DNA of 64,000 bases from Trichopria drosophilae (Eukaryota > Arthropoda > Insecta > Hymenoptera > Diapriidae), in contig CM059582.1 of NCBI GenBank assembly GCA_030407085.1, positions 88,464,001-88,528,000 of the forward strand, read 5' to 3'. How positions within the stretch are numbered: position 1 is the first letter of the stretch; every line of letters begins with the position of its first letter. The position numbers and the translations under genes were made by a program. Under the pieces are notes generated by a model. That model was not told the DNA's origin and did not search any database. It saw only the letters and a list, made by a program, of their open reading frames with translations. Of the stretch, positions 1 through 64,000 are shown piece by piece.

Positions 1-500
1 GTAACAAATTTCGAGTTAATCAAGCAAAGTTTACGAATTCGATCCGCCTTAGTAGATCCGCCATTTTGAATTTCGGAAATCTAACATCGGATTCGTGATC
101 AGTGACCCCGAAAACTCCTTTATAACGATTTTCGAGTTGATAAAGAAAAATTTACGATTTCGATCCGCCATATTGGATCGGCCATTTTGAATTTTGGATT
201 TCAGACAACGGATTCGTAATCAGCGATGCCAAAAACCCTTTAATAACAAATTTCGAATTAATCAAGCAAAGTTTACGATTTCGATCCACCATATTGGATA
301 CGCCATTTTGAATTTCGAAAATCAGATAACGGATTCGTAATCAGCGACCCCAAGAACCCCTTAGTCACAAATTTCGAGTTAATGAAGAAAAATTTACGAT
401 TTCGATCCGCCATATTAGATCCGCCATTTTGAATTTTGGAAATCTGACAACGGATTCGTAATCAGCGACCACAAAAACCCCCGAGTAACCATTTTCAAGT
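1..500. repeat. 120-bp tandem repeat, about four copies
   Basis: Four consecutive units of about 120 bp begin near 1, 123, 242 and 363. Each has the order GTAACAAATTTCGAGTTAAT, a GATCCGCCAT block, CCATTTTGAATTT, then GGATTCGTAATCAGCGACC and a run of C/A ending in CCC. The units differ by roughly 5-10 percent by eye. The same block recurs at many places in this window (24.5, 25.3, 26.6, 29.8, 34.4, 35.3, 36.5 and 41.7 kb), mostly inside inverted-repeat DNA elements, so this is probably an expanded internal module of such an element and not an independent satellite. The left edge is cut by the window. Confidence 0.85.
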
Positions 501-1509
501 GAATTGCTCATAATAGAAAATAGTTTATTAAGAAATTAAAAAAGGCTTCGGTTATGACACGCTTCGGAAATGACAAAATGTAATTTTCTAACACGAAGGG
601 CGTATTTCGTTAAATCTACGAGTTTTTTCATAAAAAGTCGTTAATAATAAAAACAATCTTCATATTCCAAGGGTAATTTACCTATAATAGTATTGTTATT
701 GACCAAAACCTGAGGCTTCGGTTATGACAATGAATTTTTACTCGCGAAGAATTTTTAACTTAAAGTGCCAATAAAAAATACAAAACGCTAACTTACTCAT
801 ATTTTTCATAGTACCGAATAATCATTATAGTTATAACATACAATTGATGCTATGAAACTCACTATTGTTGGGTTAACGTAGGGAACTCAATGATTTTTAA
901 TGATTTTTAAAGTCAGGAAATATATTTAACGATATAATTTAATATACTGCGGGCGTACAATGCGATAATCGAATTTAACAAAACGAGGAATTGGCCAGAT
1001 TCCGTATCGCGATCGTTCCGGGCAACGGTTCAAACGGTTCTCCTCTTCGTAGTTTCGCATCGATATCCACTCGACTAGATCACACTGTTGCCAACTCTAC
1101 TAACATACATCTCTAAACTTACTAGATGGGCAACTCGCAGTTCATTACAGTCATGCCATCTGTCGCGTTATACAATAATCCTATACATACAATACATACA
1201 TAGACCTACTTAACCTAACCTAACACTATATTATACTCTTATATACTTTTTAATCTTAATAATACATTATAACGCTGTATTTCGGGAAACTGTAGGTTAA
1301 TACTAATTATGCCATTTTTAATGGAAAATGAGAATTAAACTACCTCTAAATTCGTGAATGTATAGTTAATACATGTTAGTTTAAGGAATAATTTACAAAA
1401 AATTGCATAAACATAAGCATAGTCCTAAATTTTCATTGCAAAGTTGCAATACGGCGTTGGCGACATAAAACAGGGTCCCTCTCAGTAGAATTACCCATAT
1501 ATTTCATAC
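501..1509. other. AT-rich stretch without a recognisable gene
   Basis: No reading frame or element is recognised. Small features only: a 15-base block GGCTTCGGTTATGAC occurs at 544 and again at 714, TGATTTTTAA is repeated in tandem near 890-910, and two imperfect CCTAA units lie near 1205-1222. Confidence 0.5.
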
Positions 1510-1648
1510 CGCTTTTCTGCACAATCTTTACTGGGTAATATTTTTTATCCCATCTTGCGGTTGGACCTTTTTTACAAATTTTTAAATCTTGCTCACTAAT
1601 AATGCTAGTCGTCCCACTCTCAAGCCACAAAATCAAAACGTAATACAT
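1510..1648 (-). CDS. possible first coding exon of an unrecognised host gene
   Basis: On the minus strand an ATG at 1648 opens a frame starting MYYVLILWLESGTTSIISEQ and continuing with a basic stretch (KGPTARWDKKYYPVKIVQKS). The coding look ends at a good donor-like GTATGA (minus strand, 1509-1504), giving an exon of 139 nt. Its short, strand-rich N-terminal style resembles the N-termini of some insect BEN-type proteins, but that is impression and not a match. No following exon was found at lower coordinates, so this may be a gene remnant or chance. Confidence 0.25.
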
Positions 1649-1649
1649 C

Positions 1650-3030
1650 GTGCGATTTGACAGCTAACGGAAAGAAAATATGAAGAAATAATAGGTTTTT
1701 GACGTTCACTATTAACAGCTACGTTCACAAAACTTAGCGACATAGATCAGTCGAAGGTTACCGAAACAGAATTACCTTTCGGTTAGTAGCAAACTTCAAG
1801 TATATGCCCTCGTGGTATCAATGTGGTAGAGCGCGAAATGCAAAATCGTTCTATCTGTAAGGTAAATGTCCCAATCATGAAACAGGCATTATGAGAGAGT
1901 TGTGTACTAACATTACAAATGAATTTAATGAAAAAGTTAAACAATGCATATTTTTATCGTATATCATATAGTCATGATTTTTTTAAATAATAATTATTTT
2001 TATAAAATCAATTTGCTGTTGCAAAATTATTTTAATACAGACAAAAGTGGATAACCTATACGTCCCTATTATGAAAAACATATATAAAATGCACTTTCTC
2101 ACTCGGAAAATAATAACTTAACACTTTTTGAACGTCTTTTAGCTTCCTGATTCCGAATATGATAATAAAAATTATCGGTCGGGCATATTGAAGTCGACAT
2201 TTTGAAAGAACCGTATTTCAGTGTGGGTTTTTTGAATTTATTTTAAAAAATACATATCAGACAACAAAATATTTTAAACAAAAAGATAAAATATCAAATT
2301 CTGAACGAAAAAGTTAGAAAAATGTCAAAAGTAATATGTATAATAAATGTAAATATCTAAGAACACGAAACTGTGTTACACTGTTAAAAATTTCATGAAA
2401 TTTAATGCAAGTTAATGTGCGCTCGTACATTAAAAGTAATGAACGTTAACATCAAATGTATGCCTATATCAGTTCTGAAATTATGTCTCGCAACATTAGG
2501 GTAACTATTTCGTAATTATTAAAAAGAAATAAATAAATAAAAATAATTAAAATAAATTAATGATAAATTTAAATTAAAAATTGTTTGACTCAAGAACTCT
2601 AAATTTTAATGCTTTTTACAGTGTACATTAATTTTAAATTACACAACTTAAATATAATGTACGTTTCATTGATAGTACAGGCATAAAACTTCAATGAAAC
2701 GCGGTTTTTTCAATATTGCGGCTTCAGTATGATTGAAGGAGAATTTTAATTGTCGTATTCGAAAACAGGAGGCAAAAATATGTTTAAAAAAACTGGTTAC
2801 GATTCTTTTTTTGAGTGAGGAAATTCACCCGCTCTTTTACCGGATGGGGGGAAAATTGCCTGATTTCCACTACGCGACTACGCCACCTTTTATGCGTAAG
2901 TGTATCCGTGCGATGTAAATTCTGGGGCACCGATTGATATGTGTGAGTGCGTACGTGTGATACCTACTCACACAAGCATGCGCCACTCGTATATGTGTGG
3001 CGCATGTAAACCCAATGTAAACAAGGAGCC
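1650..3030. other. AT-rich stretch without a recognisable gene
   Basis: Strongly A/T-rich sequence with simple A/T tracts, for example an AAATAAATAAATAA-like run near 2525-2545. No conserved coding signal was seen on either strand. Confidence 0.5.
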
Positions 3031-3039
3031 CTAGCCTAG

Positions 3040-3660
3040 AGGAACGTGTGCTGGTGTCCGGACGAGACAAGAGGGTCAACATCAAGAAGTGTAAAGCTGA
3101 CGAGGATGACGTTCCCAGAGTTCTCATCGTGTGCCCGAACGGGACCAGCAGCCGACGAAGAGGATGTTCCTGCTGCTATGTAACGATTTTTCTCCTGCTG
3201 AAGATTTCTCCTGTCAGGTCAGCTTTAAAAATTTTAAAATAAGTATTAACGTACACTTTTAAAAAAGAAGTTTGATTCTTTCTGGAATCTTTTTTCAGCC
3301 TGTCAGCACAGTTAGAAGTGGTAGCTGAAAACGAATGCGAGATCCGGAGCAGGCGAGCAAAGCGATGATGAGGCAAAGGGCGCATTAAGTTTGTTGCTGT
3401 GTATCCTGCAATGACTGAGTTCCGGCTCCTGTCAGGTAAGTTTATCATTAAATAATAATAATACTCTTTCAAAAAGTAAATTTGATTCTATCTCGCACCT
3501 TTTTGCAGACTGTCTGCCCAGATGGAAGTGGCAGCTGACGACGAGCTATACGAGATCCGGAGCAAGCGAGGAAATTGACAACGAAGCAAAGGGGGACGAA
3601 ATTTTGTTCCTGCGAATCCTACAAATGGCTGAGGTCCGGCTTGAGCCTCGCTACCCGGCA
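3040..3660 (+). repeat. tandemly duplicated exon-intron-like unit, decayed
   Basis: Related blocks follow each other with exon-like borders. The block 3299-3436 (138 nt) is preceded by a T-rich tract ending CAG and followed by GTAAGT. A second copy begins at 3509 after another T-rich tract ending CAG, a period of 210 bp. An earlier block ends CCTGTCAG at 3217 followed by GTCAGC, matching the CCTGTCAG end of the next block. Both later copies share a readable motif of the type LSAQ(L/M)EV.A...EIRS(R/K)R in one frame but then carry in-frame stops. This looks like tandem duplication of a coding exon with its flanking intron, followed by decay. The parent protein is not recognised. Confidence 0.35.
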
Positions 3661-3679
3661 GAAGACAACCACCTTAAAT

Positions 3680-6073
3680 AAGCTAGCATATCCAAAAAGG
3701 CCTGAAAACTGCACGCCCTCTCCAAAAAGGCCTCCAAACTGTAGACGCTCTCTAAAAAGACCTGAATACTGTAGACGCTGAAAATTTTTACTGGTCTACG
3801 ATATGCACTAAAAGTGTCTCTAATCAAAAGTATATGCTTAATTTACAATAATAATATATAAAAGTAATTAAATTTATGAATAAAGTAAAATTTCAAACAT
3901 TGAATACGCTAGCATCTCCAAAAAGTTCTGGAAACCGTTGACGAAGGAAATTTTCAATCATCAAAATTTTCAACGATCTGCGATATACACTAAAATTGTT
4001 TTTAATCAAAATTAGATGCTAAATTTTCATTAATAATATCTAAAAGTAATTAAATTTATAAATAAACTAAAATTTCAAATATTGAATAAGCTAGCATCTC
4101 CAAAAAGAGCTGAAACTGTCGACACTACAAATGTTCAAGTTTAAAAATTTTCACTGGTCTACGACATGCACTAAAACTGTCTCTAATCAAATGTAGATGC
4201 TTTTTTTATATATTATTATTTTAAATAATAATATATAAAAGTAATTAAATTTATAAATAAAGTAAAATTTCAAACATTAAATAAGCTAGCATGTCCAAAA
4301 AGAGCTGAAACTATCGACACTACAAATGTTCAAGTTTAAAAATTTTCATCGGTCTAGGATATGTCCTAAAACTGTTTCTAATCAAAAGTAGATACTTAAT
4401 TATCGCTGGGAACATCTAAAAGTAATTAAATTTATAAATAAACTAAAATTTCAAACATTGAATACGCTAGCATCTCCAAAAAGTTCTGGAAACCGTTGAC
4501 GAAGGAAATTTTCAATCATCAAAATTTTCAACGGTCTGCGATATACACTAAAATTGTTTTTAATCAAAATTAGATGCTAAATTTTCATTAATAATATCTA
4601 AAAGTAATTAAATTTATAAATAAACTAAAATTTCAAATATTGAATAAGCTAGCATCTCCAAAAAGAGCTGAAACTGTCGACACTACAAATGTTCAAGTTT
4701 AAACATTTTCACTGGTCTACGACATGCACTAAAACTGTCTCTAATCAAATGTAGATGCTTTTTTTATATATTTTTATTTTAAATAATAATATATAAAAGT
4801 AATTAAATTTATAAATAAAGTAAAATTTCAAACATTAAATAAGCTAGCATGTCCAAAAAGAGCTGAAACTATCGACACTACAAATATTCAAGTTTAAAAA
4901 TTTTCATCGGTCTAGGATATGTCCTAAAACTGTTTCTAATCAAAAGTAGATACTTAATTATCATTGGGAACATCTAAAAGTAATTAAATTTATAAATAAA
5001 GTGAAATTTCAAAGATTGAATACGCTAGCATCTCCAAAAAGTTCTGGAAACCGTTGACGAAGGAAATTTTCAATCATCAAAATTTTCAACGGTCTACGAC
5101 ATACACTAAAATTATTTTTAATCAAAAATATATGCTTAATTTTAATGAATAATATCTAAAAGTAATTAAATTTATAAATAAACTAAACTTTCAATCATTG
5201 AATAAGCTAGCATCTCCAAAAAGAGCTGAAACTGTCGACACTACAAATGTTCGAGCTTAAAAATTTTCACCGGTCTAAGATGTTCACTAAAATTGTTTTC
5301 AACCAAAGTAGATCCTTAATTTTCATTAATAATATCTAAAAGTAATTAAATTTATACATAAACTAAAATTTAAAATATCGAATACGCTAGCATCTCCAAA
5401 ACGTTCTGGAAACCGTTGACGAAGAAAATTTTCAATTATAAAAATTTTCAACGGTCTATGATATGCACTTAAACACTTTTAATTCAACAGTAGATGCTTA
5501 ATCTTCATTAAAAATATCCAAAAGTAAATAAATTTATAAATCAACTGAAATTTAAACTTTGAATAAGCTAGCATATCCAAAAAAGGCACGACAACTGCAG
5601 ACGCTAAAAATTTTCAATCTTGAAATTGTTCACCGGTCAACGATAGGCACTGAAACTGTTTGTAATCAAAAGTAGATGCTTAATTTTCAATAATAATATA
5701 TAAAAGTAATTAAATTTATAAATAAAGTAAAATTTCAAACTTTGAATAAGCTAGCATCTGCAAAAATAGCTGAAACTGTCGACACTACAAATGTTCAAGT
5801 TTAAAAATTTCATCGGTCTAGGATATGCCCTAAAACTGTTTCTAATCAAAAGTAGATACTTAATTTTCATTGGGAACATCTAAAAGTAATTAAATTTATA
5901 AATAAAGTAAAATTTCAAACATTGAATACGCTAGCATCTCCAAAAAGTTCTGGAAACCGTTGACGAAGGAAATTTTCAATCATCAAAATTTTCAGCGGTC
6001 TACGATATACACTAAAGTTATTTTTAATCAAAAATATATGCTTAATTTTGATAAATAATATCTAAATACAAAT
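3680..6073. repeat. 181-bp satellite array, left arm
   Basis: About thirteen monomers of 181-197 bp are marked by the anchor GCTAGCAT at roughly 3685, 3909, 4091, 4286, 4467, 4648, 4845, 5026, 5206, 5387, 5567, 5747 and 5929. Each has a conserved AAGTAATTAAATTTATAAAT box. Two main subtypes alternate: one with AAAAAGTTCTGGAAACCGTT and one with AAAAAGAGCTGAAACTGTCG; a rarer third type has AGGCACGACAACTGCAG. At the left edge a 29-30 bp sub-repeat (CCAAAAAGGCCTG type, 3690-3780) occurs three times. The array stops at the LTR junction near 6073 and resumes at 16676. Confidence 0.92.
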
Positions 6074-7138
6074 ATTTTTAAAATTAACTTCATTTCATTT
6101 ATTAATTAATTTATCATTGAAAATTTCAAGCTACTTTCAGACGATTGAATATTATATTCAGTCGCCTGAAAGTCGCGTTTATTCATTTTTAATGTAAACT
6201 CTGAGAAACTTTAGAACCTCTAGAGTTACATTCGTTCCCAACGCCTGGGTGAGCTGGGAAATTTCGAGACAGACACTTTAAGTCGAAACATACGATAACG
6301 GCTGCTAAGGAATGCATGGAAAATCCTAGCATAAGCAACGTCTCATGGCGTCGGTTCATTCTGCGGCGTCGGCGGATCTCAGGGAGAGAGACGCAAGTCG
6401 TCACCCACCATGGGTCCTCCGACGGCTTCGACGCTTGGGCCCGACGTCGTGGACGTCACTTCGTTTCCGCCTCCGAAGCAGCCAAGTCCTCGGAGTTCAA
6501 GACAATCGTCGTGGAAAACGGGTCGCGCCTACACCAGGGTACAAAGTGCCGTAGACACTCGTTCAGGTCCTGCCCAGAGGTTCATCCGATCTCTGGTAGT
6601 TGTAAGTCATTCTAAAAACTAATTAATCAATCTTTTCCTGTTTCCATTTCCAGTTATTCGTGGATAGATCGCATGTGAGACAATATTCTAATTATAATTC
6701 GAGTTAATCAAATTTAAATCATTTACAGGTTTTCCTTTAAACCCTTTACCTTTTTCTAAAAACTCAAGGGAAAAACGATAGGCTCAGGCCATTTGGGGGA
6801 AAACCCTTTTATCGGATTCCCGAGGGAATACTAGAAAAACCCAACCTTTCAACCCTTTAGCCTATGCTCAGGCAAATAGGGCGTCACGCCCTTTAGGCTA
6901 TCTACCTCTACCAAAATCCTAGCAATTCTTTCCTATTGTTCTATATAAAATATATGCTTTTTACCATATAATAATCTCTAATTCTTTATCAAACCATAGA
7001 CAAAACGAGATATCAGGGCCCGTAGGGACTGATACCTCGTATTGGCAGTCTCCGTCCTCCGTTGCTAATTAGCGACGGAAACAGGGGAAAATAATTTTAT
7101 TCGACGGTTGCGTCCGGAGTTCATCTCCGAACGTAACA
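6074..7138 (+). repeat. 5' LTR (first about 19 bases missing)
   Basis: This matches 15611-16675 at a constant offset of 9537 with only a handful of substitutions and no net indel. It ends CCGAACGTAACA. The 3' copy starts TGTTATGTGCGAGCAC, but at the equivalent place (6055-6073) this copy shows satellite-like sequence. The satellite phase before the LTR and after the 3' LTR also does not join exactly: about 40 bases of monomer are absent. A small deletion or recombination therefore removed the extreme LTR start and flanking satellite, which explains why no target duplication can be seen. Confidence 0.92.
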
Positions 7139-7148
7139 GTCGTGAATT

Positions 7149-7166
7149 TGGTGTCAGAAGTGGGAT
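7149..7166 (+). promoter_or_regulatory. primer binding site, complementary to tRNA-Leu 3' end
   Basis: TGGTGTCAGAAGTGGGAT begins ten bases after the 5' LTR end. Its complement, ATCCCACTTCTGACACCA, is the 3' end of the eukaryotic tRNA-Leu(CAA) type including CCA, recalled from known tRNA sequences. Such an 18-nt match is the expected site for priming minus-strand DNA synthesis. The following leader, 7167-7650, has no ORF and contains a long A/T homopolymer stretch near 7530-7550. Confidence 0.85.
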
Positions 7167-7650
7167 TATTCTGCCGAGAAATGGTTTGATGTTGTGTTGA
7201 ATTTTTTTTCATTCCAAGGAATTTCATCTCCTGTGATCTGTTTATGTTTTATGTATAAATTACATGTAATTCCTTTTCCCAAAATTACAATTCCCTAACC
7301 TATTCTATATGGTGTGATAGGGAGGTTTAAAATTTCAGTAATGTAAAAATTTTAATGCTCATTTGATTGGCTCTCTGGAGTTTTCGATATGTAATATATA
7401 TTATATGTTGCTAATTGACTTTCTTTCAGCAGTGAAATTTCGCGTTAAATGTTCGCGTCGCGAGTGTTAGTGAAAAGTTAAAACGGCGCTAATCGAGAAT
7501 CTAAAAATTCTCCTTTCGTTTAAATTCGTAAAAAAAAAAAAATTTTTTAATTTTTACAATATTTTGTAAACTTACAATATTATTTATGCGTTTTTTTGTA
7601 AATTTGAATTTCACTATTGCATTTTAACTTGTAATTAAACAATTGGAAAA

Positions 7651-9000
7651 ATGGCGACTCAACCACAACCCGCTGATGTATTAAATGCATCCATGACTTT
7701 AATGAATAATATGGCTGAAAGTTTCGCCCTTCAAAATAGTATATCGGCGATCCCCTATTTCGATGGGAAAAATATGTCCCTCAAAGATTTCATCCAGGAT
7801 GTAAGAAACGGTTCGGATTTCATTCCCGCGGAATCACAAGCCTCTTATGTAAAGGCTTGTCTTAGTAAATTGCAAGGCATCGCGAGAAACAGTACCTACG
7901 GAAAAACTATTAACACTATCGATGAGCTCGTAAGTCATCTAAAGAAACGGTTCGCGGCGGGAAAAACTTATTCCTATTACTTGCATGAGTTGGAAAATTC
8001 CCGTATGTATAGAACAGACACCGTAAGCGATTTTCGAGACCGCATTAATATCTTAGTCGAAGGAGCGAAAATAGCATTAGAAAAAGAAGTAACTGTAGAA
8101 AGAAATGCCCGGGCTGCGAATCTCGAAATTTTAAGTAAACCCTTGGAAATTACTGCGCTTAACGCTTTTATGCGAGGTCTACCCGACGATATCGTAGGAT
8201 TAGTAGATGCCAAGGATCCGAAAACCTTGGACGATGCTTGGGAGGCAGCTTTAAAAATCGAATCAAAAATAGAACAGGGAATTCTACCTGATTCCAGAAC
8301 ATCGCGTATGTTCTACTCTCGAAATCAGGTCCCATATAACGATAATCTGGAGTACAATAGACCAGGCATTTTACGTCAAAATAGGTATGATGATAGGAGG
8401 GTGAGATTCACTGAAGATAGGTCTCCATTTCAAAATCCATCTAGTTCGCGAATAGATCAAATCGCGAGAGGAGATCGAAAGTTTGGTGAGGGTGCATGGT
8501 CATACGACGGGTTGCCGGGACAAAGTACTTATTTAAATCACCCTTACGCACCGATACATTACCCCTATCAGCATCCCTATCCGCAGTACGCATTACCGCG
8601 AGAAATGTCGCCAAACCCAAGGGTCCCCCGTTCAAATTCGCCTCTAAATTTCTATGCTGCCGAAAGGTATCGCGAAAAATCGCCGGTTTCAACCCAATCC
8701 GGGTATGGATATCAGAGTCACCGGGACGAAAGAGAAAAGTCACCCTCTAATCAGTATTATCGTCGAGATTACCCCCGACGAGATAATCGCGAAGCCAGAT
8801 CACCGGTAAGAAGTCTATCACCGATCAGTCATCAATCAGAGTATAAGTCGCGAAACGAAAAGTTTTCGGATAACGGGTCTTCTCGGAGTAAATCCAACGA
8901 AGATATGACAAAAACGCCATATCGGGCGCGATCTCCTCAAAATTCCCGCGAAAATTCACCGTCCGCCGCAGATAACGGAAAAAATCATAATTTAAACTGA
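7651..9000 (+). CDS. gag: Gag polyprotein, intact
   Basis: A 449-residue protein starting at ATG 7651. The N-terminal two thirds have the helical Gag pattern of errantiviruses, with a PYFDGKNMSLKDFIQDV motif near residue 36, an FRDRINILVEGAKIAL segment near 130-145, and FMRGLPDDIVGLVDA near 175-190. The C-terminal part (about 245-449) is rich in Arg, Ser, Tyr and Pro and lacks CCHC zinc knuckles, as usual for this group, where a basic tail takes over RNA binding. It would assemble particles and package element RNA. It ends at TGA 8998-9000, directly behind a slippery heptamer. The frame is uninterrupted, in contrast to pol. Confidence 0.9.
   Translation: MATQPQPADVLNASMTLMNNMAESFALQNSISAIPYFDGKNMSLKDFIQDVRNGSDFIPAESQASYVKACLSKLQGIARNSTYGKTINTIDELVSHLKKRFAAGKTYSYYLHELENSRMYRTDTVSDFRDRINILVEGAKIALEKEVTVERNARAANLEILSKPLEITALNAFMRGLPDDIVGLVDAKDPKTLDDAWEAALKIESKIEQGILPDSRTSRMFYSRNQVPYNDNLEYNRPGILRQNRYDDRRVRFTEDRSPFQNPSSSRIDQIARGDRKFGEGAWSYDGLPGQSTYLNHPYAPIHYPYQHPYPQYALPREMSPNPRVPRSNSPLNFYAAERYREKSPVSTQSGYGYQSHRDEREKSPSNQYYRRDYPRRDNREARSPVRSLSPISHQSEYKSRNEKFSDNGSSRSKSNEDMTKTPYRARSPQNSRENSPSAADNGKNHNLN
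8991..8997 (+). promoter_or_regulatory. -1 ribosomal frameshift heptamer TTTAAAC
   Basis: The last gag codons read ..T TTA AAC TGA, exactly the X XXY YYZ slippery arrangement in the gag frame and immediately before its stop. A -1 slip leads into a frame that stays open from 8997 to about 9107. This is the expected way of making Gag-Pol. A downstream stimulatory structure was not assessed. Confidence 0.7.
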
Positions 9001-9079
9001 CTCGCTGGAACGATGCCGGCCCGAGTCGGAAAATCAGTCAAAATCAAACGGCGTCGGTGAGGTACTTGGAGTTATCCGA

Positions 9080-9658
9080 ATGCGAGGAGGAGAGTCTCCT
9101 GCGGTAGAATTGACTCATGATAAATTTAGGCTGCGAAAAGCTATGTTCTTAGTTGATACGGGAGCTGACATAAATCTCATTAAATTAACTGCCCTGCATC
9201 CAGATCTAAGAGTCTGGACTGACAATTCAATTAATATTTTCGGTATAACCCCGGACCCGATTAAAACGTACGGGACTATTAATGTTCAAATTTTTGATGA
9301 CCCGGTTCTTTTCCACGTAGTTTCCGCAAAATTTCCGATAGAATGCGATGGAATTCTGGGTAAAGAATTTTTACGGCAGGAAGAAGCCGAAATTTCCTTT
9401 AATCATCAAACTCTCGTAGTCAAAAGCCGTCCTATTCGACATTTTAGATTTATTGATTCCTATTCGCAGAACTTAATTGCTGCTAAATCATCTAAAAAAG
9501 CTCAACTATATTTTCTTAGAGCTAGAACGAAAGTCCCTATAGACGTCGTGTTAAACGAAACTCAATTAACCGAAGGATATTTACCGCTGGTGAAAACAAT
9601 TCCAGGTATTTTTATCGGCGAGGCCGCTGTCACTAGAAAGAACATTGTCGAGTTTTAG
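9080..9658 (+). pseudogene. pol: Pol, protease part (frame broken on both sides)
   Basis: The frame contains an aspartic protease active site, LVDTGADINLI near 9140-9175, and the later hydrophobic-GILGKEFLR flap/helix segment. Retropepsin would cleave Gag-Pol. It is not in the frame reached by the TTTAAAC slip. That frame runs to about 9107 and closes, so an indel lies near 9092-9105. A second frame change lies near 9650-9660, where this frame ends at TAG but the downstream pol frame is open. These are lesions of this copy and not part of normal expression. Confidence 0.85.
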
Positions 9659-9660
9659 CA

Positions 9661-10980
9661 ATAAATACCCTAGATCGCGATGTAGCATTAGGTTTAGATT
9701 CGCAAAATCTAATTCCATTCGAGTATCACAATTTCCAAGAAGAAAGTAAAATTCGTTATAGTTCTTCGGACGACGAGGACATAACCGGAGATAGAACCTC
9801 TAACATTATTAAACTCTTGCATTTAAATCACTTAAATAAAGAAGAGAAAGACCATATAATATCTTTAATTCATTAATTTCCAAATCAATTTTATTTGCCA
9901 GGGGATATTCTACTTTGCACTAATGTTATATCCCATAATATTCCGACGGTGGATAACATTCCAATAACGACCAAACAATATCGATTGCCGTCTATTCACA
10001 GGGACGAGATTCAAGATCAAATTCGAAAAAAATTGAGGAATGGAGTAATAAAACCCTCTCAATCGCCTTATAATTCGCCCTTGTGGATAGTTCCAAAACG
10101 ACCGGATTCGCAAGGAAAACCCCGGTGGCGTATGGTAATAGATTTTAGAAAATTAAATGATAAAACTATCGGTGACGGATTTCCAATACCACATTCCCTA
10201 GATATCATGGATTACCTTGGGCAGGCCCAATATTTTAGCGTATTGGACCTGGCCAACGGTTTTCAACAAATTCCGTTGAGTAAGGAAGATCGCGCGAAAA
10301 CCGCTTTTTCGACCCCTACAGGACACTATGAATTTATTAGAATGCCTGAGGGATTGAAAAATGCCCCCGCGACTTTTCAACGATTGATGAATCAAGTTTT
10401 AACGGGCTTACAAGGTACGGAAATGTTCGTGTACTTAGATGATATTATTGTTTTCTCGCGTAACTTAAAAGAACACGGTAAGAAAATGCGCAGATTATTC
10501 CAACGCTTGTCAGAGGCTAATTTAACCCTGCAACCTGACAAATGCGAGTTCCTACGGACAGAGGTAACTTATTTAGGACATATTATAAGTAAGGAAGGTA
10601 TCAGACCCAATCCTCAGAAAATTCACGCCGTGGAACACTTCCCGCGTCCCAAAAATGCTCGTGGAGTAAGGGGTTTCCTCGGACTAGTGGGGTATTATCG
10701 TAGGTTTATTAAGGATTTTTCGGCGCGAGCCAAACCAGTATCTATTCTAACGAGTAAAAATCATAAGTTCAAATGGACCGCAGCCCAAGAAGAGAGTTTC
10801 AACGATTTAAGAAACGCTCTTTGCCAGGATCCGGTTTTACGCTACCCCGATTTCAAAAAGCCATTCATTTTAGCCACCGACGCATCGGATATAGCGATCG
10901 GTGCCGTATTAAGTCAAAATTTTGAGGGTAAAGAACATCCTATAGCTTATCTGTCCAGAACCCTGTCAAATAGAAAGAGG
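9661..10980 (+). pseudogene. pol: Pol, reverse transcriptase and truncated RNase H
   Basis: The RT domain is easy to read: conserved entry LPGDILLCTN, YNSPLWIVPKR, DLANGFQQIPL, the FIRMPEGLKNAPATFQRLM block and catalytic FVYLDDIIVFS near 10430-10455, followed by connection motifs (GFLGLVGYYRRFIKDFS). The first RNase H strand is present with its catalytic Asp (LATDASDIAIGAVLSQ, about 10870-10915) up to IAYLSRTLS. There the sequence passes directly into env. An in-frame TAA at 9874-9876 separates the RT start from the upstream pol frame. Everything after the first RNase H part, including the whole integrase, is missing, so this copy cannot encode its own integration function. Confidence 0.9.
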
Positions 10981-12888
10981 ATGTTCGCTATCATCGTCTT
11001 CTGCCTGATTGGTGCTTCGGGGGTGGTCGGAATCAAATACGAAGTCAAGAACTTGAACAACGCTGGATTGTACTTCGAACGTATACATACTGCACGGATC
11101 AGACAAGGAGATTGGAAGCTAAATATTGCTTTGAATCTGAGCTCTTACTTTAATACATCTTTCGATCCTGTGAAAAGAATGAATCACGCCATCGATACAT
11201 GCCCTATGGAATCCGAAATAGATTGTAAAGCACTAGTGAACCCCAGATTGATGATCAAGAAAATTGTAAAGGATCAAGCAATGAGAGACAGAGTCAAAAT
11301 GTTCATGCAAGAATTGTGTTCTCCTTTATTGAAATCAGATGACGAAAAGGCTAGGAAGAAAAGATTAGTCCCTTTGGGAATCATTGGCAGCATAAGCAAA
11401 AGTTTATTCGGCACGTTAACAATAGACGATGCTGAATACTATAATTCAGAAATAGATAAATTATATTCAGATCAAAAAGATTTAGCATCTCTGATGCAAA
11501 AACAAACCCATATTTTTAAATCAAATTATGAAACTTTACAACAAAAAGTGGAAACCGGTGCATCACAAATTGACAAATTAGGAGAGATATTAACCAAAGT
11601 GAACCATCGATTAGTGCATATCACTACCATCAATGAATATACCATCGAATTAAACACGTATTTGGAAAACAGATTGGATATCGGACAAGGAATAATTGAT
11701 ATCCTCACCGCTGCAAAGGCAGGACAGCTACACCCTCTCCTAATAAATACATCAAGTCTCTCGAAAATTGTTCAAGATATTCAAGAGCGTTTGCGCGAGT
11801 TGGATGTCCCTATTCCTTTGACCTACCTACGTCCCGATACATTAGCATCTATATCTTCAGCAAAAGTTATTCATTATAAATCGAAATTACAAATAATTGT
11901 TACTTTCCCTTTATTGGCCAAGACTAAATATCATCTCTTTCATTTGCATTCCTGGCCTAACCCTCAATTTCAAAATAGCAAATATGTTTGCTCTGCTTTT
12001 GTGGAACCATTTGCTCGTTATCTCTTCCTATCCGCTGATCGCCGTGGTTATTTCTTTCGGGATGATTTAGCAATGTGCAGTGGCACTCCTTATCATTATA
12101 TTTGCGAATTAAATCAACCGCTAGAAATTATTGGACAAAATCTAAACTGTGAAATTGGACTTTTGGATTCTACGACTTTTAACATTACGGATAAGTGTAA
12201 TATGCAGTTAAAACAAGAACAAGGTGTGTTTTGGAAACGGTTGCGAACTACGGGAGACTGGTTATTTAGTACTTATGCTCCGGAAGAAATACATATCATC
12301 TGTTCGGAAAAAACTCAAAAGATAACCATCAATGGTACCGGAATACTTGCTTTCCCACAAGGTTGCACTGTTAAACAGGGCACTAGAATCTTACTAAACT
12401 TTCGAACTTTCATCGCGAGGCAAGAGTACTCGTACTCGCCTGAAACATCTCTGGATTTGTCACCTCAAATCTCTAACCTATATCAACATGATGAAATAAA
12501 TGATTGGAAATTTACAAGTGGAAAATTAAAAGACTTTTCAAGTAAGGATACAAAAGGCTACTCTCTTCAGGAAATAGAGACTAGATTGGAAGAAATCAAA
12601 AATCACCATAGAACGAATCAGAATACTCGTAATTTACTCTATGGTGGAGCCTTCGTAAATTTGATCATTATTTTAATCCTAACTATTATCATATGGTGGT
12701 TATGGAATCGTAGAGGTAAATTACATTTTCGATCTATAAAAACTACAAATGTGGAGCCCAAGCGAATGTCAATTAATCCACAGTGCACACATACATCGCA
12801 AGAAGAAATTGGTGTTGACGATCCTGTGAATATTACTCCATTCATATCCATGCAATTGCAGAGACAAGAAGCAATGGTGGATCATTAA
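10981..12888 (+). CDS. env: envelope protein, fused in frame behind pol
   Basis: About 635 residues from ATG 10981. The N-terminus is a hydrophobic signal peptide (MFAIIVFCLIGASGVV). A furin-type site RKKR lies near 11350-11365, followed by a small hydrophobic, glycine-bearing segment (LVPLGIIGSISKSLFG) in the position of a fusion peptide. Heptad-like stretches (about 11430-11700) follow, then a Cys-rich region, a transmembrane segment near 12655-12700 (FVNLIIILILTIIIWWLW) and a short basic cytoplasmic tail. This is the layout of errantivirus Env, related to baculovirus F proteins. The frame is uninterrupted and continuous with the RT frame because of the pol deletion. In intact relatives env is made from a spliced RNA; whether that works here is unknown. 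Confidence 0.88.
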   Translation: MFAIIVFCLIGASGVVGIKYEVKNLNNAGLYFERIHTARIRQGDWKLNIALNLSSYFNTSFDPVKRMNHAIDTCPMESEIDCKALVNPRLMIKKIVKDQAMRDRVKMFMQELCSPLLKSDDEKARKKRLVPLGIIGSISKSLFGTLTIDDAEYYNSEIDKLYSDQKDLASLMQKQTHIFKSNYETLQQKVETGASQIDKLGEILTKVNHRLVHITTINEYTIELNTYLENRLDIGQGIIDILTAAKAGQLHPLLINTSSLSKIVQDIQERLRELDVPIPLTYLRPDTLASISSAKVIHYKSKLQIIVTFPLLAKTKYHLFHLHSWPNPQFQNSKYVCSAFVEPFARYLFLSADRRGYFFRDDLAMCSGTPYHYICELNQPLEIIGQNLNCEIGLLDSTTFNITDKCNMQLKQEQGVFWKRLRTTGDWLFSTYAPEEIHIICSEKTQKITINGTGILAFPQGCTVKQGTRILLNFRTFIARQEYSYSPETSLDLSPQISNLYQHDEINDWKFTSGKLKDFSSKDTKGYSLQEIETRLEEIKNHHRTNQNTRNLLYGGAFVNLIIILILTIIIWWLWNRRGKLHFRSIKTTNVEPKRMSINPQCTHTSQEEIGVDDPVNITPFISMQLQRQEAMVDH

Positions 12889-13400
12889 AATAAAAAAAAC
12901 TTAAGTGCGGTTTAATTATTGAAATAAGTTATTTGTAAAGTGAACTTCGGGCACGATTGAATGACAAAATTGAAAGACAAAACCTTTATTCTTTATTTTT
13001 TGAGATTGTTAATATGAAGTATTGGCGTCTACGCTCCAATAACTCGCTTTGAGTATAATTATATATTTATTATTTGAATCAAGACTATATTGCTGGTATT
13101 ATGTAGGAAGGATAAGCGCATTCTTCACAAAGTACCATACCCGATTGAAATTCTCTAAAAACAAAATTTTTAATCTGAAAAAAATTTATTATATTATAAA
13201 TTTATTTGGGTGGAGAGAATGTAGCTTATGGAAACCATACATAGCATAACCTTTCTTTTCATACCCTTCCTTCATCCTATCAAATGCTCGAATGATTAAT
13301 TCCACGAGTGAAAATTAATGGAAATTAATTATTTTTCAGACAATAAGCCTGGTGGGTGTACGCCCGCGTAATTGACAATATATAAGTCTTCACACGCACC
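12889..13400 (+). promoter_or_regulatory. env to extra-gene spacer with splice-acceptor-like site
   Basis: AT-rich spacer without an ORF of note. At 13329-13339 the sequence AATTATTTTTCAG ends at AG 13338-13339 and is followed 61 bases later by a well-placed start codon in the context CGCACCATGG. This arrangement would allow the following ORF to be expressed from a spliced RNA, as env is in errantiviruses. The splice use is inference. Confidence 0.4.
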
Positions 13401-13846
13401 ATGGCTTATCAGTTCGAAAACGAAGGCCTTACTCCAGCACTAGAAGCAACTGGCGTGAGCCTTTCCCGTATTTTCATAGGGGCAAGGGAGGCTAATCCAC
13501 GAGAAAGAAGAGTTGAGGGAAAGGAACCCCGAAAGGAAATACCTACTTCTAATATTGATGATATACCGGTTCACACATTGAAGATTTGCAATATTAATCC
13601 TTATAAAACAAAAAAGGTACGCGAGTATTTAGCTTGTTTCGGAAAAATCACTAACTTCAAGATATATCAGCAAAAACCAGGTAACACCGCTACCGCCAAT
13701 GTTACCTATGAGTCTGGTTCGAATGCCCTAGCTGTTCAACAGGCAAGTGAGCAGAACAAATTATTGCATGAAGGTAGAAAGCTCAAGGCTATTCCTGCGC
13801 ACATTCATCAGCAGTATTACAAAAAAAGGGACAAAGGACAGGAAAT
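13401..13846 (+). pseudogene. RRM-domain gene captured in the retroelement, N-terminal part
   Basis: ATG at 13401 in strong context (CACCATGG). After about 50 residues with a basic linker comes one RNA-recognition motif: RNP2-like TLKICNINPY near residue 62, a helix KKVREYLACFGKITNFKIYQ, RNP1-like region ATANVTYES near 98-106, and a final strand HEGRKLKAIPA. The layout parallels the RRM of the gene at 39571-37916 and the RRM/F-box family annotated in other animals as EEED8.10-like. The coding sequence is interrupted at 13821 by a SINE; the natural frame resumes after it for about 26 codons and stops near 14380. It lies between env and the 3' LTR, where errantiviruses normally carry no gene. 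Confidence 0.75.
13805..13820. repeat. SINE target site duplication, left copy
   Basis: TCATCAGCAGTATTAC, identical to 14293-14308 on the other side of the SINE. A 16-bp perfect duplication is typical of LINE-mediated insertion and fixes the SINE borders at 13821 and 14292. Confidence 0.93.
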
Positions 13847-14292
13847 TTTCCCCCGCGTTAATGACGAATATGTCTGTTTGCGGGTCGGCTCTCGGGTGGA
13901 GAGGTACAGGACAGAGACAGACAGTACAAGACAGAACTATAGGCACACACAACACCCACCCAGAGCCAGTCCCCCCTACCCCAATATCGGTACCACCAGC
14001 AGATTCGACGGTCTGTGCCTTAGCGAGTACGACGCGGGGCTTATCCCATCTTTATCCGAGATAAGACCCACGACATACCGACCGCGGATAAGACGCTGAC
14101 GGTACGATAACTGCCGAAGGGGTCGGCAGCGGTCCCAAATTCGTACCTTCGCCCAGCAAAGTTCCCCGGTTATTCCACACTGGACATAAGCAGAGAAAAT
14201 TGCAGGACGGGGATTCGAACTCGGGCCCTTCGCGACGTTCAGTTCGGGCGGACTAAGACTGACGCCTTAGCCCGCACGACCATCACGCCGAC
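13821..14292 (-). mobile_element. tRNA-derived SINE, full length, inserted in the RRM gene
   Basis: The element is read on the minus strand from 14292. It starts GTCGGCGTGATGGTCGTGCG, has a tRNA-like head with a long variable-arm style (TAAGGCG...), and a perfect B box GTTCGAATCC (14220-14211 on the minus strand). A conserved body follows, ending in GTCCTTTG and a T-rich tail at 13827-13821. The head resembles Ser/Leu class tRNAs. It lies in the opposite orientation to the host gene and is flanked by 16-bp target duplications. A second, head-truncated copy lies at 32912-33352. Confidence 0.9.
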
Positions 14293-14308
14293 TCATCAGC
14301 AGTATTAC
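14293..14308. repeat. SINE target site duplication, right copy
   Basis: TCATCAGCAGTATTAC, identical to 13805-13820. Confidence 0.93.
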
Positions 14309-14399
14309 TATCTGAAACAACAACATGGAAAATACAAGCAAACATTAAAACATGATAAAACCTTATTACTGCATGCTATCTAATCATCATAACTTACAA

Positions 14400-14937
14400 A
14401 TTTTCAAAGCTGCAGGAGTTCTGTGGGTGGATGATGGATTATTGAGAACAATCGGAGTCAAATTAACCCAACTCTTTGGATTTGGAACTTCCACGGTGTC
14501 CTAGGTTAACGGATGTGGGATTACAGTACCTTGCAAAATTAAGAGTCGAAAAATTGTTAGTAGACGGGTCTTCATTGAATCTAGCTGGTTGTACAATTCC
14601 GTGCTTACCCTTTTTGGAAACGTTGGGAATTAGAAAATGTCCTGGAATATCCGCTAAAGGATTCTATAAAATCTTAAAAAGTTGCCCTCTTCTCAGAAAC
14701 ATCGACGTAAGATTAAATTACAACCTAGAACCCAGCAGTATTTCAAATTCCGCACTTGGATTCGGACCAAAAGTTAAAAGAACATCCCCTTGGTGATTAA
14801 CAATAAATGAATTACCAAGAGGAAAAATAATCGACAACAAATACTGCAAATTCTATGCTGACCCGTATCAATATAAATACGAAGTTCGAATACCCAACCC
14901 TTTTGATCCAGTGGAGTTGATAGCAAGATGGACTTAG
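14400..14937 (+). pseudogene. leucine-rich-repeat C-terminal part of the captured gene
   Basis: From about 14476 the frame encodes cysteine-containing leucine-rich repeats of the F-box/LRR type (LPRCPRLTDVGLQYLAKL, LAGCTIPCLPFLETLGIRKC, ILKSCPLLRNIDVRL). A TGA at 14794-14796 interrupts it, after which the same frame stays open to a TAG at 14935-14937 with a non-repetitive tail (YCKFYADPYQYKYEVRIPNP). Together with the upstream RRM this makes an RRM...LRR gene in which the F-box region expected between them is missing or unreadable at 14308-14400. It resembles the RRM-F-box-LRR gene on the minus strand at 39.6-37.9 kb. Confidence 0.7.
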
Positions 14938-15578
14938 AATCAATAACAACGTAACCAGAGACAACGAACGAGTGATAACATCAACCACGAATGAAGATGT
15001 GATCCGAATCAGGGTTCTTTCAGGTCAATAGCATATTAGCAACTTTCCTTTTTCAGTAATATATATATTCATAGTACCAACTGGACTCAAAGGAGTATGA
15101 CTCAGGCCAATGTTCCTTATGGAATGATATTCTGGAGAGACTAGGTTAGGAATATGAAATATAATTTTAACTTATTTCCTGAAAGAATGTCGTGCGTAAT
15201 TGTATATTCATCGGTTGAAATATTGAAAATGTGAATTGATTACGAAGTTACCGGATAGTGTTAATTAAGTCATGGAAGCTAATTTGTAACGCGATTCATC
15301 AAAGATCAAATATTGTAAGCAATGTATCATACCAAATCCTAACCATACCCTATCTATCCATATAAGAGAAAACTTAGGGGAGACTTGTAAAGATGAGATA
15401 ACCTAGAGTTAGCACGCGGAGAATTATCGTGTCTCAAGTGATTGTTCAAACTCGCCCAACTTCCATTTTTTTTATTATACAATCGTTTTCAATCTTTGAT
15501 ATGTTTTTTCTCATGGTTTGTCTCGGGTTTTACAGCCCAACCCCTGTGTATTAACATTGTCGAGGACGACAACACATT
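14938..15578 (+). other. 3' untranslated part of the retroelement
   Basis: No ORF. It includes the typical errantivirus-like segment CATTGTCGAGGACGACAA (15557-15574) just before the polypurine tract. Confidence 0.6.
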
Positions 15579-15591
15579 AAGGGGGGGAGGA
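15579..15591 (+). promoter_or_regulatory. polypurine tract
   Basis: AAGGGGGGGAGGA directly before the TG of the 3' LTR; it would prime plus-strand DNA synthesis. Confidence 0.9.
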
Positions 15592-16675
15592 TGTTATGTG
15601 CGAGCACATTTTTTTTAAAATTAACTTCATTTCATTTATTAATTAATTTATCATTGAAAATTTCAAGCTACTTTCAGACGATTGAATATTATATTCAGTC
15701 GCCTGAAAGTCGCGTTTATTCATTTTTAATGTAAACTCTGAGAAACTTTAGAACCTCTAGAGTTACATTCGTTCCCAACGCCTGGGTGAGCTGGGAAATT
15801 TCGAGACAGACACTTTAAGTCGAAACATACGATAACGGCTGCTAAGGAATGCATGGAAAATCCTAGCATAAGCAACGTCTCATGGCGTCGGTTCATTCTG
15901 CGGCGTCGGCGGATCTCAGGGAGAGAGACGCAAGTCGTCACCCACCATGGGTCCTCCGACGGCTTCGACGCTTGGGCCCGACGTCGTGGACGTCACTTCG
16001 TTTCCGCCTCCGAAGCAGCCAAGTCCTCGGAGTTCAAGACAATCGTCGTGGAAAACGGGTCGCGCCTACACCAGGGTACAAAGTGCCGTAGACACTCGTT
16101 CAGGTCCTGCCCAGAGGTTCATCCGATCTCTGGTAGTTGTAAGTCATTCTAAAAACTAATTAATCAATCTTTTCCTGTTTCCATTTCCAGTTATTCGTGG
16201 ATAGATCGCATGTGAGACAATATTCTAATTATAATTCGAGTTAATCAAATTTAAATCATTTACAGGTTTTCCTTTAAACCCTTTACCTTTTCCTAAAAAC
16301 TCAAGGGAAAAACGATAGGCTCAGGCCATTTGGGGGAAAACCCTTTTATCGGATTCCCGAGGGAATACTAGAAAAACCCAACCTTTCAACCCTTTAGCCT
16401 ATGCTCAGGCAAATAGAGCGTCACGCCCTTTAGGCTATCTACCTCTACCAAAATCCTAGCAATTCTTTCCTATTGTTCTATATAAAATATATGCTTTTTA
16501 CCATATAATAATCTCTAATTCTTTATCAAACCATAGGCAAAACGAGATATCAGGGCCCGTAGGGACTGATACCTCGTCTTGGCAGTCTCCGTCCTCCGTT
16601 GTTAATTAGCGACGGAAACAGGGGAAAATAATTTTATACGACGGTTGCGTCCGGAGTTCATCTCCGAACGTAACA
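15592..16675 (+). repeat. 3' LTR, complete (1084 bp)
   Basis: It starts TGTTATGTGCGAGC and ends GAACGTAACA, so the termini TGTTA...TAACA are a 5-bp inverted repeat. It is nearly identical to 6074-7138; differences seen by eye include A/G at the AAATAGRGCG site and C/T at CGTTGYTAAT. The satellite resumes directly after it (TAAGCTAGCATCTC). Confidence 0.95.
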
Positions 16676-18641
16676 TAAGCTAGCATCTCAAAAAAAAGCT
16701 GATACTGTCGACACTACAAATGTTCAAGTTCAAAAATATTCACTTGTCTACGACATGCACTAAAACTGTCTCTAATCAAATGTAGATGCTTAATTTTCAT
16801 TAGTAATATCTAAAAGTAATTAAATTTATAAATAAACCAAAATTTCAAACATTGAATATGCTAGCATCTCCAAAAAGTTCTGGAAACCGTTGACGAAGGA
16901 AATTTTCAATTATCAAAATTTTCAACGGTCTATGATATGCACTTAAACACTTTTAATTCAACAGTAGATGCTTAATCTTCATTAAAAATATCCAAAAGTA
17001 AATAAATTTATAAATCAACTGAAATTTAAACTTTGAATAAGCTAGCATATCCAAAAAAGGCACGACAACTGCAGACACTAAAAATTTTCAATCTTGAAAT
17101 TGTTCACCGGTCAACGATAGGCACTGAAACTGTTTGTAATAAAAAGTAGATGCTTAATTTTCAATAATAATATATAAAAGTAATTAAATTTATAAATAAA
17201 GTAAAATTTCAAACTTTGAATAAGCTAGCATCTGCAAAAAGAGCTGAAACTGTCGACACTACAAATGTTCAAGTTTAAAAATGTCATCGGTCTAGGATAT
17301 GCCCTAAAACTGTTTCTAATCAAAAGTAGATACTTAATTTTCATTGGGATCATCTAAAAGTAATTAAATTTATAAATAAACTAAAATTTCAAACATTGAA
17401 TACGCTAGCATCTCCAAAAAGTTCTGGAAACCGTTGACGAAGGAAATTTTCAATTATCAAAATTTTCAACGATCTGCGATATACACTAAAATTGTTTTTA
17501 ATCAAAATTAGATGCTTAATTTTCATTAATAATATCTAAAAGTAATTAAATTTATAAATAAACTAAAATTTCAAACATTGAATAAGCTAGCATCTCCAAA
17601 AAGAGCTGAAACTGTCGACACTACAAATGTTCAAGTTTAAAAATTTTCACTGGTCTGCGATGTACACTAAAATTGTTTTCAACCAATGTAGATGCTTAAT
17701 TTTTATTAATAATATCTAAAAGTAATTAAATTTATAAATAAACTAAAATTTCAAACATCGAATACGCTAGCATCTCCAAAACGTTCTGGAAACCGTTGAC
17801 GAAGGAAATTTTCAATCATCAAAATTTTCAACGGTCTACGATATACACTAAAATTATTTTTAATCAAAAATATATGCTTAATTTTCATGAATAATATCTA
17901 AAAGTAATTAAATTTATAAATAAACTAAAATTTCAAACATTGAATAAGCTAGCATCTCCAAAAAGAGCTGAAACTGTCGACACTACAAATGTTCAAGTTT
18001 AAAAATTTTCACTGGTCTACGATGTACACTAAAATTGTTTTCAACCAATGTAGATCCTTAATTTTCATTAATAATATCTAAAAGTAATTAAATTTATAAA
18101 TAAACTAAAATCTCAAATATTGAATACGCTAGCATCTCCAAAACGTACTGGAAACCGTTGACGAAGAACATTTCCAATCATAAAAATGTTTAACGGTCTA
18201 TGATATGCACTTAAACACTTTTAATTCAACAGTAGATGTTTAATCTTCATTAAAAATATCTAAAAGTAAATAAATTTATAAATAAACTGAAATTTAAACT
18301 TTGAATAAGCTAGCATATCCAAAAAGGCACGACAACTGCAGACGCTAAAAATTTTCAATCTTGAAATTGTTCACCGGTCAACGATAGGCACTGAAACTGT
18401 TTGTAATCAAACGTAGAAGCTTAATTTTAAATAATAATATATAAAAGTAATTAAATTTATAAATAAACTAAAATTCAAACATTGAATACGCTAGCATCGC
18501 CAAAAAGTTCTGGAAACCGTTGACGAAGGAAATTTTCAATCATCAAAATTTTCAACGGTCTAGGATATACACTAAAATTATTTTTAATGAAAAATATATG
18601 CTTAATTTTCATGAATAATATCTAAAAATAATTAAATTTAT
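16676..18641. repeat. 181-bp satellite array, right arm
   Basis: Continuation of the array at 3680-6073, with anchors GCTAGCAT at about 16679, 16860, 17041, 17224, 17404, 17586, 17767, 17948, 18128, 18309 and 18490. Spacing is close to 181 bp and the subtypes are the same. The last monomer breaks off in AATAATTAAATTTATAA at 18641, where a polymerase reading frame starts abruptly. Confidence 0.93.
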
Positions 18642-20081
18642 AATTGCGGACGAACGGGAAATACCGCAACATATTACACTGTCAAAAATAATGAAAAAAT
18701 TAAGTACGTAGATGTATGTTCGCTATATCCATACATATGCAAGACCAGTCGCTTTCCCGTAGGCCATCCAACCATTTATGTTGGAGAAGAATGTGCTGCC
18801 ATCACGAGTCTGGAAGATCCAATTAATTTAGCCGGGGTAGAAGGACTTATCATGTGTAAAGTACTACCACCCCGAAATCTTTATCATGCGGTACTGCCAG
18901 TTAAAATGAATTCTTGGTTGCTATTTCCTCTCTGCCGAAGCTGTTGCGAGATCGAGTGCCAATCAGACAGTATACATGAGAATGACGGCGATAGAGTATT
19001 AACTGGGACGTGGGTGGTCGATGAGGTAAAGAAAGCCATTCAGAAAGGCTATAAAATCCGAATAATACTCGAAATTTGGCAGTATAATATAACTCAATAC
19101 AATCTTCAGCCTCGCGATGGAGGTCTGTTTTCGAAATACATTGATACGTTCCTAAAAATGAAGCAAGAAGCGAGCGGCTGGCCTGCAGAATGTGTCGATA
19201 AGCAAACAAAAAGCTTGTATGTAGAATCTTATGAGCGGACCGAAGGGATAAAGCTCGAACAAAATAATATATCAAAAAATCCCGGTTTAAGAGCCGTTGC
19301 TAAAGTGTGTTTAAATTCATTTTGGGGGAAATTTGGGCAACGCGAAAATCTGCAGCGCACAGAGATTATTTCCACGCGCCAAGACTTGCTTGAAATTTTT
19401 ACAGATGTGACAAAAGAGGTTACTCAGATTCTTCCGGTAAATGACAAGATTATATTTGTCAATTGGGTCGACAGAAGCGAAACGGTCACACCATCAAATT
19501 GTACAAACGTTGTTAATGCGGCTTACACGACAGCTCAAGCGCGTTTGAAACTATACAGTTATTTAGAAAAATTGGATCATCTCGTGCTTTATTTCGATAA
19601 CGATTTAGTAATATATATATCTAATAAATCGATGACGTCACCCGAAGATTATGAACCGCCTTTGGGTAATTTTCTGGGTGACTTGACCGACGAGCTAACG
19701 GATTACGGGTCGGGCGCGTATATTGAGACCTTTATCTCAGGGGGTCCTAAATTTAATGCTTTTGGCGTGTGAATTGAAAACGATCAGTATTACGACACGT
19801 CTAAAGTCAAGGGTATTTCATTAAATTACGAAAATGGGGAAAAAATTAACTTTAATTCGATTTATAAAATGATTATGGAAAGTGATTGTAATAATACTAC
19901 TAATACCACTACGACCACTGGCACACGTCCAAAAATACGCATTAGATTTAACGCAATACGACGCACCGCCGTACATGAAATTTTAACGCGACCGGAAGAA
20001 AAAACATGTCAAATAGTTTTGAAAAAACGGCGTCACGTCAACTCGCTACTCATTTCCTTTTGGGTACAATCAGTAAAGTAG
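18642..20081 (+). pseudogene. protein-primed family B DNA polymerase fragment (Polinton/Maverick type)
   Basis: The frame is open from the satellite junction at 18642. Motif A is present as VDVCSLYPYICKTSRFPVGHP-like (18708-18770), motif B as LRAVAKVCLNSFWGKFGQ (19290-19340), and motif C as LYFDNDLVIY (about 19588-19617) where DTDS is usual, so this catalytic block is altered. An in-frame TGA sits at 19770-19772, after which the same frame continues with a VKGISLNYEN-type C-terminal signature to 20081. Such enzymes replicate Polinton/Maverick transposons and related adintoviruses. The exonuclease half and all other Polinton genes are missing, so this is a stranded C-terminal piece fused to satellite. 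Confidence 0.8.
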
Positions 20082-20660
20082 ATCACAATTGTAGCACACT
20101 AGGTAATTGTAAAATTTTGTACATACAAAAGATTTATCGTTTTTTGTGGAAAATTATAAATATAAGAGGTTGAACAATACATGTAATTGAATTAATAAGA
20201 ATAAGAATAATGAAAAATTATTACAATATTTTATTTACCCTTACGATTGAACGCAAGTACAGATCATTCATCCGTTAATACAAGGTCACAGTCAACTCGG
20301 ACGACTCCGGACCTCCTACATATTACGCAACATATTTCCCCGTTGCTTGTCGACTCTACTTATTGGAAATCTTCGTATCTCCTCTTTCGTATTTTCAACG
20401 TCTTATCTCCCCTTCGTATTCAAATTTTTCCTAGAAAACTGGGCCCCTCGAGTAAAAACCATGTGTGTGCTTCAACGTTGTATGAAATCACAGTCTCTCG
20501 TTTTCGATCTACAAGCGGACTGACACGTGCGCAACAAGTATATGAAGGTCATCGGCGTTATATATTGGTAAATCTTAATAAATAATAAGGAGGAGTGGGG
20601 GCTGAAACATCATAAGAAGCCAAACACGAAACCTAACAAATAGTCGTCGAGAGGTCGTTG
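20082..20660. other. no gene recognised
   Basis: AT-rich sequence, then a mixed-composition block (20247-20585) that is open in one frame but shows no domain or codon pattern that I recognise. Confidence 0.4.
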
Positions 20661-20664
20661 AACC

Positions 20665-21600
20665 ATGACCTACCTCACGTTCCGGCCAAAAGGACTCCGT
20701 ACAGGTTTATTTACGCCAGACTACAGAGCTACCTCGCAAGGCGGGGCGTTTTTATTGTTTGTTTTTATTTTAATTATCCATTAATGACCACTAACATCTC
20801 TTTACGAGGCCATTAACCTATGACCTATCTCAAGATTCGTCTGCCAGTCTCGCGTAGCGGCCAAAGGTACCCCGTACGTTGTTGTATACGTCAGAATATT
20901 GACAAAGCGAACGAGATGGTGGTAGTGTTATTTACGACCATAAATTGATAGGTATCTGGCTTTAATTAACCAATTAACATTATTTAGTGACATTTTTATT
21001 ATTTGTTTTGACATTAATTACCCATTAATAACCATTAACACCTCTTTATGAGTTTATTAACCCCTGACCTATCGCAAGATTCGTCTGCCGGTCACGCGTA
21101 GCCACCAGAGGTACCCCGTACATTTTTGTTTAAGTTAGACTATTGACAAACCGCACAAGACGGGAGTAGTGTTATTTACGATCATAAATTGATACGTATC
21201 TGGCGTTAATCACCCAATTAACATTATTTATTGACATTTTTATTATTTGTTTTGACATTAATTACCCATCAATAACCATTATCACCTCTTTATGAGGTCA
21301 TTAACCCCTGACCTATCTCAAGATTCGTCTGCCAGCCACGCGTAGCGGCTAAAGGTACCCCGTACATTTTTGTTTACGTCAGATTACTGACGTACTTCAA
21401 AATGCGGCTACAGGGATATTTACGCTCATGAATTATTTTTTATATGACATTAATTACCCAATTAACATTATTTATTGACGTTTTTATTGCTTGTTTTGAC
21501 ATTGATTACCCATTAATAACCATTATCACCTCTTTATGTGGTCATTAACCCCTGACCTATCCCAAGATTCCTCTACCGTCTGGAGCTAGATCTACCTCAA
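20665..21600. repeat. 245-bp tandem repeat, about four copies
   Basis: The anchor TGACCTATCTCAAGATTCGT-like occurs near 20822, 21064, 21310 and 21553 (spacing 242-246), with a partial unit before. Each unit has GGTACCCCGTAC, TTATTTACG, AATTAACATTATTTA and TTTTGACATTAATTACC blocks in constant order. It lies just upstream of the Penelope fragment, and terminal repeats of such elements are often tandem, so it may be part of that element. Confidence 0.8.
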
Positions 21601-22304
21601 GGTGGAGGAGTGGGGGGTTTTTACGTCTGGCTATCGGTACCCCTATACTACTCAGTATATTAAAAAAAGAATAAATAACATACAGAAAGAACAAACTGAT
21701 CAACAAGATGTTCACCATAACGAAGGTATATACAGGGTGTCCCATTTTAAACGCTCACCCGAAATATTTTGAAAAGTAATTGTTTTAGATAAAAATGTTT
21801 CAAACAAAAGTTGTTCAGCACAACGGGGACAATCGTTGTTCGTTACTGGTTTTGACCTTTAGGTCAATGGTCAAGGTTATTTAAAGGTGACATTGATTTT
21901 TTTAAATGGAAAGTCCTATTTTTGACACCGTATTCGGAAAGAGCGGAAAATTTTACGTCGAAATATGATATAACCGATATTTGGGCCAACGTCATTTCAA
22001 AGTGAAACTTACATGTTCCGAAACGGCGAAATATCTCAGCGGGACTACATTTTTGGGGAAAATGTTTCAGACAAAAGTTTAAGGATTTTTCCCTGTCTAT
22101 TTAATGGTACCATCGTATTTTACCTTGAATATGACCTTTAAGGTTATTTCAAGGTCAAGTGTATTTTTTTAAATAGGAAACACTATTTTTGACGCCGGAT
22201 TAGGGAACATCGGGAAATTTTACACCCAAAATGGTACTTCATAATTTGCTGATGTGATCTTCAGAAGGTCAAATGTTGAATCGTTTGGAAGCGGTTTGTT
22301 GTAA

Positions 22305-22967
22305 CTGTTCATGCAGTTGGTTCATGGTTTGGTACCGAATGACTACCCTCGGCGTGTACAATTCTGTAATTGGATGCAAGCCCAAATTGATGCAGATCCG
22401 ACTTTTGTGGAAAAAGTGCTTTTTAGTGATGAATGCACTTTCACAAATAGAGGAAGCGTTAATCGACATAACATGCACTACTATTCCGACGTCAATCCTC
22501 ACTGGTATCGTCATCAGGAATTTCAACGTCAGTGGTGTACGGGAGATACGGTTATAGGTCCGTAATTATTTGAAGATCATTTAAATGGTACAAATTATTT
22601 AAATTTTTTGCGCACAGAACTGCCTGGTCTTCTGGAGAATGTACCCGTTAATGCACGACCAGGTATTTGGTTCCAGCAGGATGGGGCACCGGCACACCGT
22701 TCTCGTCAGGTAACAGCTTTCCTTAATGAGCAATTTCAAAACAGATGGATTGGCATTGGAAGCACAATTTGCGTATGGCCACCGCGTTCGCCAGATTTAA
22801 CACCTCTAGATTACTTTCTATGGGGCTTCGTGAAAGACCGCGTTTTCTCCACAGATCGAACAACCATAGAAAACATGAAAGATCGCATCCGAAATGCATT
22901 ACAAGAAATTTCTCCTGAAGTACTTCGGAGTGTAAGAGCATTTTTCCAAATGCGACTTACATAATGC
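22305..22967 (+). pseudogene. mariner-type DDD transposase, C-terminal half, interrupted
   Basis: One frame carries the three catalytic regions: KVLFSDECTFTNRG (first Asp), GIWFQQDGAPAHRSRQ (second Asp) and WPPRSPDLTPLDYFLWG (third Asp, about 42 residues later). A TAA at 22563-22565 interrupts it between the first and second. The N-terminal helix-turn-helix region is absent; the left inverted repeat runs right up to the remaining coding part. The long second-to-third Asp spacing separates it from classic DD34D mariners. Confidence 0.85.
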
Positions 22968-23055
22968 ATAAAGTTTAACGCAGGGGTATTTGAACATTTG
23001 CGTTAAATTGCTGATATGCAATGCCCTCTGTTCTTAGTATTTTCTTAATCTTTAC

Positions 23056-23092
23056 ACACACACACACACACACACACGCACGCACGCACGCA
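23056..23092. repeat. (CA)n microsatellite
   Basis: CACACA... turning into CGCACGCACG within the mariner-type element. Confidence 0.9.
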
Positions 23093-24343
23093 CAAGCACA
23101 AACAGGTGACGGCAAGGGGAACCACCTGATCAAAGCACCCCGAAGGCATGCAAATCTGACTGTGCGACCTCCGCGGGATGCATGTTGGATTACACTAACG
23201 CCAGCGGTATTCCGACTTCTCGAATTAAACGCATTTCATCCCGGATTGGTATTCGCATTAACCTTAAAATTGTCTTCAATGTGAAAATCGTAACCGTTCG
23301 TCGGCACCAGAGCCTACTCAAGTATATAAAGTAAATCTAAAACACAGTGGGATTTGCGACGAAAGTAAGGTTTTCTAGTTAAAAAAAGGACATCGCTTAA
23401 ACCTACAATTGACCTTGGAAATTGCACTCAAGGTCAACATGGTAAAAGTTGAGCACCAAGTCCTACTCAAGCACCTGTTTGTTCATAAATCCACAGTTAA
23501 AACAAACCGCTTCCAAACGATTCAACATTTGACCTTCTGAAGATCACATCAGCAAATTATAAAGTACCATTTTGGGCGTAAAATTTCCCGATGTTCCCTA
23601 ATCCGGTGTAAAAAATAGTGGTTCCCATTTAAAAAAATACACTTGACCTTGAAATAACCTTAAAGGTCATATTCAAGATCAAACACGATGGTACCATTAA
23701 ATAGACAGGGAAAAAGTCCTTAAACTTTTGTCGGAAACATTTTCCCCAAAAATGTAGTCCCGCTGATATATTTCGCCGTTTCGGAACATATAAGTTTCAC
23801 CTTGAAATGACCTTGGCCGAAATATCGGTCATATCATATTCCGACGTAAAATTTCCCACTCTTTCCGAATCCGGTGTCAAAAATAGGACTTTCCATTTAA
23901 AAAAATCAATGTCACCTTCAATTAATCTTGTCCATTGACCTGAAGGTCAAAACCAGTAATATACAACGATTGCCCCATTTGTGCTGAACAACTTTTGTTT
24001 CAAACATTTCTCTCTAAAACATTTATTTTTCAAAATATTTCGGGTGAGCCTTTAAAATGGGACACCCTGTATATACCGGTACCTTATGTAGACAAATTCT
24101 TTAAAAAAACGAAAAAAGATCTATGACTTCATGGTTTAACTATTTTACACACAACAAATAACAATTTCAGCAACTTAATACGAAAAGGAAAGAGTACAAC
24201 GAATCATATGTATAAAAATAATACTGTTTATAAATTATCCTGCGAAGAGTGTAATGCAACATATGTGGGAGAAACGAAACGTCAGCTAATCACCAGAATT
24301 TTGGAACATAAAAACAACATTAACAGAACCAACCATTCGGCGC

Positions 24344-26944
24344 CCGCATAAATTTTTTCAAAATTTTTTATTGCGTTATCACAACGATACAGACGGTACG
24401 GATCGATCGAATATAAGAATTTTTCAACAAGCAGGATCTCTACATTATCTTATGTAACGATTATCGCATATGTATTGATCCAAATGGCATCACAGTGCTT
24501 TCTCGGAGGATTTTAGGGTCGCTGATCACGATTCCGATGTCAAAATTGCATTTTCACACCCTGGGTGAACCCGGCTGAGGGAGGAATTTATATCTGCTCA
24601 TATAAATCGATTCAAATCGCTCTACCATGCCTATTTAAGGCTTTTGGAGGTCGCTGATCACGATTCCGATGTAACAATTGTATTGTTACTTCTTCGGTAA
24701 ACCCAACTGAGGGGAGAATTTATATTATCTCAAATATTTTGATTCAAATTATTCTATGCTGCTTATTTTAAAGAGTTTCTAATAAACCTGCCGGCATCTA
24801 AATTTAAATAAGATGGCGCACATGTTCTTAAGAAATAAATTGATAATTTGTAAACCTACATAAGGTAGCGCAAAAAATAAGCATATAATAATCTAATTCA
24901 TCAAAGTAATTTTTTAAATGAAATTTTCTTGAAATGAATGTAACCTTAATTACGTCGATACAGAATTATGGTCTGGACGAAGTATTTAATTTGGTCACTT
25001 CCCGTCAAAAATTTTCCCTACAGTTTTTCATCAAATGTGGACGTTCTGACCCCATAGAACCAAAAAATGCAATAAAAATTTGTTGGTATATTACTTTACT
25101 TTCAATAACATATTTACTGAATGTTGCAATGATTTCGTTTTACTGAAAGCAAACAGTTAAAATTCACTGCATGTACGAGTTTACAATTCCACTTTTAGCT
25201 GCGGTGATGATATCACTGTATTACAGTGCAATCTCATTTCAAGGGATTTAGAGTGTATTTTTACTGAGTTTTCACTTAATCCTTTGAGGCACGAATTTTT
25301 CCTGTCATCCAAATGGCTTGAAGTTTGTTACTCGGGGGTTTTCGGGGTCGCCGATTATGAATCCCTTGTCATATTTTCACAATTAAAAATAACGGAATTT
25401 TATATTGATTTACAATTATAAAAAGATTTTTAAATCGATTCTGATTATAATTTACTAATTAACGTAAAATGTACTCATTGTTATCAATACACTGAGTTTT
25501 ACCAATTTATTGATTTTTCAAATTTCCCGGAAGAAAATGATTTAGATCCGAATCAGATCAAATCAATATCTGAACAGATGGATTGGATCTGAATGTATCT
25601 CATCAGATACGAATTGGATGAGATCGGGTCTAATTTGATCTGATCCAGATTCAAACCATTTTTTCCCAGGATAATACTTAATTTTGAAATGTATATTTAA
25701 AAATAATGTTCATATTTTTAGACTTATTTCTTTTTTTTGAATATTTTTACAGACTTTCAAACCGATTTAATGTTTTACAATTTACTCATTTTTAAAATAG
25801 ACTTTATTAAATTGTTTATATAAATTTTTAATACATTTTTCAATAATTTACTGAGTTTTAATGAGTTTTCTAATCTTTACAAATTTATCAATTTTTGTAT
25901 CAATGTAATGATTTTTATTGATTTGTTGATTTTTAAAATAGATTATAATAATGTTACAAGAAATTTAAAAATGGATTCACTGGATTTTAGATAGATTTCC
26001 AGTTTTCAAACGATTTTACAATTAATTCTCGAATCACAGAAACAAGATTTATTGCAAGTGGTTAGTGATCATCGACAAAAAGTATCTAATTGTAACAAAC
26101 GTACGTTGAAAAAAAATTACAAAGAAACGTTAAAGAAACAAATGCATCAAATGTGTCAACTTTAGTTACACTTTTGTCAAATCTTTGTTATAAATTAGTA
26201 GAATATAGGGGAGAGTCGCAATCATGGTTCTATGGGGTCAGAACGTCCACATTTGATGAAACACTATAGGGAAAATTTTTGACGGGAAGTGACCAAATTA
26301 AATACTTCGTCCAGACCGTAGGTCTGTGTCGAAGTAATTAAGGTTACATTCATTTCAAGAAAATTTCATTTAAAAAATTACTTTGATGAATTAGATTATT
26401 ATATGCTTATTTTTTGCGCTACCTTATGTAGGTTTACAAATTATCAATTTATTTCTTAAGAACATGTGCGCCATCTTATTTAAATTTAGATGTCGGCAGG
26501 TTTATTAGAAACTCTTTAAAATAAGCAGCATAGAATAATTTGAATCAAAATATTTGAGATAATATAAATTCTCCCCTCAGTTGGGTTTACCGAAGAAGTA
26601 ACAATGCAGTTTTGTCATCGGAATCGTGATCAGCGACCTCCAAAAGCCCTAAATAGGCATGGTAGAGCGATTTGAATCGATTTATTTGAGCAGATATAAA
26701 TTCCCCCCTCAGCCGGGTTCACCCAGGGTGTGAAAATGCAATTTCGACATCGGAATCATGATCAGCGACCCCGACAAATCCCCGCGAAAACACTATGATG
26801 CCATCTGGATCAATACATATGCGATAATCCTTACATAAAATAATGTGGAGACCCTGCTTGTTGAAAACTTCTTATATTTGATCGATCCGTACCGTCTGTA
26901 TCGTTGTGAAAACGCAATAAAAAATGTTGAAAAAATTTATGCGG
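24344..26944. mobile_element. 2.6-kb foldback/inverted-repeat DNA element, non-autonomous
   Basis: Left arm 24344-25061 and right arm 26226-26944 are inverted copies of about 718 bp. Shared landmarks include GATACAGACGGTACGGATCG, CAACAAGCAGG, CTACATAAGGTAGCGC and GGACGTTCTGACCCCATAG. The arms contain two or more copies of the GGTCGCTGATCACGATTCCGATGT module seen elsewhere in the window. The 1.16-kb core is AT-rich without coding capacity and holds another module copy near 25330-25370. No transposase was found, and target duplications are not clear. Confidence 0.85.
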
Positions 26945-28317
<1,373 letters not shown>

Positions 28318-28847
28318 GTTTTATTTATTTATTTATTTATTTATTACCACTTAAACGGGCAAAATTCCCTTTATACAGATATAAAATAAAACGTCTGTCT
28401 ATCAGTACATATAAAAATATAATAATAATAAATGACATATGAATATAAAATAAGACTTGGATAAGCGCAAAATTTTGTGTTAGACGGCATGTTGCACAAA
28501 ATAACGTATCGATGTTTTAAATGACCCTATAGAATCAGAGTTTCTAATGTCGGCTGGAACACAATTCCATGAGCGGCGTATACGATCGAAAGGCAAATGA
28601 AAACAGTAATTTGATGAATTGTAGAACTCTTGTAAAACTGGCGGAACACCAAAGTTGAAGAAAAATGAATTTGGCGATGCGAAAATAAATTACTAACGTC
28701 ACCACAATCCAGTCAACCATGGGTAATTTTAAAAACCAGGAGATGATCATCATATGCATGAAGTTGTCGAATGGATAATAAATCAAATTTACGCATAATT
28801 GGCTCGTAATTGTGATCCAGGAAACTCATGGGTTCGCAGGTTTTAAA

Positions 28848-30918
28848 TTACACATATCTTAAAATTCTATGCTGAACTGTCTCAATCTGATTAAACATGG
28901 TGAGAGTATACGGGGACCAAATAACCGAGGCATATGTAAGAACAAGTAATACTAACATTTTGTATAAATATAACATTGTTTCTGGCTTACGAAAGTCATA
29001 TGTGACCCTTTTAATAAAACCTAATAAACGCAATGCTTTAATAATAATATTATTCAAATGCCCGGAGAAAGACAGTGAGTTATCGAAAAGAACACCTAAA
29101 TCAGAGGCAGAGTCCACTCTGGCTAACGGAATATTATTAATAGTCAAATTTAATAAACGATCTTTTTCTGTGAAATGTCATTACATTACATTTATGCAAA
29201 TTAAGAGATAAGTCATTCTTGACGGACCTATTCACCAGATTATCGATATCCACTCGAAGTTTCGAGCAATCCAAAACAGTGTTAGCTTCAAAAAATAATT
29301 TAACGTCATCTGCATAAATTAAACATCCAGCTGATCGAATGCAACCTGGCAGGTCATTAATAAAAAGCGTGAATAATATGGGACCAAGGTGAGAGCCTTG
29401 AGGAACCCCAGATGTTAGAGTCACAGCATTAGACGTAGATTCAGACAATCTTACCATTTGAACTTGATCAACCAAATATGACTTAATCCATGAAAAGATC
29501 ATACCCCTAATTCCATATCTTCTGTAGCAAGTGACCATGATTCACAGTATCCAAAGCTTTCCAAAAGTCAAAATAAATCGTATCAACTTGAGATTGATGT
29601 TTAACCACTTCAATGGTAATGGATCATATATGTACAAAAAAAATTATTGACAAACGTGGTAATGGATCATATGTGTACATTTTGCAATAACTTTTACAAT
29701 TCTTAATGAATTTGCATGAAACTTCGTAGACCAAGATATTTTGGGTCGCTGAATCCGAATCTGTCGTCAAAATGAGAAAATCCAAAATGGCGGATCCAAT
29801 ATGGCGGCTGTAAATTTGCTACATTTATTAAAATGTGCGGCGCACATTTTTCTTTATACGGAAAACAGCTGAAAATTGTTACTCGAAGATTTTCGGGGTC
29901 GCTGATTACGAATCTGAAGTTAGATTTTGAAAATTCAAAATGGCGGATCCAAGATGGCCGACCGAAATGCGAAAAATTACCCAAACTTTATGAAACTGGT
30001 TCTCGGGGGTTTTCGGGGCCGCTAATTATAAATCTGAAATCAGATTTTGAAAATTCAAATTGTCGGTTCCAAGATGGCCGACATAAATGTAAAAAATTTA
30101 CTTGATTTTCATGAAAGTTGGTACTCGGAAATTTTTTGGGTCGCTGATTACGAATTTGAAGTCAGATTTTGTAAATTCAAAATGGTGGATCCAAGATGGC
30201 CGACATAAATGTGAAATATTACTTGATTTTTTAAATGATTAATTAAAAGTTAAATGATATATTTTAGGAAAAAATGGAACCCGTGTTTCACCGTTTTTCG
30301 ATATCTTAAGTACAGGGCTGTACCACTTCTGGCACTTTTTTTTTAAACAGCTACCACTGAAGTGGTTAAATGATGAATTAATATAGTCACTAAACAATAG
30401 AAGATTAGATGCAGTGGAGCGACCACGAACATACCCATGCTGCTCCTTAACAATAAACCTGGAGAAAAAATTGAAAAATGTTTAGCCATAAGGGCATCGA
30501 ATATTTTAGAAAATCAACTCAAAATTGTAATGGGCCTATAGTTAGATATATCTTGCCTATTATCGGTCTTAAAAATAGGATGTATATATGCGGACTTCTA
30601 CTGATTAGGAAATAAACCTACACCACCTACACTGAGAGATTTATTTAAAAGAACCAGCAAAGGCCGGAGTAGCGCTGATCCACACCTCTTTACGAAATAC
30701 GGTGGAATCTGATCCGGACCAGAATTTATACTATCATCCAACGAGGTTAATATAATATTTAGTTCATCCTCCGTTATTTGGATAGAATACGTACTTATGT
30801 CGCAAACAAATGAATTTAAACAGGGCGGGGAAGAGATTTTATAAATGGAAGAAAAATATCCAGAAAACAGTTCAGCAATACTATCACTGTCATATGCTAA
30901 TTTATCGGCCCAAAACAT
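28848..30918 (-). pseudogene. LINE reverse transcriptase, broken
   Basis: Recognisable RT blocks on the minus strand: ILTSLDDSINSGPDQIPPYF (about 30760), the QHGYVRGRSTASNL block (about 30445-30405), IYFDFWKALDTVNHG (first catalytic Asp region, about 29580-29540), TSGVPQGSHLGPILFTLFIN (about 29430-29370), catalytic LIYADDVKLF (about 29320) and the thumb (SDLGVLFDNSLSFSGHL..., about 29110). A frame change lies near 29140-29150 and stops near 29520, and a DNA element is inserted between the second and third blocks. Confidence 0.85.
29601..30369. mobile_element. piggyBac-like non-autonomous element in the LINE (TTAA duplication)
   Basis: TTAA at 29601-29604 and 30366-30369 flank a 761-bp element. 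Its ends are CCACTTCAATGGTA and the inverse TACCACTGAAGTGG (one mismatch in 14). TTAA duplication with CC-starting inverted repeats is characteristic of piggyBac elements. The interior holds three or more copies of the GGGTCGCTGATTACGAATCTG / AATTCAAAATGGCGGATCC module. Removing the element restores continuity of the LINE RT frame at this point, which supports the borders. No transposase. Confidence 0.8.
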
Positions 30919-31011
30919 ATTACTAGGTAAACCGGTACTCTTTTTGGAACTGTTAACGTATTGTCAAAAAGACTTTATGTCTTTAGGAATGGCCGTTTCG
31001 ATACCACATAT

Positions 31012-32204
31012 ATGAGTAATTCCGCGATACTTTTAATATTTGGCATTTAAAAAAAATTATTTTTTTTTACTTGCACCCACATGTAAAGTTATTTTTCTGA
31101 TTTCAGGTAATACGAAGAGCAAAAATTTGATGGTGCCAACATTTTTTTAAAAACGCACATTTTGTAGGAGCAACTTTAGAATTTTGAACAAAATAATTTT
31201 ATTATCCATTTTCAAAACTTTGTTGAATCTGTAATTCTTAATCGATTTGATCAGTTCGGGGACTTTTGCCTATTGAAGATAAAAAATAATTATTTGTACA
31301 TGTAAATCTAAAAATATGAAACATGGAGATATAGCGCCGTACAGTAATTACCGAAAATAAAATAAATAAATAAAAAAAAAATAAATAAAAAAATAAAATA
31401 AAACTTTTTTGTTCAGTCTTTTTTTTCAGATAGGTGCAAATAATATTGACTTGAGACTAGTGATACACGCTTAGAAATATACCAAACAAAAAACAGCAAT
31501 AGGTTTTGGGGATTTTCAAACTGTACAGAAAGTGTGCCAGTAAAAACTAATTATTTTCAAAGCCTCGTCTTTTTTTTCGGTAGAGTGGCACGGTAATGTA
31601 AAAAGAGTGGTTTGAACCGTTTTTATGTAAGGAATACACTCATGCTTTACTTTTTTTGAAATCTCGAAACGCACTTTTTCCAAACGATGAAATGTAAAAA
31701 AATTTTTTCTTTATGAAAATTTAGTTTCTTTTATTTTTGTTTTTATATTTCATTTCAGGAGGCAGGCACCTTCTTAAAAATGACATGGGTTGAAAGTACA
31801 ATATCAAATGATAGTACAGAAAAATTTGTGCGGTCTTTCATAAACAAGCACATTTTATTTTTTGGTCGAAAGAAAAGAAATATAGGACAGTAACCTCTTG
31901 AAAATGAACGCAAGTCGTTCGAAACGTCGAGGAAAATCAACAGCAACCAACTTTGTAGGACAAAGCCGAACCCTTATTAATATTTTTATGAAATATAGGA
32001 CAGTTTCCTGTACAAATCTTTAAATATGACGTATTTCAATTTTTTTCACCCAAAACTAATTATTCTCCATCCACCAAAACTATTGTATGATATTTTCCGA
32101 CATTTAATTCATATCAAAAAAATTTTTTTGTTTATCAATTGTATTAAATTCGTCTTGTAAATATACAGTTTCCTAAATATTAAAAGTATCGCGGAATTAC
32201 TCAT
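31012..32204. mobile_element. 1.2-kb TIR element inserted in the LINE, non-autonomous
   Basis: ATGAGTAATTCCGCGATACT (31012-) and its inverse ending at 32204 form about 28-bp terminal inverted repeats (TTTTAATAT shared after them). LINE endonuclease/RT linker sequence lies on both sides. The interior is A/T-rich with a (AAAT)n tract near 31355-31400 and no ORF. The flanks show ATAT on both sides, so the target duplication is short. Superfamily not assigned. At 31890-31930 it contains GAACGCAAGTCGTTCGAAAC, a hairpin followed by GAAAC. Confidence 0.75.
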
Positions 32205-32870
32205 ATGCTGTTTATACGCTAATCGCGACAATCAAATGCATTTCGCACGCAGACGCTTAAATTCGATATAATGATTAATAAGAAGGGAGCACTTCCATTT
32301 AATATGCGCCATTTTTATCTTTAATACATTGTTTAAGTTCAAAGACTACAATTTAAGATAAGTGCTCATTATGTCCTTCTTATGTGGTATGAAAGAATTA
32401 ATTGTCGAATATAATACGTTGTAAAATTTATTAAGGGTGATATCTATATCAGAATCAGAAAACAGTCGGTCCCAGCCTACGTTTACAACAGTGCGATTAA
32501 TGCTTTCATTATCGCCACGGTAAAAATCAAACATTAATGTACGATTCGGTAAATCTCAATATTCAGATGTAAATATTTCGAAAAACGCTGCATCATGATG
32601 ATCATCCAGTGGCAACAAATTATCTTGATAATGAAGATTTCGCACACATGAGCTAGATGCAAACAGTAAGTCCAGAGTATTTCGACAACTGTACAATATT
32701 TGTAGGTCCCTGAGTACCCGCAGAAAGAGTTAGGGAATTTACTGAAACATCACCTGTCACATTGTCCTCGTTGGATATTTTGGATCCGGGGATGTTCGAT
32801 GACAGACTAATTAAATGCACGTTTTTAGGCTTTGACGTGTCTGGACTACTGTTTACTATTGAGAAGGTTT
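32204..32870 (-). pseudogene. LINE endonuclease C-terminus and linker, broken
   Basis: On the minus strand near 32690-32570 one frame reads LDLLFASSSCVRNLHYQDNL and then LPLDDHHDAAFFEIF, the C-terminal strand and DH(H/D) region of LINE endonucleases in altered form. The linker (MFDFYRGDNESINRTVVNVG region, 32534-32346) follows. Stops separate the parts. Confidence 0.6.
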
Positions 32871-32911
32871 AGCGATCAATGTTCTGCTGTGCCATCACTA
32901 GCACACACTTC

Positions 32912-33352
32912 CTCAGTCTTAGTCCGCCCGAACTAAACGTCGCGAAGGTCCCGAGTTCGAATCCCCTTCCGTGCAATTTTCTCTGTTTATGTCCAGTGTG
33001 GAATAATCGGGGAACCTTGCTGGGCGAAGGTACGAATTTGGTACCGCTGCCGACCCCCGTCGACAGTTATCGGCATCGTCAGCGTCTTATCCGCGGTCGG
33101 TACGTCGTGGGTCTTATCTCGGACAAAGATGGGATAAGCCCCGCGTCGTACTCGCTAAGGCAGAGACCGCCGAATCAGCTGGTGGTACCGATATTGGGGT
33201 ACGGGGACTGGCTCTGGGTGGGTGTTGTGTTGTATCTGCCTAGTTCTGTCATGTACTGTTCTGTCTTTGTCCTGTACCTCTCCAGCCGAGATCCGACCCG
33301 CAAATAGACGATTAAATGTCATTAACGCTGGGGAAAATAACCTGTCCTTTGA
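32912..33352 (+). mobile_element. tRNA-derived SINE, second copy, 5' end degraded
   Basis: Same family as 13821-14292 but on the plus strand. It has shared TCAGTCTTAGTCCGCCCGAA, B box GTTCGAATCC at 32955-32964, GATGGGATAAGCCCCGCGTC, TACTCGCTAAGGCAGAG and an end at CCTGTCCTTTG. The first roughly 30 bases of the tRNA head are not recognisable. It lies inside the LINE between the PHD-like and endonuclease parts. Identity to the other copy looks like 85-90 percent by eye. Confidence 0.85.
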
Positions 33353-33599
33353 CTGTCGTTTACAGATTTTAACGAGGTCTGTTTATTTAAAATAAATTTA
33401 TGTCGAAGAATTTGAATCACTAAAACGTCTCCAACACTCACAGGAACACCTTTATGCGTATTAATACACTTCATACAAAATAGACTTCTTTTTCGCCACA
33501 AACGAAAATATGTCTTTTTGATGGCTGAGAATCACAATCAGAATGTAAACAGGTTTAACAAACACTGCAGTTACCTGAATAATTAAAAATTTTCTTGAG

Positions 33600-34062
33600 G
33601 CATTCCCCATATATAATGGTTTTCCTACAAAGTGCGGTGGAATCCGAATTTATTCTGTGTGTGCATAAACATCTAGCTATTTGAGAAAATGCTTTGTTAC
33701 CCCTGATGGAGAATCCGATTGAATCGTAGACTTAATCATTTTCCGCTTCAAGGAAATGTTCATCTCTCAATCAAAACTGTGCGGATGAACATTTGTTAAA
33801 ATAATAAATAAACCAAGCATACAACAGTAGGGAAGGCAGCAATCAATCACTGGTTATTAAAAAAACAAAAAGATGAAACACCCTTACAATTTAAAACTGT
33901 AGAACGAAAACAGTCACAGTTATTATGACTATGCTATATAAATATTCGCTAATATACGTCAATGTGTCGAGCTCCACAAGCTAAACACACTTCACACCAA
34001 TATAATGCAGCAGTAAACAAAACACAGGAAGACCAAATAACGGAATATTCCAAATGTCTCAC
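33600..34062. other. no gene recognised
   Basis: AT-rich; possibly the 5' part of the LINE, but no readable frame. Confidence 0.35.
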
Positions 34063-35788
34063 AGAAAAGAGCCTCTGTAAGCCCCATGCAAAAAATGCCC
34101 GTTTTTCGTACCTCGAATATTGAAACTTTTTTTATGCCAATTGGTTACATATGATGACCCAATATTCCCTGCAAAATTTCAAAGTGAGCATAGGCCCCGT
34201 TTCGCAAATATGAGGGGTCAAAGTTGACCATGTCCAATAAAAAGTGTACATCAATTTCACATTTATATTCGAATAGTAATATTAAAAAACAATCAGACGA
34301 TATGGTTCTTTACAGATTTTCGGCTGCTGATTACAAATCTGAAGTCAGATTTTAAAAATCCAAAATGGCGGATCCAATATGGCGGACGACTTTTTTGAAA
34401 ATCGATGTAATTTGCCTAAAAATTATTACTCGGGGGGTTTTTGGGGTCGCCGATTACGAATCGGATGTTAGTTTTTCAAAATTAAAAACGGCAGGTCCAA
34501 TATAACGGATGACTTTTGCAAAATTTAATGTAATTCGCTTAAAACTCGTCAGCTTAAGGTTTTTGTAGTCGATGAAGTCTAATCTAACGTTGAATTGATA
34601 TTGAAAAGGCACTCAGCTTTCTTTGTCGCTGCATTAAATCTGTTTGGACCCTGCATAGGAAACAAAAGAAAATCTAAAAAAATCCAAGTTTTAATGCATC
34701 TTTTAAGACATCTTATTTGAATCGTGGGCTTGCGAATGTGATAAAATAAAAGTATCTTTAGTGTTGAAAATCTTGAATTTATAAAAGATTTCAGCCTATA
34801 TTCAAAAACCCTAGAAACAAAAGGCTATCAGTAGATTAGCATTTCATTTATTTCCATTCCAGTGTACATCTTATTTGAATGGTTTGCTTGCGAATGTGAT
34901 AAAATAAGTTATTGCAGTTTTGAAAGTCTGAAGTTGAAGGATTTCAGCATATTAGTTGGATTATTGCATCTTGCCTTAGTTGGCTGGATTATACGATCTT
35001 TCCTTTGCCGGTTGGATTTTTGCATCTTGCCTTAGTTGGTTGGATTATACGATCTTACCTTTGCCGGTTAGATTATTGCATCTTGCCTTAGTTGGTTGGA
35101 TTATACGATCTTACCTTTGCCGGTTGGAGTATTACATCTTACCTTGGTTGGATTATTGCACCTTGCCTTAGTTGGTTGGATTATACGATCTTACCTTTGC
35201 CGGTTGGAGTATTACATCTTGCCTTGGTTTGATTATTGCATCTTGCCTTTGTTAAAATTTTTTTTTAATCTGACTTCAGATTCGTAATCAGCGACCTCAA
35301 AAACCCCCGAGTAATAATTTTTACGAAAATTACATCGATTTTCAAAAAAGTAGTCCGCCATATGGGATCCGACATTTTGAATTTTTAAAATCTGACTTCA
35401 GATTCGTAATCAGCGACCCCAAAAACCCCCGAGTAATAATTTTTAGGCAAATTACATCGATTTTCAAAAAAGTCGTCCGCCATATTGGATCCGCCATTTT
35501 GAATTTTTAAAATCTGACTTCAGATTTGTAATCAGCAGCCGAAAATCTGTAAAGAACCATATCGTCTGATTGTTTTTTAATATTATTATTCGAGTATAAA
35601 TGTGATATTGATATACACTTTTTATTGGACATGGTCAACTTTGACCCCTCATATTTCCGAAATGGGGCATATGCTCACTTTGAAATTTTGCAGGGAATAT
35701 TGGGCCATCATATGTAACCAATTGGCATAAAAAAGTTTCTATATTCGAGGTACGAAAAACGGGCATATTTTACAGAGGTTCTTTCCAC
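34063..35788. mobile_element. 1.7-kb inverted-repeat DNA element, non-autonomous
   Basis: Left arm 34063 to about 34540 and right arm about 35265-35788 are inverted copies. Both contain GAGCCTCTGTAA-like ends, CATATGATG(A/G)CCCAATATTC, TTGACCATGTCCAATAAAAA and CAATCAGACGATATGGTTCT, then two copies of the GCCGATTACGAATC / AATGGCGGATCC module. The core has a minisatellite. No transposase and no certain target duplication. Confidence 0.85.
34955..35250. repeat. minisatellite inside the inverted-repeat element
   Basis: Degenerate units of about 62-64 bp built from TTGCATCTTGCCTTAGTTGG, TTGGATTATACGATCTTACC and TTTGCCGGTTGGA occur roughly four to five times (about 34965-35250). One unit length is not constant. 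Confidence 0.8.
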
Positions 35789-37915
35789 AATAAAATTATA
35801 TCACCCAGTCAAAAAACATAAATTGTACACTGTAATAAAAATCTTCGTACATACACTTCACAAATATTAATAATAAATCCCGACTCTAATTGAACTATAA
35901 TGTAGTTGGATTACAAAATAGGCAATATGTGCCGTCAAAAAAATACGTTATACAAACACTGTCAATCACAAACAATTTTTGCACTAAAGACGTTAGAACG
36001 TTAATTCGAAAAAATCCTATGCAAAGAATTACGCAAAAAATAAAACAGGCATTGCAATCAAATAAATATAAAGTGATTCGTCGGGAGCGACTCGTAAATA
36101 CGTCCGACTAGTACGACAACAAACGATCGATGATTTATTGATTGAATTAATCCGAGATAAAAAAATACTTTCTGAATTCAGTATTTGATTTAATTGTGTT
36201 GTATTCTTCATTAAATAAGGAACGAAATCCGGTTTAGTAATAGTTGGTGCCTTACGTAGAACTCTGCTAACATCAACGCAAACAGTATTACGTGTTTGTG
36301 CCAATGGATCAAAGACTCATTTTCTATCAGCACACCATAACGGCTGCCTGGAAACAGTTGTAAGGTATTGACAATTTTTGTTAGGCCTGTTTTGAATAAT
36401 ATATCATTGGGTATATGTCAAATTTGACGTTGCAAGTGAAAAATCAGTGTTTTAAAATTAACCCTTTGAAGCGTACATTTTTTCTTTACGCGAAAAATAG
36501 CTAAAATTTGTTACTCGGGGGTTTTCGGGGTCGCTGAATAAGAATCATACCTCAGATTTTTAAAATTCTAAATGGCAGATCCAGTATGACCGTCTAAAGT
36601 GTAAGAAGTTACTCGATCAAGACGAAACTGGGTATGTGAGAATTTTTGGACTCGCTGATTACGAATCTAACTGCAGATTTTGAAGACTGAAAATGACGGA
36701 TCCACGAAAGCTGACCAAAATGTAAAAGACTACTTGATCGAAATGTGACATCGCATCTCATATTATTGAGATACTTGTAATATAAATTTTATTTTAATTT
36801 TCCTTTAATAGTCACGGCATTTAAGCAATTTACTGGGATCAGGATAATGAACACGAATTTAGAGATACGCCGATTAGAGGTTACCTCAAGCTCATAGCTT
36901 CAAGATCGTATCCTTATTTAGAATACTTCCAGCCATTTAGTTGTGAACGTAAAGGTTATTTCAAATTTTGTTACAACTCAATTCACTATTATTAATATTA
37001 GTATTAGTTTTGAATTGTTATTATCACTTGATTGATGTAATTATTTTAATAATAATGTGATTTGTATTATTTACATCTCTCTTGAGAACTGCAGGAGTTT
37101 TTCATTATTTTTAATATAATGTTCGTTTCCTCATTTTCATGGAAAATCTGTCATATCTTCTGCTGTTTCGTCTGTATGTTTTTCAAAAGTTCATTACATG
37201 GGACGATTGAAAACTTAATAAAATATGCAGGCAACTTTAAACGAAATTTCCCCTCGAAATGCTGTCAATTGTTTTTAATCTCATGTATAGAATAAAAGTC
37301 TATGAATTATCTTAAATATTTGATATCATATAATCAATTTTTGACAGATACAATAAATTATTCTCAATCGTTATTCGGATTTAAATTATAATTTAGGTGG
37401 ACAAATATTCAGAAACAATTTTATTTGAATCGAGAGAGAACAAAATGCATATGGTTATTTTTTTTTATTCATGGATTGTTACTACTATATTCTGTTCAAT
37501 ACAAATATTCAATTACATGAAATCCCGCAATATGCGTTGTAACAACAACATAAATTATTATATATATAAAAAAAAACAGAACCAAACGATTCGCTAGACG
37601 TTCTGGTAGAAGTTTCAAGATCATTAAGACATGACGGGTATCTAACATAATACAAAAGTACATGTCATTCTTAATATTTGGTTACTTCTTGAAAATCTGA
37701 AATAAAATAAAGATTACAGAAAGTATATATACTGAGACGGGGACATTTCATAAAACAGAAGTATGTCTAGTATATTTACTTTAGAATAATAGAAAATCTT
37801 CATGAGTAATAATTCTTATGCCATGATAATACAAAAAAATATTGAGCTGTAGGAAAATAAGTACATAAAGACGGGGACAATTCACAAAATCAAAATATGT
37901 CCGAATGTATTCACC
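35789..37915. other. no gene recognised; one repeat-module remnant
   Basis: Mostly AT-rich. At 36459 TTAACCCTTTGAAGCG starts a segment to about 36740 that resembles the interior of the piggyBac-like element at 29.6-30.4 kb (TTACTCGGGGGTTTTCGGGG, TCGCTGA, then GATTACGAATCT), so this is probably a remnant of a related element. The short frames at 35890-36111 and 37397-37597 show no domain. Confidence 0.4.
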
Positions 37916-39571
37916 TTATATACGTAGAGATGTCCGAACATAGTGGATATCAAGAAGAAAATTTTTCCTATCCTTCTTATGATGGCGAGCTTCTGTTCCT
38001 CCTAAATATAAAGACAAGAGAGTGCTTCTGTCAAACATACGCAGCGATTCATAGGCACAGTTCACAACTTCCCTACCAACATGAACACATCCTTCAATAT
38101 CCAGGTGACATAAATGCGGTGATGATCTTAATAACCCACAAATTTCTTCCCCACTAATACCATAACAATCGCGAGCTTCGAAAGTGCACAATGTCAAGGA
38201 GAGGTATAAGAAGGTGGCAGCGATATTAGGTCGAAGCATCGACATCCTCAGTACTTCCAATTTATTTAAATTCGAGAGCGGCTCTAGCCCAAAATCATCG
38301 CGAATATTTGAACATCCCGTGATGTCCAAGATCTTAAGCAAGGGTAAATTTCGACCAACTCCGCTAACGAAAACATCATCCACCAAAGGACAAAATCTGA
38401 GCTCCAGAATTTGTAAATTTGTACAAGTTGAAGTCATCTTCAGTCCTTCGATCCCTAATAGGACATTGGGAAGCTCAAAAAACGGGACAGCATCGGCCGG
38501 ATCCGCCTCTTCGCCATTCATTTCCTCTTCATTCATCCCATTATTTATCCCTAATCCTGGTGCTTTGAGAGAGCGTAAAGCTCCTGGGTTATTACAATTA
38601 GCTAGAGCTTCAAGAACATTAGGACCATTAAAATTTTTTCCTTTAACTATTTTTAACTCCTCTAAATGTTCTTGAGTTTTCAGAAATAAAGTCAGCTCTG
38701 AGGAAATCAATCGATCACAATTATCGATCTGCAACCGTGTTAACTGGAGATTTGATCCATTAAAACACTTTCCGGTTACTTGTGAAGCCGAAAAAGACAC
38801 TCTTTATCTGCTTGTTTTCACAAAATATCCGGTGCAGATCGTTTTCGATAGGTCCGATTGTCTTACCCAAAACAAGACTTCGCAACTGCTTTCTCTCCCA
38901 CCCAAAATGATAAATGTAGTGGGCCGAATAACTACTCCAGCCAGATCAAGATGTTCAAGTCTAGGGCAATGTGTAGCTATGATGGAACCTACTTGTGACG
39001 GAAAATCATTACGAAGTTGCAAAGCCCGCAGATACCGCCCAGCTCTCCGAACAACCCAATATACCGCATCAATCGTTATTTGAGAATTGTCCCAAGACCT
39101 GTTCCACATTTCCGACGAATCTGACAATGTTGTTACCAACCTATATGACGCGATAGCTTCGTCTCGCCACCTTCTTGACACTCTTTCAAGACAAGCTCGA
39201 TCCGGAAATGAAAGATATGAAGCTATCATAGCTATGCATTCTACAGGTAGAATACTAGCGAGTTCTTCTTGTATTTCATATTCGATGCGAGCTGGGGCTT
39301 TTCTTAAAGAACCACGAAGATTCCAAGAATCAGCGGGTTTAATGACGAGTTTACGTTTATGAAGGATGTATGGACATTGATTACTCTTTTCCAGGACTCG
39401 AAGGGCCTGTTCAGGAGTAGCAAAAGTTATAAACGCTACATTGCCAGTAGCTCGCTTATGTACGTAAGCATTTACAACTCCCTCATCCTTAAATTGAGAA
39501 ATAAGATATTTACTCGTCGTATAAGGTGCCAATCGGGATAGAAATAATCGATTAATCCGTGACGTATCCAT
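37916..39571 (-). pseudogene. RRM - F-box - LRR protein, one in-frame stop
   Basis: The minus-strand frame from ATG 39571 is 552 codons long and interrupted by one TAA at 38804-38806. N-terminal RRM (residues about 6-80: INRLFLSRLAPYTT, then GNVAFITFATPEQALRVLEK). F-box at about 108-145 (LPVECIAMIASYLSFPDRAC then LERVSRRWRDEA). Cys-containing LRRs follow on both sides of the stop (CPRLEHLDLAG; LTRLQIDNCDRL; LQILELRFCPLVDD; LKILDITGC; LCHLDIEGC). F-box proteins recruit substrates to SCF ubiquitin ligases, and an added RRM suggests an RNA or ribonucleoprotein link. The architecture equals the EEED8.10-like family. The stop could reflect recent decay or a missed short intron; no GT-AG pair tested by eye preserved the frame. 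It starts 64 bp after a gypsy integrase stop on the same strand. Confidence 0.75.
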
Positions 39572-39595
39572 CTATTAAAGAAAAGGAACAAAGCA
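39572..39595 (-). promoter_or_regulatory. splice-acceptor-like tract abutting the start codon
   Basis: On the minus strand, GTTCCTTTTCTTTAATAG ends exactly at the ATG of the RRM-F-box-LRR frame. A pyrimidine tract plus AG in this place, just after an integrase gene, mirrors how errantivirus env is expressed from spliced RNA. Function is inferred. Confidence 0.4.
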
Positions 39596-39637
39596 AAAAA
39601 AAATATAAATAAATAAATTATTTTCCAACACATCATT

Positions 39638-40415
39638 TTAATCGTTACAAGTTAACTTAACTTTATCAACATGTTTGATAAATCTTTTTCCATTTTCATC
39701 TTGCAAAATTAAATTATTTTTTTCTAAAACGTCAACAATTTTATAATTTCCTTTATATTTCGGTTGAAATTTCCCTGGTTTAGGCTCTATCATAATTCGA
39801 ACATTATCTCCAATTTTTCCTTTAAATCTGTTACATTTGAGATCATATCTCATTTTAGATTTATTTTTTTCTAAAATTAAGTTTTTGCCTGCTAAAATCT
39901 GCATTTCGGTCAATCATGAAATTAAATCAGATAAATAAGTATTATAAGCTATAAATCCGTCATTATCAGGGAATGAACTTGGGCATCTGGCCACTCTCCC
40001 GAATACTAACTCAAACGGTGTAAAGTTTGTAGCTTCGTGAACTGATGTATTACAAGAAAACATAGCAAATGGTACGAGCATGTCCCAGTACGTATATTTA
40101 TCAAGGTAATGACTAATATATTCAGTAAAAAATATGACTTCTTTCTAAACTTCCGTTGGTTTGAGGTCGATATCCTGATGTCGTAAGAGGTGCTATTTTA
40201 AAAATTCGCATTAAGGCTTTCATCAACTTCCCAATAAAAATTGCACCTCTATCTGTTAGTGTAACTCTAGGAGCTCCATATAAAAGTATAAATCTAGTTA
40301 CAAAAGCATGTGCAATTGTCTCTGCTTTTATATCAGGGACCGATACTGGAACACAATATTTGGTCAGATAATCCTGCATTGTTATGATGTATAACATATA
40401 AGCAAATAAGAACAT
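39638..40415 (-). pseudogene. pol: gypsy/errantivirus-type integrase fragment
   Basis: The minus strand encodes the integrase core: MQDYLTKYCVPVSVP with the first catalytic Asp (about 40385), VTLTDRGAIF (second Asp, about 40265) and YRPQTNGSLERSH with the catalytic Glu (about 40165). A frame change lies near 40125; the C-terminal part (AMFSCNTSVHEATNFTPFEL region, then MRYDLKCNRFKGKIGDNVRI) continues with an in-frame TGA near 39914 and ends at 39638. No RT or LTR could be found on either side, so only this piece and the downstream gene remain. Its sequence type is that of errantiviruses and close gypsy relatives. Confidence 0.85.
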
Positions 40416-41680
40416 GAAGAAATGAAACTTTTATTATAATAACTATTTTCCATTACGTTAGACTGATCGACTGCAACTTTTATGCTCACATGTTTTATAA
40501 GCATACATGAATATTATATGAAAAAATTCACAATATTCTCAAAAAATGCATTAAATGTTTTGAACGTTTTTCCAATTCGATAGAATTTTTGGTTAGGTCA
40601 TTTTTTGCCCAAATAAGGTGCAAATTTTTGTAGAAAATTTTAAAAAATCGAAAAAAATTTGTGAAAAATGTATAATGTTGTAAGCAATTTATTTCTAGTA
40701 GTCATTTTTTTATTTTTATCAATTTGAAAATTTGTCGTAATATTCTTCAGTTTTAAAGTATTTGCACCGAATTTGGGCCAAAAATAACCTAAACAGAAAT
40801 TCTACCACTTTGGAAAAATTTCCAAAGGATTTATTGGATTTGTTATGAATTTTTTCAGAATTTTCGGGGCGTTTCTTGCAATTTCGAGGTCATTAATAAA
40901 AAAGAAACATTGAAAAAATCATGTAAAACCATGTACAAAATTTGCATCGAAATGTGAAGGGGTGGAGTTAACGGATTGGTCGAGTTAGCATGGAATGTCT
41001 CATACATATGTATACATTAGGTTGCTTTTTATATGCAAGTGGATTGAATTACTTTATTTTGTACAGACGCAGGGATCGATGAAGAAATTTTTTTGGAAAT
41101 AAATTATGAACTGTTAAATAAGCTTTTTACGCCTGCAGAGTGTGGCTTTTAACTAAAATTTGTAATGCGTATGAAAGCATGGAATGAACTATGTGCTAAT
41201 ACTAATACTAATTAAGTTTTGCCAGTAATGACGTCTTTAGCATGTAATGAATCACCAAGATTGACACCTTTAGCATGTAATGAATCACCAAGATTAGATG
41301 GAATCATTGACACTGGTACCTCAACCACGTTTACTTATTCGAACGAGCCCAACATGTCTGTTGCTGCTGTGTTGTGTATGTTATGTGTATTTCTTGATAT
41401 TGTATAATTGCCCGTACGCGAAAAAGTATGAACAGTTCACGAATTGAACCCTTTGCGACACATCGGGACTCTCAGAGTCCCACCTCTGTAATAATCTTAT
41501 TTTGTGATTTTATCATATAAATGAATATCAATATCGACAAATTTGGTAAATATAGCATCCTAAGGCCTTTAATAATAAGACTCAGAATCATAATTTTTAT
41601 TTCTGTTAATACTATTTTTTATATAAATATACAAAGTTGAATAAATGGGGTTCTCTTTGAATAAATTCATTTTTTAAGAA
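40416..41680. other. AT-rich stretch without a recognised gene
   Basis: No domain on either strand. A 28-bp unit TTAGCATGTAATGAATCACC(AAGATTGA) is present twice near 41238-41295. Confidence 0.4.
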
Positions 41681-42493
41681 TAAAAACTGGCGGACATTTT
41701 TTCCCGACATATTGGATTCTCCATTTTCAGCTTTTGTAACAACGGATTCTTAATCAGCGGCCTCAACAATCCCTGAGTACCAAATTTGAAACTGATTGGA
41801 TGAACAATAGAAGAGAAAAAGTTGTGCCGCAAAAGGTGAATAAAAAAGAAGAGAATAGTGTCCGTATACAAAATGAACGAATCTGAATCCTTTTTTATTT
41901 ACTTATTGAATCATAAATTCTTATTCGAACATGCTTTTTGAATTCACTGTCATTTTTATGCACGTTATACGTGTATTTTTCATTCAGACTACTAACAAAT
42001 GACTAAAATAAATAATTATTTGTAACACAGTTAATTAACATTGCAAAATCTTATTCATGCTTTTTCCTCATAATACTATTTATTACAATGCTTGTAATAT
42101 ATATATGTAAAATTATTATATTTGTTGTACATGCATTGGTTATGGGCGCATTATTTTTTCTGCACGCAAGAACAGCTGAGCCGAGAAAATCAGCTCTAGA
42201 AGTTTTAAACAGTTCAATCCCAGGGAAAATTGCGTTAAACACATTTGAGATTGACAAAGTGATAGAAGGCCGTTACATTTCAGATTAAATTATTTAGTAT
42301 GAATTTGAATACACAGGCAATTATAGGTACTTAATTCCCGTAATAATAACTGCACATTCCATAAGTTCAAATGCAATGATTCATATTGAGTGACAAGTGA
42401 TCAAATTTTGGCTTTTATTCTTTCTTATGTAATTTATATTTAATTATACTTTTCTAATAAAGTACAGTAATATATACAATCTTCTATTTAATA
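41681..42493. other. repeat-module remnant and AT-rich sequence
   Basis: Between about 41690 and 41790 lies another copy of the module (GACATATTGGATTCTCCATTTT, GGATTCTTAATCAGCGGCCTC). The short frame at 42088-42288 has a hydrophobic start but no recognised family. Confidence 0.4.
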
Positions 42494-44808
42494 ACAGGGT
42501 GATCTTCCAAGCCCTATCGAGCAGTGAACAGTAGATACTTGAACTGATTCTGAGCAACATTTTCCTCTGAAAAATGTCGTGGAAAGTAGAATTTTCAAAT
42601 TATTCAACATTGAAATCAACCAATGGTAGTTTGACATTATGGATTGTCGAAAAGAAATTCGAACAATTGCATTCTTGGCGAACGACACGTAAGAACTCGC
42701 GGAGAGACGGGTGAGATGCCTCGCACGTTTTTGTTTTCAAGCATCAACGCGTCATTAATAAAACCATCGAATGTCTAACCTGAAATATAATTTCGACAGC
42801 CAAAGCTAATTTTCAAAATACCACACGGATTGCTCGGCTGCTAAAAATGGATCACTTTGCGATGTCAAATTATAAATGTTCAAAAACTAAAACATACCGT
42901 ACAATTTGAAAATATTATAAAGTTACATTTTATTTTTTGAACTGCAAAATTCTTAAACCATGAGTTTTTCTTTTAACTACAAGCTGCAAGAAAATAATTT
43001 AGTAATGATTTATGTAAAAGAGGTCAAATTTGTGCAAGAAATTGTTTATAAAGTTAAAATTTGGCAAACACTTCAAAAATACTTCAATAACAATTCAATG
43101 ATAATTCAAGCAATGATTCTAGTAGCGAATTTTTTCAAAACCATATTTCCCTTATTTCTAATTCCATTTCTGAAGTGATTTCAGAATTTTTACATTATAA
43201 ACAATATCCTGCACACGTTATTCGCCTTTTATAGTAAACGTTATAAAAAATGGTAATTTAAACAATGATTCCAGTAGAGAATTGTTTCTAAACAAAATTT
43301 TCCTTATTTCAAACAATATTTGTGAAGTGGTTGGTAAATTTTAACTTTATAAACCATTTCCTGCATAAGTTATACGCCTTTTATTGAAATTGTTATAAAC
43401 AATGATAATGTAAATAATGATTGCAGTCGCGAATTGTTTCTGAACGATATTTCCCTTACTTTAAACAGTACTTTTGAAACGTTCGCGGAATTTTAAGGTT
43501 ATAAACAATTTCCTGCACAATTTACACGTGTTTTAAAGAAACCGTTATAAAAAATGATAATTTAAACAATCACTCCAATAGCAAATTGTTTCTAAACGAT
43601 ATTTTCCTTATTTCAAACAGTATTTTTGAAGTGTTCGCAAAATTTTAAATTTATAAACCATTTCATGCACAAGTTATACGCCTTTTATAGAAATCGTTAT
43701 AAATAATGATTTCAGTAATGAATGGTTTTAAAACGATATTTCCCTTATTTCTAATATCAGTTCTGAATTGTTTGTATGGTCCAATTAAAATTAGTCAAAA
43801 ATTTCGATAACTTGATGTAAATTGGACATTGACAGTGAATTTGAAATTCCGGTTTAAACGTTAAAATTCCGAGAAGAGGGGTTTCAAAATTAATTAACAA
43901 TGTTACTATGTCGTAAAATTTTATTTAACAATGTTTATTGACATTTTTACAAAATCATTTCAAAGATTGCTCAAAATGTTTTCCGTGCTGCTCCACGCAC
44001 AGTTAAGCCCTTCGCAACAAATTCGAAGGAAATTGATTATAAAGTTGAAAATTTTACAAACGCTTGAAAAATACTGTTGGAAATATGGAAAATACCGTTT
44101 TGAAACAATTGGTGACTGCAATCATTGTTTAAATTATCATTGTTTATAACGATTTCTGTAAAAGGCGTATAACTTGTGCAGGAAATTGTTTATAAAGTTA
44201 AAATTTTATAAACACTTCATAAATAATGTTGAAAATATCGTTTTGAAATGATTCCTGCACACGTTATACGCCTTTTACTGAAATCGCTATAACAATGATA
44301 ATTGGCACTCACGGTATCCAATTGCTCGAGAATTTTCATCAGGCGTTAAGAATTTATTTAAGCGAACAGAAAAATAACATTATGGGTAATTTTAATTAAC
44401 AAAATTGATTTTTTCATTATTTTAATAGTTTTGAATCATTTTCTCACTTCTCGCAATCCGTGTAGTATTTTGAAAATTTACTTTGGCTGTCGAAATTATA
44501 TTCAGGTTAGACATTCCATCGTTTTATTAATGACACGTTGATGCTTGAAAACAAAAACGTGCGAGGCAGCTCACTCGTTTCCCGGCGATGCTCATTTTCT
44601 CCCAGTTCTTTCGTGACGTTCGCCAATAATGCAACTTTTCGAATTTCTTTTCGACAATCCATAATATCAAACTCCCATTGGTTGATTTCAATGCTGTATA
44701 ATTTGAAAATTCTACTTTCCACGACATTTTTTCAGATGAAAATGTTGCTCAGAATCAACTCAAGTATGTACTGTTCACCGCGCGGTAGGGGTTGGAAGAT
44801 CATCCTGT
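42494..44808. mobile_element. 2.3-kb inverted-repeat DNA element, non-autonomous
   Basis: Left arm 42494 to about 42860 begins ACAGGGTGATCTTCCAA; right arm about 44440-44808 ends TTGGAAGATCATCCTGT. Both arms share CGTGGAAAGTAGAATTTTCA, AATCAACCAATGG, GCACGTTTTTGTTTTCAAGC and CATTAATAAAACCATCGA-like blocks in inverse order. The core (about 43000-44300) consists of degenerate repeats of roughly 165-170 bp with GCACAAGTTATACGCCTTTT and AACGATATTTCCCTTATTTC, some in inverse orientation. No transposase is present. Confidence 0.85.
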
Positions 44809-45131
44809 ACATTATGTACAAGTGATATACAGTGGACCATCGCTTATTTGGCCTCGTTGGGACTGGACAAGTTCCTTTTACGTCGCTTATTTGGCCTCTC
44901 AGGGGAGGTAAAATGAGAAGTATTGTAAAATCAGAAAGAAGTTGCAGAAGCTGAAGATTATTCAATCCGATCAATATTTTTATGACGGTTTGTAACTTTA
45001 TATTTTTTTTCAATAATGAAACGAAAACCAAACCATAATAATTATACTATATGTGGTATAAGAAATATTTGAGTATATATCCTTATGTTATACGTAAAAT
45101 GTATTTTTATTTACATCATTTTTTTCTTCAG
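44809..45131. other. spacer with a duplicated GCTTATTTGGCC block
   Basis: CAGTGGACCATCGCTTATTTGG (44831-) and CGTCGCTTATTTGGCCTC (44881-) share an 12-base block. The rest is AT-rich and would be the upstream intron if the exons to the right are real. Confidence 0.35.
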
Positions 45132-45304
45132 ATATAGAATTTCTAACAGGAAGTGATATCAAGTGGCTTCGGGAAAATAACGAACTTGAAGATCAGGTCA
45201 CACCAAAGTGGAACGCGATGTATGATAGTGGGGACCGTTGTACTACTATTAAACATTATTACGCAATATTCAAATGTCTTCATTTAAAATTTGGACATCG
45301 TTTG
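45132..45304 (+). CDS. probable exon of an unrecognised gene (first of two seen)
   Basis: Bordered by an acceptor (TTTTTTTCTTCAG) and a donor GTAAGA. The single open frame (starting with 2 leftover bases, ending on a codon boundary) reads IEFLTGSDIKWLRENNELED and continues QVTPKWNAMYDSGDRC, then HYYAIFKCLHLKFGHRL. It joins in frame to 45380-45521 across a 75-bp intron. No known domain was recognised. The composition is that of a normal protein, the frame has no stops, and splice borders are good, so a host gene or a domesticated TE gene is plausible. Confidence 0.55.
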
Positions 45305-45379
45305 GTAAGAATAACTAATGAAGTTTATGTATTGTTTGTAATGAAATCTAAAAAGTAAATTAATATTAAACTCTTACAG

Positions 45380-45521
45380 TTAGTAAGTGATTACAACGGA
45401 GCGCACTCAGCAACAAAGGATAACTTCATAACGACGTGGGACAACGTAGCTCAGAAAATTGTAGCGATTGAAAAACAAAGAAAGAAAATTCTTCCATTCG
45501 AAGAAGAGTTGATTTCTGCAG
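45380..45521 (+). CDS. probable exon of an unrecognised gene (second of two seen)
   Basis: Acceptor CTCTTACAG and donor GTATGG. The frame continues from the previous exon without a phase conflict (142 nt; total of both exons 315): LVSDYNGAHSATKDNFITTW, DNVAQKIVAIEKQRKKILPF, EEELISAG. A charged helix is likely in KIVAIEKQRKKILPFEEEL. The intron between the two exons (45305-45379) is short, as is common in insects. Further exons were not found before the gypsy fragment at 46.4 kb. Confidence 0.55.
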
Positions 45522-46441
45522 GTATGGTAAATAATAAAATTATGAACGGAAATTATTTTTGTATAATTCGATGTCTACTGATAGAATGTATACTATATGT
45601 TAAGCAGAACCAATATTGCCGCTTTATTCTGCTTGCCCAGAGTTTTAGGCACTATTTTACGGAAAAGAAAAAGCGGTCCTACCTTTGGAACTGAGATCAA
45701 TGAAGTTCAAAATTCATTTATTGCTATTGTAATGGTAAGACTTTTATTTCTAATGTTTCAAGCATAAATCATTCATATAGGGGGAAGGGGGGAATGGCGA
45801 ACAGTTAAGGCTAAGTCGATATTTCCCTATGAAAAATGATGGAACTGAAAAAGTCGTGAAAAATAATGTAACTAAAAATTGAAAACATAATATTAATAAT
45901 TTGACATATCTATCATATTATATTAATCATATTAAATTGACATATCAATAAATATTAATTCTTAAAACATTAGTCATCTGTACCTAAATAGTATTTTATA
46001 TGTTTAAAACGAAATTGATGAAATTGCATTTGTATGATAAAGCCTTAATTTCATTTAAAAACGTTCTTAACTTCATTTTTCGTGGTATTGGTTAAGATAT
46101 TGAGTAATTGGAAATATTGATAAATATTAACACGTTTATTGCTTGTTGTAAATGTGTTCGAATTACACCATTTTCATGTCATTACTCCAAACCACAACAA
46201 TTTAGTAACTTCAATATATTAGGATTATCTTGTTCTCTTTTACATGCATATAAATTTTATATCGAAGAGCTAATTAAATAAGAAAAACGATCCAAGCAGT
46301 TTTATGAATTTTTGTGTGATTTATATTTCTGAAAATGCTATTCCCTATCTAGAAAAATTGTAAGAAAATTTGAGAAAACACACAAGTTCTTTTTTTATAC
46401 TTGAAGTGAATTGTTAAATAATATATTAACTAAAATTACGG
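45522..46441. other. AT-rich stretch without a recognised gene
   Basis: No domain. It contains a purine run GGGGGAAGGGGGGAA near 45780. At its right edge GGGAAATCACCGC occurs twice in tandem (46440-46466), where the gypsy sequence starts. Confidence 0.4.
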
Positions 46442-46454
46442 GAAATCACCGCGG

Positions 46455-48676
46455 GAAATCACCGCTTTCGCTGTCGCAGGCCGAGGGCTCTACCATTTCA
46501 AGCGGATACCCTATGGCCTGACGAATGCCCCAGCAACGTTCCAACGTCTGATGGATTCGTTGTTCGGTCCGGAGTTCGAGCCACATGTCTTTGTGTACCT
46601 CGACGACATCATAGTTGTGAACGAGTCGTTCGAGGACCACCTCAGTTGGGTGTGTAAGGTCCTGGAGACCATTCTGAGAGCCGATCTTCAGATCAATCGC
46701 GAGAAACGCGAGTTCTGTTGCACCAGTGCCGTTTATCTCGGATACCGAGTTGATCGGGAAGGATTACGGCCCGATAAGGAGAAAATCCGCCCAGTGTTAG
46801 AATACCCCCCACTGCGGACGTTAAAGCAAGTTCGACGATTCCTCTGTATGGTGGGGTGGTATGCGCGATTCATTCCGAATCTGGCGGAGAAGCGATTGCC
46901 CCTCACGAAGCTAACGAGGAAGGATCAGCCGTGGGAGTAGAGCGAAGAACAGGAGGAGGCGTGCGAGTCGCTCAAGACAGCACTGACGGAGGCTCCAGTG
47001 CTAGGACAGTCCGATTTCAGCCGCCCGTTCGTGTTACAAACGGACGCGAGCGACTATGCACTCGGCGCCGTATTGACGCAAGCGCAAGATGACGGAGAAC
47101 ATCCGATCGTCTATGTAAGTCGCACCCTCACTGCCGCCGAGAAGAACTATTCGACGACGGAGAAGGGGTGTCTGGCGGTAGTGTGGGGCGTGAAGAAGCT
47201 CCGGGCGTATTTGGAAGGATACTCGTTCGAGGTCATCACAGACCATAGTAGTCTGAGGTGGCTCCATAACCTACGAGACGCGATGGGGCGACTCGCAAGG
47301 TGGGCCTTGGAGTTGCAAGGCTGGAATCTCAAGATCTGGCACAGGAAAGGAGTATTGCACCATGTCCCGGATGCTCTTTCCCGGAGAGTCGAAGAAGACG
47401 TTTGTGCCATGAGAATTGCCTCCGAGAGGGATGATTGGTACGAACGGAGGAGAAAATTAGTCGAGGATCATCCTGAGCGTTTTCCAGGGTGGAAAACCGA
47501 GAACAGTACGTTGTACCATGCACGGTCGGATCCGTTATTGGATCCGGTGACAGGCGGAGAGAACCGTTGGAAACTAGTGCTACCAGTAGGCTTACGAGAA
47601 GAGGCACTAGGAAGCGCCCATAAAGAGGCCCACTCCGGACATTATGGCGTGGAGAAGACATATTGTCGACTGGCGGCGGAGTATTACTGGCCCGGAATGC
47701 GTTACGACATACTTCAGTACGTGCGCGGATGCAGCGCATGCCAGATGCAGAAAGCATCCCACAGCGGCCCACCCGGGCTAATGGGACAACGAGTGGTCGA
47801 GAAACCGTGGTCGGTTGTATCCGCCGATAACATGGGCCCAGCCGGGGACAGAATCTGTATGTCTTGGTGTTCACCGATATGTTCACGCGGTGGGTGGAAC
47901 TTAAGGCGCTAAGGACGGCCGATGGCAAAAATATTGCACGAGCATTTGAGGATCTCGTCTTGTTCCGATGGGGAACTCCGGAGTACTTGCTCACCGACAA
48001 CGGTAGGGAGTTCCGGAACGACGTCATGGACAAAATGCTCCATGAGTGCGGCGTGCGGGCGACAACTACCCCGCCGTACCATCCTCAGGCTAACCCGGTG
48101 GAGAGAACGAACCGAACGCTTAAAACTATGATTCGAACGTTCGTCGGAGGTGATCACCGGGATTGGGACCTGCACTTGCCCGAATTTCGGTGTGCGATAA
48201 ATACGGCCGTCCACGACAGTACAAAGGTGTCGCTAGCCTTTTTGAATTTCGGCCGTCAGCCCGTGGCGGTCAAGAGTTTACGGCGAAGATTGGAGGGGGG
48301 AGCCCCTATCCTGTGCGTCGAACCAGAAGACTGGACTGACCGCATGAAGCGGTTAAGCGCCCTCCGCGACCTAGTGCGTCGGTATCAAGACCGAGCATGC
48401 GAGCGCCAGCGTCGTAGCTATAATCGTGGCAAACGTCACGTTCAATACCATGTAGGCGATTTAGTTTTGCGCAGAAGTGACGTTCTGTCGTCGGGAGTAG
48501 ATCGGTTCGTCGCGAAACTCGCGCCGCGCCACGAGGGGCCGTTCCGTATCGTCCGCATTATTTCTCCGATCGTGTACGAGTTAGAAGGAGGGAGCGGCCG
48601 GAAGGTAACAAAGACACACGTGTCAGAATTGAAACGGTACGTTGCACCTCGTGGGTCTCGGCGCGTCGAGAATTAA
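46455..48676 (+). pseudogene. pol: gypsy-type Pol: RT, RNase H and integrase, 5' truncated
   Basis: The frame starts abruptly within RT (FAVAGRGLYHFKRIPYGLTN), then catalytic FVYLDDIIVV near 46590. A TAG at 46938-46940 interrupts the connection domain. RNase H follows (LQTDASDYALGAVLTQ, then VITDHSSLRWL and HVPDALSR), then the HHCC zinc region (HYGVEKTYCRLAAEYYWPGM, CSACQMQK) and, after a frame change near 47850-47865, the integrase core (VFTDMFTRWVEL; LLTDNGREF; YHPQANPVERTNRTL) and C-terminal domain to 48676. GC content is much higher than the surroundings. It is closely related to, but not the same as, the minus-strand gypsy element at 50.6-63.8 kb. Confidence 0.9.
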
Positions 48677-49450
48677 TGCTTTTTGATTTTTGTTGCAGGC
48701 ATCGATCATGTCATCATTTAGGCCGGGTGAGACGTCCCCCCTACGAAGGGGAGTGGACTCCACCCGGGCATGGCCCAGATAGGGAGGGGCCCATCGTACC
48801 AGCACCACGGTCACCCCCACCCACCGGAGGAGCGAGTCCATCAGAGTCGGAGGCCGGCTTTGTGTTGGCACGGGAGGTCAGTGCCATCGCCCTCAGCGAA
48901 CAGGACCAGGAGAGGGAGGTGGTGCCCGTAGCACCCTTGGCCTGGGCCGACGACCTGTCCTCCTCCGAGGAGAAATGAGACGGGGGACTACCTTCCAATC
49001 CAGCGGTTGCCGAGGGGGAGGCCTCCCCAGGTGTCTTGAAACAGAGGTGTCCTATTCGGGGACCTGCCGTATATGGCCAACGACATCGACCGAGACCCAC
49101 CTCTCTGTCGATGCTTCAATTGCTGGACCCACTGCCGCCTTCGTCGCGAGACGAGTGGGTGAGGGTGATGCCCTACAATGGGCCCGCCAGCTGAGCGGCC
49201 TACTTCCACCATTGCAGAGGATGGTGGTCACCGCTGCCCAGCAGCCCGGCGCCGGGGAGGAGTAATCCTCCGCGTAGGGGGAAGGTTGAGCCCTGCTCCC
49301 TTCCCAGCCCTTCGGGGGTAAGTAAGTCGTGAGATGAGGAGTAGACGCAGGAAGCGACAGCGACGTATGGTCCGAACCGGTATCGCGCGGCGGTTCTGCA
49401 AGTGACCCTGCGACAAAACTCCCCCGGAGTTTCGGCAAAGGAGGAGGGTT
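48677..49450 (+). other. 3' region of the gypsy fragment, possible small ORF
   Basis: GC-rich. A frame at 48676-48978 encodes a Pro/Ser/Glu-rich, acidic stretch ending PLAWADDLSSSEEK; no domain. Since the related element at 50.6-63.8 kb has an ORF3 between pol and the 3' LTR, this may be a remnant of the equivalent. A purine-rich GGCAAAGGAGGAGGGTT at 49434-49450 is followed by TGTAACGG, so a 3' LTR may begin at 49451. Confidence 0.35.
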
Positions 49451-49562
49451 TGTAACGGAACGTTACACCGGCGGACCTGTTACGTTCGCCGTCGTGGAAG
49501 TGCGGACGTTTCGAATAGTTCGTGCGTTTTCGTGACGGTCTGGTATTACAGGAACGGCCCTT

Positions 49563-50061
49563 CCCCCCACCCCCCCCCCCCCCCACCCCCCCCCCCCCCC
49601 ACCCCCCCCCCCCCCCACCCCCCCCCCCCCCCACCCCCCCCCCCCCCCACCCCCCCCCCCCCCCACCCCCCCCCCCCCCCACCCCCCCCCCCCCCCACCC
49701 CCCCCCCCCCCCACCCCCCCCCCCCCCCACCCCCCCCCCCCCCCACCCCCCCCCCCCCCCACCCCCCCCCCCCCCCACCCCCCCCCCCCCCCACCCCCCC
49801 CCCCCCCCACCCCCCCCCCCCCCCACCCCCCCCCCCCCCCACCCCCCCCCCCCCCCACCCCCCCCCCCCCCCACCCCCCCCCCCCCCCACCCCCCCCCCC
49901 CCCCACCCCCCCCCCCCCCCACCCCCCCCCCCCCCCACCCCCCCCCCCCCCCACCCCCCCCCCCCCCCACCCCCCCCCCCCCCCACCCCCCCCCCCCCCC
50001 ACCCCCCCCCCCCCCCACCCCCCCCCCCCCCCACCCCCCCCCCCCCCCACCCCCCCCCCCC
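49563..50061. repeat. C15A minisatellite, 16-bp period, 31 A positions
   Basis: A lone A recurs every 16 bases from 49569 to 50049 with only C between them, so the unit is fifteen C plus one A and is identical in every copy. The minus strand is (T G15)n, with extreme potential for G-quadruplex formation, and the plus strand for i-motifs. All six frames are open because 16 is not a multiple of three and no stop is possible; the polyproline or polyglycine frames are therefore not genes. Whether the copy number is real or an assembly effect cannot be told from the sequence. Confidence 0.95.
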
Positions 50062-50106
50062 AACAAAGATCGTGGTATTCAGAGGTGGTGGCCCCCTTAC
50101 TGCTGC

Positions 50107-50636
50107 CTCTAGGATTCAACACCTTGCTATCTTTTGCGCTTAGAGCTAGGTCTGTATCCAATTTCCGTTGAGATCTTGCGTCGTGCCTTGTTGTGGGTAA
50201 TCCGTACCCTGCGTAAACCGCCAGGTAATCTATCGAAGATATGCCGGCTTAGGTTATGCGAGCTCAGTTGTAACAGTGCGCGTATCACGTCCCCTAATTG
50301 GGTGCGCAGCCTTAAAAGTATTTTAACTTCAATCGATTCCGAAAACCTCTTATCCAATATATCTGCCGACTACTGGGAGGTACGTGTGGATGAGGTCTGT
50401 CATAATTTTGCACTGCAGCAGCGTAGGAGGGATTTGCAGAGATACTTTAGATCCGACTCCTGCCTAATTCCCTTATTCAGGCAGATATCGGATGGGTTGG
50501 CTTCCTTACACCCTGAACGATGTCCAATTGCTTTTACGCGTGTTAGTCTGCAACTAAGGGCGGCTACAGTTCACTCTCGCTCCCTGTACGTAGGCAATCA
50601 CGTCTTTAAATACAACCCTTTGCTATAATGTTCTTC
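50107..50636 (+). pseudogene. LINE RT C-terminal region, left part
   Basis: An open frame from about 50113 to 50628 (then TAA) with the C-terminal signature RRRDLQRYFRSDSCLIPLFR, ISDGLASLHPERCPI, LQLRAATVHSRSLYVGN. The same signature is on the minus strand at 61300-61110. The reading is cut at 50640 by the LTR of the element at 50641-63764 and continues at 63769 with the Cys-Cys-His-Cys end. Its left edge abuts the C15A tract. Confidence 0.8.
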
Positions 50637-50640
50637 ATGT
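50637..50640. repeat. target site duplication ATGT, left copy
   Basis: ATGT directly before the LTR; the same four bases follow the right LTR at 63765-63768. Removing one ATGT plus the element keeps the LINE Cys-x-x-Cys frame (CSSCN). Confidence 0.85.
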
Positions 50641-51507
50641 TGTAATCTCGTCCTGAGAAGGACGAGGCCAACTTTATTTTCAACGCGCGAACTACAAAAG
50701 GGGGGCGGGGGCGCGGGTTCAAATCTCGCGACGGCGGAACTACTTCGCGAAATGACCGGGAACTTAATAAACCGACACTCACTGGATATTGATAAAAAAG
50801 TATACTTACAGGTGCGCTGGCGATCTGTCCTCGGAGGCGATGCTGCTGGCGTCCTCCTCAGCTGCAGGGGGGGTCGACCTCGGTCGGGGCTGGTCCTTAG
50901 GCGCGGATGCGTGGCGAGGTCGGAACTCCAAACTACACTTTCGCGGCAGTACTCAAAAACTTTCCGGGTTTATTGCGGATTTCGATCGGTGCTCGCCGAT
51001 GCTCTTTGCTATGGAGACTCTCGAGACTGACTCCTGACTGATGCTTACTGTCCTCCTCTTCTCCTCCGAGGCGGTGCGCCGTCGAGCCGGCGCGTGCGCG
51101 CTCGAGTGATCGGCGTGAGAGAGGGGTTCGCCCGGGGGTCCTAGTTGGGGGATGTATTCGTCGGGGCGATGACGAGCACCGTCCTCGGGGTATTCATGGT
51201 GGGAGGGGACGACACGGAGCGCTGACAAGTGCTTCGTGCGTTCCCGTATCGTCTCGGGCTAGCTTTCGCTGTTTTGAGAGAGAGAACGATAGGGAGGGAT
51301 GGAGAGAGGTCGGCGGTGGTGGCCGAGGCCCGTTACTCGGGAACTCTCGAGGCGCACTGCGGCACGACCTGTGGGGGAGGACGAGTGGAGGCGCGCTCCG
51401 ATAAAAAAAAAACCGGGAGGGGCGGGCTTCGTAGCGGGGTTCCGCCCGGCCCCAATTGATGGCGCGAGGTTCGGGAAGCGCGTCGATCTGTGACGGGTTT
51501 CGTCACA
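50641..51507 (-). repeat. 3' LTR of the gypsy element (867 bp)
   Basis: On the plus strand it starts TGTAATCTCGTCC and ends GGGTTTCGTCACA. Bases 50900-51507 match 63161-63764; the first 259 bases have no counterpart in the other LTR. Next to its inner end, on the minus strand, a G-rich CCCGGGGGTT could be the polypurine tract. Confidence 0.88.
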
Positions 51508-52020
51508 AACCCCCGGGCCTGACTCCAGTACCCATTGGGTACTGTATGTCATATGTCGACGTTCGGGTTCTGGGGGGGGGGGGGGGTAGGGAGGTTTGTT
51601 GAGTGTTCGGGCCAACTGAATCGCAACGGGGCGACGGCGAGGAAGACTCAACTCGCCTGGAACTCCACGTACTAAGTCCCGAATTGGCGACTTATTGCGA
51701 CGTGTCCTTAAGTATTTAGGTCGGTGGCATTCGCGACGAACCACTAAAACAAGCCGTGGGGGCGAATTAGCAAAATTCTTAGATTGCGTGACGTCTCTCT
51801 AGGGACGAATTCCCCATTTATTACACGGTTTAGCGCGACTTGACTTTACTCTTTACTTTATGCATGTGCATAGCCGAGGGTAACAATAATTCGCGAAGGA
51901 CAACATCATCGTAAGGGACAGCAGGTCACGCACACGACACCGGCGCGTCCCGGATACCGGGATGGGCAGGAGGAGGCTACTCTACCCGCTACCGGGCCGG
52001 CTACCTCCGGCGATTGGGGG
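51508..52020. other. 3' untranslated region of the gypsy element
   Basis: No coding signal. It contains a 15-base G run at 51572-51586. Confidence 0.5.
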
Positions 52021-53168
52021 TTAACGGCCCCCCTCGTCGCGAGACCTCCTTCCCCCCAGTAGTCGCCGATAGCAACTGTGCGCCGGGTGGCCTCGCTGGC
52101 CACAATTCCAGCAGCGGCGCTCGGCGGGGGTGACCCGTAACGGTCCCGGGCCGGCCCTGGTGAGGGTACGTCCCCCGAGAGCCGCTACCGGAACTAGCGG
52201 TGCCATGAGGGGGGTGGTAGGGACATCAGGGGAGGTGGCTGCGTTACCGCGACCGTCCTCCCGGGGTCTACCGGCACCACGCTGACTAATAGTGCCCGGT
52301 CTGGGGCGATCCTTATTAGGACCGGGGGATCCGGTCGCGGAATCCGCGAGGGGTCGCCGTGAGCTACCCCGCGGAGCGGCCGGGTGCGGTTCCCCTTCGG
52401 GTTCGTCGGCGTCGTCGACGACGGCGGGAAGCGCCAACCCGGCGGGGTTTCCTCGCACACCGGCTCCGCGAGGTCGGTGTGGCTGGTCGCCTGGGTTCCC
52501 GGGAGGGGCTCGGCCCTCACAAATCGAAGGGGGGAGAGGGGGCGCGGCTGTGCCGGATGGGCCCAAACGTATTCCCGCACCGGCGGGGGGGCCCACGGTT
52601 GCGGGTTTGGCACCTCGGGGGGTCCCCTCAAGAACTGCCCCCGCCGACCCCTCCGCTCCTCCTCCAAGACCAAGGCGCAAAAGTCCTCGATAGGGACCAA
52701 CGACTGGGAGGGGAGAGAAAGGGGGGGGGGCGAACGAGGAGGTTTTCCCCCGGTTGCCCGATGGAGGGCTGCGCGGCACCGTCTCCGTCCTCCTCCATCT
52801 CCTCCGGTGAGGAGTGGTCCGTGTCCGGGGGCCTCATGGCGGCGGCGGAGGCGTGGTTGCCCCGACGGGTCATCCGACTCGTCTGTCGCCGTCCCCAACT
52901 GCAGGGGTCTTAGGCCGGCATGGCACGGGGGAATCGGGTGGTCGGCGGTTGGCCGCGCGAACACCACCCGTCCGGCCTCCACCGGTTGGGGCAGGTGGCA
53001 GACGGTCGGTAGGGGTGGGAATTCCGCCGGCGTGAGTGGCGGCACCGCTGTCGCTGCCTCTGGCGTCGGTGGTGGTGACGCCGGGGCTCCCCTGCGGCGG
53101 ACGAAGGTGACCTGGCAGGGCACCCTCGCCCACCGGGTCCTCTTCTTTCCTCGTGCCACCTTCACCAT
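52021..53168 (-). pseudogene. ORF3 of the gypsy element: basic/proline-rich protein with a zinc knuckle
   Basis: The minus strand from ATG 53168 encodes a basic N-terminus (MVKVARGKKRTRWARVPCQV), then a Pro/Arg-rich region. A G10 run at 52721-52730 marks the point where this frame becomes unlikely, and the next frame (from about 52779) continues to 52021. That second frame ends with one CCHC knuckle, CWNCGQRGHPAHSCYR (about 52120-52073), and an Arg-rich tail. A zinc knuckle placed after pol instead of in gag is unusual; gag of this same element has its own. It may be a nucleic-acid-binding accessory protein. High GC makes many frames open, so the exact boundaries are uncertain, but the knuckle itself is clear. 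Confidence 0.55.
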
Positions 53169-53409
53169 TTTGCTGGGTTGTACCTAAAAAAACAAAGGGG
53201 ATTACCCTACATTGGTTGGGTCTACTTTAAGAGTTGGGCCAACCTTATCCTTTGTTATTCCAATAATATCACCTACTAACAGAGTGTAAGCATAATAAGT
53301 AAGACAATACACAGTTTGATATCCATTGACCCATACACAGCAACAACAAAACAACAAAACACAAAAAAAAATATAGATAAAGGTGGGGGGGGGGGTAGTG
53401 GTCCCTCAA
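53169..53409. other. pol to ORF3 spacer
   Basis: Short AT-richer spacer with A/C-rich tracts and a G11 run at 53385-53395. Confidence 0.5.
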
Positions 53410-56400
53410 CTATAGAGGTACCAGTGTAGCATCTAGACTCGTCGGGGGCGTAGACCGGGACGTCTTCCGCCCGGGTGCGCCGGCGAAAAGGAGACATGCG
53501 GCGCGTGGACGACCTGGGCGCCTACGGGGTGGGGTCGCTGTAGTCGTCTCCTCTGGCCTTATCACTCGGGGCACCTCGCTGCGGCGTCGCATGGGGGTAC
53601 GCTCGTTCGGTCCTCGGGTGACCGGTCGGGGCTGTTTCGATGGCCGCCCACAGCGACGTGGCAATGGTTCTTCTCCTAACGAGTCCGGACTCCTCATTTT
53701 TAATTGAGGGTCCGTCGGGTTTTCGAGTCTCGAGGGTGGAGCGATTGGTTCGCTTCTTGAACTCTCCTCGGCATCGGGGGCGCGATAGGGTTTCAGGTCC
53801 TTGATATGCGCCCTTGGGTTCCGACGACTATCCGGGTCACTCACGACGCGGGATATTACTCGTACTATTCTATGCGGGCCACTGAATTTGGGCGCAAGTT
53901 TAGCCGCAAAATTTTGAGCTCCCTACGATAGGACCCGTATGCGTCGTAGCACTAAATCGTCCACCTTGTATTCTACATCACGATGGGAGCGATTATAGTA
54001 TTCGGCTTGGCACGTCGCGGCGCGCTCCAGGTTGCGATGTACCCAGTCGTGAATGAGAGGTAGCCGCCTCATTCGATCATGCCAGAATTCAGGATCCTTG
54101 GGTAGTGTAAGTGGGGGAGGGGGAAGATCGGTACGTATATTTCTAATGGCTACTGGATTGCGGCCGAAATTCAGAAACACGGGGGTCATTCTCGTGGACG
54201 ACTGGACAGCCGTATTCAGGGCGAACGTAAGTTCTTCTAGGTGTACGTCCCAGTCACGATGGTCGTGTGACACGAATGTACACATCATCGTTTTGAGGGT
54301 CCGGTTTACCCTCTCGACTGGGTTCGCTTGGGCGTGATACGGGGGGGGGGGGGGGTACGAGCGGGGGTTATGCCTAACTGCTTCAAGTGGGTCTGCACGT
54401 ATGTGTTATCGTACTGCTTGGCATTGTCTGAAAGGAAATATCTTGGGCAACCCCATCGATTAATAACGAGGCTATTGAAGGCGGCCATTATGGCGGCACC
54501 TGTAGCCGCTCGAAGAGGTTTCACTTCCACATATTTAGTGAACATATCCTGAAAAACCACTACGAACTGGTTTTGACGCTTGCTGGGGGGAACGGTCCCA
54601 TGACGTCAGAACTGACCGTCATCCAGGGGCCTTCCGTGGTTCTTTCGCGCATGAGTCCGGCCGGGGCCTGCTGAGAAACTTTTTGCTTCTGACAGGCGGG
54701 GCAGCGTGCAACGAAAGTAGTGACGTCCTGGAAAACACCGGGCCAATAGAAGTCTTGGATGAGACGGTGATACGTCTTATCCACTCCTAAATGGCCGGCT
54801 TGCGGGCTATCGTGCGCATCGCTGAGGGCACGGGCACGCGCTCCTGCGAGGAGAACGAGTTTCCAGGCGTCGAGGTCATCGAGGGCGGACTCTATCAGCG
54901 GGTGGGGCTTGTGGAAATATATCCGGTCATCCTCGATCCTCCAATCCGGATATTTCGAGGGAAATTTTCGGATATTATCCATTTTCTGGGTGTACCACGG
55001 GTCCGTGGTATCGCCCAGGGCGCAAAGGGCGGTATCGACATTTTCATACATTCTCGAGAGGGCATCGGGCACCACATTGAGCGTGCCTTTTCGATGCTCG
55101 ATTTTCATATCATATGTCTGCATGGCTTGGGCCCACCGTGCCGGTCGCCCGGTTGGGTCTCGCAAATTCCTGAGCCACTGCAGACTGCTATGGTCGGTGA
55201 TCACCCGAAAGTGGGTCCCCTCGACATAGGGTCGATACTTTTTCACGGCCCAGAGGACGGCGAGACACTCTTTCTCCGTGACGGTATACTTTCGTTCAGC
55301 CTTGGTGAGCACGCGGCTAGCAAAACTAATCGGGTGCTCATTACCGGCTATTTCTTGGGTGATTACCGCCCCGATAGCAAAGTCGCTCGCATCTGTCTGA
55401 ATCGTGAAGGGGACGTCATAGTTTGGGCGTGCCTACACGGGGGTACGGGTGAGGGAGTCTCGGAGGGCTTCGAAGGCAGATTGCTGCTCTGGGCCCCATA
55501 TCCAGGGAGTATTCTTTGTTAGTAATTTCGTCAGATGAACGCGATCACGCGAAAAATCTGGGAGAAAGCGCGCGTACCACCCCACCATTCCAAAAAAGCG
55601 CCTTAGCTGTTTGATGTTGGGGGGGGGGGCGGAAATTCGAGAACGGGAGCGACCTTGTCCGGATCCGTCTTCAGTCCATCTTTATTCAATACGAACCCGA
55701 GGTATTTTACCTCGTCCCGGAAGAATTCACTCTTCTCCGGGTTTAGTTCCAATCCGGCGTTGCGTAGACTGGTCAATACAAGTTTCAAGTAGCGAAAATA
55801 GTCCTCCTCATTGTCCGTGGCTATGATGATGTCATCCAAATACGCGAAGACGTGGGGTTCCCACGCGGGGTCGATGAGACGGTCCACTAATCGTTGAAAG
55901 GTCGCCGGCGCGTTGGTGAGCCCGAAAGGCATTCGTTTGAATTGAAATAAACCGCGCCCGGGGACAGCGAACGCGGTAACGGGCCGACTGTTAGGTGCTA
56001 CCGGCGCCTGAAAGTAGGCCTGGCTTAGATCGAGGGTAGTGATGCATTGCGCCCGGCTCAACCCGGACAGAATCCTATCCATCGAGGGGAGCGGGTAAGC
56101 ATCCTTCTTGGTTATTTTATTTACGTCTCGGAAGTCTACGCAGAACCTAAAAGTCCCATTCGACTTCCGGACGATAACGGGGTTACTCATCCATGGGCTC
56201 GCGGAGCGTTCGATGATGCCATTTCTTAGCATTTCATCGACCGCGTCCTGCAGCAGACGCGTTATGCCAATTGTAGGGGTCCTATTTGCGGGGTAGAACT
56301 TGTCGTGTAGCCTCCTCAATCGTGGGCCGGCTTCTTGGGAGGGGGTGACCAATCCGGCGCAGTCGTATACGGCGAAGGCGGTAACTGAAACGCCGGAATC

Positions 56401-56724
56401 GTTTAATGAGTGCGGGGTGCCGTTGTGGCTACTCCACGCATTATTCTCGGTATCTATCTTCAGGCCGAAGAGGCACATAAAATCCATCCCCAACACGCAT
56501 GCATAGTGGATGGGGGCTACTCTTATTTCCAAATTTCGCGTATGACTATCTACCGTCATCGCGAGGGTAACGACACCATTTAATGGGACTAGCGCACCAT
56601 TGGCAATTCTTACTTGTGCCTCACTTGACCTTAGGAACGGCGAAACTACCTCCCGACACGCGAGGCCTAAATAAGAGCGCGACGCTCCGGTATCAACGAG
56701 TGCCCTTATTATCTTCCCATTCAA
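53410..56724 (-). pseudogene. pol: gypsy Pol: protease, RT, RNase H, integrase, with AT-hook-like tail
   Basis: Minus strand. Protease VDTGASRSYLG near 56690, RT with DLSQAYFQAPVAP, FKRMPFGLTNAPATFQRL and catalytic FAYLDDIIIA (about 55845), RNase H (DASDFAIGAVITQ, ITDHSSLQWL, NVVPDALSRM), HHCC zinc region (GHLGVDKTYHRLIQDFYWPG; CPACQKQK), integrase core (VFQDMFTKYVEV; FLSDNAKQYDN; ALNTAVQSSTRMTPVFLNFG) and C-terminal domain. A tail has two AT-hook-like motifs, RRCGRPSK and RRRPGRPR (about 53660 and 53540), which could guide integration. Lesions: frame changes at G11 55619-55629, near G6 54583-54588 and at G15 54341-54355; stops near 55431 and 53923-53925. Confidence 0.88.
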
Positions 56725-56937
56725 AGCTACGCGAAAGTGGGGGCGAGGGTCCGAATCTAGTGTCCATTGATTATCTTCGCAAGAATCTATGGACTCGAAC
56801 CCGATGTTCAGCCCTCTGGGCTTAGGGGTTGCCGAAGCGATCCGTCTCTTTTCAACATTTTTTTCTATCCGGCTTGTCGTAGGGGTGATCGGGGATGGGA
56901 TTGTAAGGGGGGGTTCAGGGGTTTCCTTGCCCCCCCG

Positions 56938-59103
56938 TTAACAGTTTCCCGACCGTTTACGCGCGCAAACGGGACAATTGTTTGCATCACGGCCTGGATA
57001 GCCATAGACCCTACAAAAATGCCCTAAGGGGTGGGGGCACTCTCGGTATATGTGCCCCGTCTGTTTACAATTATAACACCGGACCGGGTTCCGATTCGGT
57101 GGCGATCTTGTCTCGGAGGGTGGGCGCTCTGTCGGCGCCACATCCAGGAGGCGTGGCACTCTTGGTAGCCGCGGATTTTGAGTGGTCGCCACGTGTGGTT
57201 GGTGCTGCGGATATGTCGGTACCGAGCGCGTGGGATTGCGGCCTCTGTTCCGCTCTACGCGGGCTACCGGCGACGCCTCCTCTTCCTCGTAGGGGGCTGG
57301 CGACGGAGGGGGTGGGGTTACGACGCTAACCTTGGCCATCTTTACCGCGGGCGTCGCGAGGGCCAGCTTTTCGTTGCCTCGCCTCATCTTGGGCGTATAG
57401 GCGAAGGCGGGGAAGGCGGACTGGTTAGCCGCTGGAGGGGGGGCGGTAGACCCTCTCTTGATTGGCGGCCCCCTCCACCTGTCGACCGATTCGCAGTAAG
57501 TCTGAAAAGTCGGTAACGGCTTCCCTCTCGATTTTTCGAGCTAATCCCGGACGCAAGTTTTGGACTGCTATATCTAGCTGTTCTTCTTGAGACGGGGGGA
57601 AAGCAAGTAAATTGAATAGACTCCGTAGGGCCACCAAGTACTCACGGATGAGCTCGTCCGGTCCTTGTGTGCGCAAGGTAATTTCCCTCTTGATGCTGGC
57701 TTCCAGATGGCGTTGACCGAACGCGTCGCGAAAATAACGTACGAAGCCGGGGTACGTATGCCAGCTTGCCTTTTCCACCCGGTACCAGTTGAGGTCCGAT
57801 CCCTTAAACGCTTCAGGTAGGGCGCGCAGGAGGTCCTCTTCCGTCAGATCCCGACTCGTGACGTATTCGCCCAGTTTGACGAGGAACTCCTCCGCGTCCT
57901 CCCCTTCCTCGCCGGAGTAACGGGGTCCGTGTGTCCTCCAATGTTCAATGACAGTCCTCTGCCATCGGACACCGGACATTGACAGGCTGGGGTTGAATGA
58001 CCCTCCAGCGGTGGACGCGTTACCTTCCGGGCGTCGCGAGGTTTGGGGTTGACCGATCCGCGTGCTGTTATAGGGGGGTTGCAGCGGGGACATGCTATAT
58101 GTCAGGTCCGCTGGAAAGTGGACATGGGACGTGTGCGCGTTCGGACGACGGGGGGGCACGTTGTCCTAATATTACCGGTCGAGGGGGGTCCACTGGTCGC
58201 AAGTAGAAGTCGTCCCGATTTTGGGGATCGATCTCCTCGGACCATTGGGGGTTTGCTGTCTCTCGTACCCCATTGTTCACGGCATCCTCCCGAAACGGTT
58301 CGGGAGCCGACAATGTAGGGCGGCTACTCCTCGTTAACGCGCTGGGTGGAATAGGGTAACTGCTGACCGGTGCCTCCCGGCGAGGCACATTTTCTGGTCG
58401 TGTGTCCCGAGGGGGGGCTACTGAGCCATCATTGGACCGATCGACCTGATAGGTGGTCGCATCGGCCACTGAGAATTGGAAACTCTCCTCCCCAAACGAG
58501 ATCGGGTCCCGGTAATGGGCACGCGATCTATCGGACGGAAACGCATAATTCTGCGATTCCGCGGTTCCGAACCGCGTTGACCGCTGGGGTTCGATGGGGT
58601 CCAGATGTCCCGTCGACCGGGGGCCACTTAGCATGGTCCCATAAACGGGGCAACTCACCGCTTCGGACAACGTGTAGGGGGGGGGGGGGGTGATCGCCTC
58701 GTCCATCTGCTCGGTGATCCCACTCGACCGGGGTCTCCGGAAACCGCTGTAAGATTGTGTATCTTACGAGCCGATCCCGTACCACCTCTATCGGTCCGGA
58801 TATCAACAATTCGGCTCTATCACACCGGCCGATAAGGTCGCGTAAATCGACTACCCGGTCGATTTCTGCCCGGATTGCCGAAATTTGTTCCGGACTGGCT
58901 ATTCGTCGCTCCGCTGCCCGAGAGGGCGTGACGTGCGTAGCGGTTGCCGTGTATGACACGGGCGCGGTAGTGATGGGGACATATTCGGTCGTGGTGGTTG
59001 GTGTTACCACCGTTAGCGTGGGTATCCCCATTACAGGGGATGTATCGGGGGTGTATTCAAAAGAATCCATTTTAATGCAATTAATCCAATCAATACGACA
59101 CAA
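56938..59103 (-). pseudogene. gag: gypsy Gag with CCHC zinc knuckle, three frame breaks
   Basis: Minus strand. The N-terminal part (59103-58528) has a Thr-rich start and a helix RAEIDRVVDLRDLIGRCDRA. The middle is Pro/Ser/Arg-rich. The capsid-like retrotransposon-gag region lies at about 57950-57480 (EDAEEFLVKLGEYVTSRDLT, WHTYPGFVRYFRDAFGQRHL, QGPDELIREYLVALRSLFNL). The C-terminal part has CYNCKQTGHIYRECPH near 57080-57030 and a second Cys cluster. Frames change at G14 58677-58690, near a G run at 58147-58153, and near a G7 run at 57437-57444, each within a homopolymer, so the breaks may be assembly or replication slippage and not ancient decay. Confidence 0.8.
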
Positions 59104-59407
59104 TTGGGAAAAATCACAAAAGGGTAAGGGTAAATATCAGGACCTTTCTTACTCGACTCGTTCAGTCCTACCGGAAATACTCAACTGATGTTGGGGGAGA
59201 TGCTAATAAATAAGATGCTCTTCAAGGACGCGATGTACTCGAGATTCTACGTCGAGCTACTAGGGTCGTTGCTTGAGCAACCTGATCTCTGGCGTACCGC
59301 CAATTAATGCCAAACAAAACAAAAACAACTTCCCGGAATTACTTCTAATTATTTATTCGTAGTTTCCGATACAAATGCGATGCGCTATCACGCAAAAAAA
59401 AAGTATT
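59104..59407. other. untranslated leader of the gypsy element
   Basis: No gene. On the minus strand TGGCGGTACGCCAGAGA (about 59308-59292) has a TGG start, but it was not assigned to a tRNA. Confidence 0.35.
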
Positions 59408-60437
59408 CTATGTAACGGGGACTTCCAAGAAAAAGGGGATTTCAAAAATAACGGTAAATTCAAAAACACAGGGAATTTCAAAATATAAAGGGAATTCAAA
59501 AATAAAGGGGATTCAAAAAAAATAAAGGGGATTCAAAAATAAAGGGGATTCAAAAATAAAGGGGAATTCAAAATAAAAGGGAATTCAAAATTAAAGATAA
59601 AGGGGAAATCAAAAATAAAGGGGAATTTCAACAATAAGAGGAAATTCACAAATAAAAGGAAATTCAAAATAAAAGGGAATTCAAAATAAAAGGGAATTCA
59701 AAAATAAAAGGAAATTCAAAATAAAAGGGAATTCAAAAATACAAGGGAATTCAAAATAAAAGGAAATTCAGAATAAAAGGGAATTCAAAAATACAAGGGA
59801 ATTCAAAATAAAAGGAAATTCAGAATAAAAGGGAATTCAAAAATACAAGGGAATTCAAAATAAAAGGGAATTCAAAACTAAAAGGAAATTCAAAAATAAA
59901 GGGACATTCAAAAATAAAACGGAATTGCAAAAATAAAGGGAAACTCAAAAATAACGGGTATTGCAAAAATAAGGGGAAATTTAAAAATAAGGAATTTTCA
60001 AAAATAAGGAATTTTTGAAATTAAGGAAATGTTTAAAATTAAGGAATTTACCAAAATTACGGAAAATTCAAAAATAATGGGAATGAATACTAACGGCAAA
60101 TTCCAACTAACGTAAATTCAAAATAAAAGGGAATTCAAAAATAAAAGGGAATTCAAAATAAAAGGGAATTCAAAACTAAAAGGAAATTCAAAAATAAAGG
60201 GACATTCAAAAGTAAAACGGAATTGCAAAAATAAAGGGAAACTCAAAAATAACGGGTATTGCAAAAATAAGGGGGAATTTAAAAATAAGGAATTTTCAAA
60301 ATTAAGGAATTTTCAAAATTAAGGAATTTTTGAAATTAAGGAATTTTTGAAATTAAGGAAAGGTTTAAAATTAAGGAATTTTCCAAAATTACGGAAAATT
60401 CAAAAATAATGGAAATGAATACTAACGGCAAATTCCA
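59408..60437. repeat. AT-rich minisatellite (AATAAAGGGGATTCAAA type) with a higher-order duplication
   Basis: Tandem, degenerate 15-19 bp units of the form AAAAATAAAGGGGAATTC. In addition about 280-bp blocks repeat: GGAATTGCAAAAATAAAGGG... through AACGGCAAATTCCAACTA occurs at about 59928-60113 and again at about 60209-60437. The array is interrupted at 60438 by a LINE and resumes at about 62186-62375. Confidence 0.9.
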
Positions 60438-62185
60438 ACTATAGTAGTAGTAGTATAAGTAGTATAAGTTTATTGACCCATAAGTGAATTACATAAAATT
60501 CTTGAGGGTAGAGTGCACCAAAAAATAATATAACTAGAACAAAAATGGTACACAACGCTTACAATAAACTGAACTTATGAAACAAAATCGCACGCAATTA
60601 CAATTACAGACGAGTAAGACTATACAGTTAAAAAACAATATACTGAACTTATAAAAACAAAATCGCACGCTATTTCAAGTGCAGATGAATAAGACTATAC
60701 AATTGAAAAATAATATACTGTTCTTGTAAAAACAAAATTGCACGCAATTACAATTTCAGACGAGTGAGACTATACAATCAAAAACCAAGGATAAAAACTA
60801 GGCCTAATGTTATAAAACGACTGGACTGTGATTGCCATAATGTACAATAGAGAGAGAAACTATAAATCCAGAAGAAATTGTCTCCTAGCGAAGCATGAGC
60901 TGACAAATCCAAATAGGATTTTCAGCACACCAGGGTCGGCGGAGTGTAGCAAAAAGGCCACTATATTCTCTTCCGAACAGTTCGCCAAAATGCTACTACG
61001 ACGGAGTCTGGATCTTGAAGAGGTAGAAAGGGGACAGTTGCACAGGATGTGAATTAAAGTCTCCCTTTCACCCGTGTTACAAATAGAGCATGGCTCATTC
61101 GGGTTATACGCGTAGAAGGTACTACCGACATAAAACGAACGCGAGAATATAGTGGCTGTTCTCAACTGTATTTTTAGGCGCAAGTGGGATATCTGGCAAC
61201 GTTCCGGAGCAAGAGAGGCCAGTCCGTCGGAGAATTGCCTATATAGAGGCATCTGGATCGAGTCCGATTCGAAATAGCGTTTAAGGTCACGATTACGCTG
61301 AAGGGAGGCATAACTTTCGCAAGTGGAGGCCACCTTGGACTCCTAACTTGCTGCCGAAAAATCATCCCAAAGATTTTCGTATAGAGGCGAGCCTAGGACC
61401 AACCTTTTTGCAGACTTACAAGACGCATCGTACCACCGAGGTGTAAAACGCCTTAAGGTGTTTGTGCACCGGAAAGAACCTGTGGATTTCACTAATCCCT
61501 CCTGGATGAGAAGGCTGAGAAGACCCGAACAGAAAGAGTCGAAAGACGGGCTTTGCGCGGCATGGTCGTAGAACAATGTGTAGGGGTCAACTTCGCGGAA
61601 GTATTTAACTAGTTTTGCCTCCCCCTCGGGTGACCACGACGTTACATACCTTGATGCTACGCTGGCTGGAAAATGGGACACGGACGGAGAATTAACTAAC
61701 GAGAGAGACAACAAAACAACTGTCGGAAAATGATCCGAGCCACCACCATCGGGGCCTATAAAAAAGTCATTCACTAAATATAAATGATTAGCCGAGACCC
61801 AGACCAAGTCGACAATGCTTCGGCCCTTTACATCTAAAAACGTAAATTGCGCGGGGGAATCGCTGAGCGAGCGACCATTCAAAAGTATAAAATTATTATT
61901 AAACATGAAATCATAGAGACATTTTCCACGGACATTATATCGACTATCGCGAGTTTGTCTGGCAGGAACGAATTGAGTCTCCTCAAACAAGTTCGGAAAT
62001 TCACGTTCAAAGTCAAGGTCACCGGTCCACGAATTGAAATCTCCTCCTAAAATAAATACACTATCCGGAAATTTGTCTGTTAAGGAGTCGAGGACGAGCT
62101 GAAGAGAAGATAGCAACAAAGTAAGGTCAGAATTTGGCGGAAAATAAAACGAGCCTTGAATTAACGGAAGCGGATGAGTTGATGA
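60438..62185 (-). mobile_element. LINE with endonuclease joined to RT C-terminus (RT core deleted)
   Basis: The minus strand from about 62185 to 60438 ends in a (TAG/TATAAG)-rich 3' tail (60438-60470). The endonuclease is well preserved, then at about 61340 the sequence jumps to the last part of RT. It belongs to the same family as the LINE at 50.1 and 63.8 kb but lies in opposite orientation, inside the minisatellite of the gypsy element. It is non-autonomous. Confidence 0.8.
60860..61333 (-). pseudogene. LINE RT C-terminal region with zinc-like motif
   Basis: QRNRDLKRYFESDSIQMPLY, FSDGLASLAPERCQI, SRSFYVGSTFYAYNP, then EPCSICNTGERETLIHILCN (Cys-x2-Cys...His...Cys) and a hydrophobic end. 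It is equivalent to the plus-strand pieces at 50.1-50.6 and 63.77-63.99 kb. Confidence 0.85.
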
Positions 62186-62227
62186 TTGCAAAAATAAAGG
62201 GCAACTCAAAAATAGCGGGTATTGCAA
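61343..62227 (-). pseudogene. LINE apurinic-type endonuclease domain
   Basis: Motifs on the minus strand: VFILGGDFNSWTGD (about 62060-62020), LLNGRSLSDSPAQFTFLDVK, GRSIVDLVWVSANH (about 61830-61790), GGGSDHFPTVVLLS (about 61750-61710), which together are the catalytic Asp/Asn and SDH blocks of the LINE endonuclease that nicks target DNA. The first strands of the fold (upstream of 62185) are replaced by minisatellite. The frame is open over 290 codons. Confidence 0.88.
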
Positions 62228-62375
62228 AAATAAGGGGAAATTTAAAAATAAGGAATTTTCAAAATTAAGGAAATGTTTAAAATTAAGGAATTTTCCAAAA
62301 TTACGGAAAAATTCAAAAATAATGGATATTAATAAATAAGGGAAATTCGAAACTAACGGAAATTCAAAAGTACAA
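62186..62375. repeat. AT-rich minisatellite, continuation
   Basis: It resumes with ATTGCAAAAATAAAGGGCAA and follows the same order as 59935-60110. Confidence 0.85.
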
Positions 62376-63160
62376 CTTTAAATTCCGGGTTGCGAATCTG
62401 GGTTGTCCGTTATTTTCGGTAACGAACTGACGGGTGTACTTTTGCTATAAAAAAAAGTTTTCTGCCCTTAAGTATCTCATACAAGGGCGCGACTCGCGAA
62501 GGGAAATTGGAATTTTTATTTCTTCTTTAAATAACATACACTCAAGTCGCTACACTGGTACCTGTGGGGCAATACTTAAGAACGATAACATTTCACACTT
62601 ATTTTTATACTTGAATTATAATTAACGTTTATCATGAGTACATATATTGCACATACATTCATATACACACACACATATATATATATATAGATCTATATTG
62701 GCATAATACAATTCTAAAATAAAAATTTTTTTTTTTCTAACGCAAAAGCTGCGTATTACTTTTGGTTTTCTGGTTGGGGGACGGGGGGATATCCTATACC
62801 TGAAAATCGCGAAACCTGTCAATTACTTTTCTCTATAGCGAAAATTGCTCACTATATAATTACTTTAAATCAAAATTCACTAAAAACGTTTGAAAATATC
62901 AATAATTGATTTATCAATTATTTGCACTTCCGGTATAACCCAATTCAAATAATAATTAATTTTACCAAGTAATAAAAAAAATAATATTTTTCAAAAAAAA
63001 ATTCTCTAACTCCATAAAATTTTCTCCTTACACTTATGATTACTATTAACTACACATCATTATTCGATTTCGTGTAATTCCTAATCTCACTTCAATTATG
63101 GTAACCGAAAATTTGTTTTTAAAATGGTAATTCGCGATTAATTCAAAAGTATAAAACTTG
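62376..63160. other. no gene recognised; (CA)n/(TA)n microsatellite
   Basis: AT-rich sequence with ACACACACAC then TATATATATATA at 62665-62690. It adjoins the truncated LTR at 63161, and its origin is unclear. Confidence 0.4.
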
Positions 63161-63764
63161 GGCGCGGATGCGTGGCGAGGTCGGAACTCCAAACTACACT
63201 TTCGCGGCAGTACTCAAAAACTTTCCGGGTTTATTGCGGATTTCGATCGGTGCTCGCCGATGCTCTTTGCTATGGAAACTCTCGAGACTGACTCCTGACT
63301 GATGCTTACTGTCCTCCTCTTCTCCTCCGAGGCGGTGCGCCGTCGAGCCGGCGCGTGCACGCTCGAGTGATCGGCGTGAGAGAGGGGTTCGCCCGGGGGT
63401 CTTAGTTGGGGGACGTACTCGTCGAGGCGATGACGAGCACCCACCTCGGGGTCTTCATGGTGGGAGGGGACGACACGGAGCGCTGACAAGTGCTTCGTGC
63501 GTCCCCGTATCGTCTCGGGCTAGCTTTCGCTGTTTTGAGAGAGAGAACGATAGGGAGGGATGGAGAGAGGTCGGCGGCGGTGGCCGAGGCCCGTTACTCG
63601 GGAACTCTCGACCTGTGGGGGAGGACGAGTGGAGGCGCGCTCCGGTAAAAAAAAAAAACCGTTTCTCCTCCGGGAGGGGCGGGCTTCGTAGCGGGGTTCC
63701 GCCCGGCCCCAATAGATGGCGCGAGGTTCGGGAAGCGCGTCGATCTGTGACGGGTTTCGTCACA
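63161..63764 (-). repeat. 5' LTR of the gypsy element, truncated
   Basis: It matches 50900-51507 with several substitutions, a 17-base absence near 63611 and a longer A-tract/insertion near 63648-63670. On the minus strand the LTR start TGTGACGAAACCC is intact, but about 259 bases at its 3' side, and the primer site that should follow, are gone. Confidence 0.88.
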
Positions 63765-63768
63765 ATGT
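63765..63768. repeat. target site duplication ATGT, right copy
   Basis: Matches 50637-50640. Confidence 0.85.
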
Positions 63769-63987
63769 AATTTGGGAGAGTTGAAGACTGTTTGCCACAT
63801 CCTTCAACGATGTCCTTTTTTCAAGTCTTGCCGCGATTCAGCTTGTCATAACCTCGGTCTGCAGTATTATTCGGATGAGAATATTCTGCTGCTCCTACTG
63901 AGTAGCAATAGTGAATCTGCCGCGAAGGTTCTCTTTAGTTTCGTCCTGCGCTGCTTCAAGTTGAGAAACTGCTTGATGGGAAGTTGA
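63769..63987 (+). pseudogene. LINE RT C-terminal region, right part
   Basis: It continues the frame interrupted at 50640: NLGELKTVCHILQRCPFF supplies the His and last Cys of the zinc-like motif whose first two Cys (CSSC) lie at 50630-50640. The end (VLFSFVLRCFKLRNCLMGS) aligns with ILFGFVSSCFARRQFLLDL of the copy at 60.9 kb. The stop is at 63985-63987. Confidence 0.88.
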
Positions 63988-64000
63988 ATGTGCCAAATAA

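Follow-up and report, generated by a model that had tools for sequence, protein, structure and literature searches.

A truncated Ty3/gypsy element in Trichopria drosophilae belongs to a multi-copy lineage whose env position holds an RRM-F-box-LRR gene

The minus-strand feature analysed here, part of a 64,000-nucleotide stretch of the Trichopria drosophilae genome that we call the window, is a truncated copy of a multi-copy Ty3/gypsy lineage. In this lineage the env position behind the integrase is occupied by a third open reading frame, ORF3, encoding an RRM-F-box-LRR protein of about 550 aa. Two arrangements exist in the one genome: the gene as ORF3 without a detectable env, and an env followed by a homologous gene as ORF4. 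The best overall explanation, and one we hold to be likely, is a truncated copy of this gypsy lineage whose ORF3 is a probable SCF adaptor, perhaps acting against a host RNP factor. The parts of the window copy and its 3' surroundings are as follows.

37916-40392, minus strand: window copy of the ORF3 lineage, a 5'-truncated and decayed Ty3/gypsy member
39638..40392, minus strand: 3' part of a gypsy integrase, with a DD35E core lacking its 5' end and a C-terminal part ending in a stop (Pfam rve, repeat comparison)
39572..39637, minus strand: spacer of 66 bases, pyrimidine tract plus AG abutting the ATG, a likely 3' splice site
37916..39571, minus strand: ORF3, the RRM-F-box-LRR gene, 552 codons including the final stop (family profile and Pfam)
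39380..39547, minus strand: RRM, residues 9-64 (Pfam RRM_1, E 0.001, slightly under the Pfam cut-off)
39158..39253, minus strand: F-box, residues 107-138 (Pfam F-box-like, E 2.7e-7)
37919..38945, minus strand: LRR half of ORF3, including a frame-shifted stretch (family profile)
37531..37915, minus strand: 3' untranslated part of the element common to other copies, reaching 37531 in one copy, with a further piece to 37455 in another

ORF3 of the window copy runs from an ATG at 39571 to a 3' end at 37916 with no intron seen, and its two same-frame halves, separated by a single in-frame stop at 38804-38806, score 227 and 220 bits against a profile built from 18 relatives. A stretch within 38763-38945 fits the family in another frame (20.6 bits, family profile), indicating two nearly compensating frameshifts and hence a decayed gene. 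RRM_1 scores 19.2 bits against a curated cut-off of 20.7 and the Pfam LRR matches also fall under cut-off, while Pfam, the family profile and the fold model of a relative together place an F-box ahead of LRRs in ORF3, the order by which FBXL proteins are recognised. On the integrase side, the open frame at 40415-40122 (minus strand) matches Pfam rve (E 8e-5) with D-35-E spacing, and the integrase carries one frame change and one stop; its C-terminal piece ends with a stop at 39638. The original prediction had read an integrase ending at 39638 and an ORF3 start codon directly behind a pyrimidine tract plus AG, both of which hold, and had given the spacing as 64 bases, which we correct to 66. 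In a PHROGs scan one integrase piece matched three transposase families and one family of unknown function, and the other matched none. The repeat common to other copies starts at 40392, and no LTR pair was found around the window copy. G+C content is 30.8% in the integrase piece versus 41% in ORF3, a gap that could be explained by the cassette exchange discussed below. A palindromic, MITE-like repeat of about 346 bases lies just upstream of the truncated integrase, at 40519-40864.

The pairing of integrase and gene recurs throughout the source genome (one genome, 936 Mb in 509 contigs), where the RRM-F-box half has at least 153 matches. We read 33 copies directly: the eight best matches (the window's included), eight chosen for open frames and diversity, sixteen chosen for divergence and one pol-less candidate. 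In this selection, made by us and, like that of the ten flanked loci described below, favouring open frames and intact gene starts, 30 of the 33 have an integrase immediately upstream in the same orientation (one of the 30 being a weak C-terminal match) and one has it about 1.8 kb upstream; none was found upstream in the other two. A count by coordinates, less dependent on our choice of loci, starts from the integrase closest to the window's: of the best 150 integrase matches among 3460 candidates, 86 are followed by the gene on their own strand within 2.5 kb, with 73 of those 86 genes placed 529-705 bases from the integrase core domain; among the best 90 matches the number with a gene downstream is 74. 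As a control, the wrong side or strand yielded a gene for 0 of the 150. This count used 131 distinct gene places among the matches listed, with second pieces of a locus dropped, plus 42 of 46 env-lineage gene rows. Counted in reverse, 86 of the 131 gene places have an integrase among the best 150 of 3460 and 45 do not, although direct reading finds one at 6 of these 45, weakly matched in one case.

The window copy itself belongs to one repeat in which integrase, spacer, gene and 3'UTR follow each other colinearly from 40392, at 94-96% nucleotide identity with three subfamily copies and 82% with a fourth. This order, recurring in subfamily copies and genome-wide against an empty control, bears out the original claim that the association exceeds chance. 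That claim was to fall if no other locus placed pol next to such a gene, and within this one genome many do; its alternative, an integrase fragment inserted alone beside a resident gene, is not borne out either, window integrase and gene being parts of the same repeat.

Two intact family members of 598 and 588 aa, at about 206.83 Mb and 210.59 Mb of contig C2, are candidates for domestication. The former has no integrase within 5.9 kb upstream and no LTR pair when 4 kb downstream is included, and the latter no integrase within 4 kb upstream. They may be domesticated or orphaned; we considered them as a basal host progenitor of the family and rejected this, both nesting inside the clade of the genome's element-borne genes.

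Ten loci with an open ORF3 were fetched with their flanks, four of them searched farther upstream than the others, and these reveal the complete element. ORF3 is open in all ten (543-567 aa between stops), integrase is present in all ten, PR and RT in eight and gag in seven, and the pol frame reaches at least 1534 aa in five. One pol frame that we scanned contains protease, RT, RNase H, H2C2 and integrase domains. LTR pairs, the outer boundaries that the original prediction proposed to record alongside the upstream integrase, occur at five of the ten loci; their 99.5-100% identity over 195 to 990 bases marks some insertions as young. The LTRs end in TGTTA..TAACA, with 4-bp target duplications at three loci. 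At five loci the 5' LTR leads into a primer-site-like sequence, of which there are two kinds (TGGTGTCAGAAGTGGGA at three loci, the other at two), and at three loci the 3' LTR has a polypurine tract in front of it. LTR pair with target duplication, PR-RT-RNaseH-INT order and primer site with polypurine tract are the hallmarks of Ty3/gypsy elements, and the ORF3 elements display them. An env behind pol, the errantivirus hallmark, is found in the env-bearing lineage of the same genome and not in the ORF3 elements: the window's env as query matched none of the ten loci at E 1e-3. A gypsy lineage with an RRM-F-box-LRR third ORF, as originally proposed, is thus supported by integrase adjacency, LTR pairs, target duplications and gag-pol matches.

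In seven loci measured, an AG behind a T-rich tract stands 0, 3 or 11 bases before the ORF3 ATG, and further copies have a similar signal. This placement makes a spliced subgenomic RNA the probable message for ORF3. Available passages of PMC5408684 describe the ORF3s of LTR retrotransposons as typically made from spliced messages.

An env-bearing relative occupies 6075-16675 of the window, with the following parts.

6075..7138, plus strand: 5' LTR, matching the 3' copy at 99.4% identity along 1064 bases
7149..7165, plus strand: likely primer binding site, identical in sequence to that of three among the five ORF3 loci inspected
7651..10981, plus strand: gag frame, protease, RT and part of RNase H, the rest of pol including integrase being deleted in the window copy
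10984..12888, plus strand: baculovirus-F-type env (Pfam Baculo_F, E 3.5e-33)
13401..14793, plus strand: ORF4, the ORF3 homologue, reduced in this copy to a recognisable RRM and part of the LRR, and broken by a SINE (~13830-14292) and a deletion
15578-15591, plus strand: polypurine tract before the 3' LTR
15592..16675, plus strand: 3' LTR, start placed by eye, 15612-16675 matched

The RT of the ORF3 elements is about 60% identical to that of this element, and their gene products are homologous. The degraded ORF4 in the window matches the ORF3 family profile weakly in the RRM (E 0.33) and at E 0.001 in the LRR, and the model of its RRM piece at 13.4 kb, predicted from a single sequence, is poor (pLDDT 49.8), with an RRM-like strand-helix order; a fold search with this model gave no match at E 0.001 and some RRMs at E near 0.1. 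Elsewhere in the genome, open ORF4 copies (596 aa in one case and at least 638 aa in another) show full-length homology to the ORF3 family (profile E 1.5e-23 over 494 columns; BLAST E 4e-17). The 638-aa copy, which is diverged, has an F-box (E 7.6e-7); in the 596-aa copy Pfam found neither F-box nor RRM_1. The ORF4 RRM has 46 genome matches. An env lies upstream of the ORF4-type gene in four of four returned loci, the window's included, and four diverged ORF4 loci have integrase, env and gene in that order, the env being truncated in one. Eighteen of the best 150 integrase matches have an ORF4-type gene within 5 kb, and none of these 150 has both gene types beside it. Integrases of the env lineage form one clade (100/100); the tree does not resolve those of the ORF3 elements as a second clade. 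The original description of the ORF3 locus as mirroring the case at 13.4 kb therefore survives for the homology of the products and fails for the arrangement, the 13.4-kb gene being an ORF4 behind env and the gene in hand an ORF3 without detectable env.

The env-bearing copy has no integrase and carries a SINE, yet its LTRs are 99.4% identical; though defective, it may have been mobilised in trans. Its RNase H-env joint was considered as a reverse-transcribed splice product and rejected, since at the joint, compared with another copy, there is a shared word of 4 bases and a GT donor is lacking. A satellite array of about 180-base units flanks the element on both sides (3781-6117 and 16675-18643). 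The window further contains an open frame at 18636-19772 with a type B DNA polymerase domain of organellar or viral kind (E 8.7e-26), perhaps from a Polinton-like element, and a short-period tandem repeat at 49500-50080 with several frames open and proline-rich or glycine-rich translations. Two more gypsy pol sets of high G+C lie at 46434-48676 and 53410-58763; the former's integrase shares only 22-30% identity with the integrases of the ORF3 elements.

Protein searches returned 20 clear family members (P0001-P0020), with Anthophora, Andrena, Halictus and Lasioglossum among the named hosts. Two of them, from Andrena cerasifolii and Halictus rubicundus, are annotated 'putative RNA-binding protein EEED8.10'. 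The bee family is homologous to ORF3 from end to end, the window copy being 32% identical to Anthophora protein P0002. In a 16-row alignment of 15 relatives and the window copy, the F-box is matched in 15 rows and RRM_1 in 14 (E up to 0.01, best 1e-9). The predicted structure of P0010, the closest aligned relative (38% identical; mean pLDDT 81.9), has an RRM-like strand/helix order, F-box helices and LRRs, and its top fold match is FBXL2 from its SKP1 complex; by sequence profile FBXL2, FBXL17 and SKP2 rank first among solved structures. No relative was found in collections of viral contigs and genome contigs, both drawn mainly from microbes and their viruses. A further protein search, whose query alignment had a first row largely out of frame, gave two LRR proteins only, judged unrelated. 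It is plausible that the bee EEED8.10-like genes could be relics of the element lineage, in which case a class of genes annotated in bees may really belong to transposons.

Selection on ORF3 was estimated from pairwise Nei-Gojobori dN/dS at dS near 1, pairs involving subfamilies C and E being saturated and near-identical pairs uninformative. Ratios were 0.17-0.24 in 11 diverged, unsaturated pairs within subfamily B or between A and B, and 0.5-1.0 in three pairs of old subfamily A copies. Judged from these coding sequences, the gene behaves as if under selection while its element is active and freed from it once inserted, and at least 40 of the genome matches listed keep a stop-free frame of 480 aa or more. 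There is good support for regarding ORF3 as a functional, selected gene of the element. ORF3 also seems to be passed between elements as a cassette. One pair of elements is 91-99% identical across the integrase; identity drops to 60-76% over the spacer and most of ORF3, then recovers to 93-100% at the ORF3 3' end and beyond. The integrase and ORF3 trees also conflict for the same element.

The simplest history would have the RRM-F-box-LRR gene gained by an env-bearing ancestor before the two lineages split, with env then lost in one branch, because the related lineage has both an env and a homologous gene behind it. Expressed from a putative spliced RNA, ORF3 would supply substrate recognition to an SCF ubiquitin ligase, its F-box binding SKP1/CUL1, its LRRs forming a substrate scaffold and its RRM docking on RNA. 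Domains and predicted fold indicate that the protein probably acts in such a ligase. Its likeliest target would be a host RNP factor that limits the element, with small-RNA silencing complexes as the obvious candidates, a proposal we make tentatively and would not back at even chances. Ovarian somatic piRNAs act against gypsy elements in stingless bees and other insects, according to available passages of PMC13172572. More doubtful is the full scenario, in which a captured SCF adaptor opposes host RNA silencing, its alleles are swapped as cassettes in an arms race, env was replaced as the branch turned intracellular, and the bee EEED8.10-like genes are copies or domesticated descendants.

One alternative is that ORF3 helps to export, package, translate or localise the genomic RNA of its own element, with the F-box-LRR part as a plain protein-binding scaffold. 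An RRM suits the binding of element RNA and purifying selection on ORF3 would fit as well, but the near-constant F-box and a SKP1-bound FBXL as top fold match point to a ubiquitin ligase, and we regard an own-RNA role as a serious but rather unlikely alternative. ORF3 might instead limit superinfection or copy number, or be en route to host domestication, which the two intact copies without pol nearby would suit; as both of these fall inside the clade of element-borne genes, and as self-limiting elements are expected to be outcompeted (an argument made in available passages of PMC5408684), we consider this improbable. The position of ORF3 alone would also allow a strongly diverged envelope-like protein. 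The strongest hydrophobic stretch of 19 residues scores 1.0-1.9 in five ORF3 proteins against 2.6 in the real env, and in subfamilies A and B it falls at the F-box; with domains and fold of intracellular kinds besides, we give this idea almost no credence.

Retroelements do capture unrelated ORFs, and in the available passages of PMC5408684 the ORFs of rotifer LTR elements show no significant departure from neutrality, so a functionless passenger picked up by template switching deserves mention. It is made highly unlikely by the low dN/dS between subfamilies A and B, by the many copies retaining a long open frame, and by the presence of the gene in diverged subfamilies and in the env-bearing lineage. 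The remaining alternative is a host F-box family lying by chance beside gypsy fragments in a transposon-rich region. Named bee proteins do fall into groups that broadly follow the genus and family of their hosts, in one bee three gene models on a 2.4 Mb contig carry closely spaced locus numbers, and two copies in our genome have no pol nearby; against this, a single integrase-spacer-gene-3'UTR unit stands at several places, integrase accompanies 30 of the 33 copies read, and LTR-bounded copies with target duplications, together with the 0/150 control, contradict a chance association, which we find scarcely credible.

Among known systems, insect errantiviruses (gypsy/ZAM) are alike in LTRs, gag, PR-RT-RH-INT order and a third ORF after integrase with a likely splice acceptor. 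They differ in bearing env, whereas no env was detected in the ORF3 lineage and its third ORF is the RRM-F-box-LRR gene; the related lineage of the same genome, with its baculovirus-F-type env, is errantivirus-like. The result is an apparent case of env replacement with both arrangements inside one genome. In bdelloid rotifers, as available passages of PMC5408684 relate, LTR retrotransposons likewise carry a non-env ORF3 in the env position, lineage-specific and common to several elements; these encode a GDSL esterase or DEDDy exonuclease, unlike the protein here, and 'F-box' and 'RRM' have no mention in the main text of that source as available. The bee EEED8.10-like proteins, homologous along their length to ORF3, are known here from proteins alone. 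A literature search, which left out Chary and Hayashi (2025, eLife), found no report of a retroelement RRM-F-box-LRR ORF of this kind.

FBXL2, FBXL17 and SKP2, the top profile and fold matches, share the order F-box then LRR with ORF3; to our knowledge FBXL proteins have no N-terminal RRM and are not encoded by mobile elements. Accessory genes that hijack ubiquitin ligases are familiar from vertebrate retroviruses, and as far as our literature search shows none has been reported from relatives of insect errantiviruses. The element family described here suggests such a takeover of part of the cell's protein-disposal machinery, and ORF3 offers a concrete, testable candidate mechanism by which insect endogenous retroviruses could act on the RNA-protein defences of their hosts. 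The retroviral genes Vif, Vpu and Vpx redirect cullin ligases, and polerovirus P0 acts through an F-box against silencing; we liken ORF3 to them by predicted function alone, the gene here being FBXL-like, with an RRM and LRRs.
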